From positions 620,001 through 684,000 of the forward strand of contig NZ_JAOTQN010000001.1 of assembly GCF_025641885.1 (NCBI RefSeq): DNA of 64,000 nt. Reading direction: 5' to 3'. The DNA is from Pyrobaculum sp. 3827-6 (GTDB lineage: Archaea > Thermoproteota > Thermoprotei > Thermoproteales > Thermoproteaceae). Positions 1-64,000 of this stretch are shown here, one piece after another. The notes beneath the pieces were generated by a model. The model had not been told where the DNA came from. It made no database searches and saw nothing but the letters and a program-made list of their open reading frames with translations. The first letter of the stretch is position 1, and each line of letters starts with the position of its first letter. A program made the position numbers and the translations under genes.

Positions 1-189
1 GGGAGGCATAGATGCCGTGACTAACACGGCTTTGCTTCTGTAGACGGAGCCGCGGAGGGCGGCTAGCTTCGCGGCGTCGACGGAGCGGGGGCTGGCGGGC
101 TCCACGATGAAGCCTATATACTCCACAAGTCCGTCTAGAGCCTCGGCGTCTGTCTGCCTAGCTACTCCACATATCTTTACGAGAGGCAT
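1..189 (-). CDS. trpF: Phosphoribosylanthranilate isomerase, N-terminal part (runs off left edge)
   Basis: The 63 visible residues start [18 protein letters not shown] and continue with an IGFI..P.SPR segment. This is the N-terminal strand-loop pattern of TrpF, with the catalytic Cys in KICG. TrpF converts N-(5-phosphoribosyl)anthranilate to the 1-deoxyribulose form, the third step of tryptophan synthesis. The gene is on the minus strand and continues beyond position 1, so the C-terminal two thirds are not visible. It faces away from trpB-D-E-G-A, which lies 5.2 kb to the right. The pathway assignment is firm because of that neighbourhood. Confidence 0.85.
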
Positions 190-217
190 GTGGTTTAGAT
201 TTGCCTGGTTTGTAAGG

Positions 218-938
218 TTATTGGCTTTTTTCAATTAGCTTGTAGATGACGTATTTCATCACCTCGTTGGTGCCCTCGCCTATCTCTAGGATTTTGGCGC
301 CTCTGTAGAGCATCTCCGCTTTGCTTTCCTTGCTGTAGCCGAACCCGCCTTCTATCTGCACTGCGCGTCTGGTGACGTCTACGGCGATGCGGGCGCTCTG
401 TAGCTTGGCGACGTGGGTCATGAGGATGAAGTGGGGCGACTTGGTGTCGTATAGATAGGCGGAGTAGTACGTCAGCGTCCTGGCGGTTTCTATAGCGGCG
501 AGCATCTCCGCTAGCTTGAACTGGGTGTTTTGGAACTCCACAAGCTTCCTGCCGAAGAACTCTCTATTCCTTGCCCAGCTCAGCGCCTCTTCATAAGCTC
601 CGCGGGCGACTCCGACCGCCACGGCGGCCACCGCTGTCCTCCCAATGTTTAGGGTGGTGGTGAGTACCTCCCACCCGCCGTTCACCCTGCCCACGACATC
701 GTCGTCGCCAGCTCTGCAGTCGCTGAGCTTAAGCTCTGCGGTTCCCGTACCCCTGACCTCATCACCTCTATAGGCGAGGCCTCGATGCATTTACTACGGG
801 GCAGTAGAAACAGCGTAATTGCCCTGTGCCTCGCCTCCCTCGGCCCCGTCCTCGCCGCCACTAGGTAGTAGTCTGCGTAGAGCCCGTCGGTTATCCACAT
901 CTCGATCCCGTTGATGACCCACCCCCGCCCTTTTTCTC
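218..938 (-). pseudogene. Acyl-CoA dehydrogenase remnant, 5'-truncated and frameshifted
   Basis: Two reading frames together give the middle and C-terminal parts of an acyl-CoA dehydrogenase. Frame one (about 938-745) reads GWVINGIEMWITDG, the flavin-contact segment, then runs to about PIEVMRSGVR. Frame two continues with GTGTAELKLSDC and carries the C-terminal helical domain, including the QIEGGFGYSKES and EIGEGTNEV segments near the active-site end. The frame changes near 740-750. Upstream, an in-frame TGA near 938 cuts the gene off, and about 130 N-terminal residues normal for the family are absent. It is a decayed gene unless the sequence has errors. Family members oxidise acyl-CoA to enoyl-CoA with FAD. 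Confidence 0.85.
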
Positions 939-1134
939 AGCTTGGGTTTAGATAGCCGCTACTCTGGAGATAACTAATGGTTGAGGAGTAGACCAAGCGA
1001 CTCCATAGGATCGCCCTCGGAGGCTCGGTTCTTAGAACCTCGATCCCCACCCGGTGAGCAACCTACCTGCCAGATAGGCCCGGGTTTAGCGTCGCTAACT
1101 CGACAACTCTCCCGCCAGCCATACCCCCCTACGC
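939..1134. other. Non-coding stretch with strong potential RNA structure, identity unknown
   Basis: No convincing protein gene fits here. Several complementary segments lie close together: GGATCG/CGATCC enclosing GGTTC-TAA-GAACC (around 1012-1050), ACCCGG/CCGGGT around 1050-1090, and CTACTC/GAGTAG around 959-992. I looked for the conserved core of archaeal SRP RNA, RNase P RNA and 5S rRNA on both strands and did not find them. It could be an unrecognised ncRNA, or sequence left between decaying genes. Confidence 0.35.
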
Positions 1135-1605
1135 CTAGTTCCCCTTTGAGGTTTCTAGTTGCCGTAGGATCTTCTCGACGTACTCCAATACTTGTTTTAC
1201 GTCAGAGGCCACTTCCTCTAGATCTGAGTAGTCCACGAAGTTTGGATCGAAGCCGTTGTAGGCAAATCTATGTAGCATCAACGCAGTTTTTACCACCGGC
1301 TCAACCCCGGCGACGCCGAGCGCCTCCAGGTCTTTAGCTATTCTAATCAAGCCGGTGGTGGGGGCCGCGTAGCCGACTTTAAGATACCACTCCCTCCTCT
1401 TGGCGTCCCGTGTCAAGAGGTCAAGCCTCAACACCACCAAAGCGCTTAGCAGGGCTTTAAGCGCCATAAAGGCTTTGTTTGCCGCATTTTGATAGAGCTC
1501 CTTTTTCAACATCTCCTCGGCCAACTTCGCCGCTGCCCTCGCCTCCTCGATCCTCGCCTCGACGTATTCTCTAGGCCTATTCCTAAAGTCTAGATACCCC
1601 TCCAC
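1135..1605 (-). CDS. PaREP1 family protein
   Basis: About 156 residues, helical, with YVEARIEEARAAAKLAEEML followed by NAANKAFMALKALLSALV and LMLHRFAYNGF. This is the pattern of the PaREP1 family, which is expanded in Pyrobaculum and relatives; some members resemble HEPN-type helical bundles. Function is not established. An ATG at 1698 would run back through the upstream gene, so I prefer the GTG at 1605: a box TTTATAT on the minus strand lies about 27 bp before it. The thioesterase gene ends 51 bp upstream. Confidence 0.75.
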   Translation of the reverse strand: MEGYLDFRNRPREYVEARIEEARAAAKLAEEMLKKELYQNAANKAFMALKALLSALVVLRLDLLTRDAKRREWYLKVGYAAPTTGLIRIAKDLEALGVAGVEPVVKTALMLHRFAYNGFDPNFVDYSDLEEVASDVKQVLEYVEKILRQLETSKGN

Positions 1606-1655
1606 GTGGAGGCCCCAGTGCTGAGATATAAACCTTATCGGCGGGCTGTGTGCAA

Positions 1656-2051
1656 TTACCCGACGCTCATCCACGCCTCTATGAGCTCCTGGGGGCACTT
1701 AGCCGATCTCAGCCTTCCCCCCTCGTTTTCTACACATACCGCCACTATGTGGCCAAAGGCCGAGAGGAGACCTGTTGTCTCGTTGAATATCTCGAACCCG
1801 TACTTGACGGCCTTCTCTTTGAGCTCCAGGGGTCTCAGCACCACGTGCGCGACGTCGCCGCGCCTAAGCGGCGACTTGAAAACGGCGTATGCCTCGACCC
1901 TGGGCATGCGCCCATGCGCCTCTAGAACCCCCTTGGATCTGTAGAGCTCCTCCTCGGCATGCTCCACCAGAGAGAAGAACTCGGAAAAATGGACGATCCC
2001 AGCCGCGTCGGTTTGCGACCAGTAGATGTGGAACTTGGCCTCGAAGGGCAT
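1656..2051 (-). CDS. Acyl-CoA thioesterase, hotdog fold (4-hydroxybenzoyl-CoA thioesterase/YbgC type)
   Basis: 131 residues, the usual size for a single hotdog domain. The N-terminal WSQTDAAGIVHFSEFFSLVEHAEE segment (shown here only in part: TDAAGIVHFSEF) carries the catalytic Asp of the YbgC/4HBT group and the start of the long central helix. Family members hydrolyse acyl-CoA thioesters. Its ATG overlaps the stop of the acetyl-CoA synthetase gene by one base (TAATG), so the two are probably co-translated. The pair may recycle CoA or balance acyl-CoA pools. The exact substrate cannot be told from sequence. Confidence 0.8.
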   Translation of the reverse strand: MPFEAKFHIYWSQTDAAGIVHFSEFFSLVEHAEEELYRSKGVLEAHGRMPRVEAYAVFKSPLRRGDVAHVVLRPLELKEKAVKYGFEIFNETTGLLSAFGHIVAVCVENEGGRLRSAKCPQELIEAWMSVG

Positions 2052-4069
2052 TAAGGGGTTGTCTGTCCGGCTATTTCTCTCTTCATCTCCTCGAACGCCC
2101 TCTTAACCTCGTCCACAGACGTCTCGTCCTCCAACGTCGTCAAGTCCCCTATCTGGCCGCCCACGACTAAGGTCTTCAACACGCGCCTCATTATCTTGCC
2201 GGAGCGTGTCTTGGGAAGCTTTGTGACGAAGTATATCTGGGCCGGCTCGGCGATGGGGCCAATGACCCTCCTGATGTGTTCTCTCAACTCCTTTCTCAAC
2301 GCGTCATCCGCCTTGGCCTCCTGCCTGGGTATCACGAACGCTATGGGCACTTCTCCCTTCATTGGATCTGGTATGCCTATTACAGCCGCTTCTGCCACTG
2401 CCGGGTGAGATATGAAGGCGGACTCCAGCTCGTAGGTGCCCAGCCTGTGTCCGGCGACCTTAATCACCTCGTCGGCCCTCCCCAACACCCAGATGTAGCC
2501 GTCCTTATCCTTAATTGCGTAATCCCCCGCGTAGAACATGCCGGGAAACCTACTCCAGTAAGTCGTGACATAGCGCTCGGGATCGCCCCAGATGCCGTGG
2601 AGCATGCCGGGCCACGGCTTCCTTATGACAAGGTAGCCTCTGACTCCCGGCGGCAACAGGTTGCCCTTGTCGTCGACTACGTCTATGTCGTAGCCAGGCC
2701 TCGGCGGGCCGTTCGTGCCAGGCTTCATTGGAAGCAGATAGAAGCCGGGCGCTATGTCCAACGGCACTGCTCCGGTTTCAGTCATGCCCCACGTAGAGCC
2801 CACGAATATCTTCTCGTCGCCCAGGACTTTGTACATCCACCAGAAGGCCTCGGGGTTCTGGGGCTCGCCCACGGTGAATATGGCCCTGAGCGTCGACAGG
2901 TCGTGCTTCCTGGGCCACTCCTCTCCGTAGCGCATGAACATACGTATAGCCGTCGGCGAGGTGAAGAATACGTTGACGCCGTACCTCTCGATTATCGACC
3001 ACCAGCGGTCGGGCTGCGGGAAGTCGGGAGCGCCTTCGTACATCACTTGGGTAAGCCCCATCAAGAACGGGCCGAAGGCCACGTACCAGGCGCCGGTGGC
3101 CCAGCCTATGTCGCCGGTGCACCAGTAGATCTCGTCGTCCCTCACCGCAAATACCTGCTTCATATCTGCGTATATGGACACGGCGAAGCCGCCCGTGTCG
3201 TGGACTATGCCCTTGGGCTTCCCGGTGGTGCCCGAGGTGTAGAGTATGTGGGAGGGATCCTCGCTCTTTACGGGCAACGGCTCTACGTAGGCGTTCTGCT
3301 TTACGCCCCTCAGAGAGTCCTCCCAGAACCAGTCCCTACCCTCCGTCATGGGCACGTCGTTGAGGCCGAGCCTCCTCACGACCAGGACGGCCTCGGCCCC
3401 AGGCGCCTTCTCCAGGGCCTTGTCTACGATATCCTTAAGCCTCACCACCTTCCCCCTCCTCCAGAAGCCGTCCGCCGTTATGACCATCCTGGGCTTGAAG
3501 TCGGCGAGCCTATCTGCCAACGCCTCTACTGAGAAGCCTGAGAATATCGTGGTGTGGACCGCACCGATGCGCCATATCGCGAGTATGGCTATCAACACCT
3601 CGGGGATCATGGGCATGTACAACGCCACGTGATCGCCCTTGCCTATTCCGAAGTTGCAGTGGAGCATACAGGCCACTCTGTTCACCTCTCTCCATAGGTC
3701 GTAGTAGGTGAACTTCCTCCTGTCTGTGGGGTATCCCGTCTGATCTACCGGTTCTCCTTCCCATATCAAGGCCAGCTTGTTCCTACGCCAAGTCTTGACA
3801 TGCCTATCGATAGCCAGATAAGAGAGGTTCAACTCACCCCCAACAAACCATTTATAAAACGGCGGATTAGAGGCGTCCAAAACCCTCTCCCAAGGCCTAA
3901 ACCACTCAAGCTCCCTAGCGATAGAGGCCCAGTAGCCCTCTAGATCCTTGACGGTGCGTCCATGGAGCTCCCAGTAGGCCTTTATAGCTTCTGGGCCTGC
4001 TCTATATCGCCCATTGGAGACGTATGTATCGAAGGGGAGCTTCACTTCAAGATCCTGTCCGGCCGCCAT
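2051..4069 (-). CDS. acs: Acetyl-CoA synthetase, AMP-forming
   Basis: About 672 residues, typical for the family. It has the ANL-superfamily adenylate signature TSGTTGKPKG, the hinge region GRADEVIKVAGHR, and the C-terminal RSGKIMRRVL segment holding the catalytic lysine. The reaction is acetate + ATP + CoA to acetyl-CoA + AMP + PPi, in the cytoplasm. A GTG at 4081 is in frame, but the ATG at 4069 fits better with the AT-rich box GATAAATAA about 24 bp upstream. The 294 bp between this gene and the next on the other strand is AT-rich and holds the promoter and nothing else I recognise. It heads a unit with the thioesterase. Confidence 0.93.
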   Translation of the reverse strand: MAAGQDLEVKLPFDTYVSNGRYRAGPEAIKAYWELHGRTVKDLEGYWASIARELEWFRPWERVLDASNPPFYKWFVGGELNLSYLAIDRHVKTWRRNKLALIWEGEPVDQTGYPTDRRKFTYYDLWREVNRVACMLHCNFGIGKGDHVALYMPMIPEVLIAILAIWRIGAVHTTIFSGFSVEALADRLADFKPRMVITADGFWRRGKVVRLKDIVDKALEKAPGAEAVLVVRRLGLNDVPMTEGRDWFWEDSLRGVKQNAYVEPLPVKSEDPSHILYTSGTTGKPKGIVHDTGGFAVSIYADMKQVFAVRDDEIYWCTGDIGWATGAWYVAFGPFLMGLTQVMYEGAPDFPQPDRWWSIIERYGVNVFFTSPTAIRMFMRYGEEWPRKHDLSTLRAIFTVGEPQNPEAFWWMYKVLGDEKIFVGSTWGMTETGAVPLDIAPGFYLLPMKPGTNGPPRPGYDIDVVDDKGNLLPPGVRGYLVIRKPWPGMLHGIWGDPERYVTTYWSRFPGMFYAGDYAIKDKDGYIWVLGRADEVIKVAGHRLGTYELESAFISHPAVAEAAVIGIPDPMKGEVPIAFVIPRQEAKADDALRKELREHIRRVIGPIAEPAQIYFVTKLPKTRSGKIMRRVLKTLVVGGQIGDLTTLEDETSVDEVKRAFEEMKREIAGQTTP

Positions 4070-4363
4070 ACTTAAATACACAAGATTCTTATTTATCTAT
4101 TGATATCGACAAATATAGTGTACGAAAAATAAAGTAAATGATAAATACAATTATATAAAAATTACTATATAGTATATTGAGTGATATATTTCTTCCTTTT
4201 AGCCTTACTTATACTGGGCCCTTCGACGCGTCATTAAACAGGCTTGATACAATATATAAAATATAATTTAATGATAATAGTACTGTACGTAAGTGCCAAA
4301 TTTTGTACCGACTGGCAAGGCCGTATGAGCTCTTCGGAACTGAGCGTATAGAGAGGGTGTAGT

Positions 4364-5337
4364 ATGCCAGCCGGCGTGTTTTTTGAGCGGTATGAGAAAG
4401 TGCTGGCGTTTATAAAATGGCCTATTCACAAGATAGCCGCGGGCTTGCTTTTAATATACGCTCTACCTCTAGTAGCCCCTGGCGAGTATCTAGTGCGTAT
4501 AGCTAAATGGAAGGCGGCCTGGGACTTAGCCGCCGCCTAAATTTCTTGTTCGGCTTAGGTGGCCAAATATCGCTGGCACAGGAAGCCTTCATGGCGCTCG
4601 GCGCCTTCACCTCTATATACCTTACAAAACTCGGCATACCGCCTCTACTAGCCATGCAGTTGGCTGGGGTGTTGGTCTCGTTAGCCGGGCTAAACTTCGG
4701 CCTACCGAGCCTTCGGCTAAAGGAGCTCTATCTGCTAATCACCACTCTAGGCGCCCAGTTTTTCTTTGACTGGTTGCTGAGAACTGAAAGGATGGTTTGG
4801 TTCTCCGGGGGCGCCTACGCCGTCTACGCGCCTCCGCTATCGCTCGGCCCTCTCGACCTCTCGTCAGGATATCCCCTATACGCCGCCGCCATCACCATCA
4901 CCATCCTGCACTTAGTTGCGCTTGCAAATCTGGAGAGGTCCTACATCGGCAGGGCCTTCAAGGCTATACGAGACAGAGACGTCGCCGCGGAGATTATTGG
5001 CGTCAACATCTTCAAATATAAACTACTGGCCTTCGTCGCCAGCGCCTATCTAGCCGCCGTCGGCGGGGCGTTGTGGGCCTTCGCCGTGAGATCTGTGTCT
5101 GTAGAGAGCTTCACATTCCTCACCTCCCTAGAAGTGTTCGCGGCGATCTTGATAGGAGGGCTAGGTAGAGTTGTCTGGGGCTCTGTGCTTGGCGCCGCGT
5201 TTGTAGTAGGCGTCCCTGAGGCTATAAAAATTGCGCTGGCTGGCGTCGGCATCCGCGGCCTTGAGATAGCTCTTAGAGATGTAATATTCGGCGCCATAAT
5301 ACTGGCCTTCCTACTTACAGGGCCGCGGATCGTTTAA
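4364..5337 (+). pseudogene. LivM-type branched-chain amino-acid ABC permease, frameshifted and orphan
   Basis: The ATG at 4364 opens a 58-codon frame (first TM helix, AAGLLLIYALPLVAPGEYL) ending at TAA 4538-4540. The family's next segment, LNFLFGLGGQISLAQEAF, continues at once in the next frame from about 4537 and runs to 5337. That part has the expected LivM features: GLPSLRLKELYLLITTLG and a late EVFAAILIGGLGRVVWG loop typical of LivH/LivM permeases. One missing base near 4530-4540 explains both. No LivH, LivK, LivG or LivF lies nearby, which supports decay rather than a sequence error, but an error cannot be excluded. Confidence 0.8.
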
Positions 5338-5448
5338 GATACCCAGCGCAATTTTTCAGCCTTCAGCTACCCGTTTGGAGCCTGCGGGCTTAGGGGCGCC
5401 GTGGGGGTTAAAGTTTATAAGTCACTCCTATCTGGGGCTTATGTCGGG

Positions 5449-6681
5449 GTGGTGAACCGATGGTACAACATCGCCGCGGATCTGCCTGTTGCCCTCTCGC
5501 CGCCGAGAGATCCCGACGAGGGTGAGAGCAGGGTTGGCCTCCTCACCAAGATCCTGCCCTCTGCCTTAATCGACCAGGAGTTCACCGCAGAGCGGTGGGT
5601 ATCTATCCCGGAGAAGGTGCGGGATGTCTACAGACGGGTGGGGAGGCCGACGCCCCTCTTCAGAGCCGAGGGGCTGGAGAGGGCCCTCGGGGTAAAGACG
5701 AGGATCTACTACAAGTTTGAGGGGGTTCTGCCGGTGGGTAGCCACAAGCTCAATACCGCGGTGGCGCAGGCGTACTACGCAAAGGCGGACGGCGCCGTGG
5801 AGGTGGCCACGGAGACCGGGGCGGGGCAGTGGGGGATGGCCGTGTCGCTGGCGGCGGCGCTCTTCGGGCTGAGGGCTGTTGTGTTTATGACGAGGTCCTC
5901 CTACAACTCCAAGAGGCAGAGGCTGACCTTCATGCGTGCATACGGCGCCGTGGTGTACCCCAGCCCCAGCGAGGTGACCGAGGCCGGGAGGAGGCACTTC
6001 CGGCCGGATCACCCTGGCTCTCTGGGCATAGCCATATCCGAGGCGGTGGAGTACGTGCTGTCTGGCGAGAGGAGGAGGTACCTGCCCGGCAGCGTCATGG
6101 AGTTCGTCTTGATGCACCAGACAGTCATCGGGCTGGAGGCCGTGGGGCAACTACCGGAGGAGCCTGACGTCGCCGTGGCGTGTGTAGGGGGTGGCTCCAA
6201 CTTCGCAGGCTTCACATACCCAATGATTGGTATGAAGCTGAGGAGAGAGGGGTTTGAGAAGACGCGGTTCGTCGCCGTGGAGTCGGAGGCGGCTCCCAAA
6301 CTCACCAGGGGGGAGTATAGATACGACTTTCCAGACGCCGTGGGGGTGCTCCCGATGTTAAAAATGTATACCCTCGGCCACGACTACGTGCCGCCCGCCA
6401 TACACGCCGCAGGGCTCCGCTACCACGGCGCGGCGCCCAGCCTCTCACTACTGAAGAGGCTGGGCATCGTGGAGTCCCTTGCCTACCCCCAGGAGGAGGT
6501 GATGAAGGCGGCCGTCCTATTCGCCAGATCTGAGGGCATTGTCCCGGCGCCTGAGTCGGCCCACGCCATTAGGGCAGTTATTGACCTGGCGAAGAAGTTG
6601 CCGGACGGCTCTGTAATCGCCTTCAACCTATCGGGCCACGGCCTTCTTGACGCCGACGCGTACGAGAAGTTTCTAGCATAA
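5449..6681 (+). CDS. trpB: Tryptophan synthase beta chain, TrpB2 type
   Basis: About 410 residues. The PLP lysine lies in GSHKLNTA (about residue 100), TETGAGQWG follows, and VACVGGGSNFAG binds the cofactor phosphate. The long N-terminal RWYNIAADLP and the insertion pattern mark the TrpB2 subfamily. TrpB2 converts indole or phosphoserine plus indole to tryptophan; some archaeal TrpB2 enzymes act without stable TrpA. A GTG at 5401 would place the box TTTATAAG inside the gene; that box is about 30 bp before the GTG at 5449, so I use 5449 (GTG 5452 is also possible). It is first in the trp operon. Confidence 0.9.
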   Translation: MVNRWYNIAADLPVALSPPRDPDEGESRVGLLTKILPSALIDQEFTAERWVSIPEKVRDVYRRVGRPTPLFRAEGLERALGVKTRIYYKFEGVLPVGSHKLNTAVAQAYYAKADGAVEVATETGAGQWGMAVSLAAALFGLRAVVFMTRSSYNSKRQRLTFMRAYGAVVYPSPSEVTEAGRRHFRPDHPGSLGIAISEAVEYVLSGERRRYLPGSVMEFVLMHQTVIGLEAVGQLPEEPDVAVACVGGGSNFAGFTYPMIGMKLRREGFEKTRFVAVESEAAPKLTRGEYRYDFPDAVGVLPMLKMYTLGHDYVPPAIHAAGLRYHGAAPSLSLLKRLGIVESLAYPQEEVMKAAVLFARSEGIVPAPESAHAIRAVIDLAKKLPDGSVIAFNLSGHGLLDADAYEKFLA

Positions 6682-6682
6682 T

Positions 6683-6692
6683 ATTTATATAC
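6683..6692 (+). promoter_or_regulatory. TATA box for trpD-E-G-A
   Basis: TATTTATATA lies directly after the trpB stop codon. Transcription starting about 26 bp downstream would begin near 6711, exactly at an ATG that opens the six-codon frame described at 6711-6731. So trpD onward may have its own promoter, separate from that of trpB. Confidence 0.6.
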
Positions 6693-6710
6693 GGGGCTTT
6701 TACAGCCCTC

Positions 6711-6731
6711 ATGCATTCGGGGTGGATCTAA
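6711..6731 (+). other. Possible 6-codon upstream ORF (MHSGWI) overlapping the trpD start
   Basis: ATG 6711 reads Met-His-Ser-Gly-Trp-Ile and stops at 6729-6731, overlapping the GTG start of trpD at 6722 in another frame. It sits at the predicted transcription start (about 26 bp after TATTTATATA) and contains one Trp codon. It may be chance; a role in control of trpD is only a hypothesis. Confidence 0.25.
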
Positions 6732-7723
6732 AGACGCTTCTTAAAAAACTGGGCAACGGCCAGACGCTCACCTCCGAAGAGGCCTACGCCCTGGGAAGGC
6801 TGATTCTCTCCGGCTCGGCGAGCGACGTCGAGGTGGCGGCCGCCCTCACAGCAATGAGGGTTAGGGGCGAGTCCGCAGAAGAGATCGCAAGCTTTGTAAA
6901 AATGGCTAGGGAATTCGCCGTGAGAGTCCCCCTCAAGTCGGGCGCCATCGACACTGCGGGGACCGGCGGCGACGGCGCCGGGACGATCAACCTCTCAACA
7001 GCGGCTGCAGTTGTAGCCGCGGCGGCTGGGGCGAGGGTGTTGAAGCACGGCAACCGCTCCGCGTCGGGGATGTTCGGTAGCGCAGATTTTATGGAGGCGG
7101 TGGGGTACAACCTGGATCTCGGCCCCGAGAGGGCGGCGGAGCTTGTTGAGTCTGTGGGGTTTGCCTTTGTCTTCGCGCCGAGGTACCACCCGGCGTTTGC
7201 AAGAGTGGCCCCAGTGAGGAGGCAGTTGCCCTTCCGCACTATTTTCAACATCGTGGGGCCTCTGGCGAACCCCGGGCTGGTGAGGAGGCAGTTGATAGGC
7301 GTGGCGGAGCCGCGTCTGCTGGAGGTGGTGTCCGGCGCGGCGGCGGAGCTGGGGTTTGAACACGCCGTCGTCGTCCACGGGTCTGGGGTAGACGAGGTGT
7401 CTACAGAAGGCGAGACTGTGGTTTACGAGGTGCGGGGCGGGAAGGTGGAGAGGTACAGGTTGGGGCCTAGGGATCTGGGCGCCCCAGCCGTGCCGCTCCC
7501 CAGGGCTGGCAACAGGGAGGAGGCCGTGGCCAGGGCGCTGGCGGGGCTGAGGGGGGAGGACAGAGACGCCGCCGTGGCCATCGCGGTGAACGCCGCGTTT
7601 GCCCTATACGTCGCAGGCGTGGCGAGGGACCCGCGGGACGGCTTTGAGCTTGCCATGAAGACCATAGGGGACGGCGCGGCTTATAGAAAGCTCGTGGAGG
7701 CGGTGGAGGCGTCGAGGAGATGA
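6722..7723 (+). CDS. trpD: Anthranilate phosphoribosyltransferase
   Basis: 333 residues, normal length. Motifs: GTGGDG (residues 80-85) for PRPP binding, NLSTA (about 90-94), KHGNRS (about 108-113), and a C-terminal helical region with GDGAAYRKL. It transfers phosphoribose from PRPP to anthranilate, the second step of the pathway, in the cytoplasm. The start is GTG at 6722; no in-frame ATG fits. It overlaps trpE by four bases (ATGA), a sign of coupled translation. Confidence 0.95.
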   Translation: MDLKTLLKKLGNGQTLTSEEAYALGRLILSGSASDVEVAAALTAMRVRGESAEEIASFVKMAREFAVRVPLKSGAIDTAGTGGDGAGTINLSTAAAVVAAAAGARVLKHGNRSASGMFGSADFMEAVGYNLDLGPERAAELVESVGFAFVFAPRYHPAFARVAPVRRQLPFRTIFNIVGPLANPGLVRRQLIGVAEPRLLEVVSGAAAELGFEHAVVVHGSGVDEVSTEGETVVYEVRGGKVERYRLGPRDLGAPAVPLPRAGNREEAVARALAGLRGEDRDAAVAIAVNAAFALYVAGVARDPRDGFELAMKTIGDGAAYRKLVEAVEASRR

Positions 7724-8988
7724 GGAAGGTCCCTCTGTCTAAGCTCCCCCCGCCTAGGGAGCTGGCTGGGGGGCTGTACGGCGGGGGTGAGGAGTTTGTC
7801 GCACTTCTGGAGTCGGGTATGGGGTACGCGGAGCGTAGCCGGTTTAGCCTAGTGGCGTGGGGGGTCTCTAGGGAGTACGTATCGTGGGGGGCCGACGTCT
7901 ACGACGTAGCGTACGAGGCTTATAGAGAGCTTGGGCGCTTCGCCTCTCCCTTTGGGGGCGACGTGGTGATCGGCGCCGTGTCCTACGACGCGTCGGCGTA
8001 TGTGGAGCCCCTCCTCCTCCGCTACGGCAAGGTGGATAGGACTCTGCCCGCGGCCTTCTTCGTGAAGCCGGCGGGGTGGGTGCTCTACGACAAGTTGCTT
8101 GGGCGGGCCTATGTCCACGGCGAATTGCCCCGGCTGGGGCGGAGGGGGGAGGAGCCGCTTGCCGTGAGGGGGCCGGTGGCGGGTACAGACGAGGCCTCTT
8201 TTAAGAGGTGGGTTGGGGAGGCTAGGAGGAGGATTGAGGAGGGAGAGATTTTCCAGGTAGTGCTTTCTAGATATCTGGACTACGCCGTGGCCGGCGACGT
8301 CTTCGCGCTGTACACCTCCCTAGCCTCAGCCAACCCGTCGCCCTACATGTACTTCGTGAGGTGGAGGGGGCTACACCTGCTGGGCACGTCGCCGGAGCTG
8401 TTGGTTAAGGTGCAGGGGGACAGGGCCGAGACGCACCCCATCGCGGGGACGAGGCCCCGGGGGGCCACGGAGGAGGAGGACTTGGCGCTGGAGGAGGACA
8501 TGTTGAGAGACGAGAAGGAGCTGGCTGAGCACTACATGTTGGTGGATTTGGCGCGGAACGACCTCGGCCGGGTGTGCAGGCCCGGAACGGTGAAGGTGGA
8601 CGAGCTCTTCGCCGTGGAGAAGTACAGCAGGGTGCAACACCTAGTGTCTAGGGTGTCCTGCGTGCTTGAGAGGAAGTTCAGCCCTGTGGACGCCCTCTTC
8701 GCCACCCACCCGGCCGGCACAGTGTCGGGGGCGCCTAAGGTGAGGGCTATGGAGATAATAGCAGAGCTTGAAGACTCGCCGAGGGGGTTCTACGCAGGTT
8801 CGCTGGGCTTCTTCTCGCCTTCGCTATCGGAATTCGCCATTGTCATCAGAACCGCCATCCTCCGCGACGGTCTGTTGCGGATACAGGCGGGGGCCGGCGT
8901 TGTGTACGACTCCACCCCCGAGCGGGAGTATAGAGAGACCGAGGCGAAGCTGAGGGCGCTCCGCGAGGCGCTGGGGGTATGGACCTGA
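7720..8988 (+). CDS. trpE: Anthranilate synthase component I
   Basis: 422 residues, compact compared with about 500 in bacteria. The chorismate-binding domain fills the C-terminal two thirds, with HPIAGTRPRG, DLARNDLGRVC and HPAGTVSGAPKVRAMEII. Near the N terminus an LLES motif (residues 29-32) is the element that binds feedback tryptophan in TrpE, so allosteric inhibition by tryptophan is likely. With TrpG it converts chorismate and glutamine to anthranilate. It overlaps trpD by four bases and trpG by ten. Confidence 0.95.
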   Translation: MRKVPLSKLPPPRELAGGLYGGGEEFVALLESGMGYAERSRFSLVAWGVSREYVSWGADVYDVAYEAYRELGRFASPFGGDVVIGAVSYDASAYVEPLLLRYGKVDRTLPAAFFVKPAGWVLYDKLLGRAYVHGELPRLGRRGEEPLAVRGPVAGTDEASFKRWVGEARRRIEEGEIFQVVLSRYLDYAVAGDVFALYTSLASANPSPYMYFVRWRGLHLLGTSPELLVKVQGDRAETHPIAGTRPRGATEEEDLALEEDMLRDEKELAEHYMLVDLARNDLGRVCRPGTVKVDELFAVEKYSRVQHLVSRVSCVLERKFSPVDALFATHPAGTVSGAPKVRAMEIIAELEDSPRGFYAGSLGFFSPSLSEFAIVIRTAILRDGLLRIQAGAGVVYDSTPEREYRETEAKLRALREALGVWT

Positions 8989-9557
8989 CTCTCATCGTCG
9001 ACAACTACGACAGCTTTGTCTACAACATCGCCCACTACGTAGCCGAGGCGGGTAGCAGGCCGATTGTACTGCGCAACGACGAAGTGTCAGTGAAGCTCGT
9101 GGAGAGGATTAGGCCGGATAGGATAATTATATCGCCTGGGCCGGGCCACCCGGAGAATCCCAGAGACGTGGGGGCGTCGCCGGACATCGTCCGGGAGTTC
9201 TCCGGCAGGGTGCCCATACTCGGCGTATGTATGGGGCATCAAATCATCGGCGCGGTGTTCGGCGCGAAGGTGCGGAGAGCCCGCACGATTAAACACGGCA
9301 AGACGAGCGAGGTGCGCCACTACGGGGGGGCGCTGTACCTAGGGGTGCCCGAGGTCTTCAAGGCGATGAGATACCACAGCCTCGTAATCGACGATCCCCC
9401 CGCCGTGCTGAAGGTGGAGGCCGTCTCGCTAGACGACGGGGAGATAATGGGCATTAGACATGTGGAGCACCCCACATTCGGCGTTCAGTTCCACCCCGAG
9501 TCCATAGGCACACCCCACGGGCTGAGAATTATAAAAAACTTCGTCGACCTTGCGTGA
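8979..9557 (+). CDS. trpG: Anthranilate synthase component II, glutamine amidotransferase
   Basis: 192 residues, a single class I amidotransferase domain. Features: the N-terminal DNYDSFVYNI, the oxyanion segment SPGPGHPENP, the nucleophile Cys84 in GVCMGHQ, and the catalytic His/Glu in QFHPES. It supplies ammonia from glutamine to TrpE. It lies in the same overlapping operon, which points to the tryptophan rather than the folate pathway. Confidence 0.95.
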   Translation: MDLTLIVDNYDSFVYNIAHYVAEAGSRPIVLRNDEVSVKLVERIRPDRIIISPGPGHPENPRDVGASPDIVREFSGRVPILGVCMGHQIIGAVFGAKVRRARTIKHGKTSEVRHYGGALYLGVPEVFKAMRYHSLVIDDPPAVLKVEAVSLDDGEIMGIRHVEHPTFGVQFHPESIGTPHGLRIIKNFVDLA

Positions 9558-9558
9558 C

Positions 9559-10260
9559 ATGTTGCGCAGACCCGGCCTCGGGGTGTACCTCGTTGCGGGC
9601 TGGCCCAACAGAGAGATTTACGGGAGGGTGGTGAAGGAGCTGGGCGGCGTCGTAGACTTCTACGAGCTAGGCGTCCCCACGCGAAACCCCAAGTACGACG
9701 GCCCCTACATCAGAAAGGCCCATAGAGAGGTGGAGGCCCCCACGTGGCTGAGGCCGGAGGTGCCGACCTACGCCATGGCTTACTGGGAAGACTACCGAGC
9801 CAACCCCACGAAGCTCTTCAACCTGGCGGCCGAGGTAGGCGCCAGGGGGGTGCTGGCCCCCGATCTGCTGATAGACTTCCACGAAGACCTTGATGCGTAC
9901 GTAAAGCTGTGCAGAGAGTTCGGGCTCGCCCCGGTGTTCTTCGTGCCGGGGAAGTTCCCGCACAAACTAGTGGAGAGGCTCGCCGCCGCGGGGCCCGACT
10001 TCATATACCTCGGCCTCTACGCCGCGACGGGGATCGAGCTCCCCGTCTACGTGGAGAGGAACGTCAGGATAATCCGCCAGCTGGTGGGCGACGTCTACGT
10101 CGTGGCTGGCTTCGCCGTGGACACCCCGGCCAAGGCGGCTAGGCTTGTGGAGGCCGGGGCAGACGGCGTGGTGGTAGGCACAGCCTTTATGAGGCGGTTG
10201 CAGAAAAGCCCAGAGGAGGCCCTGGCCTTCCTCCGCGAGATCAAGGCGGCGCTTAGATGA
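9559..10260 (+). CDS. trpA: Tryptophan synthase alpha chain
   Basis: About 233 residues, slightly shorter than the usual 250-268. The catalytic Glu is in the segment DFYELGVPTRNPKYDGP and the second acid is the Asp of KYDGP; the phosphate-binding end reads VVGTAFMRR. It cleaves indole-3-glycerol phosphate to indole, which is passed to TrpB. I prefer ATG 9559, directly after the trpG stop; TTG 9550 is an alternative. Its 3' end overlaps the convergent transporter gene by 8 bp. Confidence 0.9.
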   Translation: MLRRPGLGVYLVAGWPNREIYGRVVKELGGVVDFYELGVPTRNPKYDGPYIRKAHREVEAPTWLRPEVPTYAMAYWEDYRANPTKLFNLAAEVGARGVLAPDLLIDFHEDLDAYVKLCREFGLAPVFFVPGKFPHKLVERLAAAGPDFIYLGLYAATGIELPVYVERNVRIIRQLVGDVYVVAGFAVDTPAKAARLVEAGADGVVVGTAFMRRLQKSPEEALAFLREIKAALR

Positions 10261-11518
10261 GGAGGAAGGGGAGGTACACCGCCAGGTTTAGAGCCGTCAC
10301 AAGCGCCCCGTACTTCATAAACTGGGCAAAGGTTATGGTGGAGTGGAACCTCGTCTCCAAAACCTCGAGAATAATGATATTGGATGCAGCACCTAGAAGC
10401 GTTAGGTTGCCGGCTATGGTGGAGGCCATGGCGAGGGCCACCCAGGCCTTGGGGTCGTCGACCCCCAGATGGTGTAGATAGGTGGTGAAGAGGTTTACGA
10501 AGGGGACGTTGCTGAGCAACTGGCTCAGGGCTGTAGATATGAGGGCTATGGCTAGTATGTCGCTGGGCTTGCCTTGGTAGGTGGGGAGGGCGGCTGATAT
10601 AAGCGGCTGGAGTACGCCGCCGCGCCATATGGCCTCCATTGTGATAAACATCGTCATGAAGAAGACTATGGTGCCCCACTCCACTCTGGCGAGGACCTCC
10701 CGGGGGGACGCGGCGAAGAAGTAGAGGAAAGACGCGGCAACGAACGGTATGAAGCCGATGTTGTGGATATGTGGCTGCCCCGACAGCGCGGCTAGGTCGT
10801 TAAGCACCATGGCGGCCACCGTGCCCAGCAGAGCCACGGCCGCCACCGCGGCATCGCGGGTGTTTCGTATCAACTCCAGCGGCACGGCCGAGTACTCCAC
10901 CCTCCCGTTCTTGAGGCCGAGGATTTTGAAGAGGAGTAACGGGGTAACCACTAGGTTTATCAGGGTGGGGACGGCTAGGTACTGGAGGAAGGTTATGAAG
11001 GGGGCCTTGATCCCGGACTCCACAGCTATCAACATATTCTGGGGGTTTCCAATCGGCGTCATCGCCGAGCCGATGGTGAGGGAGAAGGCGAGTAGTAGAA
11101 ACATGTGGCGGTGTTCAATCCCCGCGGCGCGTGCAATAGCCGCCGCCACCGGGGGGCCCATAAGAGCCACCGTATCGTTAACCGCGAAGGCCGAGAGGAG
11201 GCCGAAGAGGAGAGACGACGCCACGTATATAGCCAGCCTGGTCTTGAACAGAGATATGAACCAGTAGGCGAATGCGTCTAGCAACCCGCTGAGCTCCGCC
11301 AGGGCAACTATTGAAAACATCCCCACTAGGAACAGCACCACCTCGAAATTCACCACGTGCGGCACGTCGTCTACAGTAAGCGGGCCTATGAACACAGCTA
11401 TAAAGGCGGCAAGCGACATAAGGGACCAGGTGGGCAACTTAGGGTAGAGGGGCCTAGCCGCCATGCCCCCCACCACGAGGAGTATAAGCACCGCCGCCAC
11501 CACGGCGTCTTGGATCAT
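10253..11518 (-). CDS. Ion-transporter-superfamily permease (ArsB/NhaD/SLC13-like)
   Basis: 421 residues, about 11-12 membrane helices. Two internally related halves carry NDTVALMGPPVAAAI and, near the C terminus, SNVPFVNLFTTYL and GNLTLLGAASNIIILE. The conserved PIGNPQNMLI and GAASNII hairpin regions are typical of the IT superfamily, which includes arsenite/antimonite pumps (ArsB), Na+/H+ antiporters (NhaD) and dicarboxylate carriers. Which ion it moves cannot be decided from sequence, and no ars genes are adjacent. A TATA-like TTTAAAAG lies about 26 bp before the ATG. Confidence 0.75.
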   Translation of the reverse strand: MIQDAVVAAVLILLVVGGMAARPLYPKLPTWSLMSLAAFIAVFIGPLTVDDVPHVVNFEVVLFLVGMFSIVALAELSGLLDAFAYWFISLFKTRLAIYVASSLLFGLLSAFAVNDTVALMGPPVAAAIARAAGIEHRHMFLLLAFSLTIGSAMTPIGNPQNMLIAVESGIKAPFITFLQYLAVPTLINLVVTPLLLFKILGLKNGRVEYSAVPLELIRNTRDAAVAAVALLGTVAAMVLNDLAALSGQPHIHNIGFIPFVAASFLYFFAASPREVLARVEWGTIVFFMTMFITMEAIWRGGVLQPLISAALPTYQGKPSDILAIALISTALSQLLSNVPFVNLFTTYLHHLGVDDPKAWVALAMASTIAGNLTLLGAASNIIILEVLETRFHSTITFAQFMKYGALVTALNLAVYLPFLLI

Positions 11519-11551
11519 AGTGGGCTTTTAAATAGGGGTCTTAAATCGGTT
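11519..11551. promoter_or_regulatory. Shared divergent promoter, IT permease / TrmO
   Basis: Only 33 bp separate two divergent start codons. The segment CTTTTAAATAGG serves as a TATA box for the plus-strand gene (about 25 bp before ATG 11552), and its neighbour GGTCTTAAATC serves for the minus-strand gene in combination. The two promoters must overlap, so expression of the two genes may be mutually exclusive or linked. Confidence 0.6.
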
Positions 11552-11971
11552 ATGGAGTGTTTCGAGCCGATTGGATACGTGAGGCATAGGTACAGCAACG
11601 AGGAGGTGAGAAGCAGGAGGTTTGTAGACGCCGTGGTTGAGGTTCTGCCGCAGTTCGAAGAGGGGCTGGCAGGCATCGAGGAGTTCAGCCACGTCATAAT
11701 AGTGGCGTGGCTTCACAAATTTAGAGGCCGCCCCCTCAAGGTGAGACCCAAGCGGGTGGCGGGCGCGCCTGAGGTGGGGGTCTTCGCCACCGACAGCCCA
11801 GACAGGCCTAACCCCATAGGCATCACCATAGCCCGCTTGGTAAGGCGCGAGGGCAGGTTTCTACACGTAGACGGAGTCGACCTCTTCGACGGCACGCCAG
11901 TCCTCGACATAAAGGCGCTGTCGCCCAGGAGGTGCCCTGCGGGGGTATCCGCCCCCTGGTGGGCTGATTGA
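11552..11971 (+). CDS. trmO: tRNA (N6-threonylcarbamoyladenosine37-N6)-methyltransferase, TrmO/TsaA family
   Basis: About 139 residues. It starts MECFEPIGYVRH and carries EFSHVIIVAWLH, VGVFATDSPDRPNPIGIT and VDLFDGTPVLDIK, the diagnostic segments of the UPF0066/TsaA family. Bacterial TrmO methylates t6A37 of certain tRNAs with SAM. A longer frame opening at 11357 is antisense to the neighbouring permease gene, so I use ATG 11552, which has its TATA box 25 bp upstream. Confidence 0.88.
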   Translation: MECFEPIGYVRHRYSNEEVRSRRFVDAVVEVLPQFEEGLAGIEEFSHVIIVAWLHKFRGRPLKVRPKRVAGAPEVGVFATDSPDRPNPIGITIARLVRREGRFLHVDGVDLFDGTPVLDIKALSPRRCPAGVSAPWWAD

Positions 11972-12003
11972 AAAAGTTTTTAACTTGGGCAGTTTTTTCA
12001 ATC

Positions 12004-12171
12004 ATGCCATCTCACGGATCGCTGACAAAAGCCGGCAAGGTGAGGAATCAGACTCCGAAAATCCCGGCAAAGCCTAGGAAAAACCTCACGCCGAGGAGGA
12101 GAAATATTAGGAACTACAAGAGGAGGGTACTGTACGCCACGTCGCAAGCCTCCGCCGCGCCAGAGGCCTAG
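12004..12171 (+). CDS. rps30e: 30S ribosomal protein S30e
   Basis: 55 residues starting MPSHGSLTKAGKVRNQTPKI, then a very basic KPRKNLTPRRRNIRNYKRR. This is the archaeal/eukaryal S30e sequence, a small subunit protein near the decoding side. The upstream extension from 11968 is not part of it; a T-rich box GTTTTTAAC lies about 26 bp before this ATG. Only 5 bp separate its stop from the next gene. Confidence 0.95.
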   Translation: MPSHGSLTKAGKVRNQTPKIPAKPRKNLTPRRRNIRNYKRRVLYATSQASAAPEA

Positions 12172-12176
12172 GTTTA

Positions 12177-13349
12177 ATGCTCCTACCTTTTTTGGCGGCT
12201 GTACTCATAATTATACTGGGCACCCTGTCCCGCAGATTAGACGTATCTGTATCCCTCGCAGTTGGCTCTCTAGTGTTTGGCCTGTCCGCGCTCGGGCCGC
12301 AACGTCTCCTGCAGGCCACCGCCAGCGCCTTCAACGAAACTATGCTCTACGTGGTGGCGTCTCTGTACTTCGCCATGGCTCTTGGCTACCTACTGAAGGA
12401 GGATAAGGAGCGAATCGCCAGCGGGTTGCTTTCCCTCGGGCCGAGGCCAGCGGCGTTCTCCATACCCGCCGTCATCGGCCTTCTCCCCATGCCAGGCGGC
12501 GCCTACATAAGCGCCGTCGTGGCAGACCCGCTGTATGAAAAGATGGGTCTCAAAAACCACGAAAAGACCTTTATCAACTACTACCTGCGCCACATCTGGA
12601 TACCGACGTGGCCTTTATTCCAAGGGGTTTTAATTACCTCTGCGATCCTCTCGGTGTCTGTGTGGCAGGTGGTGGAGTGGTCTTGGCCGGCGTCGGTTTT
12701 TGCTGTAGTGTCTGGGCTCGCCGTCGGGCTTCCGCTGGTGAGGAGAGTTGAGTCTCCGGGCCGGTTTAGGGATTTAGCCGCTCTGTGGCCTCTAGCCGCC
12801 GTAGCTGTCTTGTCGTTCGTAGCGCCTCTCCCTCTGGCCGTGGCGGCGGTGTATCTTGCCTATCTGGCTGTGAGGAGGCCTGCTGTCGACTTGGTGGTGG
12901 GCTCTCTTAGGTACGCGGCGACGCCGAGGATTTTGGCTATATTGGTGTTTTCGCTGATCTTCGCCCAGTACATAAAGGAGAGTAGCCTAAGCGCCGAGAT
13001 GGCGGCTGCGCTCGGCGGCTACTCGGCGGCCGCGGTCTTCGCCATTCCGTTCGCCATAGGGCTGGCCACCGGCGTGGAGTTCGCCTTTGCTGGCCTAGCC
13101 TTTCCCCCCATTGCACCTCTTATCCACGGACCTATGCTGGCGCTGGCGTTCGCCGGGGGTTTCCTCGGCGTCATGCTGAGCCCCGCACATTCATGTCTCG
13201 TTTTAACCCGTGAGTACTACAACGCCGATATCGCCTTGGTTTACCGCCTTCTTGCGAGGGCCGCGGTTGTGTTCATTGCTCTATCTGTTGTTTACTATCT
13301 ATTTCTTATATATCGAGGGGGCTGTGTCTATCAGTGCTTATCGTCATAG
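12177..13349 (+). CDS. DUF401 family integral membrane protein
   Basis: 390 residues with about ten membrane helices. It contains LLPMPGGAYISAVVADPLYEKMG and NYYLRHIWIPTWPLFQG in the middle and FLGVMLSPAHSCLVLTREYY near the end, the typical conserved loops of the DUF401 family (permease-like, related to the IT/gluconate-type carriers). The transported substrate is unknown. It starts 5 bp after S30e, and its end overlaps thymidine kinase by 16 bp, so the three are likely one transcript. Confidence 0.75.
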   Translation: MLLPFLAAVLIIILGTLSRRLDVSVSLAVGSLVFGLSALGPQRLLQATASAFNETMLYVVASLYFAMALGYLLKEDKERIASGLLSLGPRPAAFSIPAVIGLLPMPGGAYISAVVADPLYEKMGLKNHEKTFINYYLRHIWIPTWPLFQGVLITSAILSVSVWQVVEWSWPASVFAVVSGLAVGLPLVRRVESPGRFRDLAALWPLAAVAVLSFVAPLPLAVAAVYLAYLAVRRPAVDLVVGSLRYAATPRILAILVFSLIFAQYIKESSLSAEMAAALGGYSAAAVFAIPFAIGLATGVEFAFAGLAFPPIAPLIHGPMLALAFAGGFLGVMLSPAHSCLVLTREYYNADIALVYRLLARAAVVFIALSVVYYLFLIYRGGCVYQCLSS

Positions 13350-13891
13350 TGGGCCCCATGTTCGCTGGCAAGACGACGGAGCTTATTAGGAGGGTTGAGA
13401 GACACGTCATAGCCGGTAGGAGGGCCGTGGTTTTCAAGCCTTCTATTGATTCGAGATATGACGCGTCAAAGGTGGCGGCGCATAACGGGCTTAAATTCGG
13501 CGCCGTGGTGGTGCCTCCCAGCGAGGAAGGCGTCGAAGCAATCGGCAGGTTGGGCGTTGAGTACGACGTCGTCGCTGTGGACGAGATTCAGTTCTTCCCC
13601 GTACAGCTGGCCGAGGTGTTGAACACCTTGGCCAACGGGAGGGTTGTAATCGCGGCGGGTCTAAACCTGGACTTCAGAGGGGAGCCTTTCGAAACGACGG
13701 CTAGGGTCATGGCCTATGCGGATAGGGTTATCTCCCTCACCGCCGTGTGTAAGGTGTGTGGAAGACCCGCGACGAGGACTCAGCGGCTTATAAACGGCGT
13801 ACCTGCGCCGAGGGACAGCCCCCGTATCTTAGTCGGCGGTGGGGATTCTTACGAGGCGCGTTGCCGCCGGCATTTTGCGAAGCCTCTATAA
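13334..13891 (+). CDS. tdk: Thymidine kinase
   Basis: 185 residues. Walker A GPMFAGKTTELIRR near the N terminus, Walker B/lasso region VVAVDEIQFF, and the zinc site started by CKVCGRPATRTQR, with the last Cys/His pair in ARCRRHF. It phosphorylates thymidine with ATP for salvage into dTTP. The GTG start at 13334 lies inside the end of the DUF401 gene. The 3' end overlaps the convergent HTH gene by six bases. Confidence 0.93.
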   Translation: MLIVIVGPMFAGKTTELIRRVERHVIAGRRAVVFKPSIDSRYDASKVAAHNGLKFGAVVVPPSEEGVEAIGRLGVEYDVVAVDEIQFFPVQLAEVLNTLANGRVVIAAGLNLDFRGEPFETTARVMAYADRVISLTAVCKVCGRPATRTQRLINGVPAPRDSPRILVGGGDSYEARCRRHFAKPL

Positions 13892-14386
13892 ATGATCTCC
13901 TCTGCCGTAGCGGCTTAGGTAGTACTCCACTATTTTCTTCAGACCCCTCCTTAGTTTTCTGTCAGCCGCGGATGGGGAGACGCCGATCATCGAGGCGAGG
14001 TCTTTTAACGACACCTTTCTACTCTCGTCGAAGTACCCAAGTTTATAGGCCAGTTCTATAAGCCTGAGCTGATCCTCAGTGAGGTCGGGCTCTTTTATAT
14101 ATTTAGCCCTGCCCACCACCCTGGGTTTTAGCCCTAGTTCATGCATCTCTTTTAAAATCCTTGAGAGCTGAAAGGTGTTGGCAATTAGTACAATTAACGC
14201 CTTGTCTTCGCATATCTTTCCACCCACTATCACCGCGCCGTATCTCATGGCGATTTCACACGGCTCGCACTTTAGCATAGAGAGTTCCTTATCTGCGAGG
14301 ACGACGTGTCCCATATTCATTCCCACAATTTCTCCGCATATCGAGCCGCCGGTATAGTTAAACGACACAGTAACTCTGAGGGCCAC
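13886..14386 (-). CDS. HTH_10-type transcriptional regulator with N-terminal sensor-like domain
   Basis: 166 residues. The C-terminal half, from DLTEDQLRLIELAYKLGYFD through SLKDLASMIGVSPSAADRKL, is the HTH_10 (bacterio-opsin-activator type) domain that is common in archaeal regulators. The N-terminal part has a CEPCEIAMRYG segment, with two cysteines that could bind metal or a small ligand. Target genes are unknown. The GTG at 14386 is preceded at about 26 bp by AATAAATAC, so the message is probably leaderless. Confidence 0.75.
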   Translation of the reverse strand: MALRVTVSFNYTGGSICGEIVGMNMGHVVLADKELSMLKCEPCEIAMRYGAVIVGGKICEDKALIVLIANTFQLSRILKEMHELGLKPRVVGRAKYIKEPDLTEDQLRLIELAYKLGYFDESRKVSLKDLASMIGVSPSAADRKLRRGLKKIVEYYLSRYGRGDHL

Positions 14387-14489
14387 AGCTCTGAGAATCC
14401 TTTTGTATTTATTCGTTAAAATGTTACAGAGGCCTCTGCTTCAATCTTTTACGTAGCTGTATAAATAGAAGCTGTATTCTTCCCGAAAC

Positions 14490-14813
14490 ATGGCGGAGCT
14501 AGCAAAATACGAGAGAGTGGTGATAGATCAAGACACGTGTATAAGCTGCGGCGCATGTGTCGCTGCTTGTCCATACCAGGCGCTTGAGCTTGACGACAAC
14601 GGCAAGTCCAGGCTGATATGGGAGATGTGTAAAGACGACTTCTCCTGCGTAGCTGTATGTCCTGTGAAGGCTATTTACAAGGCGAGTGAAGCGCCTAATG
14701 AGCTTAAGGCAAAGAAAGGATGGTACAGATTCGGCAAAGCCCTCTCGCCAGAGGAGCAGAAAGCGTACGAGGAGTGGAAGACGAAATACGGAATCACGGC
14801 GCCGCCGGTTTAA
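14490..14813 (+). CDS. Ferredoxin with two 4Fe-4S-type cysteine clusters
   Basis: 107 residues. One full cluster motif CISCGACVAACP (about residues 17-28) is followed by a second, looser set CKDDFSCVAVCP. The second set lacks the usual CxxCxxC spacing, so it may hold a 3Fe-4S or 4Fe-4S centre through the first motif's partner cysteine. It is a small electron carrier; hyperthermophilic archaea use such proteins with oxidoreductases. The box TATAAATAG is about 26 bp upstream of the ATG. A radical SAM gene follows 28 bp later and may use it as a reductant. Confidence 0.85.
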   Translation: MAELAKYERVVIDQDTCISCGACVAACPYQALELDDNGKSRLIWEMCKDDFSCVAVCPVKAIYKASEAPNELKAKKGWYRFGKALSPEEQKAYEEWKTKYGITAPPV

Positions 14814-14841
14814 GCTCAAATATCTCTATCCCCATTTTTTC

Positions 14842-15936
14842 GTGGGTACTTGTAAACTTTGTGGAAGAAGTGACATCACTATTTCAGATAGTTTGGGTGT
14901 CTGCGTAGATTGCCTCAGGTCTAGACCTGAGAAGGCGCTAGAGATCGCCAAGAGGGCGCATGTAATCAGCAGATCTAAATTTAGACTCCCGGCTGAGCCC
15001 CCAGACAAAGGCGTGCGGTGTGGAATATGTGGCAGGGGATGCCTCGTGCCTGAGGGCGGCGTCGGCTACTGCGGACTGGTGAGGAACGCAGGCAGCAGAC
15101 TCGTGAGGCCGGGCGGCGGTGTTTCGATCGGCGTGTTGTCCTACTACTACGACCCAATTCCGACTAACTGCGTAGCGGACTGGGTATGCCCCGCCTCCAC
15201 CGGCAGGGGGTATCCCAAATACGCCAGGACGCCGTGGGGCGAGGTGGGGTACTACAACTTGGCGGTTTTCTACGGGGCGTGTAGCCTCGACTGCCTTTTC
15301 TGCCAGAACTGGCAATATAGGGAGTATCCCGCCAAGCCGAAGTTGGTGTCTGTGGAGGAGCTGGAGGCCGCCATGAGCAAGAAGGTGACTTGCGTCTGTT
15401 TCTTCGGGGGCGATCCGGCGCCGCAGACCGTGCACGCACTTCTCGTGGCAAGGAGGGCGGCGGAGAGGGGGGTTAGGGTGTGTTGGGAGACGAGCGGCCA
15501 GCTGGCTCCCCACCTTCTGGATAAGGTGGTGGAGAGCTCTCTCAAAACCGGCGGCATTGTTAAATTTGACCTCAAGGCGTTCACGCCGAGTGTCTACAAG
15601 GCGTTGACAGACGGAGAGGTTGACATAGTGCTGAGGAATTTCAAAGTAGCCGCTAGGAGGTTTAGAGAGAGGCCGGAGGTGCCCCTCGTGGTGGCCTCTA
15701 TTCTCCTCGTGCCTGGCTACGTGGACGAGGTCGAGGTGGACCTCTTGACTAAGTTCATCGCCCGGATCGAGCCGGAGGTGCCAACACGCCTCCTGGCCTT
15801 CCACCCAGACTACATGATGCGTGATCTTCCACCCACGTCGATCAGACATGCGGAAACTGCGTTGAAGATAGCTAGGGAGAATGGGCTTGTGGAGGTTAGT
15901 CTTGGGAATTGGTGGCTTCTCGGCGACTACTACTGA
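14842..15936 (+). CDS. Radical SAM enzyme, AmmeMemoRadiSam/PflA-like
   Basis: About 364 residues. It begins with a zinc-ribbon-like CKLCGRSD...CVDC module, then CGICGRGC and GYCG. The radical SAM cluster motif is CSLDCLFCQNW. Later segments HPDYMMRDLPPTS and KFDLKAF resemble the AmmeMemo-associated and pyruvate-formate-lyase-activase-like families. The reaction is unknown. Upstream codons in this frame belong to the ferredoxin gene, so I use GTG 14842. The 3' end overlaps the convergent Bax1 gene by 41 bp. Confidence 0.78.
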   Translation: MGTCKLCGRSDITISDSLGVCVDCLRSRPEKALEIAKRAHVISRSKFRLPAEPPDKGVRCGICGRGCLVPEGGVGYCGLVRNAGSRLVRPGGGVSIGVLSYYYDPIPTNCVADWVCPASTGRGYPKYARTPWGEVGYYNLAVFYGACSLDCLFCQNWQYREYPAKPKLVSVEELEAAMSKKVTCVCFFGGDPAPQTVHALLVARRAAERGVRVCWETSGQLAPHLLDKVVESSLKTGGIVKFDLKAFTPSVYKALTDGEVDIVLRNFKVAARRFRERPEVPLVVASILLVPGYVDEVEVDLLTKFIARIEPEVPTRLLAFHPDYMMRDLPPTSIRHAETALKIARENGLVEVSLGNWWLLGDYY

Positions 15937-17059
15937 CGCAGTGGGGCTTGATGTATTTATAGACGTCGCTTATCCTAGGCCTATCTTTAAAAACGACGAC
16001 GTTTGGGAGGAGCTCCTTCCACGTGGCCATGGCGAGCTCCTCAGAGACTAAGACGAGGAGGGGCTTCCCCACCTTTATTAGCTTCTCGTACTTCCGCCTG
16101 AGGTAGTCAGGGGTCCAGAAGCCCACTATCTCCACGTAGAGTTCGCCTATCTTGAAGTCGGGGATGTAGACCCTGCCCTCCACCACCAGGGCCTCGGGCT
16201 CCCGCTCCACTCGGCACAGCCTCGAGACTTGTCTGTAGAACTCCTGCTCAACCGCGCTGTCGAACTGCTCCGAGGGGGGCGGGGACTTGGGCAACCTAGG
16301 CGCCGTGTCCCACCTCTCTCTGTACGTGTACGTCCGCTCTCTCAGCTTCACCTCTGCCTCTATCTCCCACCTATCTGCCGATGTGATGTAGGGCACGAGC
16401 TTAGCGAGGCGCGTGCCGTAGCGCTCCGTCTGCCTCAGCGCCGATACCGGCCCGTCGAAGTGGAACTCAAGCCACCCTCCCCTCTCCTCGGCTATATACA
16501 TAAGCCCGTAGCCCTTTACGGCGCGGATAAGGCTCTTCACCACCGCCGGCGCGTTGGGGATCCTTGCCTTGACGTATAGAGATTTGAAAAGCAGTGCTTG
16601 TATAAGCGCTTGGTTGTAGAGCGCCACCAGCTCGCCGGGCTCTATCTCAGGCGTTTTTATAATTTCTCTATTTTCCTCATAGGCCTTTGTAAACAGTCTT
16701 TTTACCTCCTCAACGCCCAGCCCAAACCTAGCCGCGACGCGTTGGAAGACGGCGTCGCGCTCCTCAGGTGTCCGGGGGTACCCCACCGCCGACGCTGTTT
16801 TAAAAACTTCAAGTCTAATTCTGGAAACAAGTCTAGTGTCCAACTCCTCCACCACCATGTGTTGTTCCAAGACGTGGGCCAGGCCTCTTGCAAGCTTCTT
16901 GTCGCCCCCCACCTCCTCAACCGCTTTTCTAAATTCTCCAAGAGTTTTCGACGACCTCGCCGCGTCTATAATCTCCCTGGCGGGAGTCTCGTCGTTTAGA
17001 TACCTAGGCCTTATCTCCCTCCCCCTCCTAACCACCCTTAGATAGTCTAGCGGAATCAC
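15896..17059 (-). CDS. bax1: Bax1, nuclease partner of archaeal XPB (DUF790)
   Basis: 387 residues. The C-terminal third has RVYIPDFKIGELYVEIVGFWTPDYLRRKYEKL, a restriction-endonuclease-like core with the acidic and lysine residues (D, E, K) spaced as in the DUF790/Bax1 family. Bax1 is known to bind archaeal XPB and cut DNA near bubbles or forks, which fits a role in nucleotide excision repair. The GTG start overlaps the XPB stop codon (GTGA), so the two are co-translated. The arrangement is the conserved XPB-Bax1 pair. Confidence 0.9.
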   Translation of the reverse strand: MIPLDYLRVVRRGREIRPRYLNDETPAREIIDAARSSKTLGEFRKAVEEVGGDKKLARGLAHVLEQHMVVEELDTRLVSRIRLEVFKTASAVGYPRTPEERDAVFQRVAARFGLGVEEVKRLFTKAYEENREIIKTPEIEPGELVALYNQALIQALLFKSLYVKARIPNAPAVVKSLIRAVKGYGLMYIAEERGGWLEFHFDGPVSALRQTERYGTRLAKLVPYITSADRWEIEAEVKLRERTYTYRERWDTAPRLPKSPPPSEQFDSAVEQEFYRQVSRLCRVEREPEALVVEGRVYIPDFKIGELYVEIVGFWTPDYLRRKYEKLIKVGKPLLVLVSEELAMATWKELLPNVVVFKDRPRISDVYKYIKPHCVSSSRREATNSQD

Positions 17060-18411
17060 AATACGCCTCTTTTACGCCTACGCGCTGTGTCCACCTCGCG
17101 GGTGCTCGCTGTGATTACCTCGTATATCTTCGCCTTGTGGGGCTTAAGCCTTAGGGCTCTGCCCATCCGCTGGATAAACTGCCTAGTGCTCGAGGTCCCC
17201 CCGAGGATGACGACCACATCGACATCAGGGACATCCACGCCCTCGTCCAGCACCTTCCCCGTGACCACAGCCTTCAACTCGCCTCTCCTAAACATAGCCA
17301 TCACCTGCTCCCTCTCCTGCGGCGAGATGTCGTGAGTTACTAGGGGGATTAGGTAGCGCTCCGAAACAGCCCTCGCCAGGGAGGTGTACTCGGTAAATAT
17401 GAGTATCTTCGAGCCGCGGTGCCTCGCCAGTATCTCGCCCACGGCATCCACCTTAGCCTCGGTCTCAAATAGGAGCTGTCTCATGCGGTGCCAAGCCTCC
17501 AGCGCCTCCCTAGCCTCGCGGTCCCGGCCGGATAAGTAGATAAGCTTCTGGAAATCTGATGGTGACTTGAACTTTAAACCCTTCTTCCTCAAGTAGCTTA
17601 GATATTTACCCTCCAGCTCTTTGTAGAGCCTCTTCTCGTCCTCTTTTAGACTTACCTTAATCACCTCGATGTCGTAGTCCGCGGTCCACACCCCCCTTAT
17701 GTCCGAGGCGGATATGCGGTAGACCACCGGCCCCACCAGCCAGTCCAGATCTATATGTAGGCCGTCGGCTCTCTCCGGCGTGGCGGTTAGGCCTAGGCGG
17801 TGCGGCGCCGGGCTCAGCTCCGCTATCTGTCTATATGAGGGGGAGGGGAGGTGGTGCACCTCGTCGAAAACTAGCAGTTTATACTTATTGCCGAGCGTCT
17901 CTACGGCGGCGTATGCAGAGTCGTATGTGATGACCGTTATGCAACTCTCCCTTTTCTCCTCGCCGTACCACACGCCGACGCGTCCCGGGAAGAACTGCCA
18001 CAGCCTCCCCCGCCACTGCTCTACAAGCTCCACCGTGGGCACCACCACGAGGGCTGGCTCCCTCAACTCGGCGATCGCGGCTATGGCCACGTGGGTCTTG
18101 CCGGCACCTGTCGGCATTACCACGACGCCTCTCTTCGTCTTGAGCCAAGACTTCAAGGCCTCTTGTTGGTAGGGCCTAAGCTTTATTTCGGACGCCGCCT
18201 TCACCTCGCTACAGTGGAGATTCCACACCCTGTCCTCGACGCTGAGGCCCATAGATTTTGCAATGGCTATGACGCGGGTGTAGTACACAGCCAGGGCTCT
18301 GTACTTCCCAACCCTTACATCGTATTTTAAAAAGGAGAGGCGCTTGAGCTCTTGTGGTAAGTAACCATCTAGCAGTATAGTGCCTCTATCCCAAGTGAGT
18401 ACTAGTCCCAC
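17056..18411 (-). CDS. xpb: DNA repair helicase XPB
   Basis: About 451 residues, superfamily 2. LRPYQQEALKSW, Walker A MPTGAGKTHVAI, motif II DEVHH, motif III GLTATPERADG, and the C-terminal motif VI QFIQRMGRALR are all present. The N-terminal damage-recognition-like part precedes the first helicase domain. XPB unwinds DNA for repair and, in eukaryotes, opens promoters. A longer start at 18528 would lie in the upstream gene; the GTG at 18411 gives a 10-bp overlap with that gene's stop. Third gene Bax1 follows directly. Confidence 0.93.
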   Translation of the reverse strand: MGLVLTWDRGTILLDGYLPQELKRLSFLKYDVRVGKYRALAVYYTRVIAIAKSMGLSVEDRVWNLHCSEVKAASEIKLRPYQQEALKSWLKTKRGVVVMPTGAGKTHVAIAAIAELREPALVVVPTVELVEQWRGRLWQFFPGRVGVWYGEEKRESCITVITYDSAYAAVETLGNKYKLLVFDEVHHLPSPSYRQIAELSPAPHRLGLTATPERADGLHIDLDWLVGPVVYRISASDIRGVWTADYDIEVIKVSLKEDEKRLYKELEGKYLSYLRKKGLKFKSPSDFQKLIYLSGRDREAREALEAWHRMRQLLFETEAKVDAVGEILARHRGSKILIFTEYTSLARAVSERYLIPLVTHDISPQEREQVMAMFRRGELKAVVTGKVLDEGVDVPDVDVVVILGGTSSTRQFIQRMGRALRLKPHKAKIYEVITASTREVDTARRRKRGVL

Positions 18412-19271
18412 CTCACCTCGACGCCTACCCCCAGCTTCTTTGCCTTCTCTAGCACGTAGTTGGCGAACGCGACGTCGAAGAGCGGGTTTCCAACGGATTT
18501 GTATACCCGCACCTCGCCGAAGTTGCACCTAGCTCCCTTTAAGTAGTCGCCGACGTAGACCCAGGTGGGCCCCACGTCATCTGTCTCCTCCGCCGCATGG
18601 GGATTATCTACAAGCATGCATCCGGCTATTTTCTTCACGTCTTCATCTATCTCTCTCACAGGTCGCGGCGCGCCTATAGAAATAACCACAGCGCCTTTTC
18701 TAAGCTCGGCACCTTTGACTATTGGAACCGTCGACGTGGTAGCCACTATCAACAAATCGCTCTTTAACACATCAGACAGCGAAGTGGGAATCGCGCCATA
18801 TCTCTTCCCCATCTCGGCGGCTTTTTCATGGACGACGTCGAATATTTTAAACTGGGCTACTGGGTACAGCGCCTTGAATATGCGGAGGTGGTACTCGCCC
18901 TGCGTACCCGCCCCCACAATGCCGACCGTGCTAGGCTCGGCGCCAAGGGCCCTGGCCGCTACGCCGCTGGCGGCGGCTGTCCTCCAGCCCGTCAGCTGGG
19001 TCCCATTTATCAATGCCAGCGGGGTTCCCGACTCTGGGTCGAATACGGCAACCACGGCCTTGACTCTGGGGGTAGCCCTAGGGTATATGCCCACCATCTT
19101 CACAGCTATCCCAGCGCCCGCCATGTATCCAACCATCGGAGCGAACCACGTGTCGCCTACGGTCAGCGCCTGCCTCGGCAGGAACTTCACCTCGGCAAAG
19201 TAACCCGCCCTAATAGCCTCAACCGCCTCCCTTGGGTCAACAAGGAAGTCGATATTTGGGAGGAGCAACAC
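18402..19271 (-). CDS. Ornithine cyclodeaminase / mu-crystallin family dehydrogenase
   Basis: About 289 residues. A Rossmann segment VGIVGAGTQGEYHLR binds NAD(P); SGTPLALINGTQLTGWRTAAASG is the family's substrate-side signature. Members include ornithine cyclodeaminase, archaeal alanine dehydrogenase and other imine reductases, so the substrate is open. The GTG at 19271 lies 25 bp after the box ATTTAAAAGG; the more upstream start would sit before that box. It is first in an overlapping unit with XPB and Bax1. A metabolic gene leading a repair pair is unusual. Confidence 0.82.
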   Translation of the reverse strand: MLLLPNIDFLVDPREAVEAIRAGYFAEVKFLPRQALTVGDTWFAPMVGYMAGAGIAVKMVGIYPRATPRVKAVVAVFDPESGTPLALINGTQLTGWRTAAASGVAARALGAEPSTVGIVGAGTQGEYHLRIFKALYPVAQFKIFDVVHEKAAEMGKRYGAIPTSLSDVLKSDLLIVATTSTVPIVKGAELRKGAVVISIGAPRPVREIDEDVKKIAGCMLVDNPHAAEETDDVGPTWVYVGDYLKGARCNFGEVRVYKSVGNPLFDVAFANYVLEKAKKLGVGVEVRWD

Positions 19272-19293
19272 AGAAACAAGGGTAGTCCTCCTT

Positions 19294-19935
19294 TTAAATT
19301 TTATTAAGTAGATAGGCAAATGACACGGAAGCGAGAGCGAGGATTATAAAGACGGCAAGTGGATGATTAGCCAGCGGTAGCCATTCAAGATTCATGCCGT
19401 AGAAGCTAGTTATGACCAGCGCGGGAAGGGCTACTGTGCCGAGCCAAGTCAGCTTCTTCATAGATTCGTTTAGCGAAAGTTGAACCACGGTGGCGTGGAG
19501 GAGCCTTATATCTCTCGCATATCTCCTAAGCATAAGCGCTCTTCTCCTCAGATACCTCGAGTAGTTGGCCTGGCGGTGGGCGATTAAGCCTCTTCTATAT
19601 AGCTCGTCTCCAAGCTGGTGGAGAAGGGCGGCGTAGTAGTAGAGGGCATGCGCCATGTAGGATGCGGCGTACAGCTCGCCAGGCCTCACCGGCTCCTCCA
19701 TCTCCAGCTTGTACTCAAGTCCGTCTAGTAAGGTCTCCGTCTGGCTCAGGGCGTGGGACAAGCTCTCCAGCGCCTTGTGATACGCCTCTTGAAGCGAGGC
19801 AAGGGGGCCCTTGACCACCCTCCCCCCCTTATCCACTACAAACTCCACAGCCTCTTCAACTACCTCGCCTTCCTTGATAGAGACTATGGGGATGTGCACC
19901 ACCGTGTGCTCTCCCTCATCATATATATACGCCAT
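19294..19935 (-). CDS. CorA-like magnesium transporter family protein, short
   Basis: About 213 residues, well below the usual 300-320. The C-terminal half has the long helix and two membrane segments, with the signature YGMN in TSFYGMNLEWLPL between them. The N-terminal domain is much reduced. CorA proteins form pentameric Mg2+/Co2+ channels; whether this short form still gates is not known. ATG 19935 is 25 bp after TTTATAATT on this strand. It is divergent from the CPBP protease gene, 15 bp away. Confidence 0.8.
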   Translation of the reverse strand: MAYIYDEGEHTVVHIPIVSIKEGEVVEEAVEFVVDKGGRVVKGPLASLQEAYHKALESLSHALSQTETLLDGLEYKLEMEEPVRPGELYAASYMAHALYYYAALLHQLGDELYRRGLIAHRQANYSRYLRRRALMLRRYARDIRLLHATVVQLSLNESMKKLTWLGTVALPALVITSFYGMNLEWLPLANHPLAVFIILALASVSFAYLLNKI

Positions 19936-19950
19936 GTATTGCAAAACCCC

Positions 19951-20460
19951 GTGAATTATAAAGATAGGGGCGCCGTCTCGCCTCTAAAAATCGCCGGCCT
20001 TGTCTCGGCTCTTGTATTGATGATCGCGACGCCCAGGCCCTGGGGCTATGTGGTTGTGCTGTCTGCAACGATTATATACGGCAAGAGGCTGGTGCGTGTT
20101 GAGCCGGCGCCTAGGTACGTCGTCGCGGCGGCCCTGGTGTACGGGACTACCTTCTTGCTAGACTTAGCCTCCGTGGGGCCTCCAAATTATATACCTCCGT
20201 GGTGGGAGGCGGTTATCTTGGCGCCGCTGGCTGAGGAGATTGTTTTTAGGGCGCTACCGTTTACAACCCTGCCGAGCCCCCTCTCGTGGATATTCTCCGT
20301 GGTGGTCTTCGGAGCGTTGCACCCTGCGAACCCCCTCTTGGCGTCGCTATACGGGCTGGCCCTCTCCCTTATGTACCGGGGCGGTGGATACGCGGCCTCG
20401 GTGGCCCTACACGCCTTTAACAACGCACTGTGGATTCTCCTAGCTACACGTAGCTTCTAG
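19951..20460 (+). CDS. CPBP family intramembrane metalloprotease
   Basis: About 169 residues with several membrane helices. The three active-site motifs are visible: EEIVFR (EExxxR), FGALHP (FxxxH) and HAFNN (HxxxN). The family includes CAAX prenyl proteases and bacteriocin-immunity proteases; in archaea the roles are largely unknown. GTG 19951 is 26 bp after a TATATATA box (19920-19928), which makes it the best leaderless start; frames further upstream are antisense to the CorA-like gene. Its end overlaps the convergent radical SAM gene by 21 bp. Confidence 0.82.
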   Translation: MNYKDRGAVSPLKIAGLVSALVLMIATPRPWGYVVVLSATIIYGKRLVRVEPAPRYVVAAALVYGTTFLLDLASVGPPNYIPPWWEAVILAPLAEEIVFRALPFTTLPSPLSWIFSVVVFGALHPANPLLASLYGLALSLMYRGGGYAASVALHAFNNALWILLATRSF

Positions 20461-21879
20461 AAAAGCCTCGTATATCTTCCTCAGCTGACTCGGCGCGTAG
20501 AACCCACGTACGTGGCTCCAGGGCAACGGCTCCACCCTCGGCTTGAATACGTAGTCCAGCTCGCCGGCGCGGAGCAACCTCCTCCAGTAAACTCTATGCG
20601 AGTTAGACAAGGCCGCCCCCTCTATGAGCCGAGCCGCCTCTCTACCGCCAAGCGCGATTGCCGCCTGTGTGACGGCCAGCAGAGGATCATAGTAGGAGAA
20701 CTGGTCGTGGGGAGCCCTCCTCATCTCCTCAATAGCCCTCTTTAGATAGTCCAGAGAGGCCATTGGGTGGTACTGGAGGGGGGTCTGGGGCTTCGGGACG
20801 AAGGGGTTAACGCTGAGGTAGAGAGTGGCCCCAGTCTTCTTCACCTCAGCCACGAGCCTCCGGGCCGCCTCTATGTCTTCTCCCCTCTCACAGGGCACGC
20901 CCACCATCATGTAGAGCTTTATCTTGAGGCCGAGCTCCGCGGCTTTTCTCGCCACTCTCAACACGTCTTCGTCGCCGATGTCTTTCCCCAGCGCCTTCCT
21001 AAGCCGCTCGCTTGTCTCCGGCGCGATGGTAACTGTCCTTTGTCCGACCTCGGCGATGAGCTCGAGAGACTCGTCGTCTAGAAGCTCAGCCCGGAGAGAG
21101 GGGAGTGAGAGGGGGATGCCCCTCTTCACCGCCTCGCGGAGCAGATCCTTGAAGTGCGTGTGGGCGTTTGCGGTTAGCGAAATCAGCGCCAGCCTCACGC
21201 CGTATTTTCCGTACAGCTCGGCGGCCTCCCTCAGCACTGCCTCCCAGTCCCTGGGCCTGTAGGGCTTTGAGATGTAGCTCTCCATACAGAACAGACATGA
21301 ATACGGGCAACCACGGGCCAGCTCTACTGAGATGCTGAAGGCGGCCTCGGGCTCAGGTATGCGTCTGTAGTCAAGCCACGTCAAGTCGCCGGCGTGGCGT
21401 ATCTCCACGGGGTACGCGCCCCTATGCGGGTAGTAGAGCCCCTCCACCTCATCCCCAGTGGCCATATATTCCACCAGCAACTCCCAATTAGGCTCCAGTT
21501 CCCCCACCGCTATAGCGTCGGCGAACTCGGCCACGGGCTCTGGATTTGCAGTGACTGGAGGCCCCCCTAAAATTAGCTTCGGCTTACTGCGCTGGGACGC
21601 CTTCGCAGATACGCCGGCATCTACTAGCACCTTGACAATGTTGACATAGTCAAGCTCGTAGTGGACTGTGGCCACTACGTAGTCAAACTCCCTGAGCGGG
21701 GTGCCGTCCTCCACGCCCCTCGGCCCCCTGTCTGCAGTAAATCTCTCCACATAAAAACCTGCGTCTTGTAGCTTGAAGTACAGCATGTGGAAGACGGCGG
21801 ATGACATAGCCACGGCGTATGTCGACGGGTACAGCAACGCCACCTTCACTGCATTTTTCCTATATGCCACTCTCCGCAT
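20440..21879 (-). CDS. B12-binding-domain radical SAM protein
   Basis: 479 residues. The N-terminal 160 residues form a cobalamin-binding-like Rossmann domain (VALLYPSTYAVAMSS, then LILGGPPVTANPEPVAEF). The radical SAM core has CPYSCLFCMESYISKPYRPR, then APETSERLRKALGKDI and FVPKPQTPLQY, typical of the large B12/radical SAM group in archaea. Chemistry could be methylation or sulfur transfer; the substrate is unknown. The box ATATATAC sits upstream of the ATG at leaderless distance. Confidence 0.82.
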   Translation of the reverse strand: MRRVAYRKNAVKVALLYPSTYAVAMSSAVFHMLYFKLQDAGFYVERFTADRGPRGVEDGTPLREFDYVVATVHYELDYVNIVKVLVDAGVSAKASQRSKPKLILGGPPVTANPEPVAEFADAIAVGELEPNWELLVEYMATGDEVEGLYYPHRGAYPVEIRHAGDLTWLDYRRIPEPEAAFSISVELARGCPYSCLFCMESYISKPYRPRDWEAVLREAAELYGKYGVRLALISLTANAHTHFKDLLREAVKRGIPLSLPSLRAELLDDESLELIAEVGQRTVTIAPETSERLRKALGKDIGDEDVLRVARKAAELGLKIKLYMMVGVPCERGEDIEAARRLVAEVKKTGATLYLSVNPFVPKPQTPLQYHPMASLDYLKRAIEEMRRAPHDQFSYYDPLLAVTQAAIALGGREAARLIEGAALSNSHRVYWRRLLRAGELDYVFKPRVEPLPWSHVRGFYAPSQLRKIYEAFLEATCS

Positions 21880-21941
21880 GCCGAAGACGCCGCCTGGAGT
21901 ATATATGATTAAAATATATTAAGCGGCCCCCTATTGGTGGT

Positions 21942-22382
21942 ATGAATATTGTGGAAGCTCTACGTAGAGGTGAATATTTAGTTTATTTACTGATCCTTTT
22001 ATTGACGTTGTTTCTTTTAGTGTTGTCTCTCTACATGGCATTTAGCAGAGTTTATGACTTATTTCAAAATATTAGTACGCCGCCTGATCATTTAGCAATT
22101 TCTATATACAACGTATTGTCAGATATCTTTTTAGTAGTTGTATTTGTAGAATTAATAGATACTTTCATTACATATATAGAGCAGAAGCGTATTGTTGTGT
22201 ATAAAATCATTGACGTGGCCCTCGTCGCATTAGCTAGAGAGTTATTTATCTACCTAGCGCCAGTGAATAAGGAGTTTTCTATTGATAAAGCGGTAGCTCT
22301 GGTGGGCGCCGCTTTTGTAGTGGGCGTTATTGACTATCTGCAGAGGAGGGCGTTGCCGGTTGAGAGGCGTAGAAGAGCTTAA
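21942..22382 (+). CDS. PsiE-like (phosphate-starvation-inducible E family) membrane protein
   Basis: 146 residues, about four membrane helices. The central part, VVVFVELIDTFITYIEQKRI followed by VALARELFIYLAP, matches the PsiE family. PsiE was named from phosphate starvation in Escherichia coli; its molecular role is not known. The local base composition is more AT-rich than in neighbouring genes, as often seen in membrane-protein genes here. A box AAAATATATTAAG lies upstream of ATG 21942. Confidence 0.7.
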   Translation: MNIVEALRRGEYLVYLLILLLTLFLLVLSLYMAFSRVYDLFQNISTPPDHLAISIYNVLSDIFLVVVFVELIDTFITYIEQKRIVVYKIIDVALVALARELFIYLAPVNKEFSIDKAVALVGAAFVVGVIDYLQRRALPVERRRRA

Positions 22383-22440
22383 TACGTCTCATTTCTAAGG
22401 TTTAGGGGCAAAATTTTTAAAGCCTCCCTTCTGGGGCTTC

Positions 22441-22800
22441 GTGTCTTCGGAGTCTTTCAGCATTGTTAATATAAGGGAGAATAAGCTACTCGGCAGACGG
22501 GAGCTCTTGGTAGAGGCGGCTCACCTAAATGTGTCCACCCCTATGCGTCAAAGCGTGAGGGAGTGGGTGTCGAAACAGCTGGGGGTTGACGTCTCTAATG
22601 TTTTTGTTAGAAAAATTAAGACCAAGTACGGGGTGGGTAAGTCTGTGGCTGAGATCCACGTATACAACGACTCTAAGCTGGCTAGGGTTATCGAGCCGCT
22701 TTACATACTGGCTAGGAACCTCGGCGAGGAGGGCAAGAAGTTGGTGGAGGAGGCTCGGAAGAGGAGGAATGAGCGTAGGGAAAAGAAGAGGAAAAAGTAG
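22441..22800 (+). CDS. rps24e: 30S ribosomal protein S24e
   Basis: 119 residues. The core ENKLLGRRELLVEAAHLNVSTP followed by VFVRKIKTKYGVGKSVAEIHVY (written here only in part) matches archaeal S24e; the C-terminal tail is strongly basic. The GTG start at 22441 has the box ATTTTTAAAG 26 bp upstream. It heads a unit with S27ae and Kae1, which follow with spacings of 2 and 0 bp. The link between small-subunit proteins and tRNA t6A synthesis is a recurrent archaeal arrangement. Confidence 0.95.
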   Translation: MSSESFSIVNIRENKLLGRRELLVEAAHLNVSTPMRQSVREWVSKQLGVDVSNVFVRKIKTKYGVGKSVAEIHVYNDSKLARVIEPLYILARNLGEEGKKLVEEARKRRNERREKKRKK

Positions 22801-22802
22801 CC

Positions 22803-23000
22803 ATGTCTAAGAAGGCCCCGGCGAAGAGCGAGAAGAAGCTCCCCCGCGCCGCCACGTGGTACGAGCTCGATCTACAGAAGGGGGTGTTTAGATTTAAGAA
22901 CAAGCTGTGTCCCAAGTGCGGCTCTGTTATGGCTTTCCACAAGGAGCCTGTGCCTAGGTGGCACTGCGGGAAGTGCGGCTACACCCAGTTCCAGAGGTAG
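22803..23000 (+). CDS. rps27ae: 30S ribosomal protein S27ae
   Basis: 65 residues with a zinc ribbon: CPKCGSVMAFH and WHCGKCGYTQF. This is the archaeal S27ae protein, which in eukaryotes is made as a fusion to ubiquitin. It starts 2 bp after S24e and its stop abuts the Kae1 start codon, so the three genes are tightly linked. Confidence 0.95.
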   Translation: MSKKAPAKSEKKLPRAATWYELDLQKGVFRFKNKLCPKCGSVMAFHKEPVPRWHCGKCGYTQFQR

Positions 23001-24011
23001 GTGCTGGTACTCGGCGTCGAGTCCACGGCACACACCTTCAGCCTCGGGCTAGTTAAGGAGGGTAGGATTGTCGGCCAGGTTGGGAGGACCTACGTCCCTC
23101 CGCACGGCGCCGGCATACACCCAAGGGAGGCGGCGGAGCACCATTCGCGGGTTGCCCCCCAGCTCCTCAAGCAACTACTCGATACCTACGGCGTAAGGCT
23201 GTCGGATATTGGAGTTGTGGCCTACGCCGCTGGGCCTGGGCTGGGGCCTGCGTTGAGGATAGGCGCGGTGTTGGCGAGGGCTTTGGCGATAAAGCTGGGG
23301 GTGCCTATTGTCCCTGTTCACCACGGGGTTGCCCACATAGAGGTGGCTCGGTTTGCCACCTCTACCTGTGACCCGCTTGTGTTGTTAATTTCTGGGGGGC
23401 ACACGGTGATCGCAGGCTTTTCTGAGGGGCGTTACAGGGTGTTTGGGGAGACTCTTGACGTGGCGATTGGGAATGCTATTGACGTGTTTGCGCGGGAGGT
23501 GGGCCTGGGATTTCCCGGTGTCCCGGCTGTGGAGAAATGCGCCGAGGGGGCTGGGGGTGTGGTCCCCTTCCCGATGCCTATTGTGGGTCAGGACCTCTCC
23601 TATGCCGGACTGACGACCTACGCCTTGAAGCTGGTTAAGGAGGGGGTGCCTCTGCCTGTGGTGTGTAAATCGCTTATAGAGGCGGCGTATTACATGCTGG
23701 CCGAGGTGACTGAGAGGGCGATTGCCTTTACCAAGAAGCGGTATTTGGTGGTGGCGGGGGGAGTGGCGCGGAGTAGGAGGTTGAGAGATGTGCTTTTCCA
23801 CATTGGGAGGGATTACGGTGTCGATGTGAGAATCGTCCCTGACGAATACGCCGGCGACAACGGGGCTATGATTGCTCTGACGGGCTACTATGCGTATAGA
23901 AGCGGCGTGTATACAACTCCGGAGCGGAGTTTTGTGAGGCAGAGGTGGCGGCTGGATGCGGTGGAGGTGCCTTGGTTCTACGACCTCTGTAGAGACGTCA
24001 CAGATAAATAG
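23001..24011 (+). CDS. kae1: tRNA N6-adenosine threonylcarbamoyltransferase, KEOPS subunit Kae1
   Basis: 336 residues. HGAGIHPREAAEHHSRVAP carries the metal-binding His pair; LLISGGHTVIAG and VAGGVARSRRLRDVL are the ASKHA-fold nucleotide segments. Kae1 transfers the threonylcarbamoyl group to A37 of tRNAs that read ANN codons, within the KEOPS complex. GTG 23001 follows the S27ae stop with no gap. The Bud32 kinase is not fused here. A Pcc1-like protein is suggested at 46467-46685 in this window. Confidence 0.95.
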   Translation: MLVLGVESTAHTFSLGLVKEGRIVGQVGRTYVPPHGAGIHPREAAEHHSRVAPQLLKQLLDTYGVRLSDIGVVAYAAGPGLGPALRIGAVLARALAIKLGVPIVPVHHGVAHIEVARFATSTCDPLVLLISGGHTVIAGFSEGRYRVFGETLDVAIGNAIDVFAREVGLGFPGVPAVEKCAEGAGGVVPFPMPIVGQDLSYAGLTTYALKLVKEGVPLPVVCKSLIEAAYYMLAEVTERAIAFTKKRYLVVAGGVARSRRLRDVLFHIGRDYGVDVRIVPDEYAGDNGAMIALTGYYAYRSGVYTTPERSFVRQRWRLDAVEVPWFYDLCRDVTDK

Positions 24012-24030
24012 GTGCCTTGACGGTGTTGGC

Positions 24031-24372
24031 ATGAAGCTCTACGCGTCCGCCTTGGCGTTCCTGGTGGTCGGCTCGGCGCTTGTTGCCTTTGCTGTGGTAA
24101 ACGCCGCGGTGCTCTACTTCGCCGGGGTGCCCAAGGCTACGCTGAATATCACAGCTCCCATTCTGGGCCAGACGATGACTGCTAAGATCTCCGGCGTGCC
24201 TGATCCGTACGTGGTGGGCGTAAATGTGGTTAGGGCTGTTTTGTTGCTGGCTATAGGGCTGATCGGCGCCAAGCTGATAGATACGGGGCTGGCGGAGCTG
24301 AGGGAGAGGAGGAGGGAGGAGGCGCTTAGGCGTTACTACGAGGAGTATGGCTACCAGTATCAACAATATTGA
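24031..24372 (+). CDS. Small membrane protein, function unknown
   Basis: 113 residues. Two predicted membrane segments, LAFLVVGSALVAFAVVNAAV near the N terminus and VVRAVLLLAIGLIGAKLI in the second half, enclose an outer loop with NIT and KISGVPDPY. The tail is charged and ends in a Tyr/Gln-rich GYQYQQY. I do not recognise the family. ATG 24031 has CAGATAAATA about 26 bp upstream, giving it its own promoter inside the end of Kae1. It overlaps the next gene by 26 bp. Confidence 0.6.
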   Translation: MKLYASALAFLVVGSALVAFAVVNAAVLYFAGVPKATLNITAPILGQTMTAKISGVPDPYVVGVNVVRAVLLLAIGLIGAKLIDTGLAELRERRREEALRRYYEEYGYQYQQY

Positions 24373-24664
24373 TGAGTTGGTAAGAGCATATTTTAGACGG
24401 CTTGAGGAGCTGGGCCTGGGGGAGTGGGTAGACAAGGTCTTTCCCACGTCCGAGACGTTTGCAAAAATTTTGGCGATGTCCGGCATGTCGGCTGAGGAGG
24501 TGGTGGAGCAACTCGCCCGGGGGGTCGTCGATAAGATACAGGTCGGCGTCGCTGAGGAGGTCGTGGGCGCGCCGCGGGAGGTGGCCGTGTGGCTTCTGGC
24601 TAGGCGGTTGGCTATGTGGTATCTTCAGCTAGCCGTGGAGCTGGGCGTGGTGCGCGAGAGATAG
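24347..24664 (+). CDS. Conserved-looking hypothetical protein, helical
   Basis: 105 residues, almost all helix-forming: ELVRAYFRRLEELGLGEWVD, then AMSGMSAEEVVEQLARGVVD and a C-terminal WLLARRLAMWYLQLAVELG. No cysteines and no membrane segment. I do not recognise the family. Its start lies within the last codons of the membrane protein gene, so the two are probably translated together. The 3' end overlaps the convergent radical SAM gene by 40 bp. Confidence 0.55.
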   Translation: MATSINNIDELVRAYFRRLEELGLGEWVDKVFPTSETFAKILAMSGMSAEEVVEQLARGVVDKIQVGVAEEVVGAPREVAVWLLARRLAMWYLQLAVELGVVRER

Positions 24665-25869
24665 CTCCCAATCTCTCGGTAAGTCTCTAGTATTCTCCTG
24701 CCTAGCGCCATCTGCTCCTCCCAGTACCCCTCCACCTTCTTCCTCCACCTCTTTACAAATTCCTGGTAGAGTCTGTGAGGTGGGCGCGGTTCTTGTAGCC
24801 ACAGAGGGGTTCCCGGTAGTGGTACGTAGTAGTGCATCCGAATCCTCGCCCCCATGGCTATCAGCTTCTCCATCTCCCTGACGGTGGTAGCAACGTCCTC
24901 CTCCTCTTCGCCGGGCAGACCAGCTATTACGTCTACGACCGGCGTGAAGCCAAAGGCACGCGCCGTTGCCACCGCCTCCTCCACCACAGACACGTCATGC
25001 CCTCTTTTAGTAAGCCGCAACAGCCTCTCTGAGGCCGTCTGCAACCCAAAGGAGATTCTCTTGTTGGCGAGGAGGCTCCTCAAGGCCGAGAGGACATCTC
25101 GTGTAACAGTCTCGGGCCTCGTCTCGGAGGGGAAGGTGCCGAGGTAGGGCAACCCCCCGGCCTCCCTCACCGCCTTCAGCAATGCGACGAGGGCCTCCAC
25201 GTTGGGCGTCTTTCCGTCGCTGGATTGGTAGAGGAAGCCGACCGGTGCTATAAACCTAATCTCTCTGCGCCCCACCCCGACGTACGTCCTGACAATCTGC
25301 GCCACGTTTTCCAGCGGCCTGTACCTAACGGGGCCGTGCATCCACGTCTGGCAGAATGCGCATCTATAGCCACAAGACCTGGCTATCTCAATCGGCGGGT
25401 ACACTCCCAGCGCCTTGCTGTACGTCCTATGAGTCAGCTCCACGAATACCCGCCTCCCCGCCCGAAGCACCCCGTCCTCCACCGTCAAGACGTTGGGCGG
25501 CGTCTCGTCGCTATGCCTCTCTTCCCTATCCAATATGGCGGGCAGGGCCGCCTCTCCGTCGCCTACCACCACGTACTTTACCCCAAGCCTTAGTAGGGTC
25601 AGCGGGTCGCCCATGGCGTGGGGGCCGCCCGCCGCTACAGGAAAGCGCCTAGCCACCACAGCAATCTCTTGCCACACCTCTACAAATGTGGGGGTGGACA
25701 GGCTGTAAAGCACTACTACCCGCTCACCTTTGCTGACCAGCGCTGCGGCATCTTCGTAGGGGTTCTTCGTCGTTACCACCTTATACCTATCCTCAATAGG
25801 CGCCAGGGCGTAAGCCAGCCCGTTGTTAGGGCCTTCAAAAACTCTGGCGAGGATAATCACGTGGTCCAC
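24625..25869 (-). CDS. B12-binding/radical SAM protein, MJ1487-like (TIGR04013-type)
   Basis: 414 residues. The N-terminal part is a B12-binding-like domain with VVAAGGPHAMGDP and VVVGDGEAALP. The cluster motif is CGYRCAFCQTW, followed by FGLQTASERLLRLTKRGHD and VIAGLPGEEEEDV, typical of the archaeal MJ1487-like family. The reaction is not known to me. It starts with GTG at 25869. It is the third radical SAM protein in this 11-kb stretch, and the second with a B12-binding domain. Confidence 0.78.
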   Translation of the reverse strand: MDHVIILARVFEGPNNGLAYALAPIEDRYKVVTTKNPYEDAAALVSKGERVVVLYSLSTPTFVEVWQEIAVVARRFPVAAGGPHAMGDPLTLLRLGVKYVVVGDGEAALPAILDREERHSDETPPNVLTVEDGVLRAGRRVFVELTHRTYSKALGVYPPIEIARSCGYRCAFCQTWMHGPVRYRPLENVAQIVRTYVGVGRREIRFIAPVGFLYQSSDGKTPNVEALVALLKAVREAGGLPYLGTFPSETRPETVTRDVLSALRSLLANKRISFGLQTASERLLRLTKRGHDVSVVEEAVATARAFGFTPVVDVIAGLPGEEEEDVATTVREMEKLIAMGARIRMHYYVPLPGTPLWLQEPRPPHRLYQEFVKRWRKKVEGYWEEQMALGRRILETYREIGSYLSRTTPSSTAS

Positions 25870-25966
25870 CTATAGCCCCGTTTTAATTTTTACAGAGCAC
25901 GTATGACCGAAGCTATTGCTACGCCACCGATTTCTACAGCTATAAACATGAGTATTAAGTCGGTTT

Positions 25967-26659
25967 ATGAAGCTCGCCTACGCCAGGGGCCCGCCCGTGG
26001 CTGTTTTCGCCGGGTCGTGGAGGTGCACCTCGTCGCCTATAGATGGCGTTCCTATAGCTCTTGGAGAGCCGTTTGGGGACTGCGGCGTTGAGGTGGCTAG
26101 GCTCATCTCCATAGCCACCACCGTAAGGCTGGCAAGGCAGATGGGCATCAAGGTATACGTTAGCGCTGAGCTGGGAGAGGAGGGGCTTGACGCCGCTTTT
26201 GCCGGCGGCGCTGACGGAGTTTTAGAAGAGCTCAGTTTTTCAAGAAATGAATATGTGGAGGGGGTTAAATTTGTCGTCTTGGATGGGCGTGATGTGGCCG
26301 ACATTGTGAATACCGTGAGGTCTCTTGGAGAGCGATTCCGCAAGCCTTTCGATGTGCTTGTGGCCACTAGTTATGAATTTGTTCCGCGGTTCGCATCTCT
26401 AGTCGACGGCGTCGTGATCACGGGCGGTTGGGTTGATGTGGAGGTGGCCCCCGTAGAATTCATACCCGAAGTGGGTAGATGTGTCCACTGCGGGGTTGAC
26501 TATCTCATGTATAGCGGGAGTCTGAAGAGGTGTATATACTGCGGCAGAAGGCTTCTGCGTGTCGTGACGGCCACAAAGACGCCGAGGTCGAGGGCCGTTT
26601 ATCGCTCGGTATATAAGAAGTTTGCTAATATAACAACTCTTCGGTTTAAAATAGTATAA
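25967..26659 (+). CDS. Unrecognised protein with C-terminal zinc ribbon
   Basis: 230 residues. The N-terminal 160 residues look like an alpha/beta fold with a possible barrel-type strand order (VYVSAELGEEGLDAAFAGGA, then KFVVLDGRDVADIVNTV, then GVVITGGWVDVEVAPVEFIP). A C-terminal treble-cleft or ribbon follows: CVHCGVDYLMYSGSLKRCIYC, with four cysteines in two CxxC pairs. I do not recognise the family. The start at ATG 25967 follows an AT-rich segment. Expression is convergent with no neighbour; PEP synthase follows on the same strand after 116 bp. Confidence 0.6.
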   Translation: MKLAYARGPPVAVFAGSWRCTSSPIDGVPIALGEPFGDCGVEVARLISIATTVRLARQMGIKVYVSAELGEEGLDAAFAGGADGVLEELSFSRNEYVEGVKFVVLDGRDVADIVNTVRSLGERFRKPFDVLVATSYEFVPRFASLVDGVVITGGWVDVEVAPVEFIPEVGRCVHCGVDYLMYSGSLKRCIYCGRRLLRVVTATKTPRSRAVYRSVYKKFANITTLRFKIV

Positions 26660-26775
26660 TACCTTTTACAAACATAGATTTTATCTGTATCTTAGATCTA
26701 TATCATTAATTATAATTATAGTATATAGATCTATAAAGTAAGTTATACTTATAAAACTGCGGTAAACCCACCGAT

Positions 26776-29205
26776 ATGCGGTTCATTAAGTGGCTTAGTG
26801 AAGTCGATAAGAAAGATATTCTTATCGCAGGAGGCAAGGGGGCTAATCTTGGAGAGGTGGCTCGCATTGTGCAGGTGCCTCCCGGTTTTGTAGTGACAAC
26901 TGAGGCGTATCTACATTTCCTCCAGGTGACTGGATTAAAGGAGAAAATTGGGGAAATTTTAAAGGAGTTTATCTCCCGCGGCGAGCCCGACGAGTATGAA
27001 AAGGCCAGTGCGGTGATACGCGGCCTTATTGAGAGCTCGCCTCTTCCCCCGGATTTAGAAAAGGAGCTGGTGGAGGCATATAAGAAGCTGTGTGATGACG
27101 TTGGCGTCCCTAATGTGGCTGTCGCCGTTAGGAGCTCCGCAACTGCTGAGGACATACCTGAGGCCTCCTTTGCGGGGCAACAAGACACATATCTCAATGT
27201 TAGAGGGGCCGAGAACGTTATTTACTATGTCAAGAGGGTCTGGGGTTCTCTCTACACCGCGCGCGCGTTGTACTACCGCGACAAGATGGGGATCCCCCAT
27301 GAGAAGAGCTTAATGGCAGTGGTGGTGCAGAAGCTTGTAAACGCAAGGGCCGCAGGTGTGATCTTTACTCTTGACCCCACCAACGGCGACAGGTCTAAGG
27401 TTGTGATAGAGGCTAGTTGGGGGCTGGGGGAGGGAGTCGTCAAGGGGATTGTCACGCCGGATGAGTACGTTGTGGATAAAGCCACGGGGAAGATAGTAGA
27501 GAAGAGAATATCGGTAAAGAGGGTAGCTGTTGTAAGAGACGAGGCTGGTCTTGTCAAAGAGATTGAGCTCTCTCCAGAAAAAGCCAGCTCCCCCGCACTT
27601 AGAGATGAGGAGGTGGTGGAGTTGGCTAGGATGGCGGTGAAGCTGGAGGAGACATATGGTCACCCTGTTGATATAGAGTTCGCCGTGGACGCCGATATGG
27701 AGTACCCCCGGAACCTTTTCATTCTGCAGGTTAGGCCAGAGACTGTGTGGAGTCGTAAGGCTGAGCAAGCTACAAAGGGTGTGGAGGAGGTGCCTGTGGA
27801 GACTGTGGTGGTTAAGGGGATCCCGGCAAGCCCCGGCGTTGCCGTGGGGGCCGCCAAGGTGTGCCTTACACTAGAAGACGCTAAGAAGAAGCTGAGGAAA
27901 GGCGATATACTAGTTACTAAGATGACTGATCCTGACTGGGTGCCTTATATGCGCATCGCCTCGGCTATCGTCACCGACGAGGGTGGGAGGACGTCTCACG
28001 CAGCTATTGTGAGTAGAGAGTTAGGTATACCCGCGGTGGTGGGGACCGGGAACGCCACCTCGGTATTGAAAGATGGGGTGGTTTATACCGTGGATGGAAG
28101 TAAGGGGGTGGTGTTGCAAGGCGCCGTGGCGAAGAAGGAGGAGGCGAAGGCTGTAGAGGCGGCGGCGCCGCCGAGGGAAATAATACTGCACATATACCGG
28201 GCCGTGCCCACGGGCACCAAGGTATACATGAACCTAGGCGAGCCGGAGAAAATAGACGAGTACAAGGATCTGCCCTTCGACGGGATTGGCCTCATGCGTA
28301 TAGAGTTTGTTATTTCGAGCTGGATTAGTCAACACCCCGTATACTTACTGTCCATCGGCCAGGAGCATAAATTTGTGACTAAGATGGCTGAGGGAATTGC
28401 CAAGGTGGCCTCAGCCATATATCCCAGGCCTGTTGTGGTGAGGTTTAGCGACTTCAAGACTAATGAATACAGGGGGCTGGAGGGTGGCGAGAAGTTCGAG
28501 CCGGAGGAGCGCAACCCCATGTTGGGGTGGCGCGGAGTGTCTCGCTACATCTCGCCGCAGTACGAGAAGGCTTTCCGCCTAGAGCTAAGAGCCGTGAGGA
28601 TGGTGAGGGAGGAGATGGGACTAAACAACGTGTGGGTAATGGCGCCGTTTGTGAGGACTGTGTGGGAGGCGGAGAGGTTCGCTAAATTGCTGGAGGAGGA
28701 GGGTCTCCGCCGCGATCGCGACTTCAAGGTGTGGGCTATGTCGGAGGTGCCTTCCATCGCCTTGATGGTGGAGGAATTCGCCGAGTATTTCGACGGCTTC
28801 TCCATAGGATCTAACGACTTGACGCAACTCGTCCTCGGGGTCGACAGGGACAACGACTTCCTTGTGAGGATTAACCCCAAGTACTTCGACGAGAGGGAGG
28901 CGCCTGTGCTGAAGGCGATCTACGAAATCATTAGGAGGGCTCATAAGGTGGGGCGCACCGTGTCTATATGCGGCCAGGGGCCGTCTGTCTACCCACAGCT
29001 TGTGGAGTTCCTTGTCCGCGCTGGTATCGACAGCATATCTGTTAACCCAGACGCGGTGTTGCAGACTAGGATCCACGTGGCGTCTGTGGAGTTGAAGGTG
29101 CTGAGGGAGAGGCTGGACGCAATCTACAGAGCCTTGTACAAGGTTGACGAGGGGGCTGAGTTTTACGAAATTTTAAAGAAGGTGTTTGGAGGGGTTAAGT
29201 ACTGA
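26776..29205 (+). CDS. ppsA: Phosphoenolpyruvate synthase (pyruvate, water dikinase)
   Basis: 809 residues. Domain order: ATP-grasp-like N-terminal domain (GGKGANLGEV, VAVRSSATAEDIPEASFAGQ), the swivelling phospho-His domain near residue 405 (GGRTSHAAIVSRELGIPAVVG), and the C-terminal pyruvate/PEP barrel with GSNDLTQLVLGVDRDN. It makes PEP from pyruvate, ATP and water and starts gluconeogenesis; in some hyperthermophilic archaea it may also act in the glycolytic direction. The box ACTTATAAAAC is 26 bp before ATG 26776, inside an AT-rich 116-bp gap. Confidence 0.95.
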   Translation: MRFIKWLSEVDKKDILIAGGKGANLGEVARIVQVPPGFVVTTEAYLHFLQVTGLKEKIGEILKEFISRGEPDEYEKASAVIRGLIESSPLPPDLEKELVEAYKKLCDDVGVPNVAVAVRSSATAEDIPEASFAGQQDTYLNVRGAENVIYYVKRVWGSLYTARALYYRDKMGIPHEKSLMAVVVQKLVNARAAGVIFTLDPTNGDRSKVVIEASWGLGEGVVKGIVTPDEYVVDKATGKIVEKRISVKRVAVVRDEAGLVKEIELSPEKASSPALRDEEVVELARMAVKLEETYGHPVDIEFAVDADMEYPRNLFILQVRPETVWSRKAEQATKGVEEVPVETVVVKGIPASPGVAVGAAKVCLTLEDAKKKLRKGDILVTKMTDPDWVPYMRIASAIVTDEGGRTSHAAIVSRELGIPAVVGTGNATSVLKDGVVYTVDGSKGVVLQGAVAKKEEAKAVEAAAPPREIILHIYRAVPTGTKVYMNLGEPEKIDEYKDLPFDGIGLMRIEFVISSWISQHPVYLLSIGQEHKFVTKMAEGIAKVASAIYPRPVVVRFSDFKTNEYRGLEGGEKFEPEERNPMLGWRGVSRYISPQYEKAFRLELRAVRMVREEMGLNNVWVMAPFVRTVWEAERFAKLLEEEGLRRDRDFKVWAMSEVPSIALMVEEFAEYFDGFSIGSNDLTQLVLGVDRDNDFLVRINPKYFDEREAPVLKAIYEIIRRAHKVGRTVSICGQGPSVYPQLVEFLVRAGIDSISVNPDAVLQTRIHVASVELKVLRERLDAIYRALYKVDEGAEFYEILKKVFGGVKY

Positions 29206-29235
29206 ATTTTATAAGGGCGTTGTTTTTATACATAC

Positions 29236-29955
29236 ATGGATCTCTTCGCGGTAGCGGCGGGCGTAGTCGGCGCAGTCGTTTCCTTCTCCTTGGTATACTA
29301 CCTAATTAGGAGGTTTTTCTTCCGGGTGATGTACAGGGAGCAGATTTACATACTGGAGCTAGTGGCCCTTCTCTTCTCCGTCTCGCTGTTTTTCGCCATT
29401 GTTTCTCCCCAGGCCCAGCTCCATCACCTCTTTTACCTAGTCTTCGCCATTTTCATCGTGTCGGTGGGGATAATGTTGCTCGGCACCTGGAGAATTCTCT
29501 CGGAGTATCTCACGGGGCTGTTCATCACACGCGTCTTAGATCTGCATGTAGGTGACTACCTGGAGTTTGGCAACATGCGTGGCTACATCACCGCACTGGA
29601 GGACGCATTTATAGTAATTAGAGACCCTAGGAGAGAATACGTCTACATCCCCTACACCTCTCTATTGCGGATACCCTTTAGGAGAGTTAAAACACCTGAA
29701 GGTCACGAGGTGAGGATAAGGCTCTTCGTGCCCCATGGACAAGACTTGAGAAGAGTTAAGGAGTTGGTGAGCCAGGTGGCTAAGGATTACGGACTTGAGA
29801 GGCTCAGTGTCGACGTGGAGAAGATAGGTATGAGGGGGGTCGTCGTCGTCGTTAGAGGTGTTTTAAAGGATCCCCGTCAAGAAGACGAGTTGAGATATGC
29901 GCTTCTAGATAGGGTATACGCCGAAATCTCACGTGACCAACGTCCTACTCTGTGA
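29236..29955 (+). CDS. MscS-family mechanosensitive channel, short
   Basis: 239 residues. About three N-terminal membrane helices, then the MscS beta domain with LDLHVGDYLEFGNMRGYITALEDAFIVI (shown in part: GDYLEFGNMRGYI) and YVYIPYTSLLRIPF. The C-terminal alpha/beta domain ends at residue 239. These channels open when the membrane is stretched and release solutes on osmotic downshock. A box TTTTATAAGG is about 26 bp upstream of the ATG. Its end overlaps the convergent TrkA-like gene by 11 bp. Confidence 0.82.
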   Translation: MDLFAVAAGVVGAVVSFSLVYYLIRRFFFRVMYREQIYILELVALLFSVSLFFAIVSPQAQLHHLFYLVFAIFIVSVGIMLLGTWRILSEYLTGLFITRVLDLHVGDYLEFGNMRGYITALEDAFIVIRDPRREYVYIPYTSLLRIPFRRVKTPEGHEVRIRLFVPHGQDLRRVKELVSQVAKDYGLERLSVDVEKIGMRGVVVVVRGVLKDPRQEDELRYALLDRVYAEISRDQRPTL

Positions 29956-30574
29956 TTCTCTGCAACTCGGCGTGGTACCCCACCGCTATAAGGTAGTCAC
30001 CCTCTTGGATCTCCGCCTCTCTTGCTGTAATCAGCTCGTCTCCTCTGACCACCGTGATTTTACTTCCCGTGTCGTCTTCTAAGTCGCCTATTGTTCTGCC
30101 GAGGATTTTTGAATCTGATGTCACCAACATCTCTAGCATAGAGATCTCTCCTTTGATGGGGATGATTTTTGTAAATTTGAGATTTAGAATTCGCAATAGG
30201 CGGGAGAGGACGCAGTGGTGTGGAATAATAGTTAAGACGCCTGCCTCTTCTGCTTGTTGGATAACTTGGTTTGACCTTGCGGTGATTATGACAATGGGGA
30301 CTCCGTGAGATCTGGCTAGTTTTGCCATAGTGAGGTTTAACATGTCATTTGGAGAGGCAAATATGGCGATTTCTATATGTGAAAAGTCTAGTTCTTTTAC
30401 TACTCGTTCATAGTTTTCGAGAATTGTGTGGATGTAGACGGGCATCTTTTCAAATGTCTTGGCGCGTTCTCTCGTCGTCAGAATTCTCGCCACGTATCCG
30501 TTTTCCGTCAGGATTGTGGCGAGCTGGGCGGCGAGGTCGTCGTTGCTGTCGAGTATTAACGCTTCTCTGGCCAC
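29945..30574 (-). CDS. TrkA-like RCK protein with degenerate nucleotide-binding half
   Basis: 209 residues. The N-terminal half has the strand order of a TrkA-N (RCK) domain (EALILDSNDDLAAQLATIL; IEIAIFASPNDMLNLTMAKLA), but the GxGxxG loop that binds NAD is absent: the loop reads LDSNDDLAAQ. The C-terminal half, with VTSDSKILGRTIGDLED and EGDYLIAVGY, is a clean TrkA-C domain. Such proteins gate K+ channels or transporters. No K+ channel gene is next to it; the MscS gene is convergent. GTG 30574 has TTTATAAAT 26 bp upstream. Confidence 0.8.
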   Translation of the reverse strand: MAREALILDSNDDLAAQLATILTENGYVARILTTRERAKTFEKMPVYIHTILENYERVVKELDFSHIEIAIFASPNDMLNLTMAKLARSHGVPIVIITARSNQVIQQAEEAGVLTIIPHHCVLSRLLRILNLKFTKIIPIKGEISMLEMLVTSDSKILGRTIGDLEDDTGSKITVVRGDELITAREAEIQEGDYLIAVGYHAELQRITE

Positions 30575-30762
30575 GACATGGCTTAGTTGGCGTATTTATA
30601 AATAAAACGCGCCCAAATCTTGTTAATTGTATTGAAGTGTACATTAGCGTATTCAGAATGCCTATTTATCTTTTATCTATTTAGGTTTTATTAACTATAT
30701 ATTGTTTGTCACTGTTTTTATAGGTGGAGGAAAATTTATATAGGTATTTCTCGACGTGTCAA

Positions 30763-31917
30763 ATGCGGAGGGCTACCCTCGCCGTGAGGGGGTATAAGTA
30801 CTCGGACCCCCACGGCGCGTTGCAACCTCCTATTTACGTAACTGCGCTTTTCAGAATGGAGGGGGAGGCTCTGAAGTCTGACCGTGGGTTCGATCTTAAA
30901 TACAGCCGTGAGGAGAATCCTACTCTTAGACCTCTTGAAGAGGTAATTGCAAATCTTGAACACGGTGTGGATTCTCTGGCTTTTAACAGCGGCATGGCGG
31001 CGCTCTCCGCAGTATTCCTTTCCTTGCTATCTGCGGACGCCTCCGTACTCACTACTATGGAAGCCTATGGAGCAACCTTGAGGCTTCTAGACGCTCTGGA
31101 AAAATACGGCGTAAGGCTTCGAAAAACTTATCCAGACACAGATGACTATATAGAGGCTTTAAAAGCTGTAAAGCCCACGCTGGTCTTTTTCGAAACTATT
31201 ACAAACCCTCTACTAAAGGTGTTGGACGGGCCTGAGATCATAAAGGCGGCGAAGGATCTAGGCGCGGTAGTGGTGGCGGACAACACCTTCGCAACTCCGG
31301 TGCTCACAACCCCCATCTCATACGGCGCCGACATTGTGGTGCACTCCACTACTAAATACATCGGCGGCCACAACGACGTGGTAGGCGGCGTCGCTGTGGT
31401 TTCGCGTCACGAGCTTCTTGAAGAGTTGTGGATTTGGAGGGCGATGCTTGGCGGCATTATGCAACCGTTTGAGGCCTATTTGACTCTTAGGGGGGTTAAG
31501 ACATTGTTTGTGCGATTTGAGCGGCAGTGCAAAACGGCGATGGAGGTTGCCCAATTCCTAGAGGGACACGGCAAGGTGTCTGAGGTTATTTACCCGGGTC
31601 TCCCGAGCCACCCCCACCACTCCATCGCGAAGAAGCTGTTCGGCGACAAGTTCGGCGCTGTGGTTTCCTTTAGGTTAAAGGGTGGGAGGGATGCTGCTAT
31701 TAAGTTTTTCAAGGCGCTTAGGTTAATAACGCCAGGTCCCAGCCTCGGCGGGGTTGAGAGCATAGCGACGTATCCCATAGCCAGCGCGGCCTCGCCTATC
31801 CCAGACGAGGAGAAGAAAATGCTGGGAATTACCGAGGATTTAGTTAGGTTGTCTATAGGTCTAGAAGAACCTGAGGACTTAGTCGAAGATCTCGACAGAG
31901 CTTTGAGAAGTCTTTAA
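30763..31917 (+). CDS. Cys/Met-metabolism PLP-dependent enzyme (cystathionine gamma-synthase/lyase family)
   Basis: About 384 residues. Aspartate-containing VVVADNTFATPVLTTPI and the PLP lysine in VHSTTKYIGGHNDVVGG are clear; SGMAALSAV binds the PLP phosphate. The family includes cystathionine gamma-synthase, gamma-lyase, methionine gamma-lyase and O-acetylhomoserine sulfhydrylase, so the reaction is not fixed by sequence alone. A longer start at 30724 exists, but the box AATTTATATAGG is 26 bp before ATG 30763. Stop overlaps by 4 bp the end of the convergent surface-locus gene. Confidence 0.85.
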   Translation: MRRATLAVRGYKYSDPHGALQPPIYVTALFRMEGEALKSDRGFDLKYSREENPTLRPLEEVIANLEHGVDSLAFNSGMAALSAVFLSLLSADASVLTTMEAYGATLRLLDALEKYGVRLRKTYPDTDDYIEALKAVKPTLVFFETITNPLLKVLDGPEIIKAAKDLGAVVVADNTFATPVLTTPISYGADIVVHSTTKYIGGHNDVVGGVAVVSRHELLEELWIWRAMLGGIMQPFEAYLTLRGVKTLFVRFERQCKTAMEVAQFLEGHGKVSEVIYPGLPSHPHHSIAKKLFGDKFGAVVSFRLKGGRDAAIKFFKALRLITPGPSLGGVESIATYPIASAASPIPDEEKKMLGITEDLVRLSIGLEEPEDLVEDLDRALRSL

Positions 31918-32216
31918 CGTATATAGAGTTTTCCCTCCAGAGTGCTTCCAACTGTGATTACCCCGGCATTTTTTTCTATGGCTAAAACTCTGTCTCTTTC
32001 AACCGCCAGCCCACATGAGAGGTATACATAGCGCCCGTCGCTCCATGTTGTGAACTTTCCGTATACTACGAGTTGCGAGCCTGGGTTTTCCAGCGCCAGC
32101 CTTGCGGCGTGGCAGACGCCTGGCGTAGAGACGTGGCTCATGGCGGTATAGAACAGCAGAAGCGCCGTTGCGGCGAGTGCGGAGACCCCGGCGATCTGCA
32201 CAACGTCCTCTATCAT
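31914..32216 (-). CDS. Small single-helix membrane protein at the end of the pilus-like locus
   Basis: About 100 residues. It starts MIEDVVQIAGVSALAATALLLF, one N-terminal membrane helix, and then has a small outer domain with two cysteines (GVCHAARLA and YLSCGLAVE) that could form a disulfide. The design resembles a minor pilin or pseudopilin, but there is no clear prepilin processing site. A longer frame to 32291 exists; I prefer ATG 32216, which overlaps the stop of the preceding gene (ATGA). Confidence 0.6.
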   Translation of the reverse strand: MIEDVVQIAGVSALAATALLLFYTAMSHVSTPGVCHAARLALENPGSQLVVYGKFTTWSDGRYVYLSCGLAVERDRVLAIEKNAGVITVGSTLEGKLYIR

Positions 32217-32476
32217 GGCTTGAACCTGCAGACGATCGACAGAACTCTGTAGGTGAGGCCCGGAGGCGCGTACCCCAGATCTCCGTTGCATGCGACTAAC
32301 GGCGCTATTCTGTAGATCGCCGCGGGATCTCCATCCTCGGCGTATCTATAGGCCTCTGGCCAGTAGAGAAAGACGGCGGACAAGTCAGGCCTCTTCACCT
32401 CCACTGGTTTTAAAGCCAGCAGAGCCGCCGCGGCTAGTCCCAGGATCACCGGTATTAGAGCCAGGTCCAGCCTCAT
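32213..32476 (-). CDS. Small single-helix membrane protein of the pilus-like locus
   Basis: 87 residues. One N-terminal membrane helix, LALIPVILGLAAAALLAL, then a short outer domain with two cysteines (PLVACNGDLGY and SIVCRFKP). Family unknown. Overlaps the following gene by four bases. Its promoter is one of seven copies of the AAGGTTTTTCC-like element (32498-32509), 26 bp before the ATG and overlapping the preceding gene's stop. Confidence 0.6.
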   Translation of the reverse strand: MRLDLALIPVILGLAAAALLALKPVEVKRPDLSAVFLYWPEAYRYAEDGDPAAIYRIAPLVACNGDLGYAPPGLTYRVLSIVCRFKP

Positions 32477-32497
32477 GGCCGAAGCGCGGGCGCTGGG

Positions 32498-32509
32498 GGA
32501 AAAACCTTA
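32498..32509 (-). promoter_or_regulatory. Locus-specific promoter element (copy g)
   Basis: Minus strand reads TAAGGTTTTTCC. The T run is centred 26 bp before the ATG at 32476. Its first three bases are the TAA stop of the gene at 32507-33004. Confidence 0.7.
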
Positions 32510-33004
32510 ACACTTAATTACGTAGAGCGTAACTTTGAAGATTCTTCCCCCGTATGTGAAGACGGATGTGGCGACCTCAGGTCTGAAGTCCGTGCCCGAA
32601 CTGCACGTGGGGAGGTAGTGGGTGACCTCGTTGTTTTCAAATGTAGGCAACACATAGGCGCAGTGCTCAACTACTACCGTGTTGTTTTTGATAGTGTACA
32701 GGTAGCCGAGCAACCCGTCGATGGGCGGACAGGAGTTGCCGAACGCCACGGCGTATAACGCCGGCGTGGCGTTGCCCCTTTCTCTGACTAGCACAACGCC
32801 GTGTTTTGTGTATGAATAGGCGACTTGGAAAACTGCGACGTCTACCGGGCTGTCCACGTGGAAGTCTTTGCCGGCGGCTATGGACTTGGCAAGGGCGTGG
32901 AGCTCCGGGTGCAGGTTGTGCAACGAGTTAAGCGCCGCCAGAGCAACCGCGACGATAGCCGCCGTAGAACCCGCTGTTATTAAGAGCTTTGTCAGCGTGT
33001 TCAT
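32507..33004 (-). CDS. Membrane-anchored outer protein of the pilus-like locus
   Basis: About 165 residues: MNTLTKLLITAGSTAAIVAV, one N-terminal helix, then an outer domain with NAT and NNT sequons and four cysteines. No known family. An upstream in-frame ATG at 33064 lies inside the preceding gene; ATG 33004 overlaps that gene's stop as ATGA, so the small protein is translated together with the 1028-residue protein and may bind it. Confidence 0.6.
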   Translation of the reverse strand: MNTLTKLLITAGSTAAIVAVALAALNSLHNLHPELHALAKSIAAGKDFHVDSPVDVAVFQVAYSYTKHGVVLVRERGNATPALYAVAFGNSCPPIDGLLGYLYTIKNNTVVVEHCAYVLPTFENNEVTHYLPTCSSGTDFRPEVATSVFTYGGRIFKVTLYVIKC

Positions 33005-36000
33005 GTCCCTGTGCGGATCTCGGAGGGCGTGCCGTAGGGCGCGAATCCCCCCTCGGCCCACCACTTAAACAGTAGAGCTGGCCTCGGCCGGTACACCACG
33101 GCCTCGCCGCCGTCTTCAACTACGTAGCTAAAGTGGATTATAGGTACAACCAGCGCCGGGTCCCACGGCCAAATACGAGAAGCCCTTATGGCGACGCGCG
33201 ATCCGTTTATCACCTCCACCAAGCTCCAAGATCCGCCTCTTAGGAGGTAAATGGCGTAGCCAACGACAGGCCCGTCTGCCGTAATTAACACATCTCCTGT
33301 CGTTGCGTTGAGCAGCTCAAACCTCGGCTCCACGAACACGTCTCTAAGCCTCACCCTTGCAAACATATCTACAGCGCCCCAGAAGTCCCCGGTCGCCGCG
33401 AGTTGCGAAACCGAGTCGCTGGCCTTTAGAAATGATCTAGTGTTGCTGACGGTAGCCACGACGCACCTCCTCTCGTACTGCCTCCCCCCCTCGCCGAAGG
33501 GTGTGAAGCCGTGGAAGTAGGGTATACTGTTTACATACAGCGAAGCCGTCACTAGAGTCTGCCAAGTGGCTGTTCTGTTCGGGACCTCCGTCGTCCCCTC
33601 TATCCTCAGCGAGGCGGTCTGCGGCGGCAGGACGAAGAAGGTAAAGTAGGTGGCGCCGCTGGAGTCGACGAGCTTAAGCAACACCGGCCCCACCCAGTCG
33701 GTCGGCGCAACGTAGTAGCCGACTCTGCCCAATGCCAGCGACTGACAGGCGCCCAGAGCCGTGTAGTCCCTATACCAGCCGTACCCCACGTAGACCGCGT
33801 CAAGAGGCTCCCACCTCCTCTTGGGGATGCTAACGATGAGGTCCCAGTCCGCCTTTTTAACCCCCATGGTGCTGTCCACAAGAAGCCCCTTCTCCACGTA
33901 TATCTTGAGGTCTGTCTCAACCTCCCTACCCATGTAGACGATCAAGAAGGCGTAGCCCGCCCCCGGCAACGCGGCGTCCGCCGTCGGGCCCGGCGCGGGT
34001 CCCCACAACCGCACGTTGAGGTTCGACGCCGTGCAGACCGCACTGTGGCAGGCGGTGGCCGGGACTATGAAGACGTACCACGGACTCGTTGAGTTGGGCA
34101 CCATCGACGGCACGCCCAGAGGAATGGCGTCGGTCCAGCCGGCGGGATGCTCCCACCCACCCCCATACTTCTCGAACGCGTAGTTGTAGAACTTCCAGCT
34201 GTCTCCGGAGGCCGTCTGCTGGTACAACTTGCGACCGTCTGTCGTGTTTTTGTATTGCGAAACTCCGTACACCTCGCTTAGGAGAGAGACCTCGTGGAGG
34301 CCGGGCACATGACATGAATCCGGGATGTCGAAGTCTCCGGTGCTCGGATTGAAGAGCCAGCACTGAAAGTTGTAGTAGTGGTCAAAGAATATGTGGGGGT
34401 CCCCCACCGCCGCAGACATAAAGTCGAAGAACGCTCCGCGGCCCCTAATGAGGGTGTCGCTGGGCACCATCCAGTCCACTAATCTCAGCTTGTTCATGGG
34501 GAACTGAACGCCGCCCCGGGGGCCGACCTTGGCGTAGCCAACCCACGTCCCGTTTACCTTAGTAAACACGAGTTGCGAATACACGCAGTGGAATAACGTG
34601 TTTTCCTGCTCGCACGGGTTGGGTGGCGAAAACCACGCCGTCTGCAACGTGTTGTAGCTACCGTCTATTCCAAAACTCATGCCCGTGAATCTAGGCCCCT
34701 TTACCCAGCTGGCGGTGGCGAGGCCGTCGCTTTCATAGGCGAACTTCCCCTTAGCGCCAGCCTCCTCGTATACTCTCGACAAGAGGTTGCCCGCGCCGTC
34801 CACGGCTCTCGGTCTCGTGGCGCCGCTCCCTATCCAGGTGCTTTTGCTACCCAACCTCATAAGCCAGGTTACCGCAACGGAGAGCCCGTAGGCGCTACCT
34901 AGCGGCGCCTCTAGCTCCACATCGCGAGAGGCGAAGTAGGAATCTGCCACTTTTACGATGAGGTAGGGGGTCAGGCTCACGCCGGTTCTCTGGGCTATGC
35001 TTGCCAATGTGTCTCTCCAGACCCACCGGTCTCCCACCCACGTCGAGTTGCCCACAATGTCTATGATGAAACAGTCCGGAGGACCCAGGCAAACTCTCCG
35101 CAACCCTTCAGTCATTACGACTCTGGAAACGTAAAGTGGAACGGACCTCGGGGCAGACAGACTAAGAGTCCCCCAGCTCACTGGAGATACGAAACTGGCT
35201 ATTGCTATCTTTGAATCGAAGGGCTTATTGCTAACATCGTTTAACCTCGTTAGGATCGGGTCCGCGTCTGTGGACACGCCTATTCTCGGGTACAGTCTGT
35301 TGTCGGGCCAGTCGGTGTAGTACCACGGATCAGGTATGGTGGCGTTGGCGCCTCCGTACCTAACCACGGCCCCCGGGGTGTATCCGTCTACCTTAAGCGC
35401 CTTCCAGAGGGTGGGGGCGGAGCCGCTCTTCACCACGTTTTTGCTCGGCTCGTACTTGTTGCACGACGGCCATGTGTTCGCGGTGGGCAGATCGGTGCAG
35501 TACCCCCTAACCTCCACTGAACCCACATTCGGCACCCACTCGTACTGGGGGAGATCCGGCACTCTATTGGCTCTAAACGTCGTCTGGGAGCTGTAGAAGG
35601 CGCGGTCATGCGGTACGGTGAAGGTAATCGTCCGGGATACGCGGTCGGGTTCTCCGGTCTTTTTGTAGAAGACGCCGTGCTCAACCCAGCAGTAGCCGTT
35701 GTAGCAGAGCTTAGCTTTGCAGTAGTATTTGTCAAAGGTCCACGACTGGTCGGGGTTGTAGTACTCTACAGATACGGAAAACGACAAGTCCCTATCCCAT
35801 ACAGCGCTACCGGCCACTCCCCATACCGCAACTTTGGAGGAATTCAGAGCCCTGATCCCCCAGATGATGGCTGTCGAGTCGCCAGACCAGCTAAAGCCGA
35901 CGGAGGCGCCCGGGTGTAGAATGGTCGCAGTTGACATGTCGAAGGAGGCTGTCACGTCGTAGGGCGATGCCAGCGAGGCGTTTGCGTAATTGGTACAGTT

Positions 36001-36087
36001 TACGTTCTCGACCACGACTGTGTTCTGCGCTTGTGCCAGGTAAGCCACAAGTAAGGCCAGGACCAGCAGTCCGAGTGCGCCCCTCAT
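33001..36087 (-). CDS. Large secreted surface protein (1028 residues), family unknown
   Basis: A clear signal peptide, MRGALGLLVLALLVAYLAQAQ, leads a long outer domain rich in Thr, Ser, Asn, Trp and Tyr with many N-glycosylation sequons (for example NCT, NAS, NSS, NTT, NST). There is no C-terminal membrane helix or anchor, so it is either released or held by partners. Cysteines are scattered in pairs. It is the largest gene of the locus and lies next to pilin-like and anchor genes. It could be a tip adhesin, filament component or secreted enzyme; no catalytic motif is visible. Copy f of the shared promoter precedes it. Confidence 0.75.
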   Translation of the reverse strand: MRGALGLLVLALLVAYLAQAQNTVVVENVNCTNYANASLASPYDVTASFDMSTATILHPGASVGFSWSGDSTAIIWGIRALNSSKVAVWGVAGSAVWDRDLSFSVSVEYYNPDQSWTFDKYYCKAKLCYNGYCWVEHGVFYKKTGEPDRVSRTITFTVPHDRAFYSSQTTFRANRVPDLPQYEWVPNVGSVEVRGYCTDLPTANTWPSCNKYEPSKNVVKSGSAPTLWKALKVDGYTPGAVVRYGGANATIPDPWYYTDWPDNRLYPRIGVSTDADPILTRLNDVSNKPFDSKIAIASFVSPVSWGTLSLSAPRSVPLYVSRVVMTEGLRRVCLGPPDCFIIDIVGNSTWVGDRWVWRDTLASIAQRTGVSLTPYLIVKVADSYFASRDVELEAPLGSAYGLSVAVTWLMRLGSKSTWIGSGATRPRAVDGAGNLLSRVYEEAGAKGKFAYESDGLATASWVKGPRFTGMSFGIDGSYNTLQTAWFSPPNPCEQENTLFHCVYSQLVFTKVNGTWVGYAKVGPRGGVQFPMNKLRLVDWMVPSDTLIRGRGAFFDFMSAAVGDPHIFFDHYYNFQCWLFNPSTGDFDIPDSCHVPGLHEVSLLSEVYGVSQYKNTTDGRKLYQQTASGDSWKFYNYAFEKYGGGWEHPAGWTDAIPLGVPSMVPNSTSPWYVFIVPATACHSAVCTASNLNVRLWGPAPGPTADAALPGAGYAFLIVYMGREVETDLKIYVEKGLLVDSTMGVKKADWDLIVSIPKRRWEPLDAVYVGYGWYRDYTALGACQSLALGRVGYYVAPTDWVGPVLLKLVDSSGATYFTFFVLPPQTASLRIEGTTEVPNRTATWQTLVTASLYVNSIPYFHGFTPFGEGGRQYERRCVVATVSNTRSFLKASDSVSQLAATGDFWGAVDMFARVRLRDVFVEPRFELLNATTGDVLITADGPVVGYAIYLLRGGSWSLVEVINGSRVAIRASRIWPWDPALVVPIIHFSYVVEDGGEAVVYRPRPALLFKWWAEGGFAPYGTPSEIRTGT

Positions 36088-36108
36088 GTCGGCTCCCTCC
36101 GAAGCCTT

Positions 36109-36120
36109 GGAAAAAGCTTA
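36109..36120 (-). promoter_or_regulatory. Locus-specific promoter element (copy f)
   Basis: Minus strand reads TAAGCTTTTTCC, one base different from the main form. T run centred 26 bp before ATG 36087; the stop of the preceding gene is just upstream. Confidence 0.7.
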
Positions 36121-36121
36121 C

Positions 36122-36874
36122 TTACTGTATTCCGGGCCACTGAGGAGTAGGCGTGTCGTTCGTCCTCTCCCCACCCTGCCGCGGTATGGAGAGGTAGGAG
36201 GTAAGGTTCTTACAACCGAGGAAGACGGTGGTGGGGTAGTCCACTACGACGGCGCCGACGGCGCTCCTTGTGGTCAGCACGTAGAGCCTAGAGTAGGTGC
36301 CGTTGGTGACGTAGGCCCACTCAGCCTTGTCGAGCTCAAATAGCCAAGAGTTAACTACGTTGACGCTGTTCCACCTATCGACGGCGGATAGAATCGGTCT
36401 GCTTTGCTGGTACGTCTGGTAGAGGTAGTCGGTCCAGTTCCACGCCGTTGGCGCCACGGCGTACACCTCAAACCACGGCGCCGGGTTGAGGGGGTATTTC
36501 ACATCTATTTCGTAGAGCACGCCGGGCTCCCCGTAGGCCTTGGCCGCGTAGAGGCTACACCTAGTGACGTTAAACACAGCGGTGTATATGTAGTATCTGG
36601 CCTCCCCCTGCAGTTTATACGCCACCGGCACCCCCACGGTGAAGATCTCCCCTCTGGTAGTCGTCAAGTTCACCAAGACGTAGTACGAGACCCCCGCGTT
36701 TCTCCTGTACACGCCGAGGGAGTCTGTGAAGAAGTAGTCCGTGGCATTCCTCTTCGCCGCGTAGAGGTCGTCCGCGGCGTTCAGCGGCTTCATCTGAGTG
36801 GTGTGGAGCGCAGTGTACAGGACAACTGCGGCCACGAGGGCCAGGGCGATGAGACCGTAGGCCGTCGACCACAT
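36122..36874 (-). CDS. Membrane-anchored outer protein of the pilus-like locus
   Basis: 250 residues. One N-terminal helix, YGLIALALVAAVVLYTAL, followed by a 225-residue outer domain with Tyr/Trp-rich strands and several sequons (NAT, NLT, NVT, NGT, NDT). Two cysteines, in RCSLYA and LGCKNL. No known family. It follows the 377-residue pilin-like gene after 2 bp and has no copy of the shared promoter, so it probably belongs to that transcript. Confidence 0.65.
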   Translation of the reverse strand: MWSTAYGLIALALVAAVVLYTALHTTQMKPLNAADDLYAAKRNATDYFFTDSLGVYRRNAGVSYYVLVNLTTTRGEIFTVGVPVAYKLQGEARYYIYTAVFNVTRCSLYAAKAYGEPGVLYEIDVKYPLNPAPWFEVYAVAPTAWNWTDYLYQTYQQSRPILSAVDRWNSVNVVNSWLFELDKAEWAYVTNGTYSRLYVLTTRSAVGAVVVDYPTTVFLGCKNLTSYLSIPRQGGERTNDTPTPQWPGIQ

Positions 36875-36876
36875 AG

Positions 36877-37989
36877 CTAGCCCTCTCTACACACCCTTTC
36901 GTATTTTACCGTTAACCTCGCGTTCATGGCGCCGTCGACCGCGGACCTGAAGTAGACGTCGGCGGTGTCGCCGCCCCACGTTAGGCTGACCGAGCCGCAG
37001 TGCCCGCTAGCCTTCACCACGGTCCCGTTCAGGCTCACCTCGTCGTAGCACCACCCTCTTATCCTCTCTAGATGCCACCTCCCGTCGTACCACAGCCTCC
37101 ACACCTCGTCGTAGTACAGATAGGGACTACCGCGGTGGTCGCAAGACCTGCAGTCCTCCCAGGCGAGCAGGAAGTCCAGGAGCGCACCCATGTTGTCTAC
37201 GTCAAAGTATGAAACGGGGTTGACGTATATCCTCGCCCTCGTCGAACCCGCGTTCCAGTAGGCGGTAAGGTTGAACACCTTCAGCGCCGTGGGCCTGTAG
37301 TCGCCGGGATCGCTCTGCTGCAGGAGGATGTAATTGGAGCCGGAGACCGCGGACTCCGTCTTGACGATAACGGTTTTACGGACCTCCATCCGGGGCAGGC
37401 TGGAGTTGCCGGGGAAAACAGCCTCTACGTAGTACGTGCCTTCGGGCGGCGGCTTGACGTCTATACAGACCCAGAACCACGTATTTGCGGTTTTGGAGGC
37501 CAAGCGGGGGCCCCATATCGAGGCGGTAACGGGCAGGGCGATTTGACCCCAGCCGTCTGAGGCGTCCACGAAGACGCATCCCGTGCGGCAGAAGGCGCTT
37601 GTGTCCAGCGCCAGGCCCGGCCTCCCGGCGATAGACTGGCCGAACCTCGGCGCCGAACCGTCGCAGGATACGTAGACGACGCCGTCGATCACCCACAAGT
37701 ACATCACGCCTCCGCAGGTGGCGTTTTGACCTGGCGCGAGGGGATAGCCTCCGTAGTACGCCCAGCCGTACCTCGCCAGTTGTCTCCCTGCTGACTCCAC
37801 GGCTGCGTACGAGTCGTACTGCTTGACCACGTAGGGTCCCACAAGCTTAAAGGCGCAGTCGGAGCACGCGGGCACCTCCGAGGGGCCCTCCCTCACCGGG
37901 TAGAGTTGTGTAATTATGACCACCGCCATTGCCATTAGCCCGGCGAAGATTGTGATGTCTCTAAGCGTTGTCAACCCCCTCATGGACAT
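36877..37989 (-). CDS. Large pilin-like protein with RGLTT processing context
   Basis: About 370 residues. The N terminus, MSMRGLTTLRDITIFAGLMA, resembles an archaeal prepilin: a short basic leader ending in RG, then a hydrophobic helix (DITIFAGLMAMAVVIITQLY). The 160-residue pilin at 39501-39983 has the same RGLTT at the same place. The outer domain is 330 residues with at least nine cysteines (for example ACSDCAF, CRTGCVF, CRSCDH) that probably form disulfides. This size suggests a tip or minor pilin rather than the main subunit. ATG 37983 (ATGA overlap) is an alternative start. Confidence 0.65.
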   Translation of the reverse strand: MSMRGLTTLRDITIFAGLMAMAVVIITQLYPVREGPSEVPACSDCAFKLVGPYVVKQYDSYAAVESAGRQLARYGWAYYGGYPLAPGQNATCGGVMYLWVIDGVVYVSCDGSAPRFGQSIAGRPGLALDTSAFCRTGCVFVDASDGWGQIALPVTASIWGPRLASKTANTWFWVCIDVKPPPEGTYYVEAVFPGNSSLPRMEVRKTVIVKTESAVSGSNYILLQQSDPGDYRPTALKVFNLTAYWNAGSTRARIYVNPVSYFDVDNMGALLDFLLAWEDCRSCDHRGSPYLYYDEVWRLWYDGRWHLERIRGWCYDEVSLNGTVVKASGHCGSVSLTWGGDTADVYFRSAVDGAMNARLTVKYERVCREG

Positions 37990-38429
37990 CTGTACTGCAC
38001 CACCAGCCACCTCCCCTTGGAGACGACGTTAGCCGGAACGCACCGGGGGTCCAACCTGGCGTCGAAAGGCGGCGGGCACCAGAGCCCCGTATAGGGGTCG
38101 CCGATCCTCACGGGCTTTCTGTCGTAGAGCTCGCATCTATACCCGCCGGGATAAACGTAGAACTTGGCGGCGAGCGCGCCGGGAACGCCGACGCCTTGGC
38201 GGAACTGCTCGGCGTCGGGGCCCACGTATTCCATCAGGTAATACCTTGTGTTGTTGTATCTGTCGGTCGCGGCGTATACATACACCTCTCTGGTGGGGAC
38301 GTTGTCCCCGGGCTCGGCCGGCGCCTCGACGTACGCGGACGGGAGGTAGGGCCTTATCACCAGCGCCACGAATAAGAATAAAGCCGCCAGCCCCGCGACA
38401 AAAACCGACGCCGATATGAAATCCTCCAT
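37980..38429 (-). CDS. Small membrane-anchored outer protein of the pilus-like locus
   Basis: 149 residues. N-terminal helix FISASVFVAGLAALFLFVALV, then an outer domain with Tyr-rich strands and four cysteines (YRCELY, LWCPPP, PRCVPA, YRCP). Similar design to the small proteins at 31914-32476. Copy e of the shared promoter lies 26 bp upstream. It overlaps the pilin-like gene that follows. Confidence 0.62.
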   Translation of the reverse strand: MEDFISASVFVAGLAALFLFVALVIRPYLPSAYVEAPAEPGDNVPTREVYVYAATDRYNNTRYYLMEYVGPDAEQFRQGVGVPGALAAKFYVYPGGYRCELYDRKPVRIGDPYTGLWCPPPFDARLDPRCVPANVVSKGRWLVVQYRCP

Positions 38430-38450
38430 GGAGAGGGAAGGTGGGGGTGT

Positions 38451-38462
38451 GGAAAAACCTTA
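38451..38462 (-). promoter_or_regulatory. Locus-specific promoter element (copy e)
   Basis: Minus strand reads TAAGGTTTTTCC, with the T run centred 26 bp before ATG 38429. The TAA is the stop codon of the coiled-coil gene upstream. Confidence 0.75.
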
Positions 38463-39446
38463 TTGTTCAGACTGCCGCTTTCTGATGTACACGAAGGCTA
38501 CTGCGATGCCAGCCAAGGCAATGAACAGTACGGGTATCAGCCACCCAGCCCCGCCGCTACCCTCCTCCTTGGCGGCGCTGAGTTGCGACTGGAGTTGCGC
38601 CAGCTTGGCCTGGAGCTGGCTCACCTGTGCGGAATGTGTCTTGTTCAGCTCCTCCATCCTCTTCAGAAGCGCGTTGTTCCTGGCCAGCGCCTCGTCCAGC
38701 TTCTTCTTCAGGTTGTCGATCTCGTCGCCCTGTGCCTGGATCTTCGCGTTCAACGCGTTTATCACTTGCTCCCTCTGTCTGAGGAGCTCCTCAAGCTTTG
38801 CCTTTTCTTCGCTCAGCGCCTTTACCTTCTCGGACAGTTGCCGCACGAGGCTCCCCAGCGCGGTGCTATTGGCAAGGGCTCTGCCGAGCTCGGCTCTTAT
38901 CTCGTCGAGCGTCTTAGCCAGCCGATCGTACTCCACATAAAGCGATGTGTTGGTTGGGGGTACCTTAACCACCGTCCTCGTACTTACATGGAGGTACCAG
39001 CCGGCTGGGGCCGCGCCGCTGAAGTTGCCTACTGGAGTTGTGAAGTTGCCCGCGGCGTTTACGACTTCCACATAGCTCACATACGCGGCGAATCGGAGGG
39101 AGAGCCACTTAAGCTGTAGCCACGACCTCCCATCGGAGGAGCAGTAGATGTTGGCTCTGACGTAAACCCTCCCGCATTCCGTAGAGGTCACGTTCAACGG
39201 CTCGACAGCCACGTACCTACACGCCTGGTAGAGGTACGACATGACTGCGCTCCTCTCCTTCTCGCTCCCCCTAAACGCCAGGCCCTCCTGCACGTAGTAA
39301 TACGCGGCGTTCTTGTAGTACTCTGAGAACGTCGTCGTGTTGATAGGGTAGGCGTTGATTATAACCGCACCTGGCGGATACCATGACACAAACTGAGCCG
39401 ACGCCATCGCCGCCGCAACCAGAAACGCGGCCAACCACCACTTCAT
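38460..39446 (-). CDS. Surface protein with signal peptide, long coiled coil and C-terminal membrane anchor
   Basis: 328 residues. Signal peptide MKWWLAAFLVAAAMASAQ, an outer domain to about residue 175, then about 110 residues of coiled coil (LARNNALLKRMEELNKTHSA and neighbouring heptads), and a C-terminal helix WLIPVLFIALAGIAVAFVYI with a basic tail. It is fixed in the membrane at its C terminus with the coiled coil as a stalk, like many archaeal S-layer stalk or anchor proteins. In this locus it could tether the filament or the large secreted protein. Copy d of the promoter is upstream. Confidence 0.75.
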   Translation of the reverse strand: MKWWLAAFLVAAAMASAQFVSWYPPGAVIINAYPINTTTFSEYYKNAAYYYVQEGLAFRGSEKERSAVMSYLYQACRYVAVEPLNVTSTECGRVYVRANIYCSSDGRSWLQLKWLSLRFAAYVSYVEVVNAAGNFTTPVGNFSGAAPAGWYLHVSTRTVVKVPPTNTSLYVEYDRLAKTLDEIRAELGRALANSTALGSLVRQLSEKVKALSEEKAKLEELLRQREQVINALNAKIQAQGDEIDNLKKKLDEALARNNALLKRMEELNKTHSAQVSQLQAKLAQLQSQLSAAKEEGSGGAGWLIPVLFIALAGIAVAFVYIRKRQSEQ

Positions 39447-39469
39447 ATGGAGAAGGGCTGTAGGAGGCT

Positions 39470-39480
39470 GAAAAACCTTA
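39470..39480 (-). promoter_or_regulatory. Locus-specific promoter element (copy d)
   Basis: Minus strand reads TAAGGTTTTTC. T run centred 27 bp before ATG 39446. It is not overlapped by a stop codon. Confidence 0.7.
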
Positions 39481-39500
39481 GAAAAAACCAGGGGATTATC

Positions 39501-39983
39501 CTAAGAAATTCCTACGGTGACGACGCCCTTGGCAACCTGCACCGTCTTGCCGGACTCGTCGCCCGCTAGAATCACGTAGGTGTACCTGCGTCCGGTCTCC
39601 AGGTTAGCGGAGAACCTGCAAGTAATCGACTGGCCCGCTGACACTGGGTTGGACGGACTCGGCGTCATCTCGTTTATCTGGCCGCCACCCGGCTGAACCA
39701 TGAAGCACCTTTCCAAATTGGCCATGTTCATGCTCCCACCTACCTGGCCTCCCACCTCCCCATACCTGAGCTTAACATCGGTCAGCTTCCCGTTGAGGAC
39801 TTCTATAGTTACGTCGAAGCCGCCCTTGTCGGCTGTAGCAATTGCGTTGACGCGGAGGGCCTCCGACGCCGACTTGCCTATGTTAGAGAACGTCAACGCG
39901 CCTATTACACCTACAATTATGAAGCCAGCCGCTATCAACAGCGCCTCCACAGTCGTTAATCCTCTGAGCTTTTGCCTCTGCAT
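39501..39983 (-). CDS. Pilin-like protein, probable major subunit
   Basis: 160 residues. MQRQKLRG-LTTVEALLIAAG shows a basic leader ending in RG, then Glu at the fifth position after the predicted cut (LTTVE), as in type IV pilins, and the hydrophobic helix ALLIAAGFIIVGVIGAL. The remainder is a beta-rich domain with DGKLTDVKLRYGEVGGQVGG-like segments and two cysteines. The size and the Glu5 fit a main filament subunit. Copy c of the shared promoter precedes it. Confidence 0.72.
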   Translation of the reverse strand: MQRQKLRGLTTVEALLIAAGFIIVGVIGALTFSNIGKSASEALRVNAIATADKGGFDVTIEVLNGKLTDVKLRYGEVGGQVGGSMNMANLERCFMVQPGGGQINEMTPSPSNPVSAGQSITCRFSANLETGRRYTYVILAGDESGKTVQVAKGVVTVGIS

Positions 39984-40003
39984 AGGACCACCTCAAAAAG
40001 AGG

Positions 40004-40014
40004 GGAAAAACTTT
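40004..40014 (-). promoter_or_regulatory. Locus-specific promoter element (copy c)
   Basis: Minus strand reads AAAGTTTTTCC followed by CC. T run centred 25 bp before ATG 39983. Confidence 0.7.
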
Positions 40015-40036
40015 GGTAACACTATTTCAAATCCGC

Positions 40037-41236
40037 CTAGAGCAGTAGCTGGAGGCCTTGTTGCAGAGCCAGGCCGACGGCCCCGCCTAGCGTCGTGGAG
40101 TGGTGTATCCCCAGCGCCGAGAGGAATATCGCAATGTAGCTGGCCGCTATGAGCGACATGGCCGAGGAGACCACGTACCTTATCTCCTCGTATGGGGGTG
40201 GGGAGAAGAACGGGTTGTAGCCGCTCTCTAGGCCGGACAGCGCCTTAGCCGCTGTGGACACAGAGTAGGCGAGTATGCCCACAGCCGCGATAAACAACGC
40301 GAAGTAGGCTACAGAGAGCTTCACAGTCTTCTTAACGGCGGCGTTCTCCATCTCCACCACCGTCTGGATGTACTCCACGGCCTTCACAGCGGCGGCGCCG
40401 CCGGCCTCCACGATGGCGCGGTACATCGACTTAGCCAGGACAAAGTATCTCGATGGTATGAAGTAGCCGTAGGCGATTTTGGAGGCAACCCTAAACCTCC
40501 CAGACAGCCTCGCGACGATGAGGTCGGGGGGCGCCCCCTCCTTGAGCATAGCCGCGGCGGCTCTCAGCATCGGGGGCACCTCCTGCCTTATCCTAAACCA
40601 CCACAGCCTATCCCTAGCCCTAAGCCATGCGGTGGCCGCGGCGCCGAAGGCTAAAAACGAGGCCACTGGAGACACGAATAGGCCTACGACCGCCGCGGCG
40701 AAGGCTCCCAGGGGTAGGGACCACTCGTAGGTCTTCCACAGCGACAGATCCCTCGGCGTCGCGGCCACGGCGGCGGCCCCCGTCGAGGCGGTCACTCCGA
40801 GAATCAACAACAGCAGATAGGTGGGTTCTATACTTAAGACACCAACAGCCCACATGAAGAGGAGGAATAGCGGGAGTAGAAACAGCGCGCCCAGCGCGTT
40901 GACCAGAGACTCGTATATACGAAGCCTAGCCTCGAGTCTAGACACGGCGGCGGATCTAGACGACTCGAGAAAGGAGTGCACTAATATAGACCTGTCTACG
41001 CCAGCCTCCTCCTGCGCCAAGGCGTATCCAAAGTGTCTGGCCACCTCCAGCCTGTCCTCAAGGAAGAGGGCAGAGGGCGACGGCATTAGAGAAGCCACAA
41101 ATAGCCTCCTGCTCTCCTCCTCATCCAGCTCAGCTGTGTTAAGCGCCGTGTATTTCAAAGCCTCGTTGCCCGATGCGACGCCGAGATAGGTGGCGAAGAC
41201 AGGTACGGCGGCTAGGTAGAAATCCTCACGACGCAT
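40037..41236 (-). CDS. Type II/IV secretion membrane platform protein (TadC/FlaJ/PilC-like)
   Basis: 399 residues. Several membrane helices (LGALFLLPLFLLFMWAVGVL, YLLLLILGVTAS, VVGLFVSPVASFLAFGA, and more near the C terminus) surround cytoplasmic helical repeats such as EVPPMLRAAAAMLKEGAPPD, which resembles the T2SF domain (PD..RL....G...A). This is the inner-membrane core that the ATPase turns. Assignment rests partly on the adjacent ATPase and pilin genes. Copy b of the promoter is upstream. Confidence 0.72.
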   Translation of the reverse strand: MRREDFYLAAVPVFATYLGVASGNEALKYTALNTAELDEEESRRLFVASLMPSPSALFLEDRLEVARHFGYALAQEEAGVDRSILVHSFLESSRSAAVSRLEARLRIYESLVNALGALFLLPLFLLFMWAVGVLSIEPTYLLLLILGVTASTGAAAVAATPRDLSLWKTYEWSLPLGAFAAAVVGLFVSPVASFLAFGAAATAWLRARDRLWWFRIRQEVPPMLRAAAAMLKEGAPPDLIVARLSGRFRVASKIAYGYFIPSRYFVLAKSMYRAIVEAGGAAAVKAVEYIQTVVEMENAAVKKTVKLSVAYFALFIAAVGILAYSVSTAAKALSGLESGYNPFFSPPPYEEIRYVVSSAMSLIAASYIAIFLSALGIHHSTTLGGAVGLALQQGLQLLL

Positions 41237-41256
41237 GGAGAGGGGGGACGCGCCGT

Positions 41257-41268
41257 GGAAAAACCTTA
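41257..41268 (-). promoter_or_regulatory. Locus-specific promoter element (copy b)
   Basis: Minus strand reads TAAGGTTTTTCC. T run centred 25 bp before ATG 41236. The TAA is the stop of the gene at 41266-41607. Confidence 0.75.
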
Positions 41269-41607
41269 GATTATGTTGGAGAGCACCTCCCGTATATGGG
41301 CGAGTTTCCCAGCCTTCTCCACGGCAGCTGGCAACTCCTTCACCGCTTGCGTCACCGAGGCGCCAGAGGCCACCCTGCGTATGACATAGTCCACGACCAT
41401 GTTGATGTGTTTGTCCAGATCCACGAGCTTGGCCGCGAGGCGCCAGTCCTCGGCCTCGAGCCAGATGCCGTGTCTAGCCAGCTTAAGCACAGCCTTCCAC
41501 AGCGCTGCCTCCCTAACGCCGAGCTCCTTCGCCAACTCGCAGAGCCACCGCGCGGTGTGGACGGTAAAGCCCCTCCTCACGGCGTCCTTCTCCACTTTGC
41601 ACATCAC
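41266..41607 (-). CDS. Hypothetical helical protein of the pilus-like locus
   Basis: 113 residues, soluble, mostly helical: AVRRGFTVHTARWLCELAKE, then WKAVLKLARHGIWLEAED and VVDYVIRRVASGASVTQAVK. No known family. It starts at GTG 41607 (or ATG 41604) and overlaps the preceding small gene by four bases. It lies between the ATPase and platform genes, which suggests a cytoplasmic assembly role. Confidence 0.5.
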   Translation of the reverse strand: MMCKVEKDAVRRGFTVHTARWLCELAKELGVREAALWKAVLKLARHGIWLEAEDWRLAAKLVDLDKHINMVVDYVIRRVASGASVTQAVKELPAAVEKAGKLAHIREVLSNII

Positions 41608-41870
41608 CTCGCCAAGAGGAGCAGGGCGAGTTTAACCATGGGATCGTCGCCTCTGCTCCTCAGGGCCTCGATTAACACCTCCCGCGGAAGGCAGTGGATA
41701 ACCTTGGCGGCCAACTCCTCGGGCATCTCCGCCAGAGCCGTAGCAAGGTGGATCGCCCAGTTCTGCTGCCCCGCCTGCCGCGTCGAGTGGTTAGAAACCT
41801 CCACGCCGCTTTGCAGAGCCGAGTCGCCCCCCGTCTGTATAAGCTCTGCCAAGTTCCGCCTCTTAATCAT
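41604..41870 (-). CDS. Hypothetical small soluble protein of the pilus-like locus
   Basis: 88 residues: an N-terminal basic start (MIKRRNLAELIQTGGD), then helices with AIHLATALAEMPEELAAKVI and PREVLIEALRSRGDD. No cysteine pair beyond one Cys, no membrane helix. No known family. Copy a of the shared promoter lies 25 bp upstream and overlaps the ATPase stop. Confidence 0.5.
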   Translation of the reverse strand: MIKRRNLAELIQTGGDSALQSGVEVSNHSTRQAGQQNWAIHLATALAEMPEELAAKVIHCLPREVLIEALRSRGDDPMVKLALLLLAR

Positions 41871-41890
41871 AGCCCTGTGTACAGCCTAGG

Positions 41891-41903
41891 CGGAAAAATA
41901 TTA
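41891..41903 (-). promoter_or_regulatory. Locus-specific promoter element (copy a)
   Basis: Minus strand reads TAATATTTTTCC, the most divergent copy. T run centred 25 bp before ATG 41870. TAA is the stop of the ATPase gene. Confidence 0.6.
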
Positions 41904-43436
41904 GACATAGCCAAACCTCGCCGCCTCCTCCTCAAGTATAGACTTGAAATCCACCCTATCTAGCCACAGCATCTCCACAATAGCAGACCTAGCTGACATG
42001 GGGTCCTCCACCTCGCCGGCCTTGACCAGGGCTTCTATCCTCAGCGCGAGCTCCCTCCGCAAATCGACGCCGTACATCTCCTCGACGTACGAGGCCACGC
42101 GTGGCGTCAGCTCAGCGGGATCCACCACCTTCACCTCCCGGCCGCCGGCCACCACGGCCTTCGCCTCCTTGACATACCTGGCGCCTCCCACCGCGGACAG
42201 CTGGATTACAAACGTGCCGTCCAGCCCCTCTGGCGGCGCCTCGGCCTCCGTGATGCGCAACAGGACGTCCCTCACTGTGTCTGCGTGCATCGTCGTAAGG
42301 GCGCCGTGGCCCGTGAGTTTGTAGTTCACCAACGTGCGCAACTCCTGCGGAGTCCTGGCCTCGGCGAGCGCCACCACGGTGTGCATCGTGCCGTAGCGCA
42401 GGGCCTGGTCGAGGGCGGCCCACAGCTTGTCTTCAGACGGCACAGAGATGTGAAGCAACTGGCCGTCGAGGGGGGCCCAGATCTCCCTAGCCCCCCTCTC
42501 CACCACCACTACCTGGAACCAAGGCGGGACTAGGTACAGAAGCTGGTTCAGCTGTGTCGTCTTTCCAGACCCCATGCCGCCCGAGAAAAAGACACTTCCC
42601 TTCATCTCTAGGACAAGAGAGGCCAAAGCCAGAACCTCAAGCCCCTCAGGCCTATGCGCCGGGCCTCGGGCGGCATGCTCTTCAGCAACCTTCGGCTTCG
42701 TCGTGTAGGGCTTCAGCAGAGATTTAGAGGGCTTCGGGACTGCAGACATCTTCCTTATGTTCACGTTGTACTCCAGCAGATCTGCGGCTATCCTCGCCTT
42801 GTTCACCGGATCCTCCCTCGTGAGCATGGGGCGGTCCATGGTGAGGGAAGGGAGCAACTGCTTCACCACGACGTACATAAGGGGCTCCGGGATAACTATG
42901 TTGGTGGGCATCCTCACCTCGTTACGCACAGCCACCACCCTCCGGTAGCGCCCGAGCTCCACCGTCTGGAATTTGATGTACTCCAACTGCTCCCTCAACG
43001 ACTTGGGCACGTAGGTGTACTTAGCCGCCGGGGCCGTCGGTTGCGGTATGACGATCTCCGTGAGGAGGGGATCCCGCATCAACGCCTCCAGCGCTCCATA
43101 GCCCATGTACTCCCTAGCCCCCGACCAGCGGTCGAGGAGGTAGTGCACCACCTCTCTGTAATCCTTGTACATCGCCCACACCGCGCGGTCTCTCAAGCCC
43201 TCCGCCACCGACTTGATAAGCTTGGGGTACTCCCTCTCGTCGGGAGGCACGGCGCCGCGGAACATAATAAGGAGGAGAGCCGTCTGGAGGTCGTCCGGCA
43301 CCTCGGGGTCAATGATGACGTACATCAAGTCGTCTGTGATACAGACATCCGTCCTCACCCCCCTATCCACAAGCACCCCCTCCCTCCTAAGCCAGCAACG
43401 GCTTTTTAAGGCGGCGTCGGCGTGGGCGTAGATCAT
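41901..43436 (-). CDS. Type II/IV secretion ATPase (PilT/VirB11/TadA-like)
   Basis: 511 residues. N-terminal region with GALEALMRDPLLTEIVIPQP (residues 114-133), the conserved part before the ATPase domain. Walker A GGMGSGKTTQ (286-295), an Asp-box position reading VVVVERGAREI in place of the usual IEDxxEI, a Walker B-like VVALAEARTP (354-363), and the His box GHGALTTMHADT with His384. It powers pilin assembly with the platform protein. It overlaps the ParA-like gene upstream by four bases. Confidence 0.88.
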   Translation of the reverse strand: MIYAHADAALKSRCWLRREGVLVDRGVRTDVCITDDLMYVIIDPEVPDDLQTALLLIMFRGAVPPDEREYPKLIKSVAEGLRDRAVWAMYKDYREVVHYLLDRWSGAREYMGYGALEALMRDPLLTEIVIPQPTAPAAKYTYVPKSLREQLEYIKFQTVELGRYRRVVAVRNEVRMPTNIVIPEPLMYVVVKQLLPSLTMDRPMLTREDPVNKARIAADLLEYNVNIRKMSAVPKPSKSLLKPYTTKPKVAEEHAARGPAHRPEGLEVLALASLVLEMKGSVFFSGGMGSGKTTQLNQLLYLVPPWFQVVVVERGAREIWAPLDGQLLHISVPSEDKLWAALDQALRYGTMHTVVALAEARTPQELRTLVNYKLTGHGALTTMHADTVRDVLLRITEAEAPPEGLDGTFVIQLSAVGGARYVKEAKAVVAGGREVKVVDPAELTPRVASYVEEMYGVDLRRELALRIEALVKAGEVEDPMSARSAIVEMLWLDRVDFKSILEEEAARFGYV

Positions 43437-44137
43437 GCCGTCTTTATACGAGCCAGTATCTGGTCAACAGCCTTTCTATTATCCCTGTCTCTCAACACGT
43501 CGTTCGCCACCGCCTCTCCGTAGTACTCCCCAATCGCCACTCTCTTTACGGCGATGGGCGTGATTTTCCTCGCCATCTTCAACTCGTCTTTTTCCAAGAG
43601 GTTCACGGCAACGAGAGAGGAGTAGGCCATGTAGCGGCGGTACTGCTCAGCCTTGACGTCGGATATACGCGCGATAAGCCGGCGGTCGGCAATAAAGATG
43701 TTGTAGACGCCCATCTGCTGTAGCCTAGACAGCACCTCCAGCCTCAGCGCCGCCGTACTGTCTATTAAGACCGTGTCCACAGGTATGCGCAACTTAGTCA
43801 CGAACTTAGGCAGATGTTCAACCCACTCAAGCATAGCCTCGACGAAGTCCCCCACCACGTCCTCACCCATCCTTTGATAGATCTCATAAGCCTCGTACCC
43901 CGGCATCACGTAGAGCATAGGCGACACTCTGTGGACGTAGGGAAGCTCCCCTCTGAGAAACGGCGCCAGCCACCCCGCCTTCCTCGGCACTCTAAACAGC
44001 TGAGATAAATCGCTCTTTTCCCAATCCATGTCTACCAGCAGAGACAGCCCCTTCTTCACCCCAAGCACCGTGGCTATGGTCGTCTTCCCCACCCCGCCGT
44101 CTAGAGAAGAGACCAGCACCACCTTCACCTGCCTCAT
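43433..44137 (-). CDS. ParA/MinD-like ATPase
   Basis: 234 residues. P-loop SLDGGVGKTTIATVLG (residues 11-26) has the ParA/MinD layout, but the signature lysine of KGGxGKT is Asp13. SLLVDMDWEKSDLS (residues 30-43) is the A' motif and VDTVLIDSTAALRL the Walker B. Such proteins position large machines; Tad pilus loci in bacteria have a ParA-like protein (TadZ/CpaE). It sits directly before the ATPase gene with an overlap, which points to localisation or control of this filament rather than chromosome partition. Confidence 0.82.
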   Translation of the reverse strand: MRQVKVVLVSSLDGGVGKTTIATVLGVKKGLSLLVDMDWEKSDLSQLFRVPRKAGWLAPFLRGELPYVHRVSPMLYVMPGYEAYEIYQRMGEDVVGDFVEAMLEWVEHLPKFVTKLRIPVDTVLIDSTAALRLEVLSRLQQMGVYNIFIADRRLIARISDVKAEQYRRYMAYSSLVAVNLLEKDELKMARKITPIAVKRVAIGEYYGEAVANDVLRDRDNRKAVDQILARIKTA

Positions 44138-44433
44138 ATCAAAGCCGCGAGTCTCTTGTAGACGTAGTCCACGGCGGCGTATTTCAGAGCGGCGCCGTCC
44201 GCCACAGCCCCGATCTCCTTCTTAAACCTGTTAAGCAGGTTAGCCGCTGTCTTCGCATCCGACAGCTCGGACAGCCTTAGAAGCGACGGCCTAAGCTTCA
44301 CCCCACGCCCCCTTACATTCAGCACGGCAATCCTCGCCGCTATGCACAAATCCCTATAGCTACGGTAAAACCCATCCCCTCTACACAAATCAAGCAAAGC
44401 GTTGAGGAGTCTGTACGTCTTCTCGTCAAACAT
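44134..44433 (-). CDS. Hypothetical protein upstream of the ParA-like gene
   Basis: About 99 residues starting MFDEKTYRLLNALLDLCRGD. Helical and basic, with RDLCIAARIAVLNVRGRGVK and NLLNRFKKEIGAVADGAALK. No known family. A longer frame to 44487 lies in the preceding gene; ATG 44433 overlaps it by 8 bp. Part of the unbroken chain of overlapping genes 45698 to 41901. Confidence 0.5.
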   Translation of the reverse strand: MFDEKTYRLLNALLDLCRGDGFYRSYRDLCIAARIAVLNVRGRGVKLRPSLLRLSELSDAKTAANLLNRFKKEIGAVADGAALKYAAVDYVYKRLAALI

Positions 44434-45022
44434 AGCACTCGCGCAACTTCTCGGGGTTCTCCACAACCCGCCTAACCACCTCGACATATGAGGGATCTCT
44501 CTCCATCAAATCCGTAAGAACCTTCACAAGCTCGTTTATTAGCCACCCCCCGCCGCCGCGGCCCTCCCCACGCGCCGCCTCCGACCTGCGGCCAGCTCTC
44601 TCTACAAGCCTCTGAATGACGACATGGAGCTCTTCGCAGACCAGGGGATACTCGCCGCACAGCCCCGCGAAGCGGATAACCTCAGGATTGAGCTGAAACA
44701 GCGGCAGTTTGTCCACCGAGACGGCGAACTCAACCAGCGTCTTAACCGCATGCCGGACTCTCGACATGGGAAACCGCCTCGTAAAAGTCGCGACGGGGCA
44801 TCTGGCAACCCCCGGCTTAACCCGTCCATACACCACGTTCAACGTGTCGAAAACCGCGGCGACGTACACCACCACAGGACCCTCGCCGCACTTCTCGTCC
44901 ACATCCGCCGGATCCGCCATGTACTCCTCCTTGAGGAGGTAGACTCCCCTCGGCGGCTGCCCCCAGTACATCTCCCACCCAGCGCCCAGCAACGCCTTCA
45001 CACGGCTTATAGACACCTCCAT
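44426..45022 (-). CDS. Hypothetical protein of the pilus-like locus
   Basis: 198 residues. The N-terminal two thirds are mixed alpha/beta (MEVSISRVKALLGAGWEM; VVVYVAAVFDTLNVVYGRVK) with four cysteines (EKCGEG, ARCPVA, GLCGEYPLVCEE). A Gly/Arg-rich linker (ARGEGRGGGGW) leads to a C-terminal helical region. No known family. It follows the gene at 45027 after 4 bp. Confidence 0.5.
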   Translation of the reverse strand: MEVSISRVKALLGAGWEMYWGQPPRGVYLLKEEYMADPADVDEKCGEGPVVVYVAAVFDTLNVVYGRVKPGVARCPVATFTRRFPMSRVRHAVKTLVEFAVSVDKLPLFQLNPEVIRFAGLCGEYPLVCEELHVVIQRLVERAGRRSEAARGEGRGGGGWLINELVKVLTDLMERDPSYVEVVRRVVENPEKLRECYV

Positions 45023-45026
45023 AACG

Positions 45027-45698
45027 CTACGACGATTCGTACAAAACCTCGGCGGCGCCGTGTTTTGTACGGCCCGCCGTTTCGTACACGTCGCGGTACC
45101 TCCCGAGGGCCATGTCTATATGAGCCATCCGGCCCGTGTCCAGCCAGTACAGCCACTCCGCCAGGTGTCTATTGCGCCGGTCCCTCCACCGGCTCCACGC
45201 AACCCATGAGTAGCCCCGCGCCCACGCCAGCTCCCTAAGCCAGAGCGGGAAGGCGCTTCTAAACACCTCAAGCGGCCTGCTCCTCGGCACGGCCGAAACC
45301 CACTTGAAGAGAGAAGGCGCCCTACTCCGCCATATGTACCTCCGCCCCCTGTCGCTCAACACAGTCAGCAGGTAGCAGGGAGAGACTTGCAACCGCACGT
45401 CCACCACCCCGCCGTCTGCAACCAGCGGCCACCGCGCCCTCCATCGGGGCTCCACATAGCCACCCTCTACATAGAGCATCCACTCCTCTCTGTAGCGCCC
45501 CGCCACCCGAAGCCCCCTTAGGCCGAGCTGAAACGCCTCGGGATTCTCCGCCACGTAGCCCACAAGCCCATCCACGTCCACAGCCACGTGTCTAAACCTG
45601 CTAAGGAGCTCCTTCACCAAGTCCTCCCCCAGCAACTCCACCCAGTCCCCCGGGTCGTAGTGGAGGAATATACAGGGGTCGACCCGTGGTCTATACAC
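45027..45698 (-). CDS. Hypothetical protein, first gene of the pilus-like operon
   Basis: 223 residues, rich in Arg and Trp (WLRELAWARGYSWVAWSRWRD). The N-terminal half has an alpha/beta look (VAVDVDGLVGYVAENPEAFQ). No membrane helix. No known family. The GTG at 45698 is preceded by GTTTAAAAGG at about 26 bp, an ordinary TATA box, in contrast to the special element used further down the locus. The chain of genes to 41901 is probably one transcript from here. Confidence 0.55.
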   Translation of the reverse strand: MYRPRVDPCIFLHYDPGDWVELLGEDLVKELLSRFRHVAVDVDGLVGYVAENPEAFQLGLRGLRVAGRYREEWMLYVEGGYVEPRWRARWPLVADGGVVDVRLQVSPCYLLTVLSDRGRRYIWRSRAPSLFKWVSAVPRSRPLEVFRSAFPLWLRELAWARGYSWVAWSRWRDRRNRHLAEWLYWLDTGRMAHIDMALGRYRDVYETAGRTKHGAAEVLYESS

Positions 45699-45735
45699 GT
45701 AGTTACACCCCCCTTTTAAACACCTTAAAGAGACG

Positions 45736-45839
45736 TGGTGGACCGGCCGGGATTCGAACCCTATCCCAAGCCCCCTCGCGGAGGCTTGACGGGACCGCCC
45801 GCGTGCAAGGCGGGCATCCTTCCGCTAGACTACCGGCCC
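45736..45839 (-). tRNA. tRNA-Ala(TGC) with a T-arm intron; CCA encoded
   Basis: Acceptor stem GGGCCGG/CCGGTCC includes the G3-U70 pair that marks tRNA-Ala. The anticodon loop is CTTGCAC, anticodon TGC. D loop has GG at 18-19. The T arm is broken by an insert of about 29 nt between CCCG and GG; removing it restores stem CCGGG/CCCGG with loop TTCGAAT. The insert folds into a bulge-helix-bulge: central helix TCCC/GGGA, bulges GTC and TAG, and inner stem AAGCCTCC with a GCGA loop. Splice points could shift by one base. TTAAAAACG lies upstream. Confidence 0.93.
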
Positions 45840-45875
45840 TTTACATATATAGTACGCGTTTTTAAGCTTTTCCCA

Positions 45876-46451
45876 CTACCACCAATACGGCAGAGACGCA
45901 GGCGGGGGGGCGGGCCTCACCACGACGAATTCTCTGGAGGTCTTGACGCCGTGTCTGCACGTCCTCATGACTTCAAACAACACGTTGCCCAGGTGATTTA
46001 GTACTAGGATGGCCTCTCTGCCCTCCTCCACGGCGGCCATCCTCCTCTCGGCCCACCTCACCCAAATCCTGGCGTTGTTAACAGCCGCACAGCACCTGTC
46101 TAGGCAGTACAGCCACCCCAGGGGGGAGTCGGGCAGGAGAGGTAGGATACACCTCAGAGCCTTATTAAGCATATGTAGACTCCTACCGTAGTATTTATCG
46201 TCACCCGTGGCTAGGTAGAGACCTAGATTAAACAAGGACCAGTAGGCCCTACTCAGACATTTTCCCTGTCTTCTACACACCACAGCCGCGTAGTTTATGT
46301 ACCCCAGGGCGGCCTCCAAGGCGCCGAATACCTTGATGATATTCGACGCCTTCGAGACGCACATCTGGCGCCCCAGCCACAGAACCTCTGTGTCGCCTAG
46401 ATCACCCGGGCAGGTCCCCGCCAATACGCAAGGCTTGCTTAATACGGGCAC
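45876..46451 (-). CDS. Hypothetical cysteine-containing helical protein
   Basis: 191 residues with about nine cysteines (SKPCVLAGTCPG, CRRQGKCLSRAY, LYCLDRCCAAVN, TCRHG), helical throughout the middle (GALEAALGYINYAAVVCRRQ). No family recognised. An ordinary TATA-like GATTTTAAGT lies about 26 bp before ATG 46451. It is located between the tRNA-Ala gene and the integrated element and may be part of a lineage-specific family. Confidence 0.5.
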   Translation of the reverse strand: MPVLSKPCVLAGTCPGDLGDTEVLWLGRQMCVSKASNIIKVFGALEAALGYINYAAVVCRRQGKCLSRAYWSLFNLGLYLATGDDKYYGRSLHMLNKALRCILPLLPDSPLGWLYCLDRCCAAVNNARIWVRWAERRMAAVEEGREAILVLNHLGNVLFEVMRTCRHGVKTSREFVVVRPAPPPASLPYWW

Positions 46452-46466
46452 TAGAAGTTATGTACC

Positions 46467-46685
46467 CTACTTAAAATCTACACTTGTAACAACTACCGAA
46501 GGCGAGGTCTTTATTATCCTCCACACAGCGTCGTATACGCCTTCCACTAGCGGTATAGTAATCCTGTTACCCTCCACATGTATCTCTACCCACCTACTCA
46601 TAGCTCTTAGCTCACCCACAATACGCCGGTACAACGAATCAACCATATAGGGAGTCGATACGGTTATGGATACCCTCCCCGCCAT
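46467..46685 (-). CDS. Small protein, possible KEOPS subunit Pcc1
   Basis: 72 residues: SITVSTPYMVDSLYRRIVGE, then WVEIHVEGNRITIPLVEGVYDA and a C-terminal helix-strand end. The strand-helix-strand-strand-helix order and the VEGNRITI segment resemble Pcc1, the dimerising subunit of KEOPS, but Pcc1 sequences are weakly conserved. Kae1 is present at 23001-24011, so a Pcc1 is expected somewhere in the genome. A TTAATAAATTT box is about 26 bp upstream of ATG 46685. Confidence 0.42.
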   Translation of the reverse strand: MAGRVSITVSTPYMVDSLYRRIVGELRAMSRWVEIHVEGNRITIPLVEGVYDAVWRIIKTSPSVVVTSVDFK

Positions 46686-46777
46686 ATATAGAGAGCAGGG
46701 AGAGGTTAATAAATTTTTACCACATTACATACTCGGCGTGTGAAAAACCTTAAAAAACACCAGCATTAAAAGAGACG

Positions 46778-46853
46778 AGCCCGGTCGTCTAGCGGCCAAG
46801 GATGCGGGGCTTTGGACCCCGTGGCCCGGGTTCGAATCCCGGCCGGGCTACCA
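46778..46853 (+). tRNA. tRNA-Gln(TTG), intronless, CCA encoded, reconstructed by the integrated element
   Basis: Acceptor AGCCCGG/CCGGGCT, anticodon stem CGGGG/CCCCG with loop CTTTGGA (anticodon TTG), T stem CGGG.. with loop TTCGAAT, then A and CCA. It is complete and has no intron. The part from 46810 on is repeated at 54938-55007, so this gene is the left attachment site. Its 5' half is chromosomal and its 3' half most likely comes from the element. CTTAAAAAAC lies about 26 bp upstream. Confidence 0.93.
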
Positions 46854-47026
46854 ACCCCCGCCTTAGTTTGGCCCTATAATCCACCGCTTTTAACTAAACG
46901 TCGTGCTCTACTTAAATAAACTCAAACATTTCTAAAAGGCGTGTTCAAATATTCTCAAATGTAAAACGTGGCGTTAGTGGCCGCCTTTGAAAACACCCTC
47001 CCCCTCCCCTTGGAAATTTTCGGTGT

Positions 47027-47101
47027 TTGCACAAACCGTTGCACCTACGGCGCTACGCCGATCTGCACATCTAATGCACCTGTTTTGCACAATGTTTGCA
47101 C
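47027..47101 (+). repeat. Phased array of six TGCAC sites (left array)
   Basis: GCAC occurs at 47029, 47041, 47065, 47076, 47087 and 47098, mostly as TTGCAC. Spacings are 12, 24, 11, 11 and 11 bp, so a seventh site near 47053 is degenerate. The sites lie on one face of the helix, like iterons or arm-type recombinase sites. A matching array in the opposite orientation is at 53529-53590. Confidence 0.7.
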
Positions 47102-47229
47102 ACACGAAACCTCTCAATATAAATATACAGGAAGCTATTGAAAAACACCAATAAGAGTGCTGTTGGTGTATACATATATATCAAGTGAAACACCTCCGAT
47201 TGGTGTCTATCCAAAATCTCTCTACGTGA

Positions 47230-47331
47230 ATGGACGCTATAGATGATCCGCAGCTACCCTCGCAACTTGTACAGATAGTGCGTGACGATATACAACTAAT
47301 GAACGAACCTCAGAAATGCAATAAAAAGTAA
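47230..47331 (+). CDS. Possible 33-residue protein
   Basis: Frame MDAIDDPQLPSQLVQIVRDD and onward to a Lys-rich end. The composition is plausible for a small soluble protein, but I see no TATA box at the expected place, and no relative is known to me. It may not be a gene. Confidence 0.22.
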   Translation: MDAIDDPQLPSQLVQIVRDDIQLMNEPQKCNKK

Positions 47332-47393
47332 AGAGGGACAGATAGGCGAGATGTATGTGGCTGTGGGGGTGGGGGTGGAAAAAGGGGGGTTGT

Positions 47394-47546
47394 TTAGATT
47401 GGGCTCTTCTCTATTATCCTAGCTTCGATATACTCGAGCAACTCTATGACAAGTCTGCAGGCCTGCGCAGCGTCTCGGTTGCATTCGTGCTGTATTTTCA
47501 TCAACGCGCCTAGCACCTCCAACACATCTATCTCTCTTTTCGACAT
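47394..47546 (-). CDS. Small helical protein of the element (50 residues)
   Basis: MSKREIDVLEVLGALMKIQH followed by ECNRDAAQACRLVIELLEYI, one continuous amphipathic helix pattern with two cysteines. The box TTTTAAATC lies about 26 bp upstream of the ATG, the normal leaderless layout in this genome, which is the main support for it being real. It reads towards the phased array at the left end. No family recognised; small DNA-binding or regulatory proteins are common in such elements. Confidence 0.55.
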   Translation of the reverse strand: MSKREIDVLEVLGALMKIQHECNRDAAQACRLVIELLEYIEARIIEKSPI

Positions 47547-47699
47547 GTAGATCTGGCGTTGCGCGATTTAAAACAGACGTGCACCACACCTAGGATTTGG
47601 AATTTGGTTCATGTTCTAGTTCATGTTCATAAAACAAAGTCTCGAACATAGCTCCACCTGCAAAGAAATTGTTTTTATTTCCTGCATGCAGTGTAGGTA

Positions 47700-48101
47700 A
47701 TGCAGGTGGCTGGAGGGGAGGACGTTGTGGAGGTGGATCTGGAAGAGGTGGCCTCGAGAGAGCTTTCGGAGCTGTGTGACGTGCCGTGGGTGTACGGCTT
47801 GGCTTGGTACCACGCAGTTATGCGTAGCGGGAGGCACCTCCACGTAGCTGTCTATCTAAAGAAAATAAGGACAAAGAGACTCCTCCGCCTACTTGAATTC
47901 GTGGATTACCTAGTGAGGCGTTGCGAGAAGCCTCTCGACGAGGAGGCCATAAAGGCCGTGGGCAGGAGTTTCGGCATTAGGATACGTAGTAGAGATAAGT
48001 GGAGCGATATGGACAGGTTTGAGGCGAGCGACTATGAGCTACTTAAAGAGACTCTCGACGTCATTAAAGAAATTCGGAGAAGCCGCTGTAAGGGGGATTA
48101 G
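47700..48101 (+). CDS. Hypothetical protein of the element
   Basis: 133 residues. Acidic N terminus (EDVVEVDLEEVASRELSELC), then a basic middle (YLKKIRTKRLLRLLEFVDYL) and a charged C terminus. No family recognised. GTTTTTATTT about 26 bp upstream of ATG 47700 acts as the promoter. It is divergent from the 50-residue gene and precedes the palindrome cluster. Confidence 0.55.
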   Translation: MQVAGGEDVVEVDLEEVASRELSELCDVPWVYGLAWYHAVMRSGRHLHVAVYLKKIRTKRLLRLLEFVDYLVRRCEKPLDEEAIKAVGRSFGIRIRSRDKWSDMDRFEASDYELLKETLDVIKEIRRSRCKGD

Positions 48102-48403
48102 ACACCTGCAAAACCCAGCTTTTTCCGCATCTCCCACCGGAGGGGCTGACAGCACACGCCGTTTTTCTGCAAACCATTTTGCAAAAACCCGCCGGGCTCT
48201 GTGCCCCCAAACTTGGACATGGGTCCATTGTTTACTAGGCACGGCGCGCGCCGAGTTTTTGGAAAACGTTTTCCAAAAATACAGCGTACGCCGTTTTTTT
48301 GCAAAACAATTTGCAAAAATCTGCCGGAAGCTATTCTTTGTTCATATTCACGAATATGTAATACACCTATAACATTTATAAACGAATGCAAATGGTGCTT
48401 AAC
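48102..48403. other. Palindrome-rich intergenic region, candidate replication origin or operator region
   Basis: 302 bp without a gene. Three related A/T-rich inverted repeats (48161-48186, 48256-48279, 48296-48319), each bordered by CGCCG/GCCGG-like sequence. CATTTATAAAC at about 48374 is the TATA box of the next gene. The dense, related palindromes make this the best candidate for the element's origin or for binding sites of its regulator. Confidence 0.5.
48161..48319. repeat. Cluster of three related inverted repeats
   Basis: Copy 1: CTGCAAA/TTTGCA core at 48161-48186. Copy 2: a perfect 24-bp palindrome at 48256-48279 with half-site TTTTTGGAAAAC. Copy 3 at 48296-48319: arms TTTTTGCAAA and TTTGCAAAAA around ACAA. 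A fourth related copy is at 53267-53289. Confidence 0.75.
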
Positions 48404-48790
48404 ATGGCCAGGAATGTCAGTCCCCACCCGGAAGGCTTACCGCAACAAGCGGCGCTTGAATCGACTGTGTCATCACCCTATATCAATAACATGAGTATGT
48501 TAAAAAACATTAGCTGTTATGCAGAGGTTGGCACGTGGAGTAGCTCGATATACCTGCATGTTCCATTGACGTGCCTTACCGAGGCTCTTGGGGTCAATGA
48601 CGAGGTTACGCTCGCTTTGCTTATGCCATCGGGATACGTTATCCTGGTCAGTGGAAAGGTGTACAAGCTTACGAAACGCGCTGCATTGATTTACATAACT
48701 AGGCGTGAGTATCGGAAGCTAGTAGATGAACTGAGGCGTCTAGGCCACGTGTTGATTCTAGGCGTGAGAAAACAAAAAACCACGACGTAG
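48404..48790 (+). CDS. Hypothetical protein, possible AbrB-like fold
   Basis: 128 residues from ATG 48404; CATTTATAAAC lies 26 bp upstream. The middle, IYLHVPLTCLTEALGVNDEV followed by TLALLMPSGYVILVSG, resembles the swapped-hairpin AbrB/SpoVT layout (strand, helix with short turn, two strands). If so, it could be a small transcription regulator, perhaps acting on the palindromes just upstream. This is an inference from pattern only. It ends 3 bp before the helicase-like gene. Confidence 0.5.
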   Translation: MARNVSPHPEGLPQQAALESTVSSPYINNMSMLKNISCYAEVGTWSSSIYLHVPLTCLTEALGVNDEVTLALLMPSGYVILVSGKVYKLTKRAALIYITRREYRKLVDELRRLGHVLILGVRKQKTTT

Positions 48791-48793
48791 TAC

Positions 48794-50887
48794 ATGTCTA
48801 CGGCCAGCCCCCCTCCACCTGCTAATTCAGTCCAAAGAGGCGTAGGGGTTAATAAAGATCTCTGCGGCGTAAGATGTGAAAGGCTCGATGGACCTGCGTT
48901 GAAGTTGCGTTGCGTTAGTGGAGGCGCTGAGATGGTAATTGAGAGAGTTTACCACGGCTCCAATCGATGGCTTGTAGAGGCGGGTGGAGACGCGCACTAC
49001 TTCGCCGATATATGGACTAACACGTTTCTAGAATATGCGGCGCGCCTTGGTTTTGACAAGAAGTGTATTATCGACGAACTGAGACGTGTACTTGCCCCGC
49101 AAAATCGCCGCGCAACTTCGCTTACGCTTGTGATATTTAACCAGGTACGTGATTATCTGCCGACCATAGGCCCTGTCCTCACAGCGATCTATATGGATGA
49201 CATGGGCAAGCCCCGCCTTGTAATGTTAATCAGCCAAAACGGAATACTTCACAAAAAAGACCCATCCGAACCTTTGTACGACGATATTCACGACGTAATT
49301 TATAGGCCTAGGGAACTAGTTGAGAGAATCGAAAAGGTAATTGACTTGTTTCCCAACTATCCGCTACTAAACATATTCTACAATACGCGGCCGTCCATAC
49401 CACAATTAATTAAAGAGGTGAGAGAGGTGATAAAGAACCATGTAACTTTGCCCGGTGATAAGTATTACACGGCACTCGCAGCATACATCGTGGCCGCGCA
49501 CTTCTTTCCGGTGTTTCGGTACTTTACGGTCCTCCGCATAGGAAAACCAGGTTACAACGCGGGAGGCACAACCACGCTAAAGGTCGTGTGTTCACTACTG
49601 CCAGGTGGCCGGTTGCTTGTGGATCCCAGTGACGCTAGTTACTACGTTCTCACGGATATGTTTCGCCTATCGCTGTGCATCGACGAGGTGAAAACGGAGT
49701 GGGGAAGAGACAAGGTGAGGAAATTATCTTTTTACATCGACGCTGGCTTTGATCGCGATTATGATATCCCCAGGATGATGAATGGAGGCAAGGACCCTAC
49801 ATTCTTCAGATTGTACGGCCCACGTGTTATTGTCGATCCACAATCCCTCGTAACTAGCTACTCAAACGTGCGGAGGCAGTTAGTGATACCAGTGCTACCT
49901 GCGAGAGACAGAAGGGAGGTGCCCTCTGTCGAGAAGTACCGTGAGCTGTATTTTGAGCTTTGGCATAAGCTACACGCGGCCTATCTGCTTTATGCCGACG
50001 ACGTCAAGGAGAGGTACGATCGCATTGCTGAACTTTACCCGGAGCTGGATGGCGCGGCTCTGCAGGCATACGGCGCCGTTTTGACCATTGCAAGTTATGA
50101 CGAGGAAATCCGTGAGGCTGTGTTAAGCGTTGTAAAGGAGTCCATTGCGACGACCGAGGCCATAAAGCTAGAGTCAGACCCCACAAAAATTGTTCTACGT
50201 CAAGTCTATGCGAAACTCTATGATGTCGCTGAGAGGATTTGCCGCTATGAGGTTGACGTGGATGATCCTCTGAAGACACGTATCGACTGGAGGTTAGAAG
50301 ACTTGCGTAGGGAGTTGAGAGAGAGCCTCACCGAGCTTTACCAGATCGATGTCAAAACCGGAGAGGGCGAGGCCGGGGGGCAGAAGCGGATATGGCAGAG
50401 GTTGAGTGATGAAAGTCTTGACGCGGTTCTAGGACGCCAACCCTTCGCCGCCTTGCTGAAACAGTACCTAAGCGACTATATCGTGGCCGACAAGCGCCGC
50501 TACCTGCATTTGGTGTTCGAAAACGCTGAGGAGATTTGGAGGGGTCTCGAAAAGCTGGCCAGCGCCCTCGGCATTGAATTCACGCCTCCATGCACGCTTA
50601 GCTCACTAATACACAGGAACGAGCTTTGGCGGTGCGCAACTGATATGGCCGACGCGACCCATGAGAATCCTAACGCCGTTTTCACCGAGTTACAGCAGAA
50701 CCCGATGCGTAGAGCACAGATATGTGGCGCGCGGACAGGTGAGGCGGAACCGCAACGACAAGTTCAGCAGACGTCAACCCAGCAACAGGATGCGCATCAG
50801 CAGATGCCGCCGCGGTTGGCTGTCGGTAGGTGTCCAGAGGGCTGGGTCTATGAAGAGAACACAAGACGCTGTCTGAGGCCATGGTGA
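48794..50887 (+). CDS. Helicase-like replication protein with degenerate P-loop
   Basis: 697 residues. In the middle, TVLRIGKPGYNAGGTTTLKV (residues 245-264) stands where a Walker A would be, but the invariant Lys is Gly258. LSLCIDEVK (293-300) fits Walker B, and RLYGPRVIVDP resembles the motif that follows in phage and plasmid helicases next to primases. The N-terminal 220 residues have no recognised domain. The C terminus has a Gln-rich stretch (QQTSTQQQDAHQQ) and a small Cys module. Position before the primase gene supports a replication role; ATP hydrolysis is doubtful. Confidence 0.5.
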   Translation: MSTASPPPPANSVQRGVGVNKDLCGVRCERLDGPALKLRCVSGGAEMVIERVYHGSNRWLVEAGGDAHYFADIWTNTFLEYAARLGFDKKCIIDELRRVLAPQNRRATSLTLVIFNQVRDYLPTIGPVLTAIYMDDMGKPRLVMLISQNGILHKKDPSEPLYDDIHDVIYRPRELVERIEKVIDLFPNYPLLNIFYNTRPSIPQLIKEVREVIKNHVTLPGDKYYTALAAYIVAAHFFPVFRYFTVLRIGKPGYNAGGTTTLKVVCSLLPGGRLLVDPSDASYYVLTDMFRLSLCIDEVKTEWGRDKVRKLSFYIDAGFDRDYDIPRMMNGGKDPTFFRLYGPRVIVDPQSLVTSYSNVRRQLVIPVLPARDRREVPSVEKYRELYFELWHKLHAAYLLYADDVKERYDRIAELYPELDGAALQAYGAVLTIASYDEEIREAVLSVVKESIATTEAIKLESDPTKIVLRQVYAKLYDVAERICRYEVDVDDPLKTRIDWRLEDLRRELRESLTELYQIDVKTGEGEAGGQKRIWQRLSDESLDAVLGRQPFAALLKQYLSDYIVADKRRYLHLVFENAEEIWRGLEKLASALGIEFTPPCTLSSLIHRNELWRCATDMADATHENPNAVFTELQQNPMRRAQICGARTGEAEPQRQVQQTSTQQQDAHQQMPPRLAVGRCPEGWVYEENTRRCLRPW

Positions 50888-51303
50888 TAGATCTAGAGAA
50901 GTTCAAGCTTTGGCTTAGACGCTACGCGTGCCACGTCACAGACAACGCGCGGATATTTTCGGCGGGTTTTCTCCGAGTGGCTGTGGACTACGCCTATATT
51001 AGCGGTATTGAGTATAACACACCGGAATTCCAGCGATTCACGAGGGAGCTCTGGGAGGCTGTGCGGAGGCTCGAGGAAGAGGGCTACCTGGCATTGGTAG
51101 GCGCCACATGTTCACCGAAGTACTTGGAAAAGGTGGAGGGTTTTGTGGGAGCGGAGTGCGGCATGCCTCCCGGCGATCCGTACTCGGCAATAGTTGTAAT
51201 TCCGAGGGAGGTGTTGAGGTGCGAGGAGCTTCAAGAGCCGAGGGGAGGCGGGAGGAGAGTCGCAAGACGTGTGGGGAAGACAAGGCTCACGGAATACTTG
51301 TGA
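50881..51303 (+). CDS. Hypothetical protein between helicase-like and primase genes
   Basis: 140 residues. Helical, with LWLRRYACHVTDNARIFSAG and ELWEAVRRLEEEGYLALVGA, which may be a winged-helix-like end of a DNA-binding domain. A basic tail (RGGGRRVARRVGKTRL) follows. It overlaps the genes on both sides (7 and 4 bp), so it belongs to the replication operon 48794-52520. Confidence 0.5.
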   Translation: MVIDLEKFKLWLRRYACHVTDNARIFSAGFLRVAVDYAYISGIEYNTPEFQRFTRELWEAVRRLEEEGYLALVGATCSPKYLEKVEGFVGAECGMPPGDPYSAIVVIPREVLRCEELQEPRGGGRRVARRVGKTRLTEYL

Positions 51304-52520
51304 GGACTGTGGGCCACCTCGCGGAGTTCTTCAACAGGTATGTCAGAGGGCACTTGGAGGAGGAGTTTGTAGAGTCGTACGCCGTGGCGCCGTGTAGGGA
51401 GTTGGGCATGCCGCAGAGGATTGGCCACGTGTGTACTGGTAGTGAGTTGTTAAACCACGTTAAGAAGCACAACCTAGACAGAGAACCGCGGCCTGTGTTT
51501 GCCTCGATGGTAGCCACAGACGGCACGTATTACCGAGCCCTTGACCGCGTATGTATCGACGTGGACATAGGCCCAGAGGAGGAGAAGCTGAAGATGTTTC
51601 TAAGAGAGCTAAAGCCGCGGCTTCCAAAGTTCAAGGACTATATATGGCTCGAGTTCACGGGATATAAGGGGTACAGGATCTGCATCTTTCTGCAAGAGCT
51701 CGTAGACGTGGGAGACGCCGTGACGCCGATCATTCTACGTGGCTACCAGAAATGGCTTTCTGAAAAGCTACGCGTGCCGCAGGATCCCCAAACTGTCGGC
51801 GATTTGAGGAGACTCTTCAGAGTGCCGTTTACAATCAACGAAAAGAGCGGCAAGGTGGCCGTGCCCATCCACCCCGAGACTCTTGAGAAGCTAGGCCCCT
51901 CCGAGGCTCTCGAGATCTTTCTCGACAGAAAACCCCTGTGGCTTGGCTACAGAGTGTTGGCATACGCCGAGGATGTCGTGGTGGATAAGAGGCCACACGT
52001 CATGAGGCGTGTCAAACGTAGCGCTCCCGCAGATGTGGAGGAGGTGTGTCTCCACAACGAGGCACTGGGCCGGGTTTGCGCACCCACATCGCTTGTGGGA
52101 CACGGGTGGCTTAGATACCTGGTGGACAATGGGGTGTATCTCCAAGACGCGAGGCACACCGCTATATGGACCGCGCTGGGCTACGCCGTTGCTAGCGGCA
52201 TCGTCTCGCTGGAGGAGGCCGAGGCCTGGCTGAGGGCCGCGCTCGAGAGGTACCCAGACCCGGAGGGGGAGCCCCCCGAGAGCTATCTCAAGATGCTACG
52301 CTACTTTGCGCAGTACAGACAGAGGCGCGCGGTGCCCCCACCCACGTGGAGGACGTTGGCCACGTTCAGGACCAGGTGGGGCGCCGAGGTCGCGCCGTGG
52401 ACTAAACACCTAGCTGTAAACGTCCTCTACGCCTTGCACAAGGCTGGCGTGGTTAAGATAGAGAAGCCGGAGGTTTTGGAGGAGCTGTGGCGCAGTCAAG
52501 CTGGCGGCATACCTGCTTGA
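51300..52520 (+). CDS. Archaeo-eukaryotic primase (AEP/PrimPol type)
   Basis: About 406 residues. RVCIDVDIG holds the paired catalytic acids (DxD), LEFTGYKGYRICIF stands at the sxH-type nucleotide site (His replaced by Arg or shifted), and LRRLFRVPFTINEKSGKVAVP fits the conserved R.P...N.K.G...P segment of plasmid primase-polymerases. The C-terminal half is helical and of unknown role. This enzyme starts DNA synthesis on the element. GTG 51300 overlaps the preceding stop (GTGA). A longer frame from 51108 is unlikely. Confidence 0.75.
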   Translation: MRTVGHLAEFFNRYVRGHLEEEFVESYAVAPCRELGMPQRIGHVCTGSELLNHVKKHNLDREPRPVFASMVATDGTYYRALDRVCIDVDIGPEEEKLKMFLRELKPRLPKFKDYIWLEFTGYKGYRICIFLQELVDVGDAVTPIILRGYQKWLSEKLRVPQDPQTVGDLRRLFRVPFTINEKSGKVAVPIHPETLEKLGPSEALEIFLDRKPLWLGYRVLAYAEDVVVDKRPHVMRRVKRSAPADVEEVCLHNEALGRVCAPTSLVGHGWLRYLVDNGVYLQDARHTAIWTALGYAVASGIVSLEEAEAWLRAALERYPDPEGEPPESYLKMLRYFAQYRQRRAVPPPTWRTLATFRTRWGAEVAPWTKHLAVNVLYALHKAGVVKIEKPEVLEELWRSQAGGIPA

Positions 52521-52685
52521 CGAATCTCACGGCGTCTCGCTCACCATCTAGTTCAGCCCCAGATCGCCTTTTTCTCCAACGGCACACCAGCCCAGTTTTC
52601 AGTTTGGGGGATTCGTTCAAGGGCTTGACAGCGGTGCCTCTGCCCACTCCGTTGAATTTTTAACGCCGCAAAGTATGAATTGTTC

Positions 52686-53249
52686 ATGGCCCGGGGAACT
52701 CCCATTAACCAGAGGAGGCTAAGCCAAGTCATGTTGCAACTCAAAGATTTCAAAGACGCCATGCAGAGGCTGTGGGAGGAGGCCTACCTCTATCCTACGT
52801 GGCCAAGGACGCTGACTTACGTGCTAGGTGCCACCGGGAGGAGGCTGGGGGAGGCCCTCGCCCTCGCGACCACCGACATCGACTTCGAGGCGAGGAGAAT
52901 CACATGGAGGATTGAGAAGAAGAGGGGGGAGTTTTATCTCACCCTGCCAGCCTCCGACAGATTGCTAAAGCTGTTGCGGAGGTACATCGCCCTGGGCGGC
53001 GTCTCCCACAAGTTGTTTGACGTGTCAAAGCAGAGGGCCAGTTACAAGGTGAAGAAGACGCTCGAGGAGCTGGGCCTCCGAGGATGGACAGCACACGATC
53101 TCCGCCATGCGTGGATACTCCTGGCTCTTCTGGAGACAAAATCGCTGGAGCTCGTTAGGCGCTGGGTAGCCCACAGCGACTACGAACTACTCGCTTACTA
53201 CTCACGCACTGTGGGGCTTGAGATGGAGAGACCCCTGGTAGAGCTCTAA
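52686..53249 (+). CDS. Compact tyrosine recombinase
   Basis: 187 residues, only a catalytic domain. Arg in ATGRRLGEALAL, beta-hairpin KKRGEFYLTL, HDLRHAW (HxxR), His in VAHSDYELL and the nucleophile Tyr in the YYSR segment are all present. The N-terminal core-binding domain is absent. It may resolve multimers of the element or invert a segment; it is unlike the larger integrase at 53660. The box TTTTTAAC lies 26 bp before ATG 52686, so it has its own promoter. Confidence 0.8.
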   Translation: MARGTPINQRRLSQVMLQLKDFKDAMQRLWEEAYLYPTWPRTLTYVLGATGRRLGEALALATTDIDFEARRITWRIEKKRGEFYLTLPASDRLLKLLRRYIALGGVSHKLFDVSKQRASYKVKKTLEELGLRGWTAHDLRHAWILLALLETKSLELVRRWVAHSDYELLAYYSRTVGLEMERPLVEL

Positions 53250-53266
53250 GTCGGCAATTTAGCGGA

Positions 53267-53289
53267 TTTCTGCAAAACATTTTGCAAAA
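53267..53289. repeat. Fourth copy of the TGCAAA inverted repeat
   Basis: Reads TTTCTGCAAAACATTTTGC and on; arms TGCAAA/TTTGCA with an ACAT-type spacer and a flank CGCCG, like the copies at 48161-48319. It lies just after the compact recombinase. Confidence 0.65.
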
Positions 53290-53528
53290 CTGCGCCGCGC
53301 GGCGTGGGCATGAGCAATGCTACGGTTGTGCCGGCAGGTTGTCCCCTTTGCGGCGCGGTTTCCCTATGTGGCGGATCTCAGAAAACGTCTGTAGTGAGAA
53401 GTCTTGTAACAAAATCTATGTAGTGAACGCGTGTCAAGACTATCGCTTGACGTATATCAACCCCCTACGGTGCTTCTCTTGAAATCTATCGAGGGCACTA
53501 TATTTATTTACGGCCGGTGTATTTACAA

Positions 53529-53590
53529 GTGCGCATTCGGTGCTTGACAGGTGCACGCTTAGTGCAACCTCCGTGCAACGACGTGTGCAT
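53529..53590 (-). repeat. Phased array of six GTGC sites (right array)
   Basis: GTGC starts at 53529, 53540, 53551, 53562, 53573 and 53585: spacings 11, 11, 11, 11, 12. It is the reverse complement of the left array (47027-47101). Three copies extend to GTGCAA or GTGCAC. Confidence 0.75.
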
Positions 53591-53659
53591 CCGCTGAGGT
53601 TGTTTTGGGGGGGTATATATGGGGGTGGTTTTCAAGGCGAGTGGAAAGTCGGTGTCTTG

Positions 53660-54880
53660 TTATGAAAAAAGCCTTGGCGTATATTTTTCAAAAACAGTAC
53701 GTAGCCTCCTCTCATAATCCTGTATGTAGTGTTCAATCGTTACCGCCAAGCCGCCCGGCAGGGATCTGCCTTGGAGAAGAGCGATATCTGCGACATCTAC
53801 ACCGCGGTCCAGTAGCCACTGAGCGTGGAACTTACGGAGGAGTCTTGGCTCTAGCCAAGGCAAGCCAGCCCGCTCCCTTGCTTCTTTCAGCCATTCGTAT
53901 AGAGTGTGTTCTTTGCAGGGGAATAACTTGTCGCCACGCGCATGATGGGCCTCCCTCCATGGCAGGTATACCTCTTTGAGGTATCTGACTGCACCCTCCG
54001 TGAGAAATATGAGGGGCTGCTTCTTGGGTCCATCTGTCTCCCCTAGTAGTAGCCTCCTCTTGTCTAGCTGTAGGCCGGTTATGGCGGCGCGGTGTAGGTG
54101 GTCAAATCTGACACCTGTCTCTGCCATTATTCCCCACACCGCGGCTGCGCATGGCGATATTTTGTGAGCCTCCTCCCAGACGCGTCTAACCTCCTCGATA
54201 GTGGGGAGGCGGAAGCCGTTTTTGTTCTTCTTCACCGGCGGCGTCTTGACCGCGTCGTATAGTATAGGAGCTATCTGTGGCTCCCTCGCCTTGACCACGA
54301 GATCTATGAAGCGCTTCAAGGCGATTATAGTCTCACGGCGTATTTTATAGCTATCTGAGTATGTATAGACCGATTGCAAGGACTCTGGAGTTAGCGACCA
54401 CCCCACGTGTTGAAGAAACCTAACCAAGTAACGTATGTACCTGTTTACAGTGTCGCCGGTAAGGTTCTCTGCTACCAGTTTCTGTCGAAACAGCTCGACG
54501 TCGTTAGCAGTTGCCGTGTAGGCGATCTCAATCTTCAGACCTGGGAGTAACTGCGCAAGCCGCGTGGTGACATATTCCCTCAACGACTTGTCTCGGAGAG
54601 CCCTAGCCAGGGTTTCCAGCGCAATATCTATCTCAAGCTGAGTGACAGGTGGCGCCGGCAAACACTTCTCGACGGTCAAAGGATCAGTCTCGTGCATCTT
54701 CTGCAACTTCTCCGGAGTAGGCGTGGATCTCCCGCTGAGCCACTGAACGACGGCGGCCGGGGTGACCCCAGCCATCCTGGCAATGTCTGAGACCGAAAGC
54801 CCTAAAGTCTCCCTCAAGCACCTCACCACGCCGATCTTTTGTTCGTCGCTCAGTTTTGCCCAGTACGGGTTTACAAACAT
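53660..54880 (-). CDS. Integrase, tyrosine recombinase with N-terminal HTH
   Basis: 406 residues. An N-terminal helix-turn-helix (LSVSDIARMAGVTPAAVVQW) precedes a core-binding domain and the catalytic domain with Arg in AETGVRFDHLHRA, LRKFHAQWL, and the Tyr nucleophile in TIEHYIQDY. The gene lies next to the right attachment site with its start about 60 bp away, as expected for the enzyme that inserted the element at the tRNA-Gln gene. It is intact, so excision is conceivable. ACTTAAAAGC lies 26 bp before the ATG. Confidence 0.85.
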   Translation of the reverse strand: MFVNPYWAKLSDEQKIGVVRCLRETLGLSVSDIARMAGVTPAAVVQWLSGRSTPTPEKLQKMHETDPLTVEKCLPAPPVTQLEIDIALETLARALRDKSLREYVTTRLAQLLPGLKIEIAYTATANDVELFRQKLVAENLTGDTVNRYIRYLVRFLQHVGWSLTPESLQSVYTYSDSYKIRRETIIALKRFIDLVVKAREPQIAPILYDAVKTPPVKKNKNGFRLPTIEEVRRVWEEAHKISPCAAAVWGIMAETGVRFDHLHRAAITGLQLDKRRLLLGETDGPKKQPLIFLTEGAVRYLKEVYLPWREAHHARGDKLFPCKEHTLYEWLKEARERAGLPWLEPRLLRKFHAQWLLDRGVDVADIALLQGRSLPGGLAVTIEHYIQDYERRLRTVFEKYTPRLFS

Positions 54881-54937
54881 ATGAGAATATTTGAATCCGC
54901 TTTTAAGTTTTTCCCCAATATTCTAAACACTACGGTT

Positions 54938-55007
54938 CTTTGGACCCCGTGGCCCGTCGAGCCCCTCAGGGGCTCGGGCTAGGGTTCGAATCCCGGCCGG
55001 GCTACCA
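54938..55007 (+). pseudogene. tRNA-Gln 3' half with intron (right attachment site)
   Basis: Begins at the anticodon loop (CTTTGGA) and runs to CCA, with no 5' half. A 26-nt insert at 54957-54982 lies in the T arm between CCCG and GG, at the same place as in tRNA-Ala(TGC). It folds as bulge-helix-bulge: helix GCCC/GGGC, bulges GTC and TAG, inner stem GAGCCCC/GGGGCTC. This is the displaced chromosomal half of the original tRNA-Gln. Confidence 0.9.
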
Positions 55008-55245
55008 TTCGCATCTTACCGAGGCATGGGTTCTACAAAAATGTACTTCTTCTAGCGATATGTGTACTTTCATCAATTTATTACGTATGGATAAATTGGA
55101 GATTTCAAATGACTTATTAATATTAGTAAAAATATACTCAATTTAATAATATTTAAAAAATATGTTTTATCAATATTAGAGATTTTAAATTCTTCATATT
55201 ATATACTTTAAATTAACTTTATATACCCGAAGAGAATATGAGCTT

Positions 55246-55674
55246 ATGAAAGCCGAAATTATAGCCAGGAAACCGCCTATTACCGCAACTCCCGATATGC
55301 GTATTAAAGACGTCGCCAAGATTCTGGTAGAGAAAAGAGTCGGCCTAGTGGTGATTGTAGACAAGGCACAGCCCGACGTCGTGATTGGCGTGGTTTCTGA
55401 ACGCGACATCGTGAGGGCAGTGGCTAACAACGTAGATCTTAACCAGCCAGTTAAGGAGATAATGACCTCCCCGGTGATAACTGTTGAGGGGGAGGAGCCT
55501 ATTTGGAACGTGGCTAAGATCATGCGTGAACACAATATTAGGCACGTAGTTGTTACAAACAAAGGCAGGCTTTACGGTGTGATATCTATAAGAGACATGG
55601 TAGGAGAAGAGTCCGTACTAAAGAGTCTTGTGGAATACGGCACACAGGAGGAACATAGACCAAGCGCTGATTAA
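55246..55674 (+). CDS. CBS-domain protein
   Basis: 142 residues, two CBS repeats (ATPDMRIKDVAKILVEKRVG and VEGEEPIWNVAKIMREHNIR). Such Bateman modules bind adenosine ligands such as AMP or SAM and control other proteins. No effector domain is fused. ATG 55246 has ACTTTATATAC 26 bp upstream; the 238 bp before it are very AT-rich and hold nothing else I recognise. The universal stress protein gene follows after 29 bp. Confidence 0.9.
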   Translation: MKAEIIARKPPITATPDMRIKDVAKILVEKRVGLVVIVDKAQPDVVIGVVSERDIVRAVANNVDLNQPVKEIMTSPVITVEGEEPIWNVAKIMREHNIRHVVVTNKGRLYGVISIRDMVGEESVLKSLVEYGTQEEHRPSAD

Positions 55675-55703
55675 GCTTTAATATATCAACAAATTAGTTT
55701 TCT

Positions 55704-56117
55704 ATGGAGGTAATAGTGGTTGGCTACGACGGCTCTCCACAAGCAAAAAAGGCGCTGGAAAAGGCGAGGAGTATAGCTGAGAAATTCGGCTCCAAGATCT
55801 ACGTCGTACACGTCATAGACACAGCAGTCTTGTCTCTGTCAGATATGTTCTCCTCACCGGCGGTGCTCGCCAGTCTTAAAGAAAAGGCCGAGCAACTAAT
55901 AAAGGAGGCTCTGGCGGCTCTGGGCCCCCGCGCCGAGGGGAAGGTCGTCGAGGGGGACCCGGCGCACGAGATTGTCAAGTTTGCAAGAGAGGTTAACGCG
56001 TCGTTGATTATACTCGGGGCAAGGGGGCTGTCGACTATCAGGAGGATACTGATGGGAAGCGTCTCCTCTAGAGTGGTGCAGGAGTCCCCCATAGACGTAT
56101 TGATTGTAAAGGGCTAG
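55704..56117 (+). CDS. Universal stress protein, UspA family
   Basis: 137 residues. VIVVGYDGSPQAKKALEKAR at the N terminus, and the ATP-binding loop GARGLSTIRRILMGSVSSRVV with G-2x-G-9x-GS spacing. UspA proteins bind ATP and act in stress survival; the precise job is unknown. Pairing with a CBS protein fits an energy-sensing unit. Overlaps by 4 bp the end of the convergent MFS gene. Confidence 0.9.
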   Translation: MEVIVVGYDGSPQAKKALEKARSIAEKFGSKIYVVHVIDTAVLSLSDMFSSPAVLASLKEKAEQLIKEALAALGPRAEGKVVEGDPAHEIVKFAREVNASLIILGARGLSTIRRILMGSVSSRVVQESPIDVLIVKG

Positions 56118-57310
56118 CGGGCTTGAAGCGCCTCTTTAACCAAAGGAGCCGCGGCTATGAGAAGCACTGCGCCGGAGAAAATAAACGCGTAGCGGGGCGA
56201 GGCCGAGTATAGATACGCCACTGTCAAGCCGCCCGCGATCGACCCTAGGTATTCCAAGGCGAGGGTGGTCCCCATAATCTTCCCCCTGTTTTCCGGAGTT
56301 ATGTAGTCACCCACCAGGGCCCTCCTTATAGACATGGCCACCTCGCCGCCTATGCCGACGATTATAGCCGCGGTGACCAGCGCCACGACGTTAGACCACA
56401 CCCCAATCATGAAGTACCCCACGGCCATTAGCATAAGTCCCGAGAACAGCGCCGTGACGCGCGGCGCCTTGTCGATAACCGGCATCAAGACGATGCCGAA
56501 GAATATGCCAACTGCGGTGGTGGCGCTCTGAATCACCCCCCAAGAAGTGTTGTCAATACCTATGACGCCCGTGGCGTAGAGCACGCCGAAGGTCTGCAGA
56601 GCTATGCCGGCCAGCGACGTCAACAACCCCAAGAGAGTTACGTAGGCCACGAAGCGGGGTATTGAAAAGAGGCCGCGCCAAAATATGTAAGACTGCGCCA
56701 CCTCCCTCACCAGCGCCTCTCTATCCAACGGCTTGACTTGTATTGTCTCCTGCAGAGCCTTCATGCGGAGCACTGCCACCGACGTGGAGATGACGCCGGA
56801 AATTATGAAAGAGAGCCGCATCCCCATCAAACCCATGTGGTCAAGCAGATAGCCCCCCACCGGCGGCAGAAAGAGCCAGGGGATTTGGGGTAGCACCGCC
56901 GTGAGCATCATCCCCCCTCCCCTCTTCTCCGGCGGTAGCGAGTCCAGCAGTATAGCAGTTAAGGCGGGTTGGTAGAAGTGGAGCGCCCAGTCCACCACGT
57001 AGACAGCCGCGAACTGCCTCCAGTCGTTTACAACGGCGTAGAGAAACTGCACGAGCGCAATACCCCACGTGCCAATAACAATAGACCGCTTCCTACCAAT
57101 CACGTCGGTTAAAACGCCCCCCGGCAGAATCGTGAGCAACACAGCGAGAGAGCCCAGAGAGCGCACCACGCCTATCTCAATATCCGAGGCCCCCAGCAGG
57201 TGCAGATACTTCGACAGGTAGGGAAAAGTCAGCGAGCCAGATATGGCGAATAAAAACCAGGAGATTATCATAGCGCCGACGTTTCCCCTAAGCCAGTACG
57301 AGAGACCCAC
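56114..57310 (-). CDS. Major facilitator superfamily transporter
   Basis: About 398 residues, twelve membrane helices. A GVLTDVIGRKRSIVIG segment is the A-motif loop between helices 2 and 3 (GxLaDrxGrkr), and a second half ends with ENRGKIMGTTLALEYLGSIA. No substrate can be named. An upstream frame to 57523 is a low-complexity Arg-rich stretch antisense to the neighbour; GTG 57310 lies 26 bp after the box TTTATAAAG, so I use it. Confidence 0.85.
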   Translation of the reverse strand: MGLSYWLRGNVGAMIISWFLFAISGSLTFPYLSKYLHLLGASDIEIGVVRSLGSLAVLLTILPGGVLTDVIGRKRSIVIGTWGIALVQFLYAVVNDWRQFAAVYVVDWALHFYQPALTAILLDSLPPEKRGGGMMLTAVLPQIPWLFLPPVGGYLLDHMGLMGMRLSFIISGVISTSVAVLRMKALQETIQVKPLDREALVREVAQSYIFWRGLFSIPRFVAYVTLLGLLTSLAGIALQTFGVLYATGVIGIDNTSWGVIQSATTAVGIFFGIVLMPVIDKAPRVTALFSGLMLMAVGYFMIGVWSNVVALVTAAIIVGIGGEVAMSIRRALVGDYITPENRGKIMGTTLALEYLGSIAGGLTVAYLYSASPRYAFIFSGAVLLIAAAPLVKEALQAR

Positions 57311-57402
57311 GTCGCCGCGGACACTACACCACTTTATAAACAATCCCCCCGCGCCCCGGCGGCATAGCAACAAATTTAAAAGGGGGGGATAACCCACCCG
57401 CG

Positions 57403-58062
57403 ATGAATAACTGGCTGGTATTCGCCATCGCCTTCGCCGCCACCGCGGCGGTGCTCCTCGCCACCGTGGCCGCCAACGTATACCCCAGAGAGCCCGTGCA
57501 CAAGCCCTACTGGGACAACCCACAGGCTAGGCAGAAGATCATTACCGACGCCTCCTCCATAGGCGTGCTGGCCTCCAGAGGGCAACAGGGAGTTGTGGTG
57601 CTGGGATACAGAGATCAGCTAAATGCCACAAACAGGGCGGAGCTCCTCACAGCTATCAAAGAAGTCCTCAACGCGGCCCGGGGCTACACGGTGTACATAG
57701 CCCCCTGGGCCACAGACAACGCCACAAAGGCCTACCTCTCCCTGCTCTACGACGGCAGACTCCCGCTGGAGGACTACCTAAAAGGCGTGGTGATAAACTC
57801 CACAGCCATATCTCCCCGGGTGGAGCTGGCCCTAGCGCTTGCGGGGACAATTGCGCAGACATACGGCATGTATCAGCCTCTAGGCGGGGGTCCACAGGCA
57901 CAGATACCCCCCATATACGTCGCCGTGTTTAGAAACGACACCTCCTACGTGGTTTACGAACCCTTCACCCTAGGCCGCGACCGCACCTACACAGACTGGC
58001 TCCAGTGGGTCAAGACAGCCTTCGAAAACCTAAGACAAGGACAGGGCAAGGTTACTCCATAG
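57403..58062 (+). CDS. Membrane-anchored hypothetical protein
   Basis: 219 residues. N-terminal helix WLVFAIAFAATAAVLLATVA, then an outer domain with a VVVLGYRDQLNATNRAELLT region, sequons (NAT, NST, NDT) and Tyr-rich strands (YVAVFRNDTSYVVYEPF). No cysteine and no known family. AAATTTAAAAGG gives the promoter. Its end overlaps the convergent TauE-type gene by 33 bp. Confidence 0.6.
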   Translation: MNNWLVFAIAFAATAAVLLATVAANVYPREPVHKPYWDNPQARQKIITDASSIGVLASRGQQGVVVLGYRDQLNATNRAELLTAIKEVLNAARGYTVYIAPWATDNATKAYLSLLYDGRLPLEDYLKGVVINSTAISPRVELALALAGTIAQTYGMYQPLGGGPQAQIPPIYVAVFRNDTSYVVYEPFTLGRDRTYTDWLQWVKTAFENLRQGQGKVTP

Positions 58063-58761
58063 GTAGTACACACCTACTGCAAACACATAGCCCACGAACA
58101 GCCTCTTTACAGAGCTGGACCCCAGCCGAGGCATCACGTACCTACTCGCGAGGAAAGAGCCGGCGAAGCTACCCAACGCTATAAACACAGCCAGCCCCAG
58201 CTCCAGCACGCCAAGCCACGCATATGTGAGTGTCGAGGCTAGGACGGTGGGGAAAATAACGCCCATGCTCATCGCCGCCGCGATCTTAGCCTCCATACCG
58301 GACACCAGGATGAGAGCAGGGACGAAAATAGTCCCCCCACCCACGCCGAATAGGGAGGAGACAAATCCCCCCACGAACACAAGCATGTAACCCAGCCACG
58401 GCGCCGGCCTACTAGGCCTCTTATTAAGCAACAAAACCACTCCGATAATTATTAGGTAGACTCCATAAACTAGCTTAACCCAATTCCCCGAAAACTTCAC
58501 AGATATGAAGGCGCTGGCTACCGCAGCCACGACGGAAAACGCCATGTACCTCAACAACAACGACGTGTCTATACTCCGCCTGTAGTTATAGATAGAGGTG
58601 AGAGACGTCACCACTATAGAAAACAGACTAGCCGCTACCGCGGTTTGGAACTCCACACCAGACAGATTCAACATAGGCACGATAACGACCCCACCCCCCA
58701 CGCCTATGAGAGGGCCTAGAAAACCCCCCAGGAATCCAGCCAGTACGGCGATCCAATACAT
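58030..58761 (-). CDS. TauE/SafE family anion exporter
   Basis: About 243 residues, eight membrane helices in two halves. Each half starts with a glycine-rich turn: GFLGPLIGVGGGVVIVPML and GFVSSLFGVGGGTIFVPAL, the repeat signature of TauE/SafE. Members export sulfite, sulfoacetate or related anions. A longer frame to 58830 exists, but ATG 58761 has ACTTTAATA 26 bp upstream. Confidence 0.85.
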   Translation of the reverse strand: MYWIAVLAGFLGGFLGPLIGVGGGVVIVPMLNLSGVEFQTAVAASLFSIVVTSLTSIYNYRRSIDTSLLLRYMAFSVVAAVASAFISVKFSGNWVKLVYGVYLIIIGVVLLLNKRPSRPAPWLGYMLVFVGGFVSSLFGVGGGTIFVPALILVSGMEAKIAAAMSMGVIFPTVLASTLTYAWLGVLELGLAVFIALGSFAGSFLASRYVMPRLGSSSVKRLFVGYVFAVGVYYLWSNLALSLS

Positions 58762-58867
58762 TAAACCCCTGTACCTACACATATTAAAGTGATGACACCC
58801 CAATAGCCAGACAATTGAAGAAACTCGCATGGGCTGAAAAAATATAAACTAGAGCCATGCGATCTAC

Positions 58868-59044
58868 ATGGCACGTCGGAAGAAGTACGAAGGCCTCAAC
58901 CCATTCGTCGCCGCAGGCCTCATTAAATTCAGCGAGGAAGGCGAATTGGAGAAAATTAAGCTCACCCCCAGAGCCGCCGTAGTCATATCAATAGCCATAG
59001 TAGCGGCCTTAATCGCGATAAACGTAATACTCCCGCCTCCCTAA
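58868..59044 (+). CDS. secG: Preprotein translocase Sec61-beta subunit
   Basis: 58 residues: MARRKKYEGLNPFVAAGLIK, then KIKLTPRAAVVISIAIVAAL, one C-terminal membrane helix. This is the archaeal Sec61-beta protein, a small subunit of the SecYE translocon. AAATATAAAC lies 26 bp upstream. Confidence 0.93.
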   Translation: MARRKKYEGLNPFVAAGLIKFSEEGELEKIKLTPRAAVVISIAIVAALIAINVILPPP

Positions 59045-59299
59045 ACCAGCCCGTCCCCCACGCCTGCAACGTAACAACGCCTTCACACGCGAAAAACCGA
59101 CCCTCCAAAACTCAACCACTTCGAAAATCACAGGTGAAGACGCCGACGGGCGGCTATCGGCAACTTACGGCAGATCTCTGAAGGATCTCAAGTTAGCCTT
59201 GTACATAAACACTCCGCCGACATCCCCTTTTCCAAGCTACAGAGCCGCCGTATCTAACCACAAAGCCGACCCTACGACGTATCATGAATAGTAGAAAGG

Positions 59300-59384
59300 T
59301 GCGGGGGGTGGGATTTGAACCCACGCAGGCCTACGCCACAGGGACCTCAACCCTGCCCCTTTGACCTGGCTCGGGCACCCCCGC
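59300..59384 (-). tRNA. tRNA-Leu(GAG)
   Basis: Acceptor GCGGGGG/CCCCCGC, anticodon stem CAGGG/CCCTG, loop TTGAGGT with anticodon GAG, a long variable arm (GTGGCGTAGGCCTGC) and T loop TTCAAAT. CCA is not encoded. CTTTAAATC is upstream. The 255 bp between Sec61-beta and this gene show nothing I recognise. Confidence 0.93.
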
Positions 59385-59594
59385 CCAAGGCTCAGTGAAT
59401 ACGGGATTTAAAGTTTTTCTCGGAGACGATCTCCTGATCAACGCGGTGGCCCCCTCTAGCTCTAGTGAGCCGTCTGCGCCGTCGCGCCGGTTTACTGATC
59501 CGATGGGGCGTTGATAGCTGGGCTTATTGTCGCGGCCTTTTTATATAGTCCTATATATCGCCAATGTATTTTAACGACCGTCATCTAGCTTCAT

Positions 59595-61235
59595 ATGAAT
59601 AAAACAGTTATAGCGGGCATAGCCGCGGCGCTAATTCTGTTGGCTATTGTTGCTGTGTTAATGACGCAGGCGCCGCCAGCCCAGACCCCGACGGCCACCC
59701 CATCGACGCCGACGTCTCCCAGGCAGACTACCACCACGACAACGACCACGCCTACTACCACAACTCAGACCGCGACTCCACAAGCCGCTGTGTTGACTAT
59801 CGGCGTGACTGACAAAGTCACCGACCTGGACCCGTCTAACGCGTACGACTTCTTTACGTGGGAGGTGCTCTACAACACCATGGCGGGCCTCGTGAGATAT
59901 AAGCCTGGGACAACAGAACTGGAGCCAGACCTCGCCGAGAGCTGGTCGGCGCAGGACGGCGGCCGGGTCTGGGTGTTTAGGCTGAGGCCGAATCTCAAGT
60001 TCTGCGACGGGACGCCCCTCACGGCGCAGGACGTGAAGAGGTCGATTGACCGGGTTATGAAGATAAACGGCGACCCCGCGTGGCTCGTTACTGACTTCGT
60101 AGAGAAGGTAGAGGCCCCCAACGCCACCACCGTCGTCTTCTACCTAAAGAAGCCCGTGTCTTACTTCCTCGCGCTGGTGGCAACCCCGCCCTACTTCCCG
60201 GTGCACCCCAGGTACAACCCCGATAAGGTGGACTCGGACCAGACGGCCGGCGGCGCCGGGCCCTACTGCATAAAGACCTTTGTGAGGGATCAGCAGATTG
60301 TGCTGGAGGCGAACCCCTACTACTACGGCCCCAGGCCGCAGTTCACCCAGGTTGTTGTTAGGTTCTATAAAGACGCCACGACTCTGAGGCTCGCCCTTGA
60401 GAGGGGCGAGGTGGACATCGCGTGGAGGACGCTCAACCCACCTGACGTGGAGGCGCTGAGGGCGACTGGGAAGTACAAGGTGGTGGAGGTGCCGGGCTCC
60501 TTCATTAGGTACATAGTCCTCAACCTCAACATGCCTGAGCTTAAAGACGTAAAGGTGAGGCAGGCCCTCGCCGCCGCCGTATGCAGGAAAGACATTGCAA
60601 ACGTGGTGTACCGCGGCACTGTGGCGCCCCTATTCACGCTGATACCCCAGGGCATGTGGTCCTCCTACCCAGTTTTCCAAGAGAAGTACGGCGACTGCAA
60701 CACCGACCTCGCCAAGCAGTTGCTACAGCAGGCAGGATACGGCGCGGGGAAGAAGCTGAACATCGAGCTGTGGTACACCCCGACCCACTACGGCGACACT
60801 GAGAAAGACCTCGCCGCGGTGCTGAAGGAGCAGTGGGAAGCCACCGGCGCGGTGTCTGTGACTATTAAATCCGCCGAGTGGGCCACGTACGTACAGCAGT
60901 TGAGAAGCGGCGCCATGATGGTATCCCTCCTGGGCTGGTACCCCGACTACCTAGATCCGGATGACTACACCACGCCGTTTTTGAGAAGCGGCGCCAACAA
61001 GTGGCTGGGCAACGGCTACAGCAACCCGCAGATGGACCAGATACTAGACAAGGCGTCCACCGAGCTCAGCCAGCAGGCAAGAGAACAGCTCTACAGACAG
61101 GCGCAGCAGATCCTCGCGGAGGACGTACCCATTATCCCACTGATACAGGGCAAGCTCTTCATAGTGACCAAGCCCAACATCCAGGTGGTAGTCGACCCAA
61201 CGATGATTCTACGGTACTGGGCAATTAAAACCTAG
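59595..61235 (+). CDS. Oligopeptide-type ABC transporter substrate-binding protein
   Basis: 546 residues. N-terminal helix VIAGIAAALILLAIVAVLMT, then a Thr/Pro-rich linker (about residues 28-63), and a SBP_bac_5 domain with YNTMAGLVRYKPGTTELEPD and ADVKRSIDR-like segments. The linker is typical of archaeal surface proteins and is probably glycosylated. It captures peptides, sugars or opines; the ligand is open. The convergent permease genes dppC and dppB end 3 bp away. Confidence 0.85.
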   Translation: MNKTVIAGIAAALILLAIVAVLMTQAPPAQTPTATPSTPTSPRQTTTTTTTTPTTTTQTATPQAAVLTIGVTDKVTDLDPSNAYDFFTWEVLYNTMAGLVRYKPGTTELEPDLAESWSAQDGGRVWVFRLRPNLKFCDGTPLTAQDVKRSIDRVMKINGDPAWLVTDFVEKVEAPNATTVVFYLKKPVSYFLALVATPPYFPVHPRYNPDKVDSDQTAGGAGPYCIKTFVRDQQIVLEANPYYYGPRPQFTQVVVRFYKDATTLRLALERGEVDIAWRTLNPPDVEALRATGKYKVVEVPGSFIRYIVLNLNMPELKDVKVRQALAAAVCRKDIANVVYRGTVAPLFTLIPQGMWSSYPVFQEKYGDCNTDLAKQLLQQAGYGAGKKLNIELWYTPTHYGDTEKDLAAVLKEQWEATGAVSVTIKSAEWATYVQQLRSGAMMVSLLGWYPDYLDPDDYTTPFLRSGANKWLGNGYSNPQMDQILDKASTELSQQAREQLYRQAQQILAEDVPIIPLIQGKLFIVTKPNIQVVVDPTMILRYWAIKT

Positions 61236-62020
61236 TCTTTTTTACCCAGCCTCTCCCCCAGGCCCTCCCCCAGCATTGAGAAGCCCAGGGCAGTCAGCAC
61301 TATAAAGAAGCCGGGCGCCAGTAGCCACCAGTCGCCGTTTACTATGTACGACCTCGCGCTTGAGAGGTCGAGGCCCCAGTCCGGAGTGGGCGGGGTCACT
61401 GTGTAGCCGAGGAAGGCCAGTGCGGATTCTGTAAGCGCCGCATCTGCGACGTTTATCGTGGCCACCACCACCAGCGACGGCACGAGGTTCGGGAGGATGT
61501 GGCGAAACACAACCCTCCACCTAGACATGCCCAGGGAGACGGCGGCCTCCACGAAGAGGCTTGACTTCACCACCATCGTCTCGTTACGCGCCATCCTGAA
61601 GTACGTCGGTATGTACACTACGCCGATGGCCAAGGCGGCGTTCACAGGGCTAGGCCCCAGGACGCTGGCGATTGCAATAGCCAAGATCAGGCTGGGAAAG
61701 GCGTACATGCTGTCCATAACCATACCCAACGCCCTATCCACCCCACCGCCCACGTACCCCGAGAACATGCCCAGGGTAAACCCCACGGAGGCGGACAGCA
61801 GGGTGGCCAGTAGGGAAATGGCAATCATCACCTGGCCTCCGTATAGAACCCGGCTAAACACGTCTCTACCCAGGTTGTCGGTGCCGAATACGTGGCCTGG
61901 CCCCGGCGGGGAGAGGGGGTCACCCGACCTCTTCGCGGGGTCATAAGGCGCGATGAGGGGCGCCAGCGCCGAGAGGATCAGGACAAAAGCCACCACCGCC
62001 GCGCCGGCCCTCAGCATCAT
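61232..62020 (-). CDS. Oligopeptide-type ABC permease, DppC/OppC-like
   Basis: 262 residues, six membrane helices, with the N-terminal GDPLSPPGPGHVFGTDNLGRD segment (shown in part: HVFGTDNLGRD) that is typical for DppC, and the EAA loop EAAVSLGMSRWRVVFRHILP. It pairs with the DppB gene (four-base overlap). ATPases DppD/DppF are not present in this window. Confidence 0.88.
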   Translation of the reverse strand: MMLRAGAAVVAFVLILSALAPLIAPYDPAKRSGDPLSPPGPGHVFGTDNLGRDVFSRVLYGGQVMIAISLLATLLSASVGFTLGMFSGYVGGGVDRALGMVMDSMYAFPSLILAIAIASVLGPSPVNAALAIGVVYIPTYFRMARNETMVVKSSLFVEAAVSLGMSRWRVVFRHILPNLVPSLVVVATINVADAALTESALAFLGYTVTPPTPDWGLDLSSARSYIVNGDWWLLAPGFFIVLTALGFSMLGEGLGERLGKKD

Positions 62021-63060
62021 AGCCCCCTCCTCACCCTGGGGTCGAGCAGGGCGTTGACCACGTCCACCAAGACGTTCAGCAACACGACGATGACGACGAA
62101 CACCACCACTGTGCCCTGGACGGTGGTGTAGTCCAGGTACTGGATGCGCTCCAGGAGGAGAGTCCCCAGGCCCGGCCAGGAGAAGGTGGTCTCCGTCAAC
62201 ACGGCGCCTTGGAGGAGTAGAGCCAGCTGAAGCCCCATCATGGTGACCGTCGGCACGATGGCCACCCTATACGCCCTCCACAACACGGAAAGCTCCCCAA
62301 AACCCATCGCCCTGTACGCCGAGACGAAGTCCTCCCCCAAGGTCTTAACCATGTTATTCCTAATAAGCCTCGTGAAGACCCCAGAGAGGACCAGCCCCAG
62401 GGTGAAAGACGGCAGAGCCAGGTGCCACAGGGCGTCGGCAAAGGAGTCCAGGCGGCCAGCCAAGAGGGAGTCCACTAGGTAGAGGCCGGTCACCCTCGGC
62501 GGCTCGAGGCCGGGGGTGATTCTACCAGCCACGGGGAACCACCCCAGCCACACCGAAAACACCAGCTGGAGAGCCAACCCGACGAATGGTATAAACAAGA
62601 CGTAGGAAACCATGGCGTAGAGCCTAGCCCCGAGATCCACCCTCCCCCCAAACCTAGCCGCCAAGAAGCCGAAGACGTGCCCCAGCAACACGCTGACGGC
62701 GAAGGCGGACACAGCCAGCTCCACCGTCGCCGGGAGCCTATCCATAATCTCCGCCGCCACCTCCCTACGGCCAAAGACAAGGCTCCTCCCCAAATTACCA
62801 GTAAAAACCTGCGCCAAGTAGTCAAAGTACTGGACATACAGCGGCTTATCCAGCCCCGCCTCTCTAATCAACTGCTCCACGTAACCAGGAGGCGCCTTCA
62901 TGCCGACCATAGCCACAATGGGGTTCCCAGGAATCACCCGCAAAACAAAAAACACCACCGTCAGCAGAATTAGGAGAGTCGGCACCGCCAGCGCCACCCT
63001 ATAAGCCACATACCTCAAAAGCCCAGCCACAAGCCACACACCCAAGTAGTAAATAAACAT
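62017..63060 (-). CDS. Oligopeptide-type ABC permease, DppB/OppB-like
   Basis: 347 residues, six membrane helices. The N-terminal ALAVPTLLILLTVVFFVLRV and the GNLGRSLVFGRREV segment are typical for DppB; the EAA loop is EDFVSAYRAMGFGELSVLWR. First of the two-permease unit. I see no clear TATA box at 26 bp, unlike most genes here. The start could be GTG 63063 or ATG 63060. Confidence 0.88.
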   Translation of the reverse strand: MFIYYLGVWLVAGLLRYVAYRVALAVPTLLILLTVVFFVLRVIPGNPIVAMVGMKAPPGYVEQLIREAGLDKPLYVQYFDYLAQVFTGNLGRSLVFGRREVAAEIMDRLPATVELAVSAFAVSVLLGHVFGFLAARFGGRVDLGARLYAMVSYVLFIPFVGLALQLVFSVWLGWFPVAGRITPGLEPPRVTGLYLVDSLLAGRLDSFADALWHLALPSFTLGLVLSGVFTRLIRNNMVKTLGEDFVSAYRAMGFGELSVLWRAYRVAIVPTVTMMGLQLALLLQGAVLTETTFSWPGLGTLLLERIQYLDYTTVQGTVVVFVVIVVLLNVLVDVVNALLDPRVRRGL

Positions 63061-63181
63061 CACCCCAACAACAAGCCCAGCAAACGCCCCAAAAGCGGCG
63101 CATCACCTAATTCAAACCGACTCGCAACAAACCATGTTCATATGCGTAAAGCTTAAAAAGACGCTCTTTTTTTTTTGAGTC

Positions 63182-64000
63182 ATGTTGAGGGTAGTGCTTC
63201 CGTTAATCGCGCTGGCGATGCTTGTAATAGCTCAGGGGCCTCCTAGAGAGCTGTTCTGCGCAACCGCGGGCCAGCTCGGCCTCGCCGGGGAGAACCCCAA
63301 CATAATGTTCACAGTGTTCGAGAGAGGCTCTTGGAGGCCCGCAGCGGCCTACATAGAGTCGGAAAACGTAACCTTCGTACTAGTCCCCGCTGTGGCTAGA
63401 AACAACACAGACCCCGCCAAGGCCGTAGTCCGCGGCGCCCTACCGCCGCCCGTGTTGAGAAACGACACAGTGGTGTGTTTCGAGGCGGCCCCGGGGAGGC
63501 CGGCCGCGGTGCCCCCGGCCCCCGGCCTGCTTATCGCAGTCGAGAGGAGAGGCGCCGTGTACCACGTCTACGTGTCTAGAGCCGGAGACGTGGACAACCC
63601 CGCCAACTACACACTGGCGCAGCCCGGCAGGCCGGAGGGCAAGAGGCCAGACAAGATAGAGCTCGTTGACCGGCGGCCAGCGGCGCGCGGCCGCGGGAAG
63701 ACCCAGCCAGAGGCCGGTATCCAGCAGATTTCGACGCTCAGCTACTGGGCCGCCTTCAAGTTGTACAGACTGACAACCCAGTCGCTTCAGCCCGGGGGTT
63801 GCGTCTCCACGGTGTTTGACGTGCCTGACGGCACAAGCCAAGCCGCCGTGGTGCTGACAGGTGGGACAACCCCCGGCACCTACAGCTACTTAATATTCAA
63901 CAACTGGAATCCCTCACAGCGCTGGAGCGGCACGGTCTCTGTACTCTCCGGCCAGCCCCAGACTGTCGTGGCGTGGCTACCGGCGGGGAGGGCTCAGTAC
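63182..64000 (+). CDS. Secreted protein, N-terminal part (runs off right edge)
   Basis: 273 residues visible. Signal peptide MLRVVLPLIALAMLVIAQ, then an outer region with repeated NXT/NXS sequons, many Pro/Arg stretches and a beta-rich part near the edge. No known family. CTTAAAAAG is 26 bp upstream of ATG 63182; a long T run follows. The gene continues past position 64000. Confidence 0.65.
   Translation, partial: MLRVVLPLIALAMLVIAQGPPRELFCATAGQLGLAGENPNIMFTVFERGSWRPAAAYIESENVTFVLVPAVARNNTDPAKAVVRGALPPPVLRNDTVVCFEAAPGRPAAVPPAPGLLIAVERRGAVYHVYVSRAGDVDNPANYTLAQPGRPEGKRPDKIELVDRRPAARGRGKTQPEAGIQQISTLSYWAAFKLYRLTTQSLQPGGCVSTVFDVPDGTSQAAVVLTGGTTPGTYSYLIFNNWNPSQRWSGTVSVLSGQPQTVVAWLPAGRAQY

Follow-up and report, generated by a model that had tools for sequence, protein, structure and literature searches.

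An integrated element in a Pyrobaculum genome has very probably replaced, by site-specific integration, the intron-bearing 3′ half of the host tRNA-Gln(TTG) gene with its own intronless half. The element lies in the 64,000-nt window that was analysed (the whole stretch of DNA, C1:620001-684000), which is part of a 1.41-Mb contig of the 2.30-Mb draft genome (13 contigs; G000). The complete tRNA gene stands at its left end, and the old, intron-bearing half sits ~8 kb away at its right end. With a complete tRNA gene, a displaced tRNA fragment and a shared core, an intact recombinase, and an empty site in a relative, the insertion has the sequence features of a tRNA-targeting archaeal tyrosine-integrase element (Table 1).

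The tRNA gene, its displaced half, and the element

Both ARAGORN and Rfam (RF00005, 59.4 bits) recognize the complete gene as a tRNA-Gln(TTG) with an encoded CCA and no intron. No other tRNA-Gln(TTG) copy is present in the genome, whose Rfam census comprises 45 tRNA genes and the displaced tRNA-Ser half of a second element (element B). A 19-bp core, CTTTGGACCCCGTGGCCCG, is present once within this gene and once at the right end, where it precedes a 26-nt insert, TCGAGCCCCTCAGGGGCTCGGGCTAG, and a 25-nt 3′ exon, GGTTCGAATCCCGGCCGGGCTACCA, which is identical to that of the complete gene and likewise ends in an encoded CCA. The displaced copy (54938-55007) is truncated, and its first base is the 5′ base of the anticodon loop. 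A sequence-only reading of this DNA had described an intronless left gene, a 26-nt bulge-helix-bulge (BHB) intron in the T arm of the displaced half, and a shared 19-bp segment before that intron; all three descriptions hold, the intron to the base and the segment with its start now placed at the anticodon loop. The reconstituted gene presumably works without splicing, and we take the intronless gene to be the functional one because its host upstream flank is intact and it is the sole copy.

By its predicted structure, the insert after position 51 is an archaeal BHB tRNA intron, with a 4-bp central helix (GGCC/GGCU), a symmetric 3-nt bulge at each splice site (CG^U and AG^G), and an intron hairpin of 8–9 bp. 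Free-energy folding of the whole precursor recovers the hairpin and the adjoining helix and does not recover the exact register. Taken at face value, the minimum-energy fold points to a different helix register; we preferred the canonical BHB register because it cuts symmetrically and yields the correct mature tRNA sequence. In a search of 45 genomes from the order, the pattern of this intron was found at only four places, namely the tRNA-Gln(TTG) and tRNA-Gln(CTG) genes of a relative (G029), the tRNA-Gln(CTG) gene of G000, and the displaced half, while a reversed pattern searched as a control gave no matches; the match is therefore not due to chance.

Translocatable tRNA introns have been described for Thermoproteales. 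A member of the displaced intron's family, likewise in the T arm and matching it at the central BHB helix, is found in a tRNA-Ala gene of the window (45736-45839, minus strand). Its central helix reads GUCC/GGAU, which amounts to a compensatory change from G-C to U-A, and its bulges are those of the displaced intron; this sibling fits the picture of translocatable introns.

The predicted excised circle is about 8128 bp (~8.1 kb), with CTACGGTT + CTTTGGACCCCGTGGCCCG + GGTTCGAATCCC as the predicted attP junction. Its integrase matches PF00589 and PF16795 just above the cut-off, a PHROG integrase at 8.5e-20, and XerA structures by profile. The true start of the primase-like open reading frame (ORF) is probably further in than listed, because its homologue aligns from residue 71. 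The sister elements that were compared contain no homologue of the 189-aa second recombinase. A 42-bp motif (46884-46924) lies close to the left end, within the element, with an 83% identical copy at the same place in element B (C1:734634-734675, beside tRNA-Ser(GCT)); it is a candidate integrase arm site or promoter. Neither the core, with or without intron, nor a primase relative was found in viral contigs as a sign of a free element or attP. As for the donor of the intronless half, the sequence just past the CCA matches no other genome compared, except for a weak 33-bp match.

Table 1 Features of the integrated element, its attachment sites, and the sister elements. Coordinates are window positions unless a contig (C1) or locus (L) is named.
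Feature	Coordinates	Strand	Remarks
Reconstituted intronless tRNA-Gln(TTG), attL	46778..46853	+	Sole tRNA-Gln(TTG) of the genome
Host-derived 5′ part of the tRNA gene	46778..46809	+	Runs into host left flank as in G029
att core, 19 bp, anticodon-loop base 32 to base 51	46810..46828	+	Putative site of crossover
Element-derived intronless 3′ exon	46829..46853	+	Identity to G029 ends at 46828, where the G029 intron starts
Interior of integrated plasmid-like element	46854..54937		Absent from G029, flanks contiguous there
697-aa ORF	48794..50887	+	54% to sister element B gene; 25% over 424 aa to plasmid pXZ1 gene
140-aa ORF	50881..51303	+	Kept in sister element B, 68%
Primase-like protein	51108..52520	+	Weak PF01896 match
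Second tyrosine recombinase, catalytic domain only, 189 aa	52680..53249	+	PF00589, E=1.8e-13
Tyrosine recombinase (integrase), 406 aa, N-terminal HTH_3, intact	53660..54880	-	Pfam/PHROGs, family alignment
att core, second copy (attR)	54938..54956	+	Sequence repeat
T-arm (51/52) BHB intron, 26 nt, in displaced host half	54957..54982	+	G029 orthologous intron
Displaced host 3′ exon with CCA	54983..55007	+	Runs into host right flank
Sister element B (own genome), tRNA-Ser(GCT)	C1 ~726.6-734.8 kb (L079 4568-12782)		Displaced half at C1:726583-726602 and nearby
Two sister elements (Thermoproteaceae MAG), tRNA-Ser(GCT) and tRNA-Ser(CGA)			
Sister element (WP30, G033), tRNA-Glu(CTC)	L082 5519-8054		2.4-kb remnant, integrase intact
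Sister element (G040, another genus of the family), tRNA-Gln(TTG)			Same core start, intronless half

The empty site and the history of the intron

The closest relative among the genomes compared, G029, has the locus without the element, between flanks that are 92–95% identical. In G029, the segments that match the left flank (39784-46828, 92%) and the right flank (54938-59098, 95%) lie next to each other and overlap by exactly the 19-bp core. When the window flanks were joined (without base 54957 at the seam), identity to G029 was 92% across the junction. At the same T-arm site, the tRNA-Gln(TTG) gene of G029 is interrupted by a 27-nt intron, TCGAGCCCCTTATGGGGCTCGGGCTAG, in agreement with the earlier prediction of an intron of about 26 nt in the empty locus. 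Because this empty site carries the intron, the intron-bearing half at the right end is identified as the host's and the intronless half of the complete gene as the element's, and the proposal that the host gene had an intron and lost it on integration is thereby supported. One difference counts against this reading, in that the loop of the displaced intron is TCA and that of its G029 orthologue is TTAT.

Beyond G029, the syntenic locus of G027 (~71–76% identity) lacks both the element and an intron; its 76-nt tRNA-Gln(TTG) is identical to the reconstituted tRNA, although its 3′ flank is different. According to the sequence-only reading, an intronless gene in element-free relatives, or an intron confined to elements, would speak against a swap. 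The intron is not so confined, as it also occurs in the host tRNA-Gln(CTG) of both G000 and G029. G027 is literally such an intronless relative, but a distant one, whereas the closest relative has the intron, and G027 does not undo the case for a swap, given the intron in the displaced half itself.

In other Pyrobaculum species, tRNA-Gln introns are different or absent, and nearly all species differ. The tRNA-Gln(TTG) genes of G033 (locus L102), G031 (L105), and G030 (L106) have introns unlike the displaced one, located in the D arm and at another T-arm site, or in the D arm and the anticodon stem. Since the introns of this gene differ across species, their turnover must be fast. The 51/52 intron looks like a gain in the lineage of G029 and G000 that was then lost from the G000 gene by integration; the number of changes rests on few genomes, and the intronless, element-free state of G027 implies that gain and loss at this locus were both recent.

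Other histories were weighed against this one. The attP may also have carried the intron, with the reconstituted tRNA losing it after integration through recombination with a cDNA of the spliced tRNA or with another gene. Such a loss would suit a genus in which tRNA-Gln introns come and go so often, but it requires one extra event, the other tRNA-Gln-targeting element (that of G040) has an intronless half, and the genome's own tRNA-Gln(CTG) still has its introns; we consider it very unlikely. It is more improbable still that the host gene was intronless and the displaced half gained its intron after integration by intron transposition. The presence of the same intron in the own tRNA-Gln(CTG) and the intronless gene of G027 fit such a transposition, yet it is contradicted by G029, where the intron occupies the same site in an intact, element-free gene, and the displaced relic, which is unlikely to be transcribed as a tRNA, would be an improbable target. 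The draft state of the genome leaves some room for an assembly artefact, or for a duplication by homologous recombination instead of site-specific integration, but exact junctions, a locus within the 1.41-Mb contig, and an intact integrase that starts 57 bp from the displaced half, in an arrangement shared by the sister elements, make this a hardly credible account. Replacement of the host half by the element's half is thus the reading that we retain.

Sister elements and the position of the crossover

Related integrases were found at five other sites, and the six integrases are ~54–83% identical pairwise. A Pfam search for integrases within the family added only the second recombinase of the tRNA-Gln(TTG) element. 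The integrase is encoded on the minus strand next to the displaced half, and the same holds for the sister elements. In all six elements, whose targets are tRNA-Gln, tRNA-Ser, and tRNA-Glu genes, the att cores start at the anticodon loop or ≤4 nt from it. The tRNA-Gln(TTG) reconstituted in G040 has kept an intron in the D arm, 5′ of the crossover. None of the five sister elements displays an intron swap, and the tRNA-Gln(TTG) case is a single event. A 6-nt insert (ACACGC) in the displaced tRNA-Glu(CTC) half of WP30 was considered as a second swap and rejected; it is probably decay, because no intron is present in the tRNA-Glu genes examined in relatives and a BHB intron needs more than 6 nt.

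In SSV1, the strand exchanges flank the anticodon loop (PMC8371274), and the att boundaries of the tRNA-Gln(TTG) element are consistent with a similar exchange. In the order of events that we infer, with the exact cleavage positions inferred likewise, the integrase would recombine an intronless attP (a tRNA-Gln(TTG) 3′ half from the anticodon loop on) with the intron-bearing host gene. Strand exchange would take place within the shared 19 bp, most likely at the anticodon loop and upstream of the 51/52 intron, so that the host promoter and 5′ half become joined to the intronless 3′ half of the element, while the intron-bearing host half is pushed to the element's far end. Excision would give back the intron-bearing gene. 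The 51/52 position lies 12–13 bp past the anticodon loop, and an intron there would therefore be displaced along with the host 3′ half. The starts of the att cores place the crossover upstream of the T-arm intron, which accordingly did not block integration.

Introns as a shield, precedents, and implications

According to a proposal of Randau and Soell, as recounted in PMC3293823, PMC4390854, and PMC4090602, tRNA introns hinder integration, and the sequence-only reading had seen in the 19-bp segment a way round this shield. The six att pairs call for a qualification of this view: integrases of this family cross over in the anticodon stem-loop, so that an intron in the T arm was probably no obstacle to begin with. 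It is accordingly likely, and compatible with the swap, that integrases of this class were never kept out by a T-arm intron and that the loss of the intron was a neutral by-product. The uniform start of the att cores and the D-arm intron retained in G040 favor this view, as does the report that 10 of 39 thaumarchaeal tRNA insertions are in intron-containing genes (Krupovic et al. 2019, PMC6563490). On the other side, the pTN3 and pT26-2 integrases need more than shared identity to recombine (PMC8371274), and an intron so close to the loop might interfere with additional arm contacts.

The thaumarchaeal elements resemble the present one in their insertion in the 3′ region of an intron-bearing tRNA gene, and the passages of PMC6563490 that deal with these insertions give no exchange of introns between complete gene and displaced half. 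A closer precedent is the tRNA-Thr(GGU) of Caldiarchaeum subterraneum, for which Sugahara et al. 2012 (PMC3293823) proposed intron gain via an intron-bearing attP, noting that direct evidence linking disrupted tRNA genes and mobile element integration was lacking. In both cases an intron difference between attP and attB alters the intron content of the gene. The Caldiarchaeum case, however, is a gain in which the 5′ region was replaced, and its recombinase is only a predicted 813-bp ORF, whereas the Pyrobaculum case is a loss with replacement of the 3′ half, a clear tyrosine recombinase, and, unlike Caldiarchaeum, a syntenic intron-bearing empty site.

The element shares with pNOB8- and SSV-type elements a tyrosine integrase, a tRNA target, and a displaced 3′ half, and with SSV1 a core at the anticodon loop. 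It differs from the SSV type, in which attP lies within the integrase gene and splits it on integration, in that its integrase ORF is intact. It also departs from the pNOB8 layout, in which the reconstituted tRNA has an intact integrase gene as its direct neighbor on the same strand (PMC3293823), since its integrase adjoins the displaced half and is divergent from it. The 697-aa protein is 25% identical over 61% to a protein of plasmid pXZ1 (Sulfolobus islandicus, NC_010365.1); this is the one gene seen to be common to both, and the hosts belong to different orders. No report of tRNA intron loss by integration was found in the open-access literature, subscription papers being outside the search. 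Intron gain by integration has been proposed before and insertions in intron-containing tRNA genes are known; what appears to be new is a clean loss with an empty-site control.

This base-resolved case runs in the direction opposite to the Sugahara model, with a mobile element that left the cell's only tRNA-Gln(TTG) intronless. A noncanonical intron 3′ of the crossover did not stop integration, and the idea that introns guard archaeal tRNA genes therefore needs a positional qualification. More tentatively, integrases that act at the anticodon loop may serve generally to replace alleles of whatever lies 3′ of the loop in archaeal tRNA genes, a possibility to which we give less than even weight. 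If so, introns 5′ of the crossover would stay, those within it would block integration, and those 3′ of it would be swapped. Integrated elements would then repeatedly strip tRNA genes of introns in the T arm and variable loop, or conversely bring such introns in, and this would be part of the explanation for the rapid turnover of noncanonical tRNA introns in Thermoproteales.
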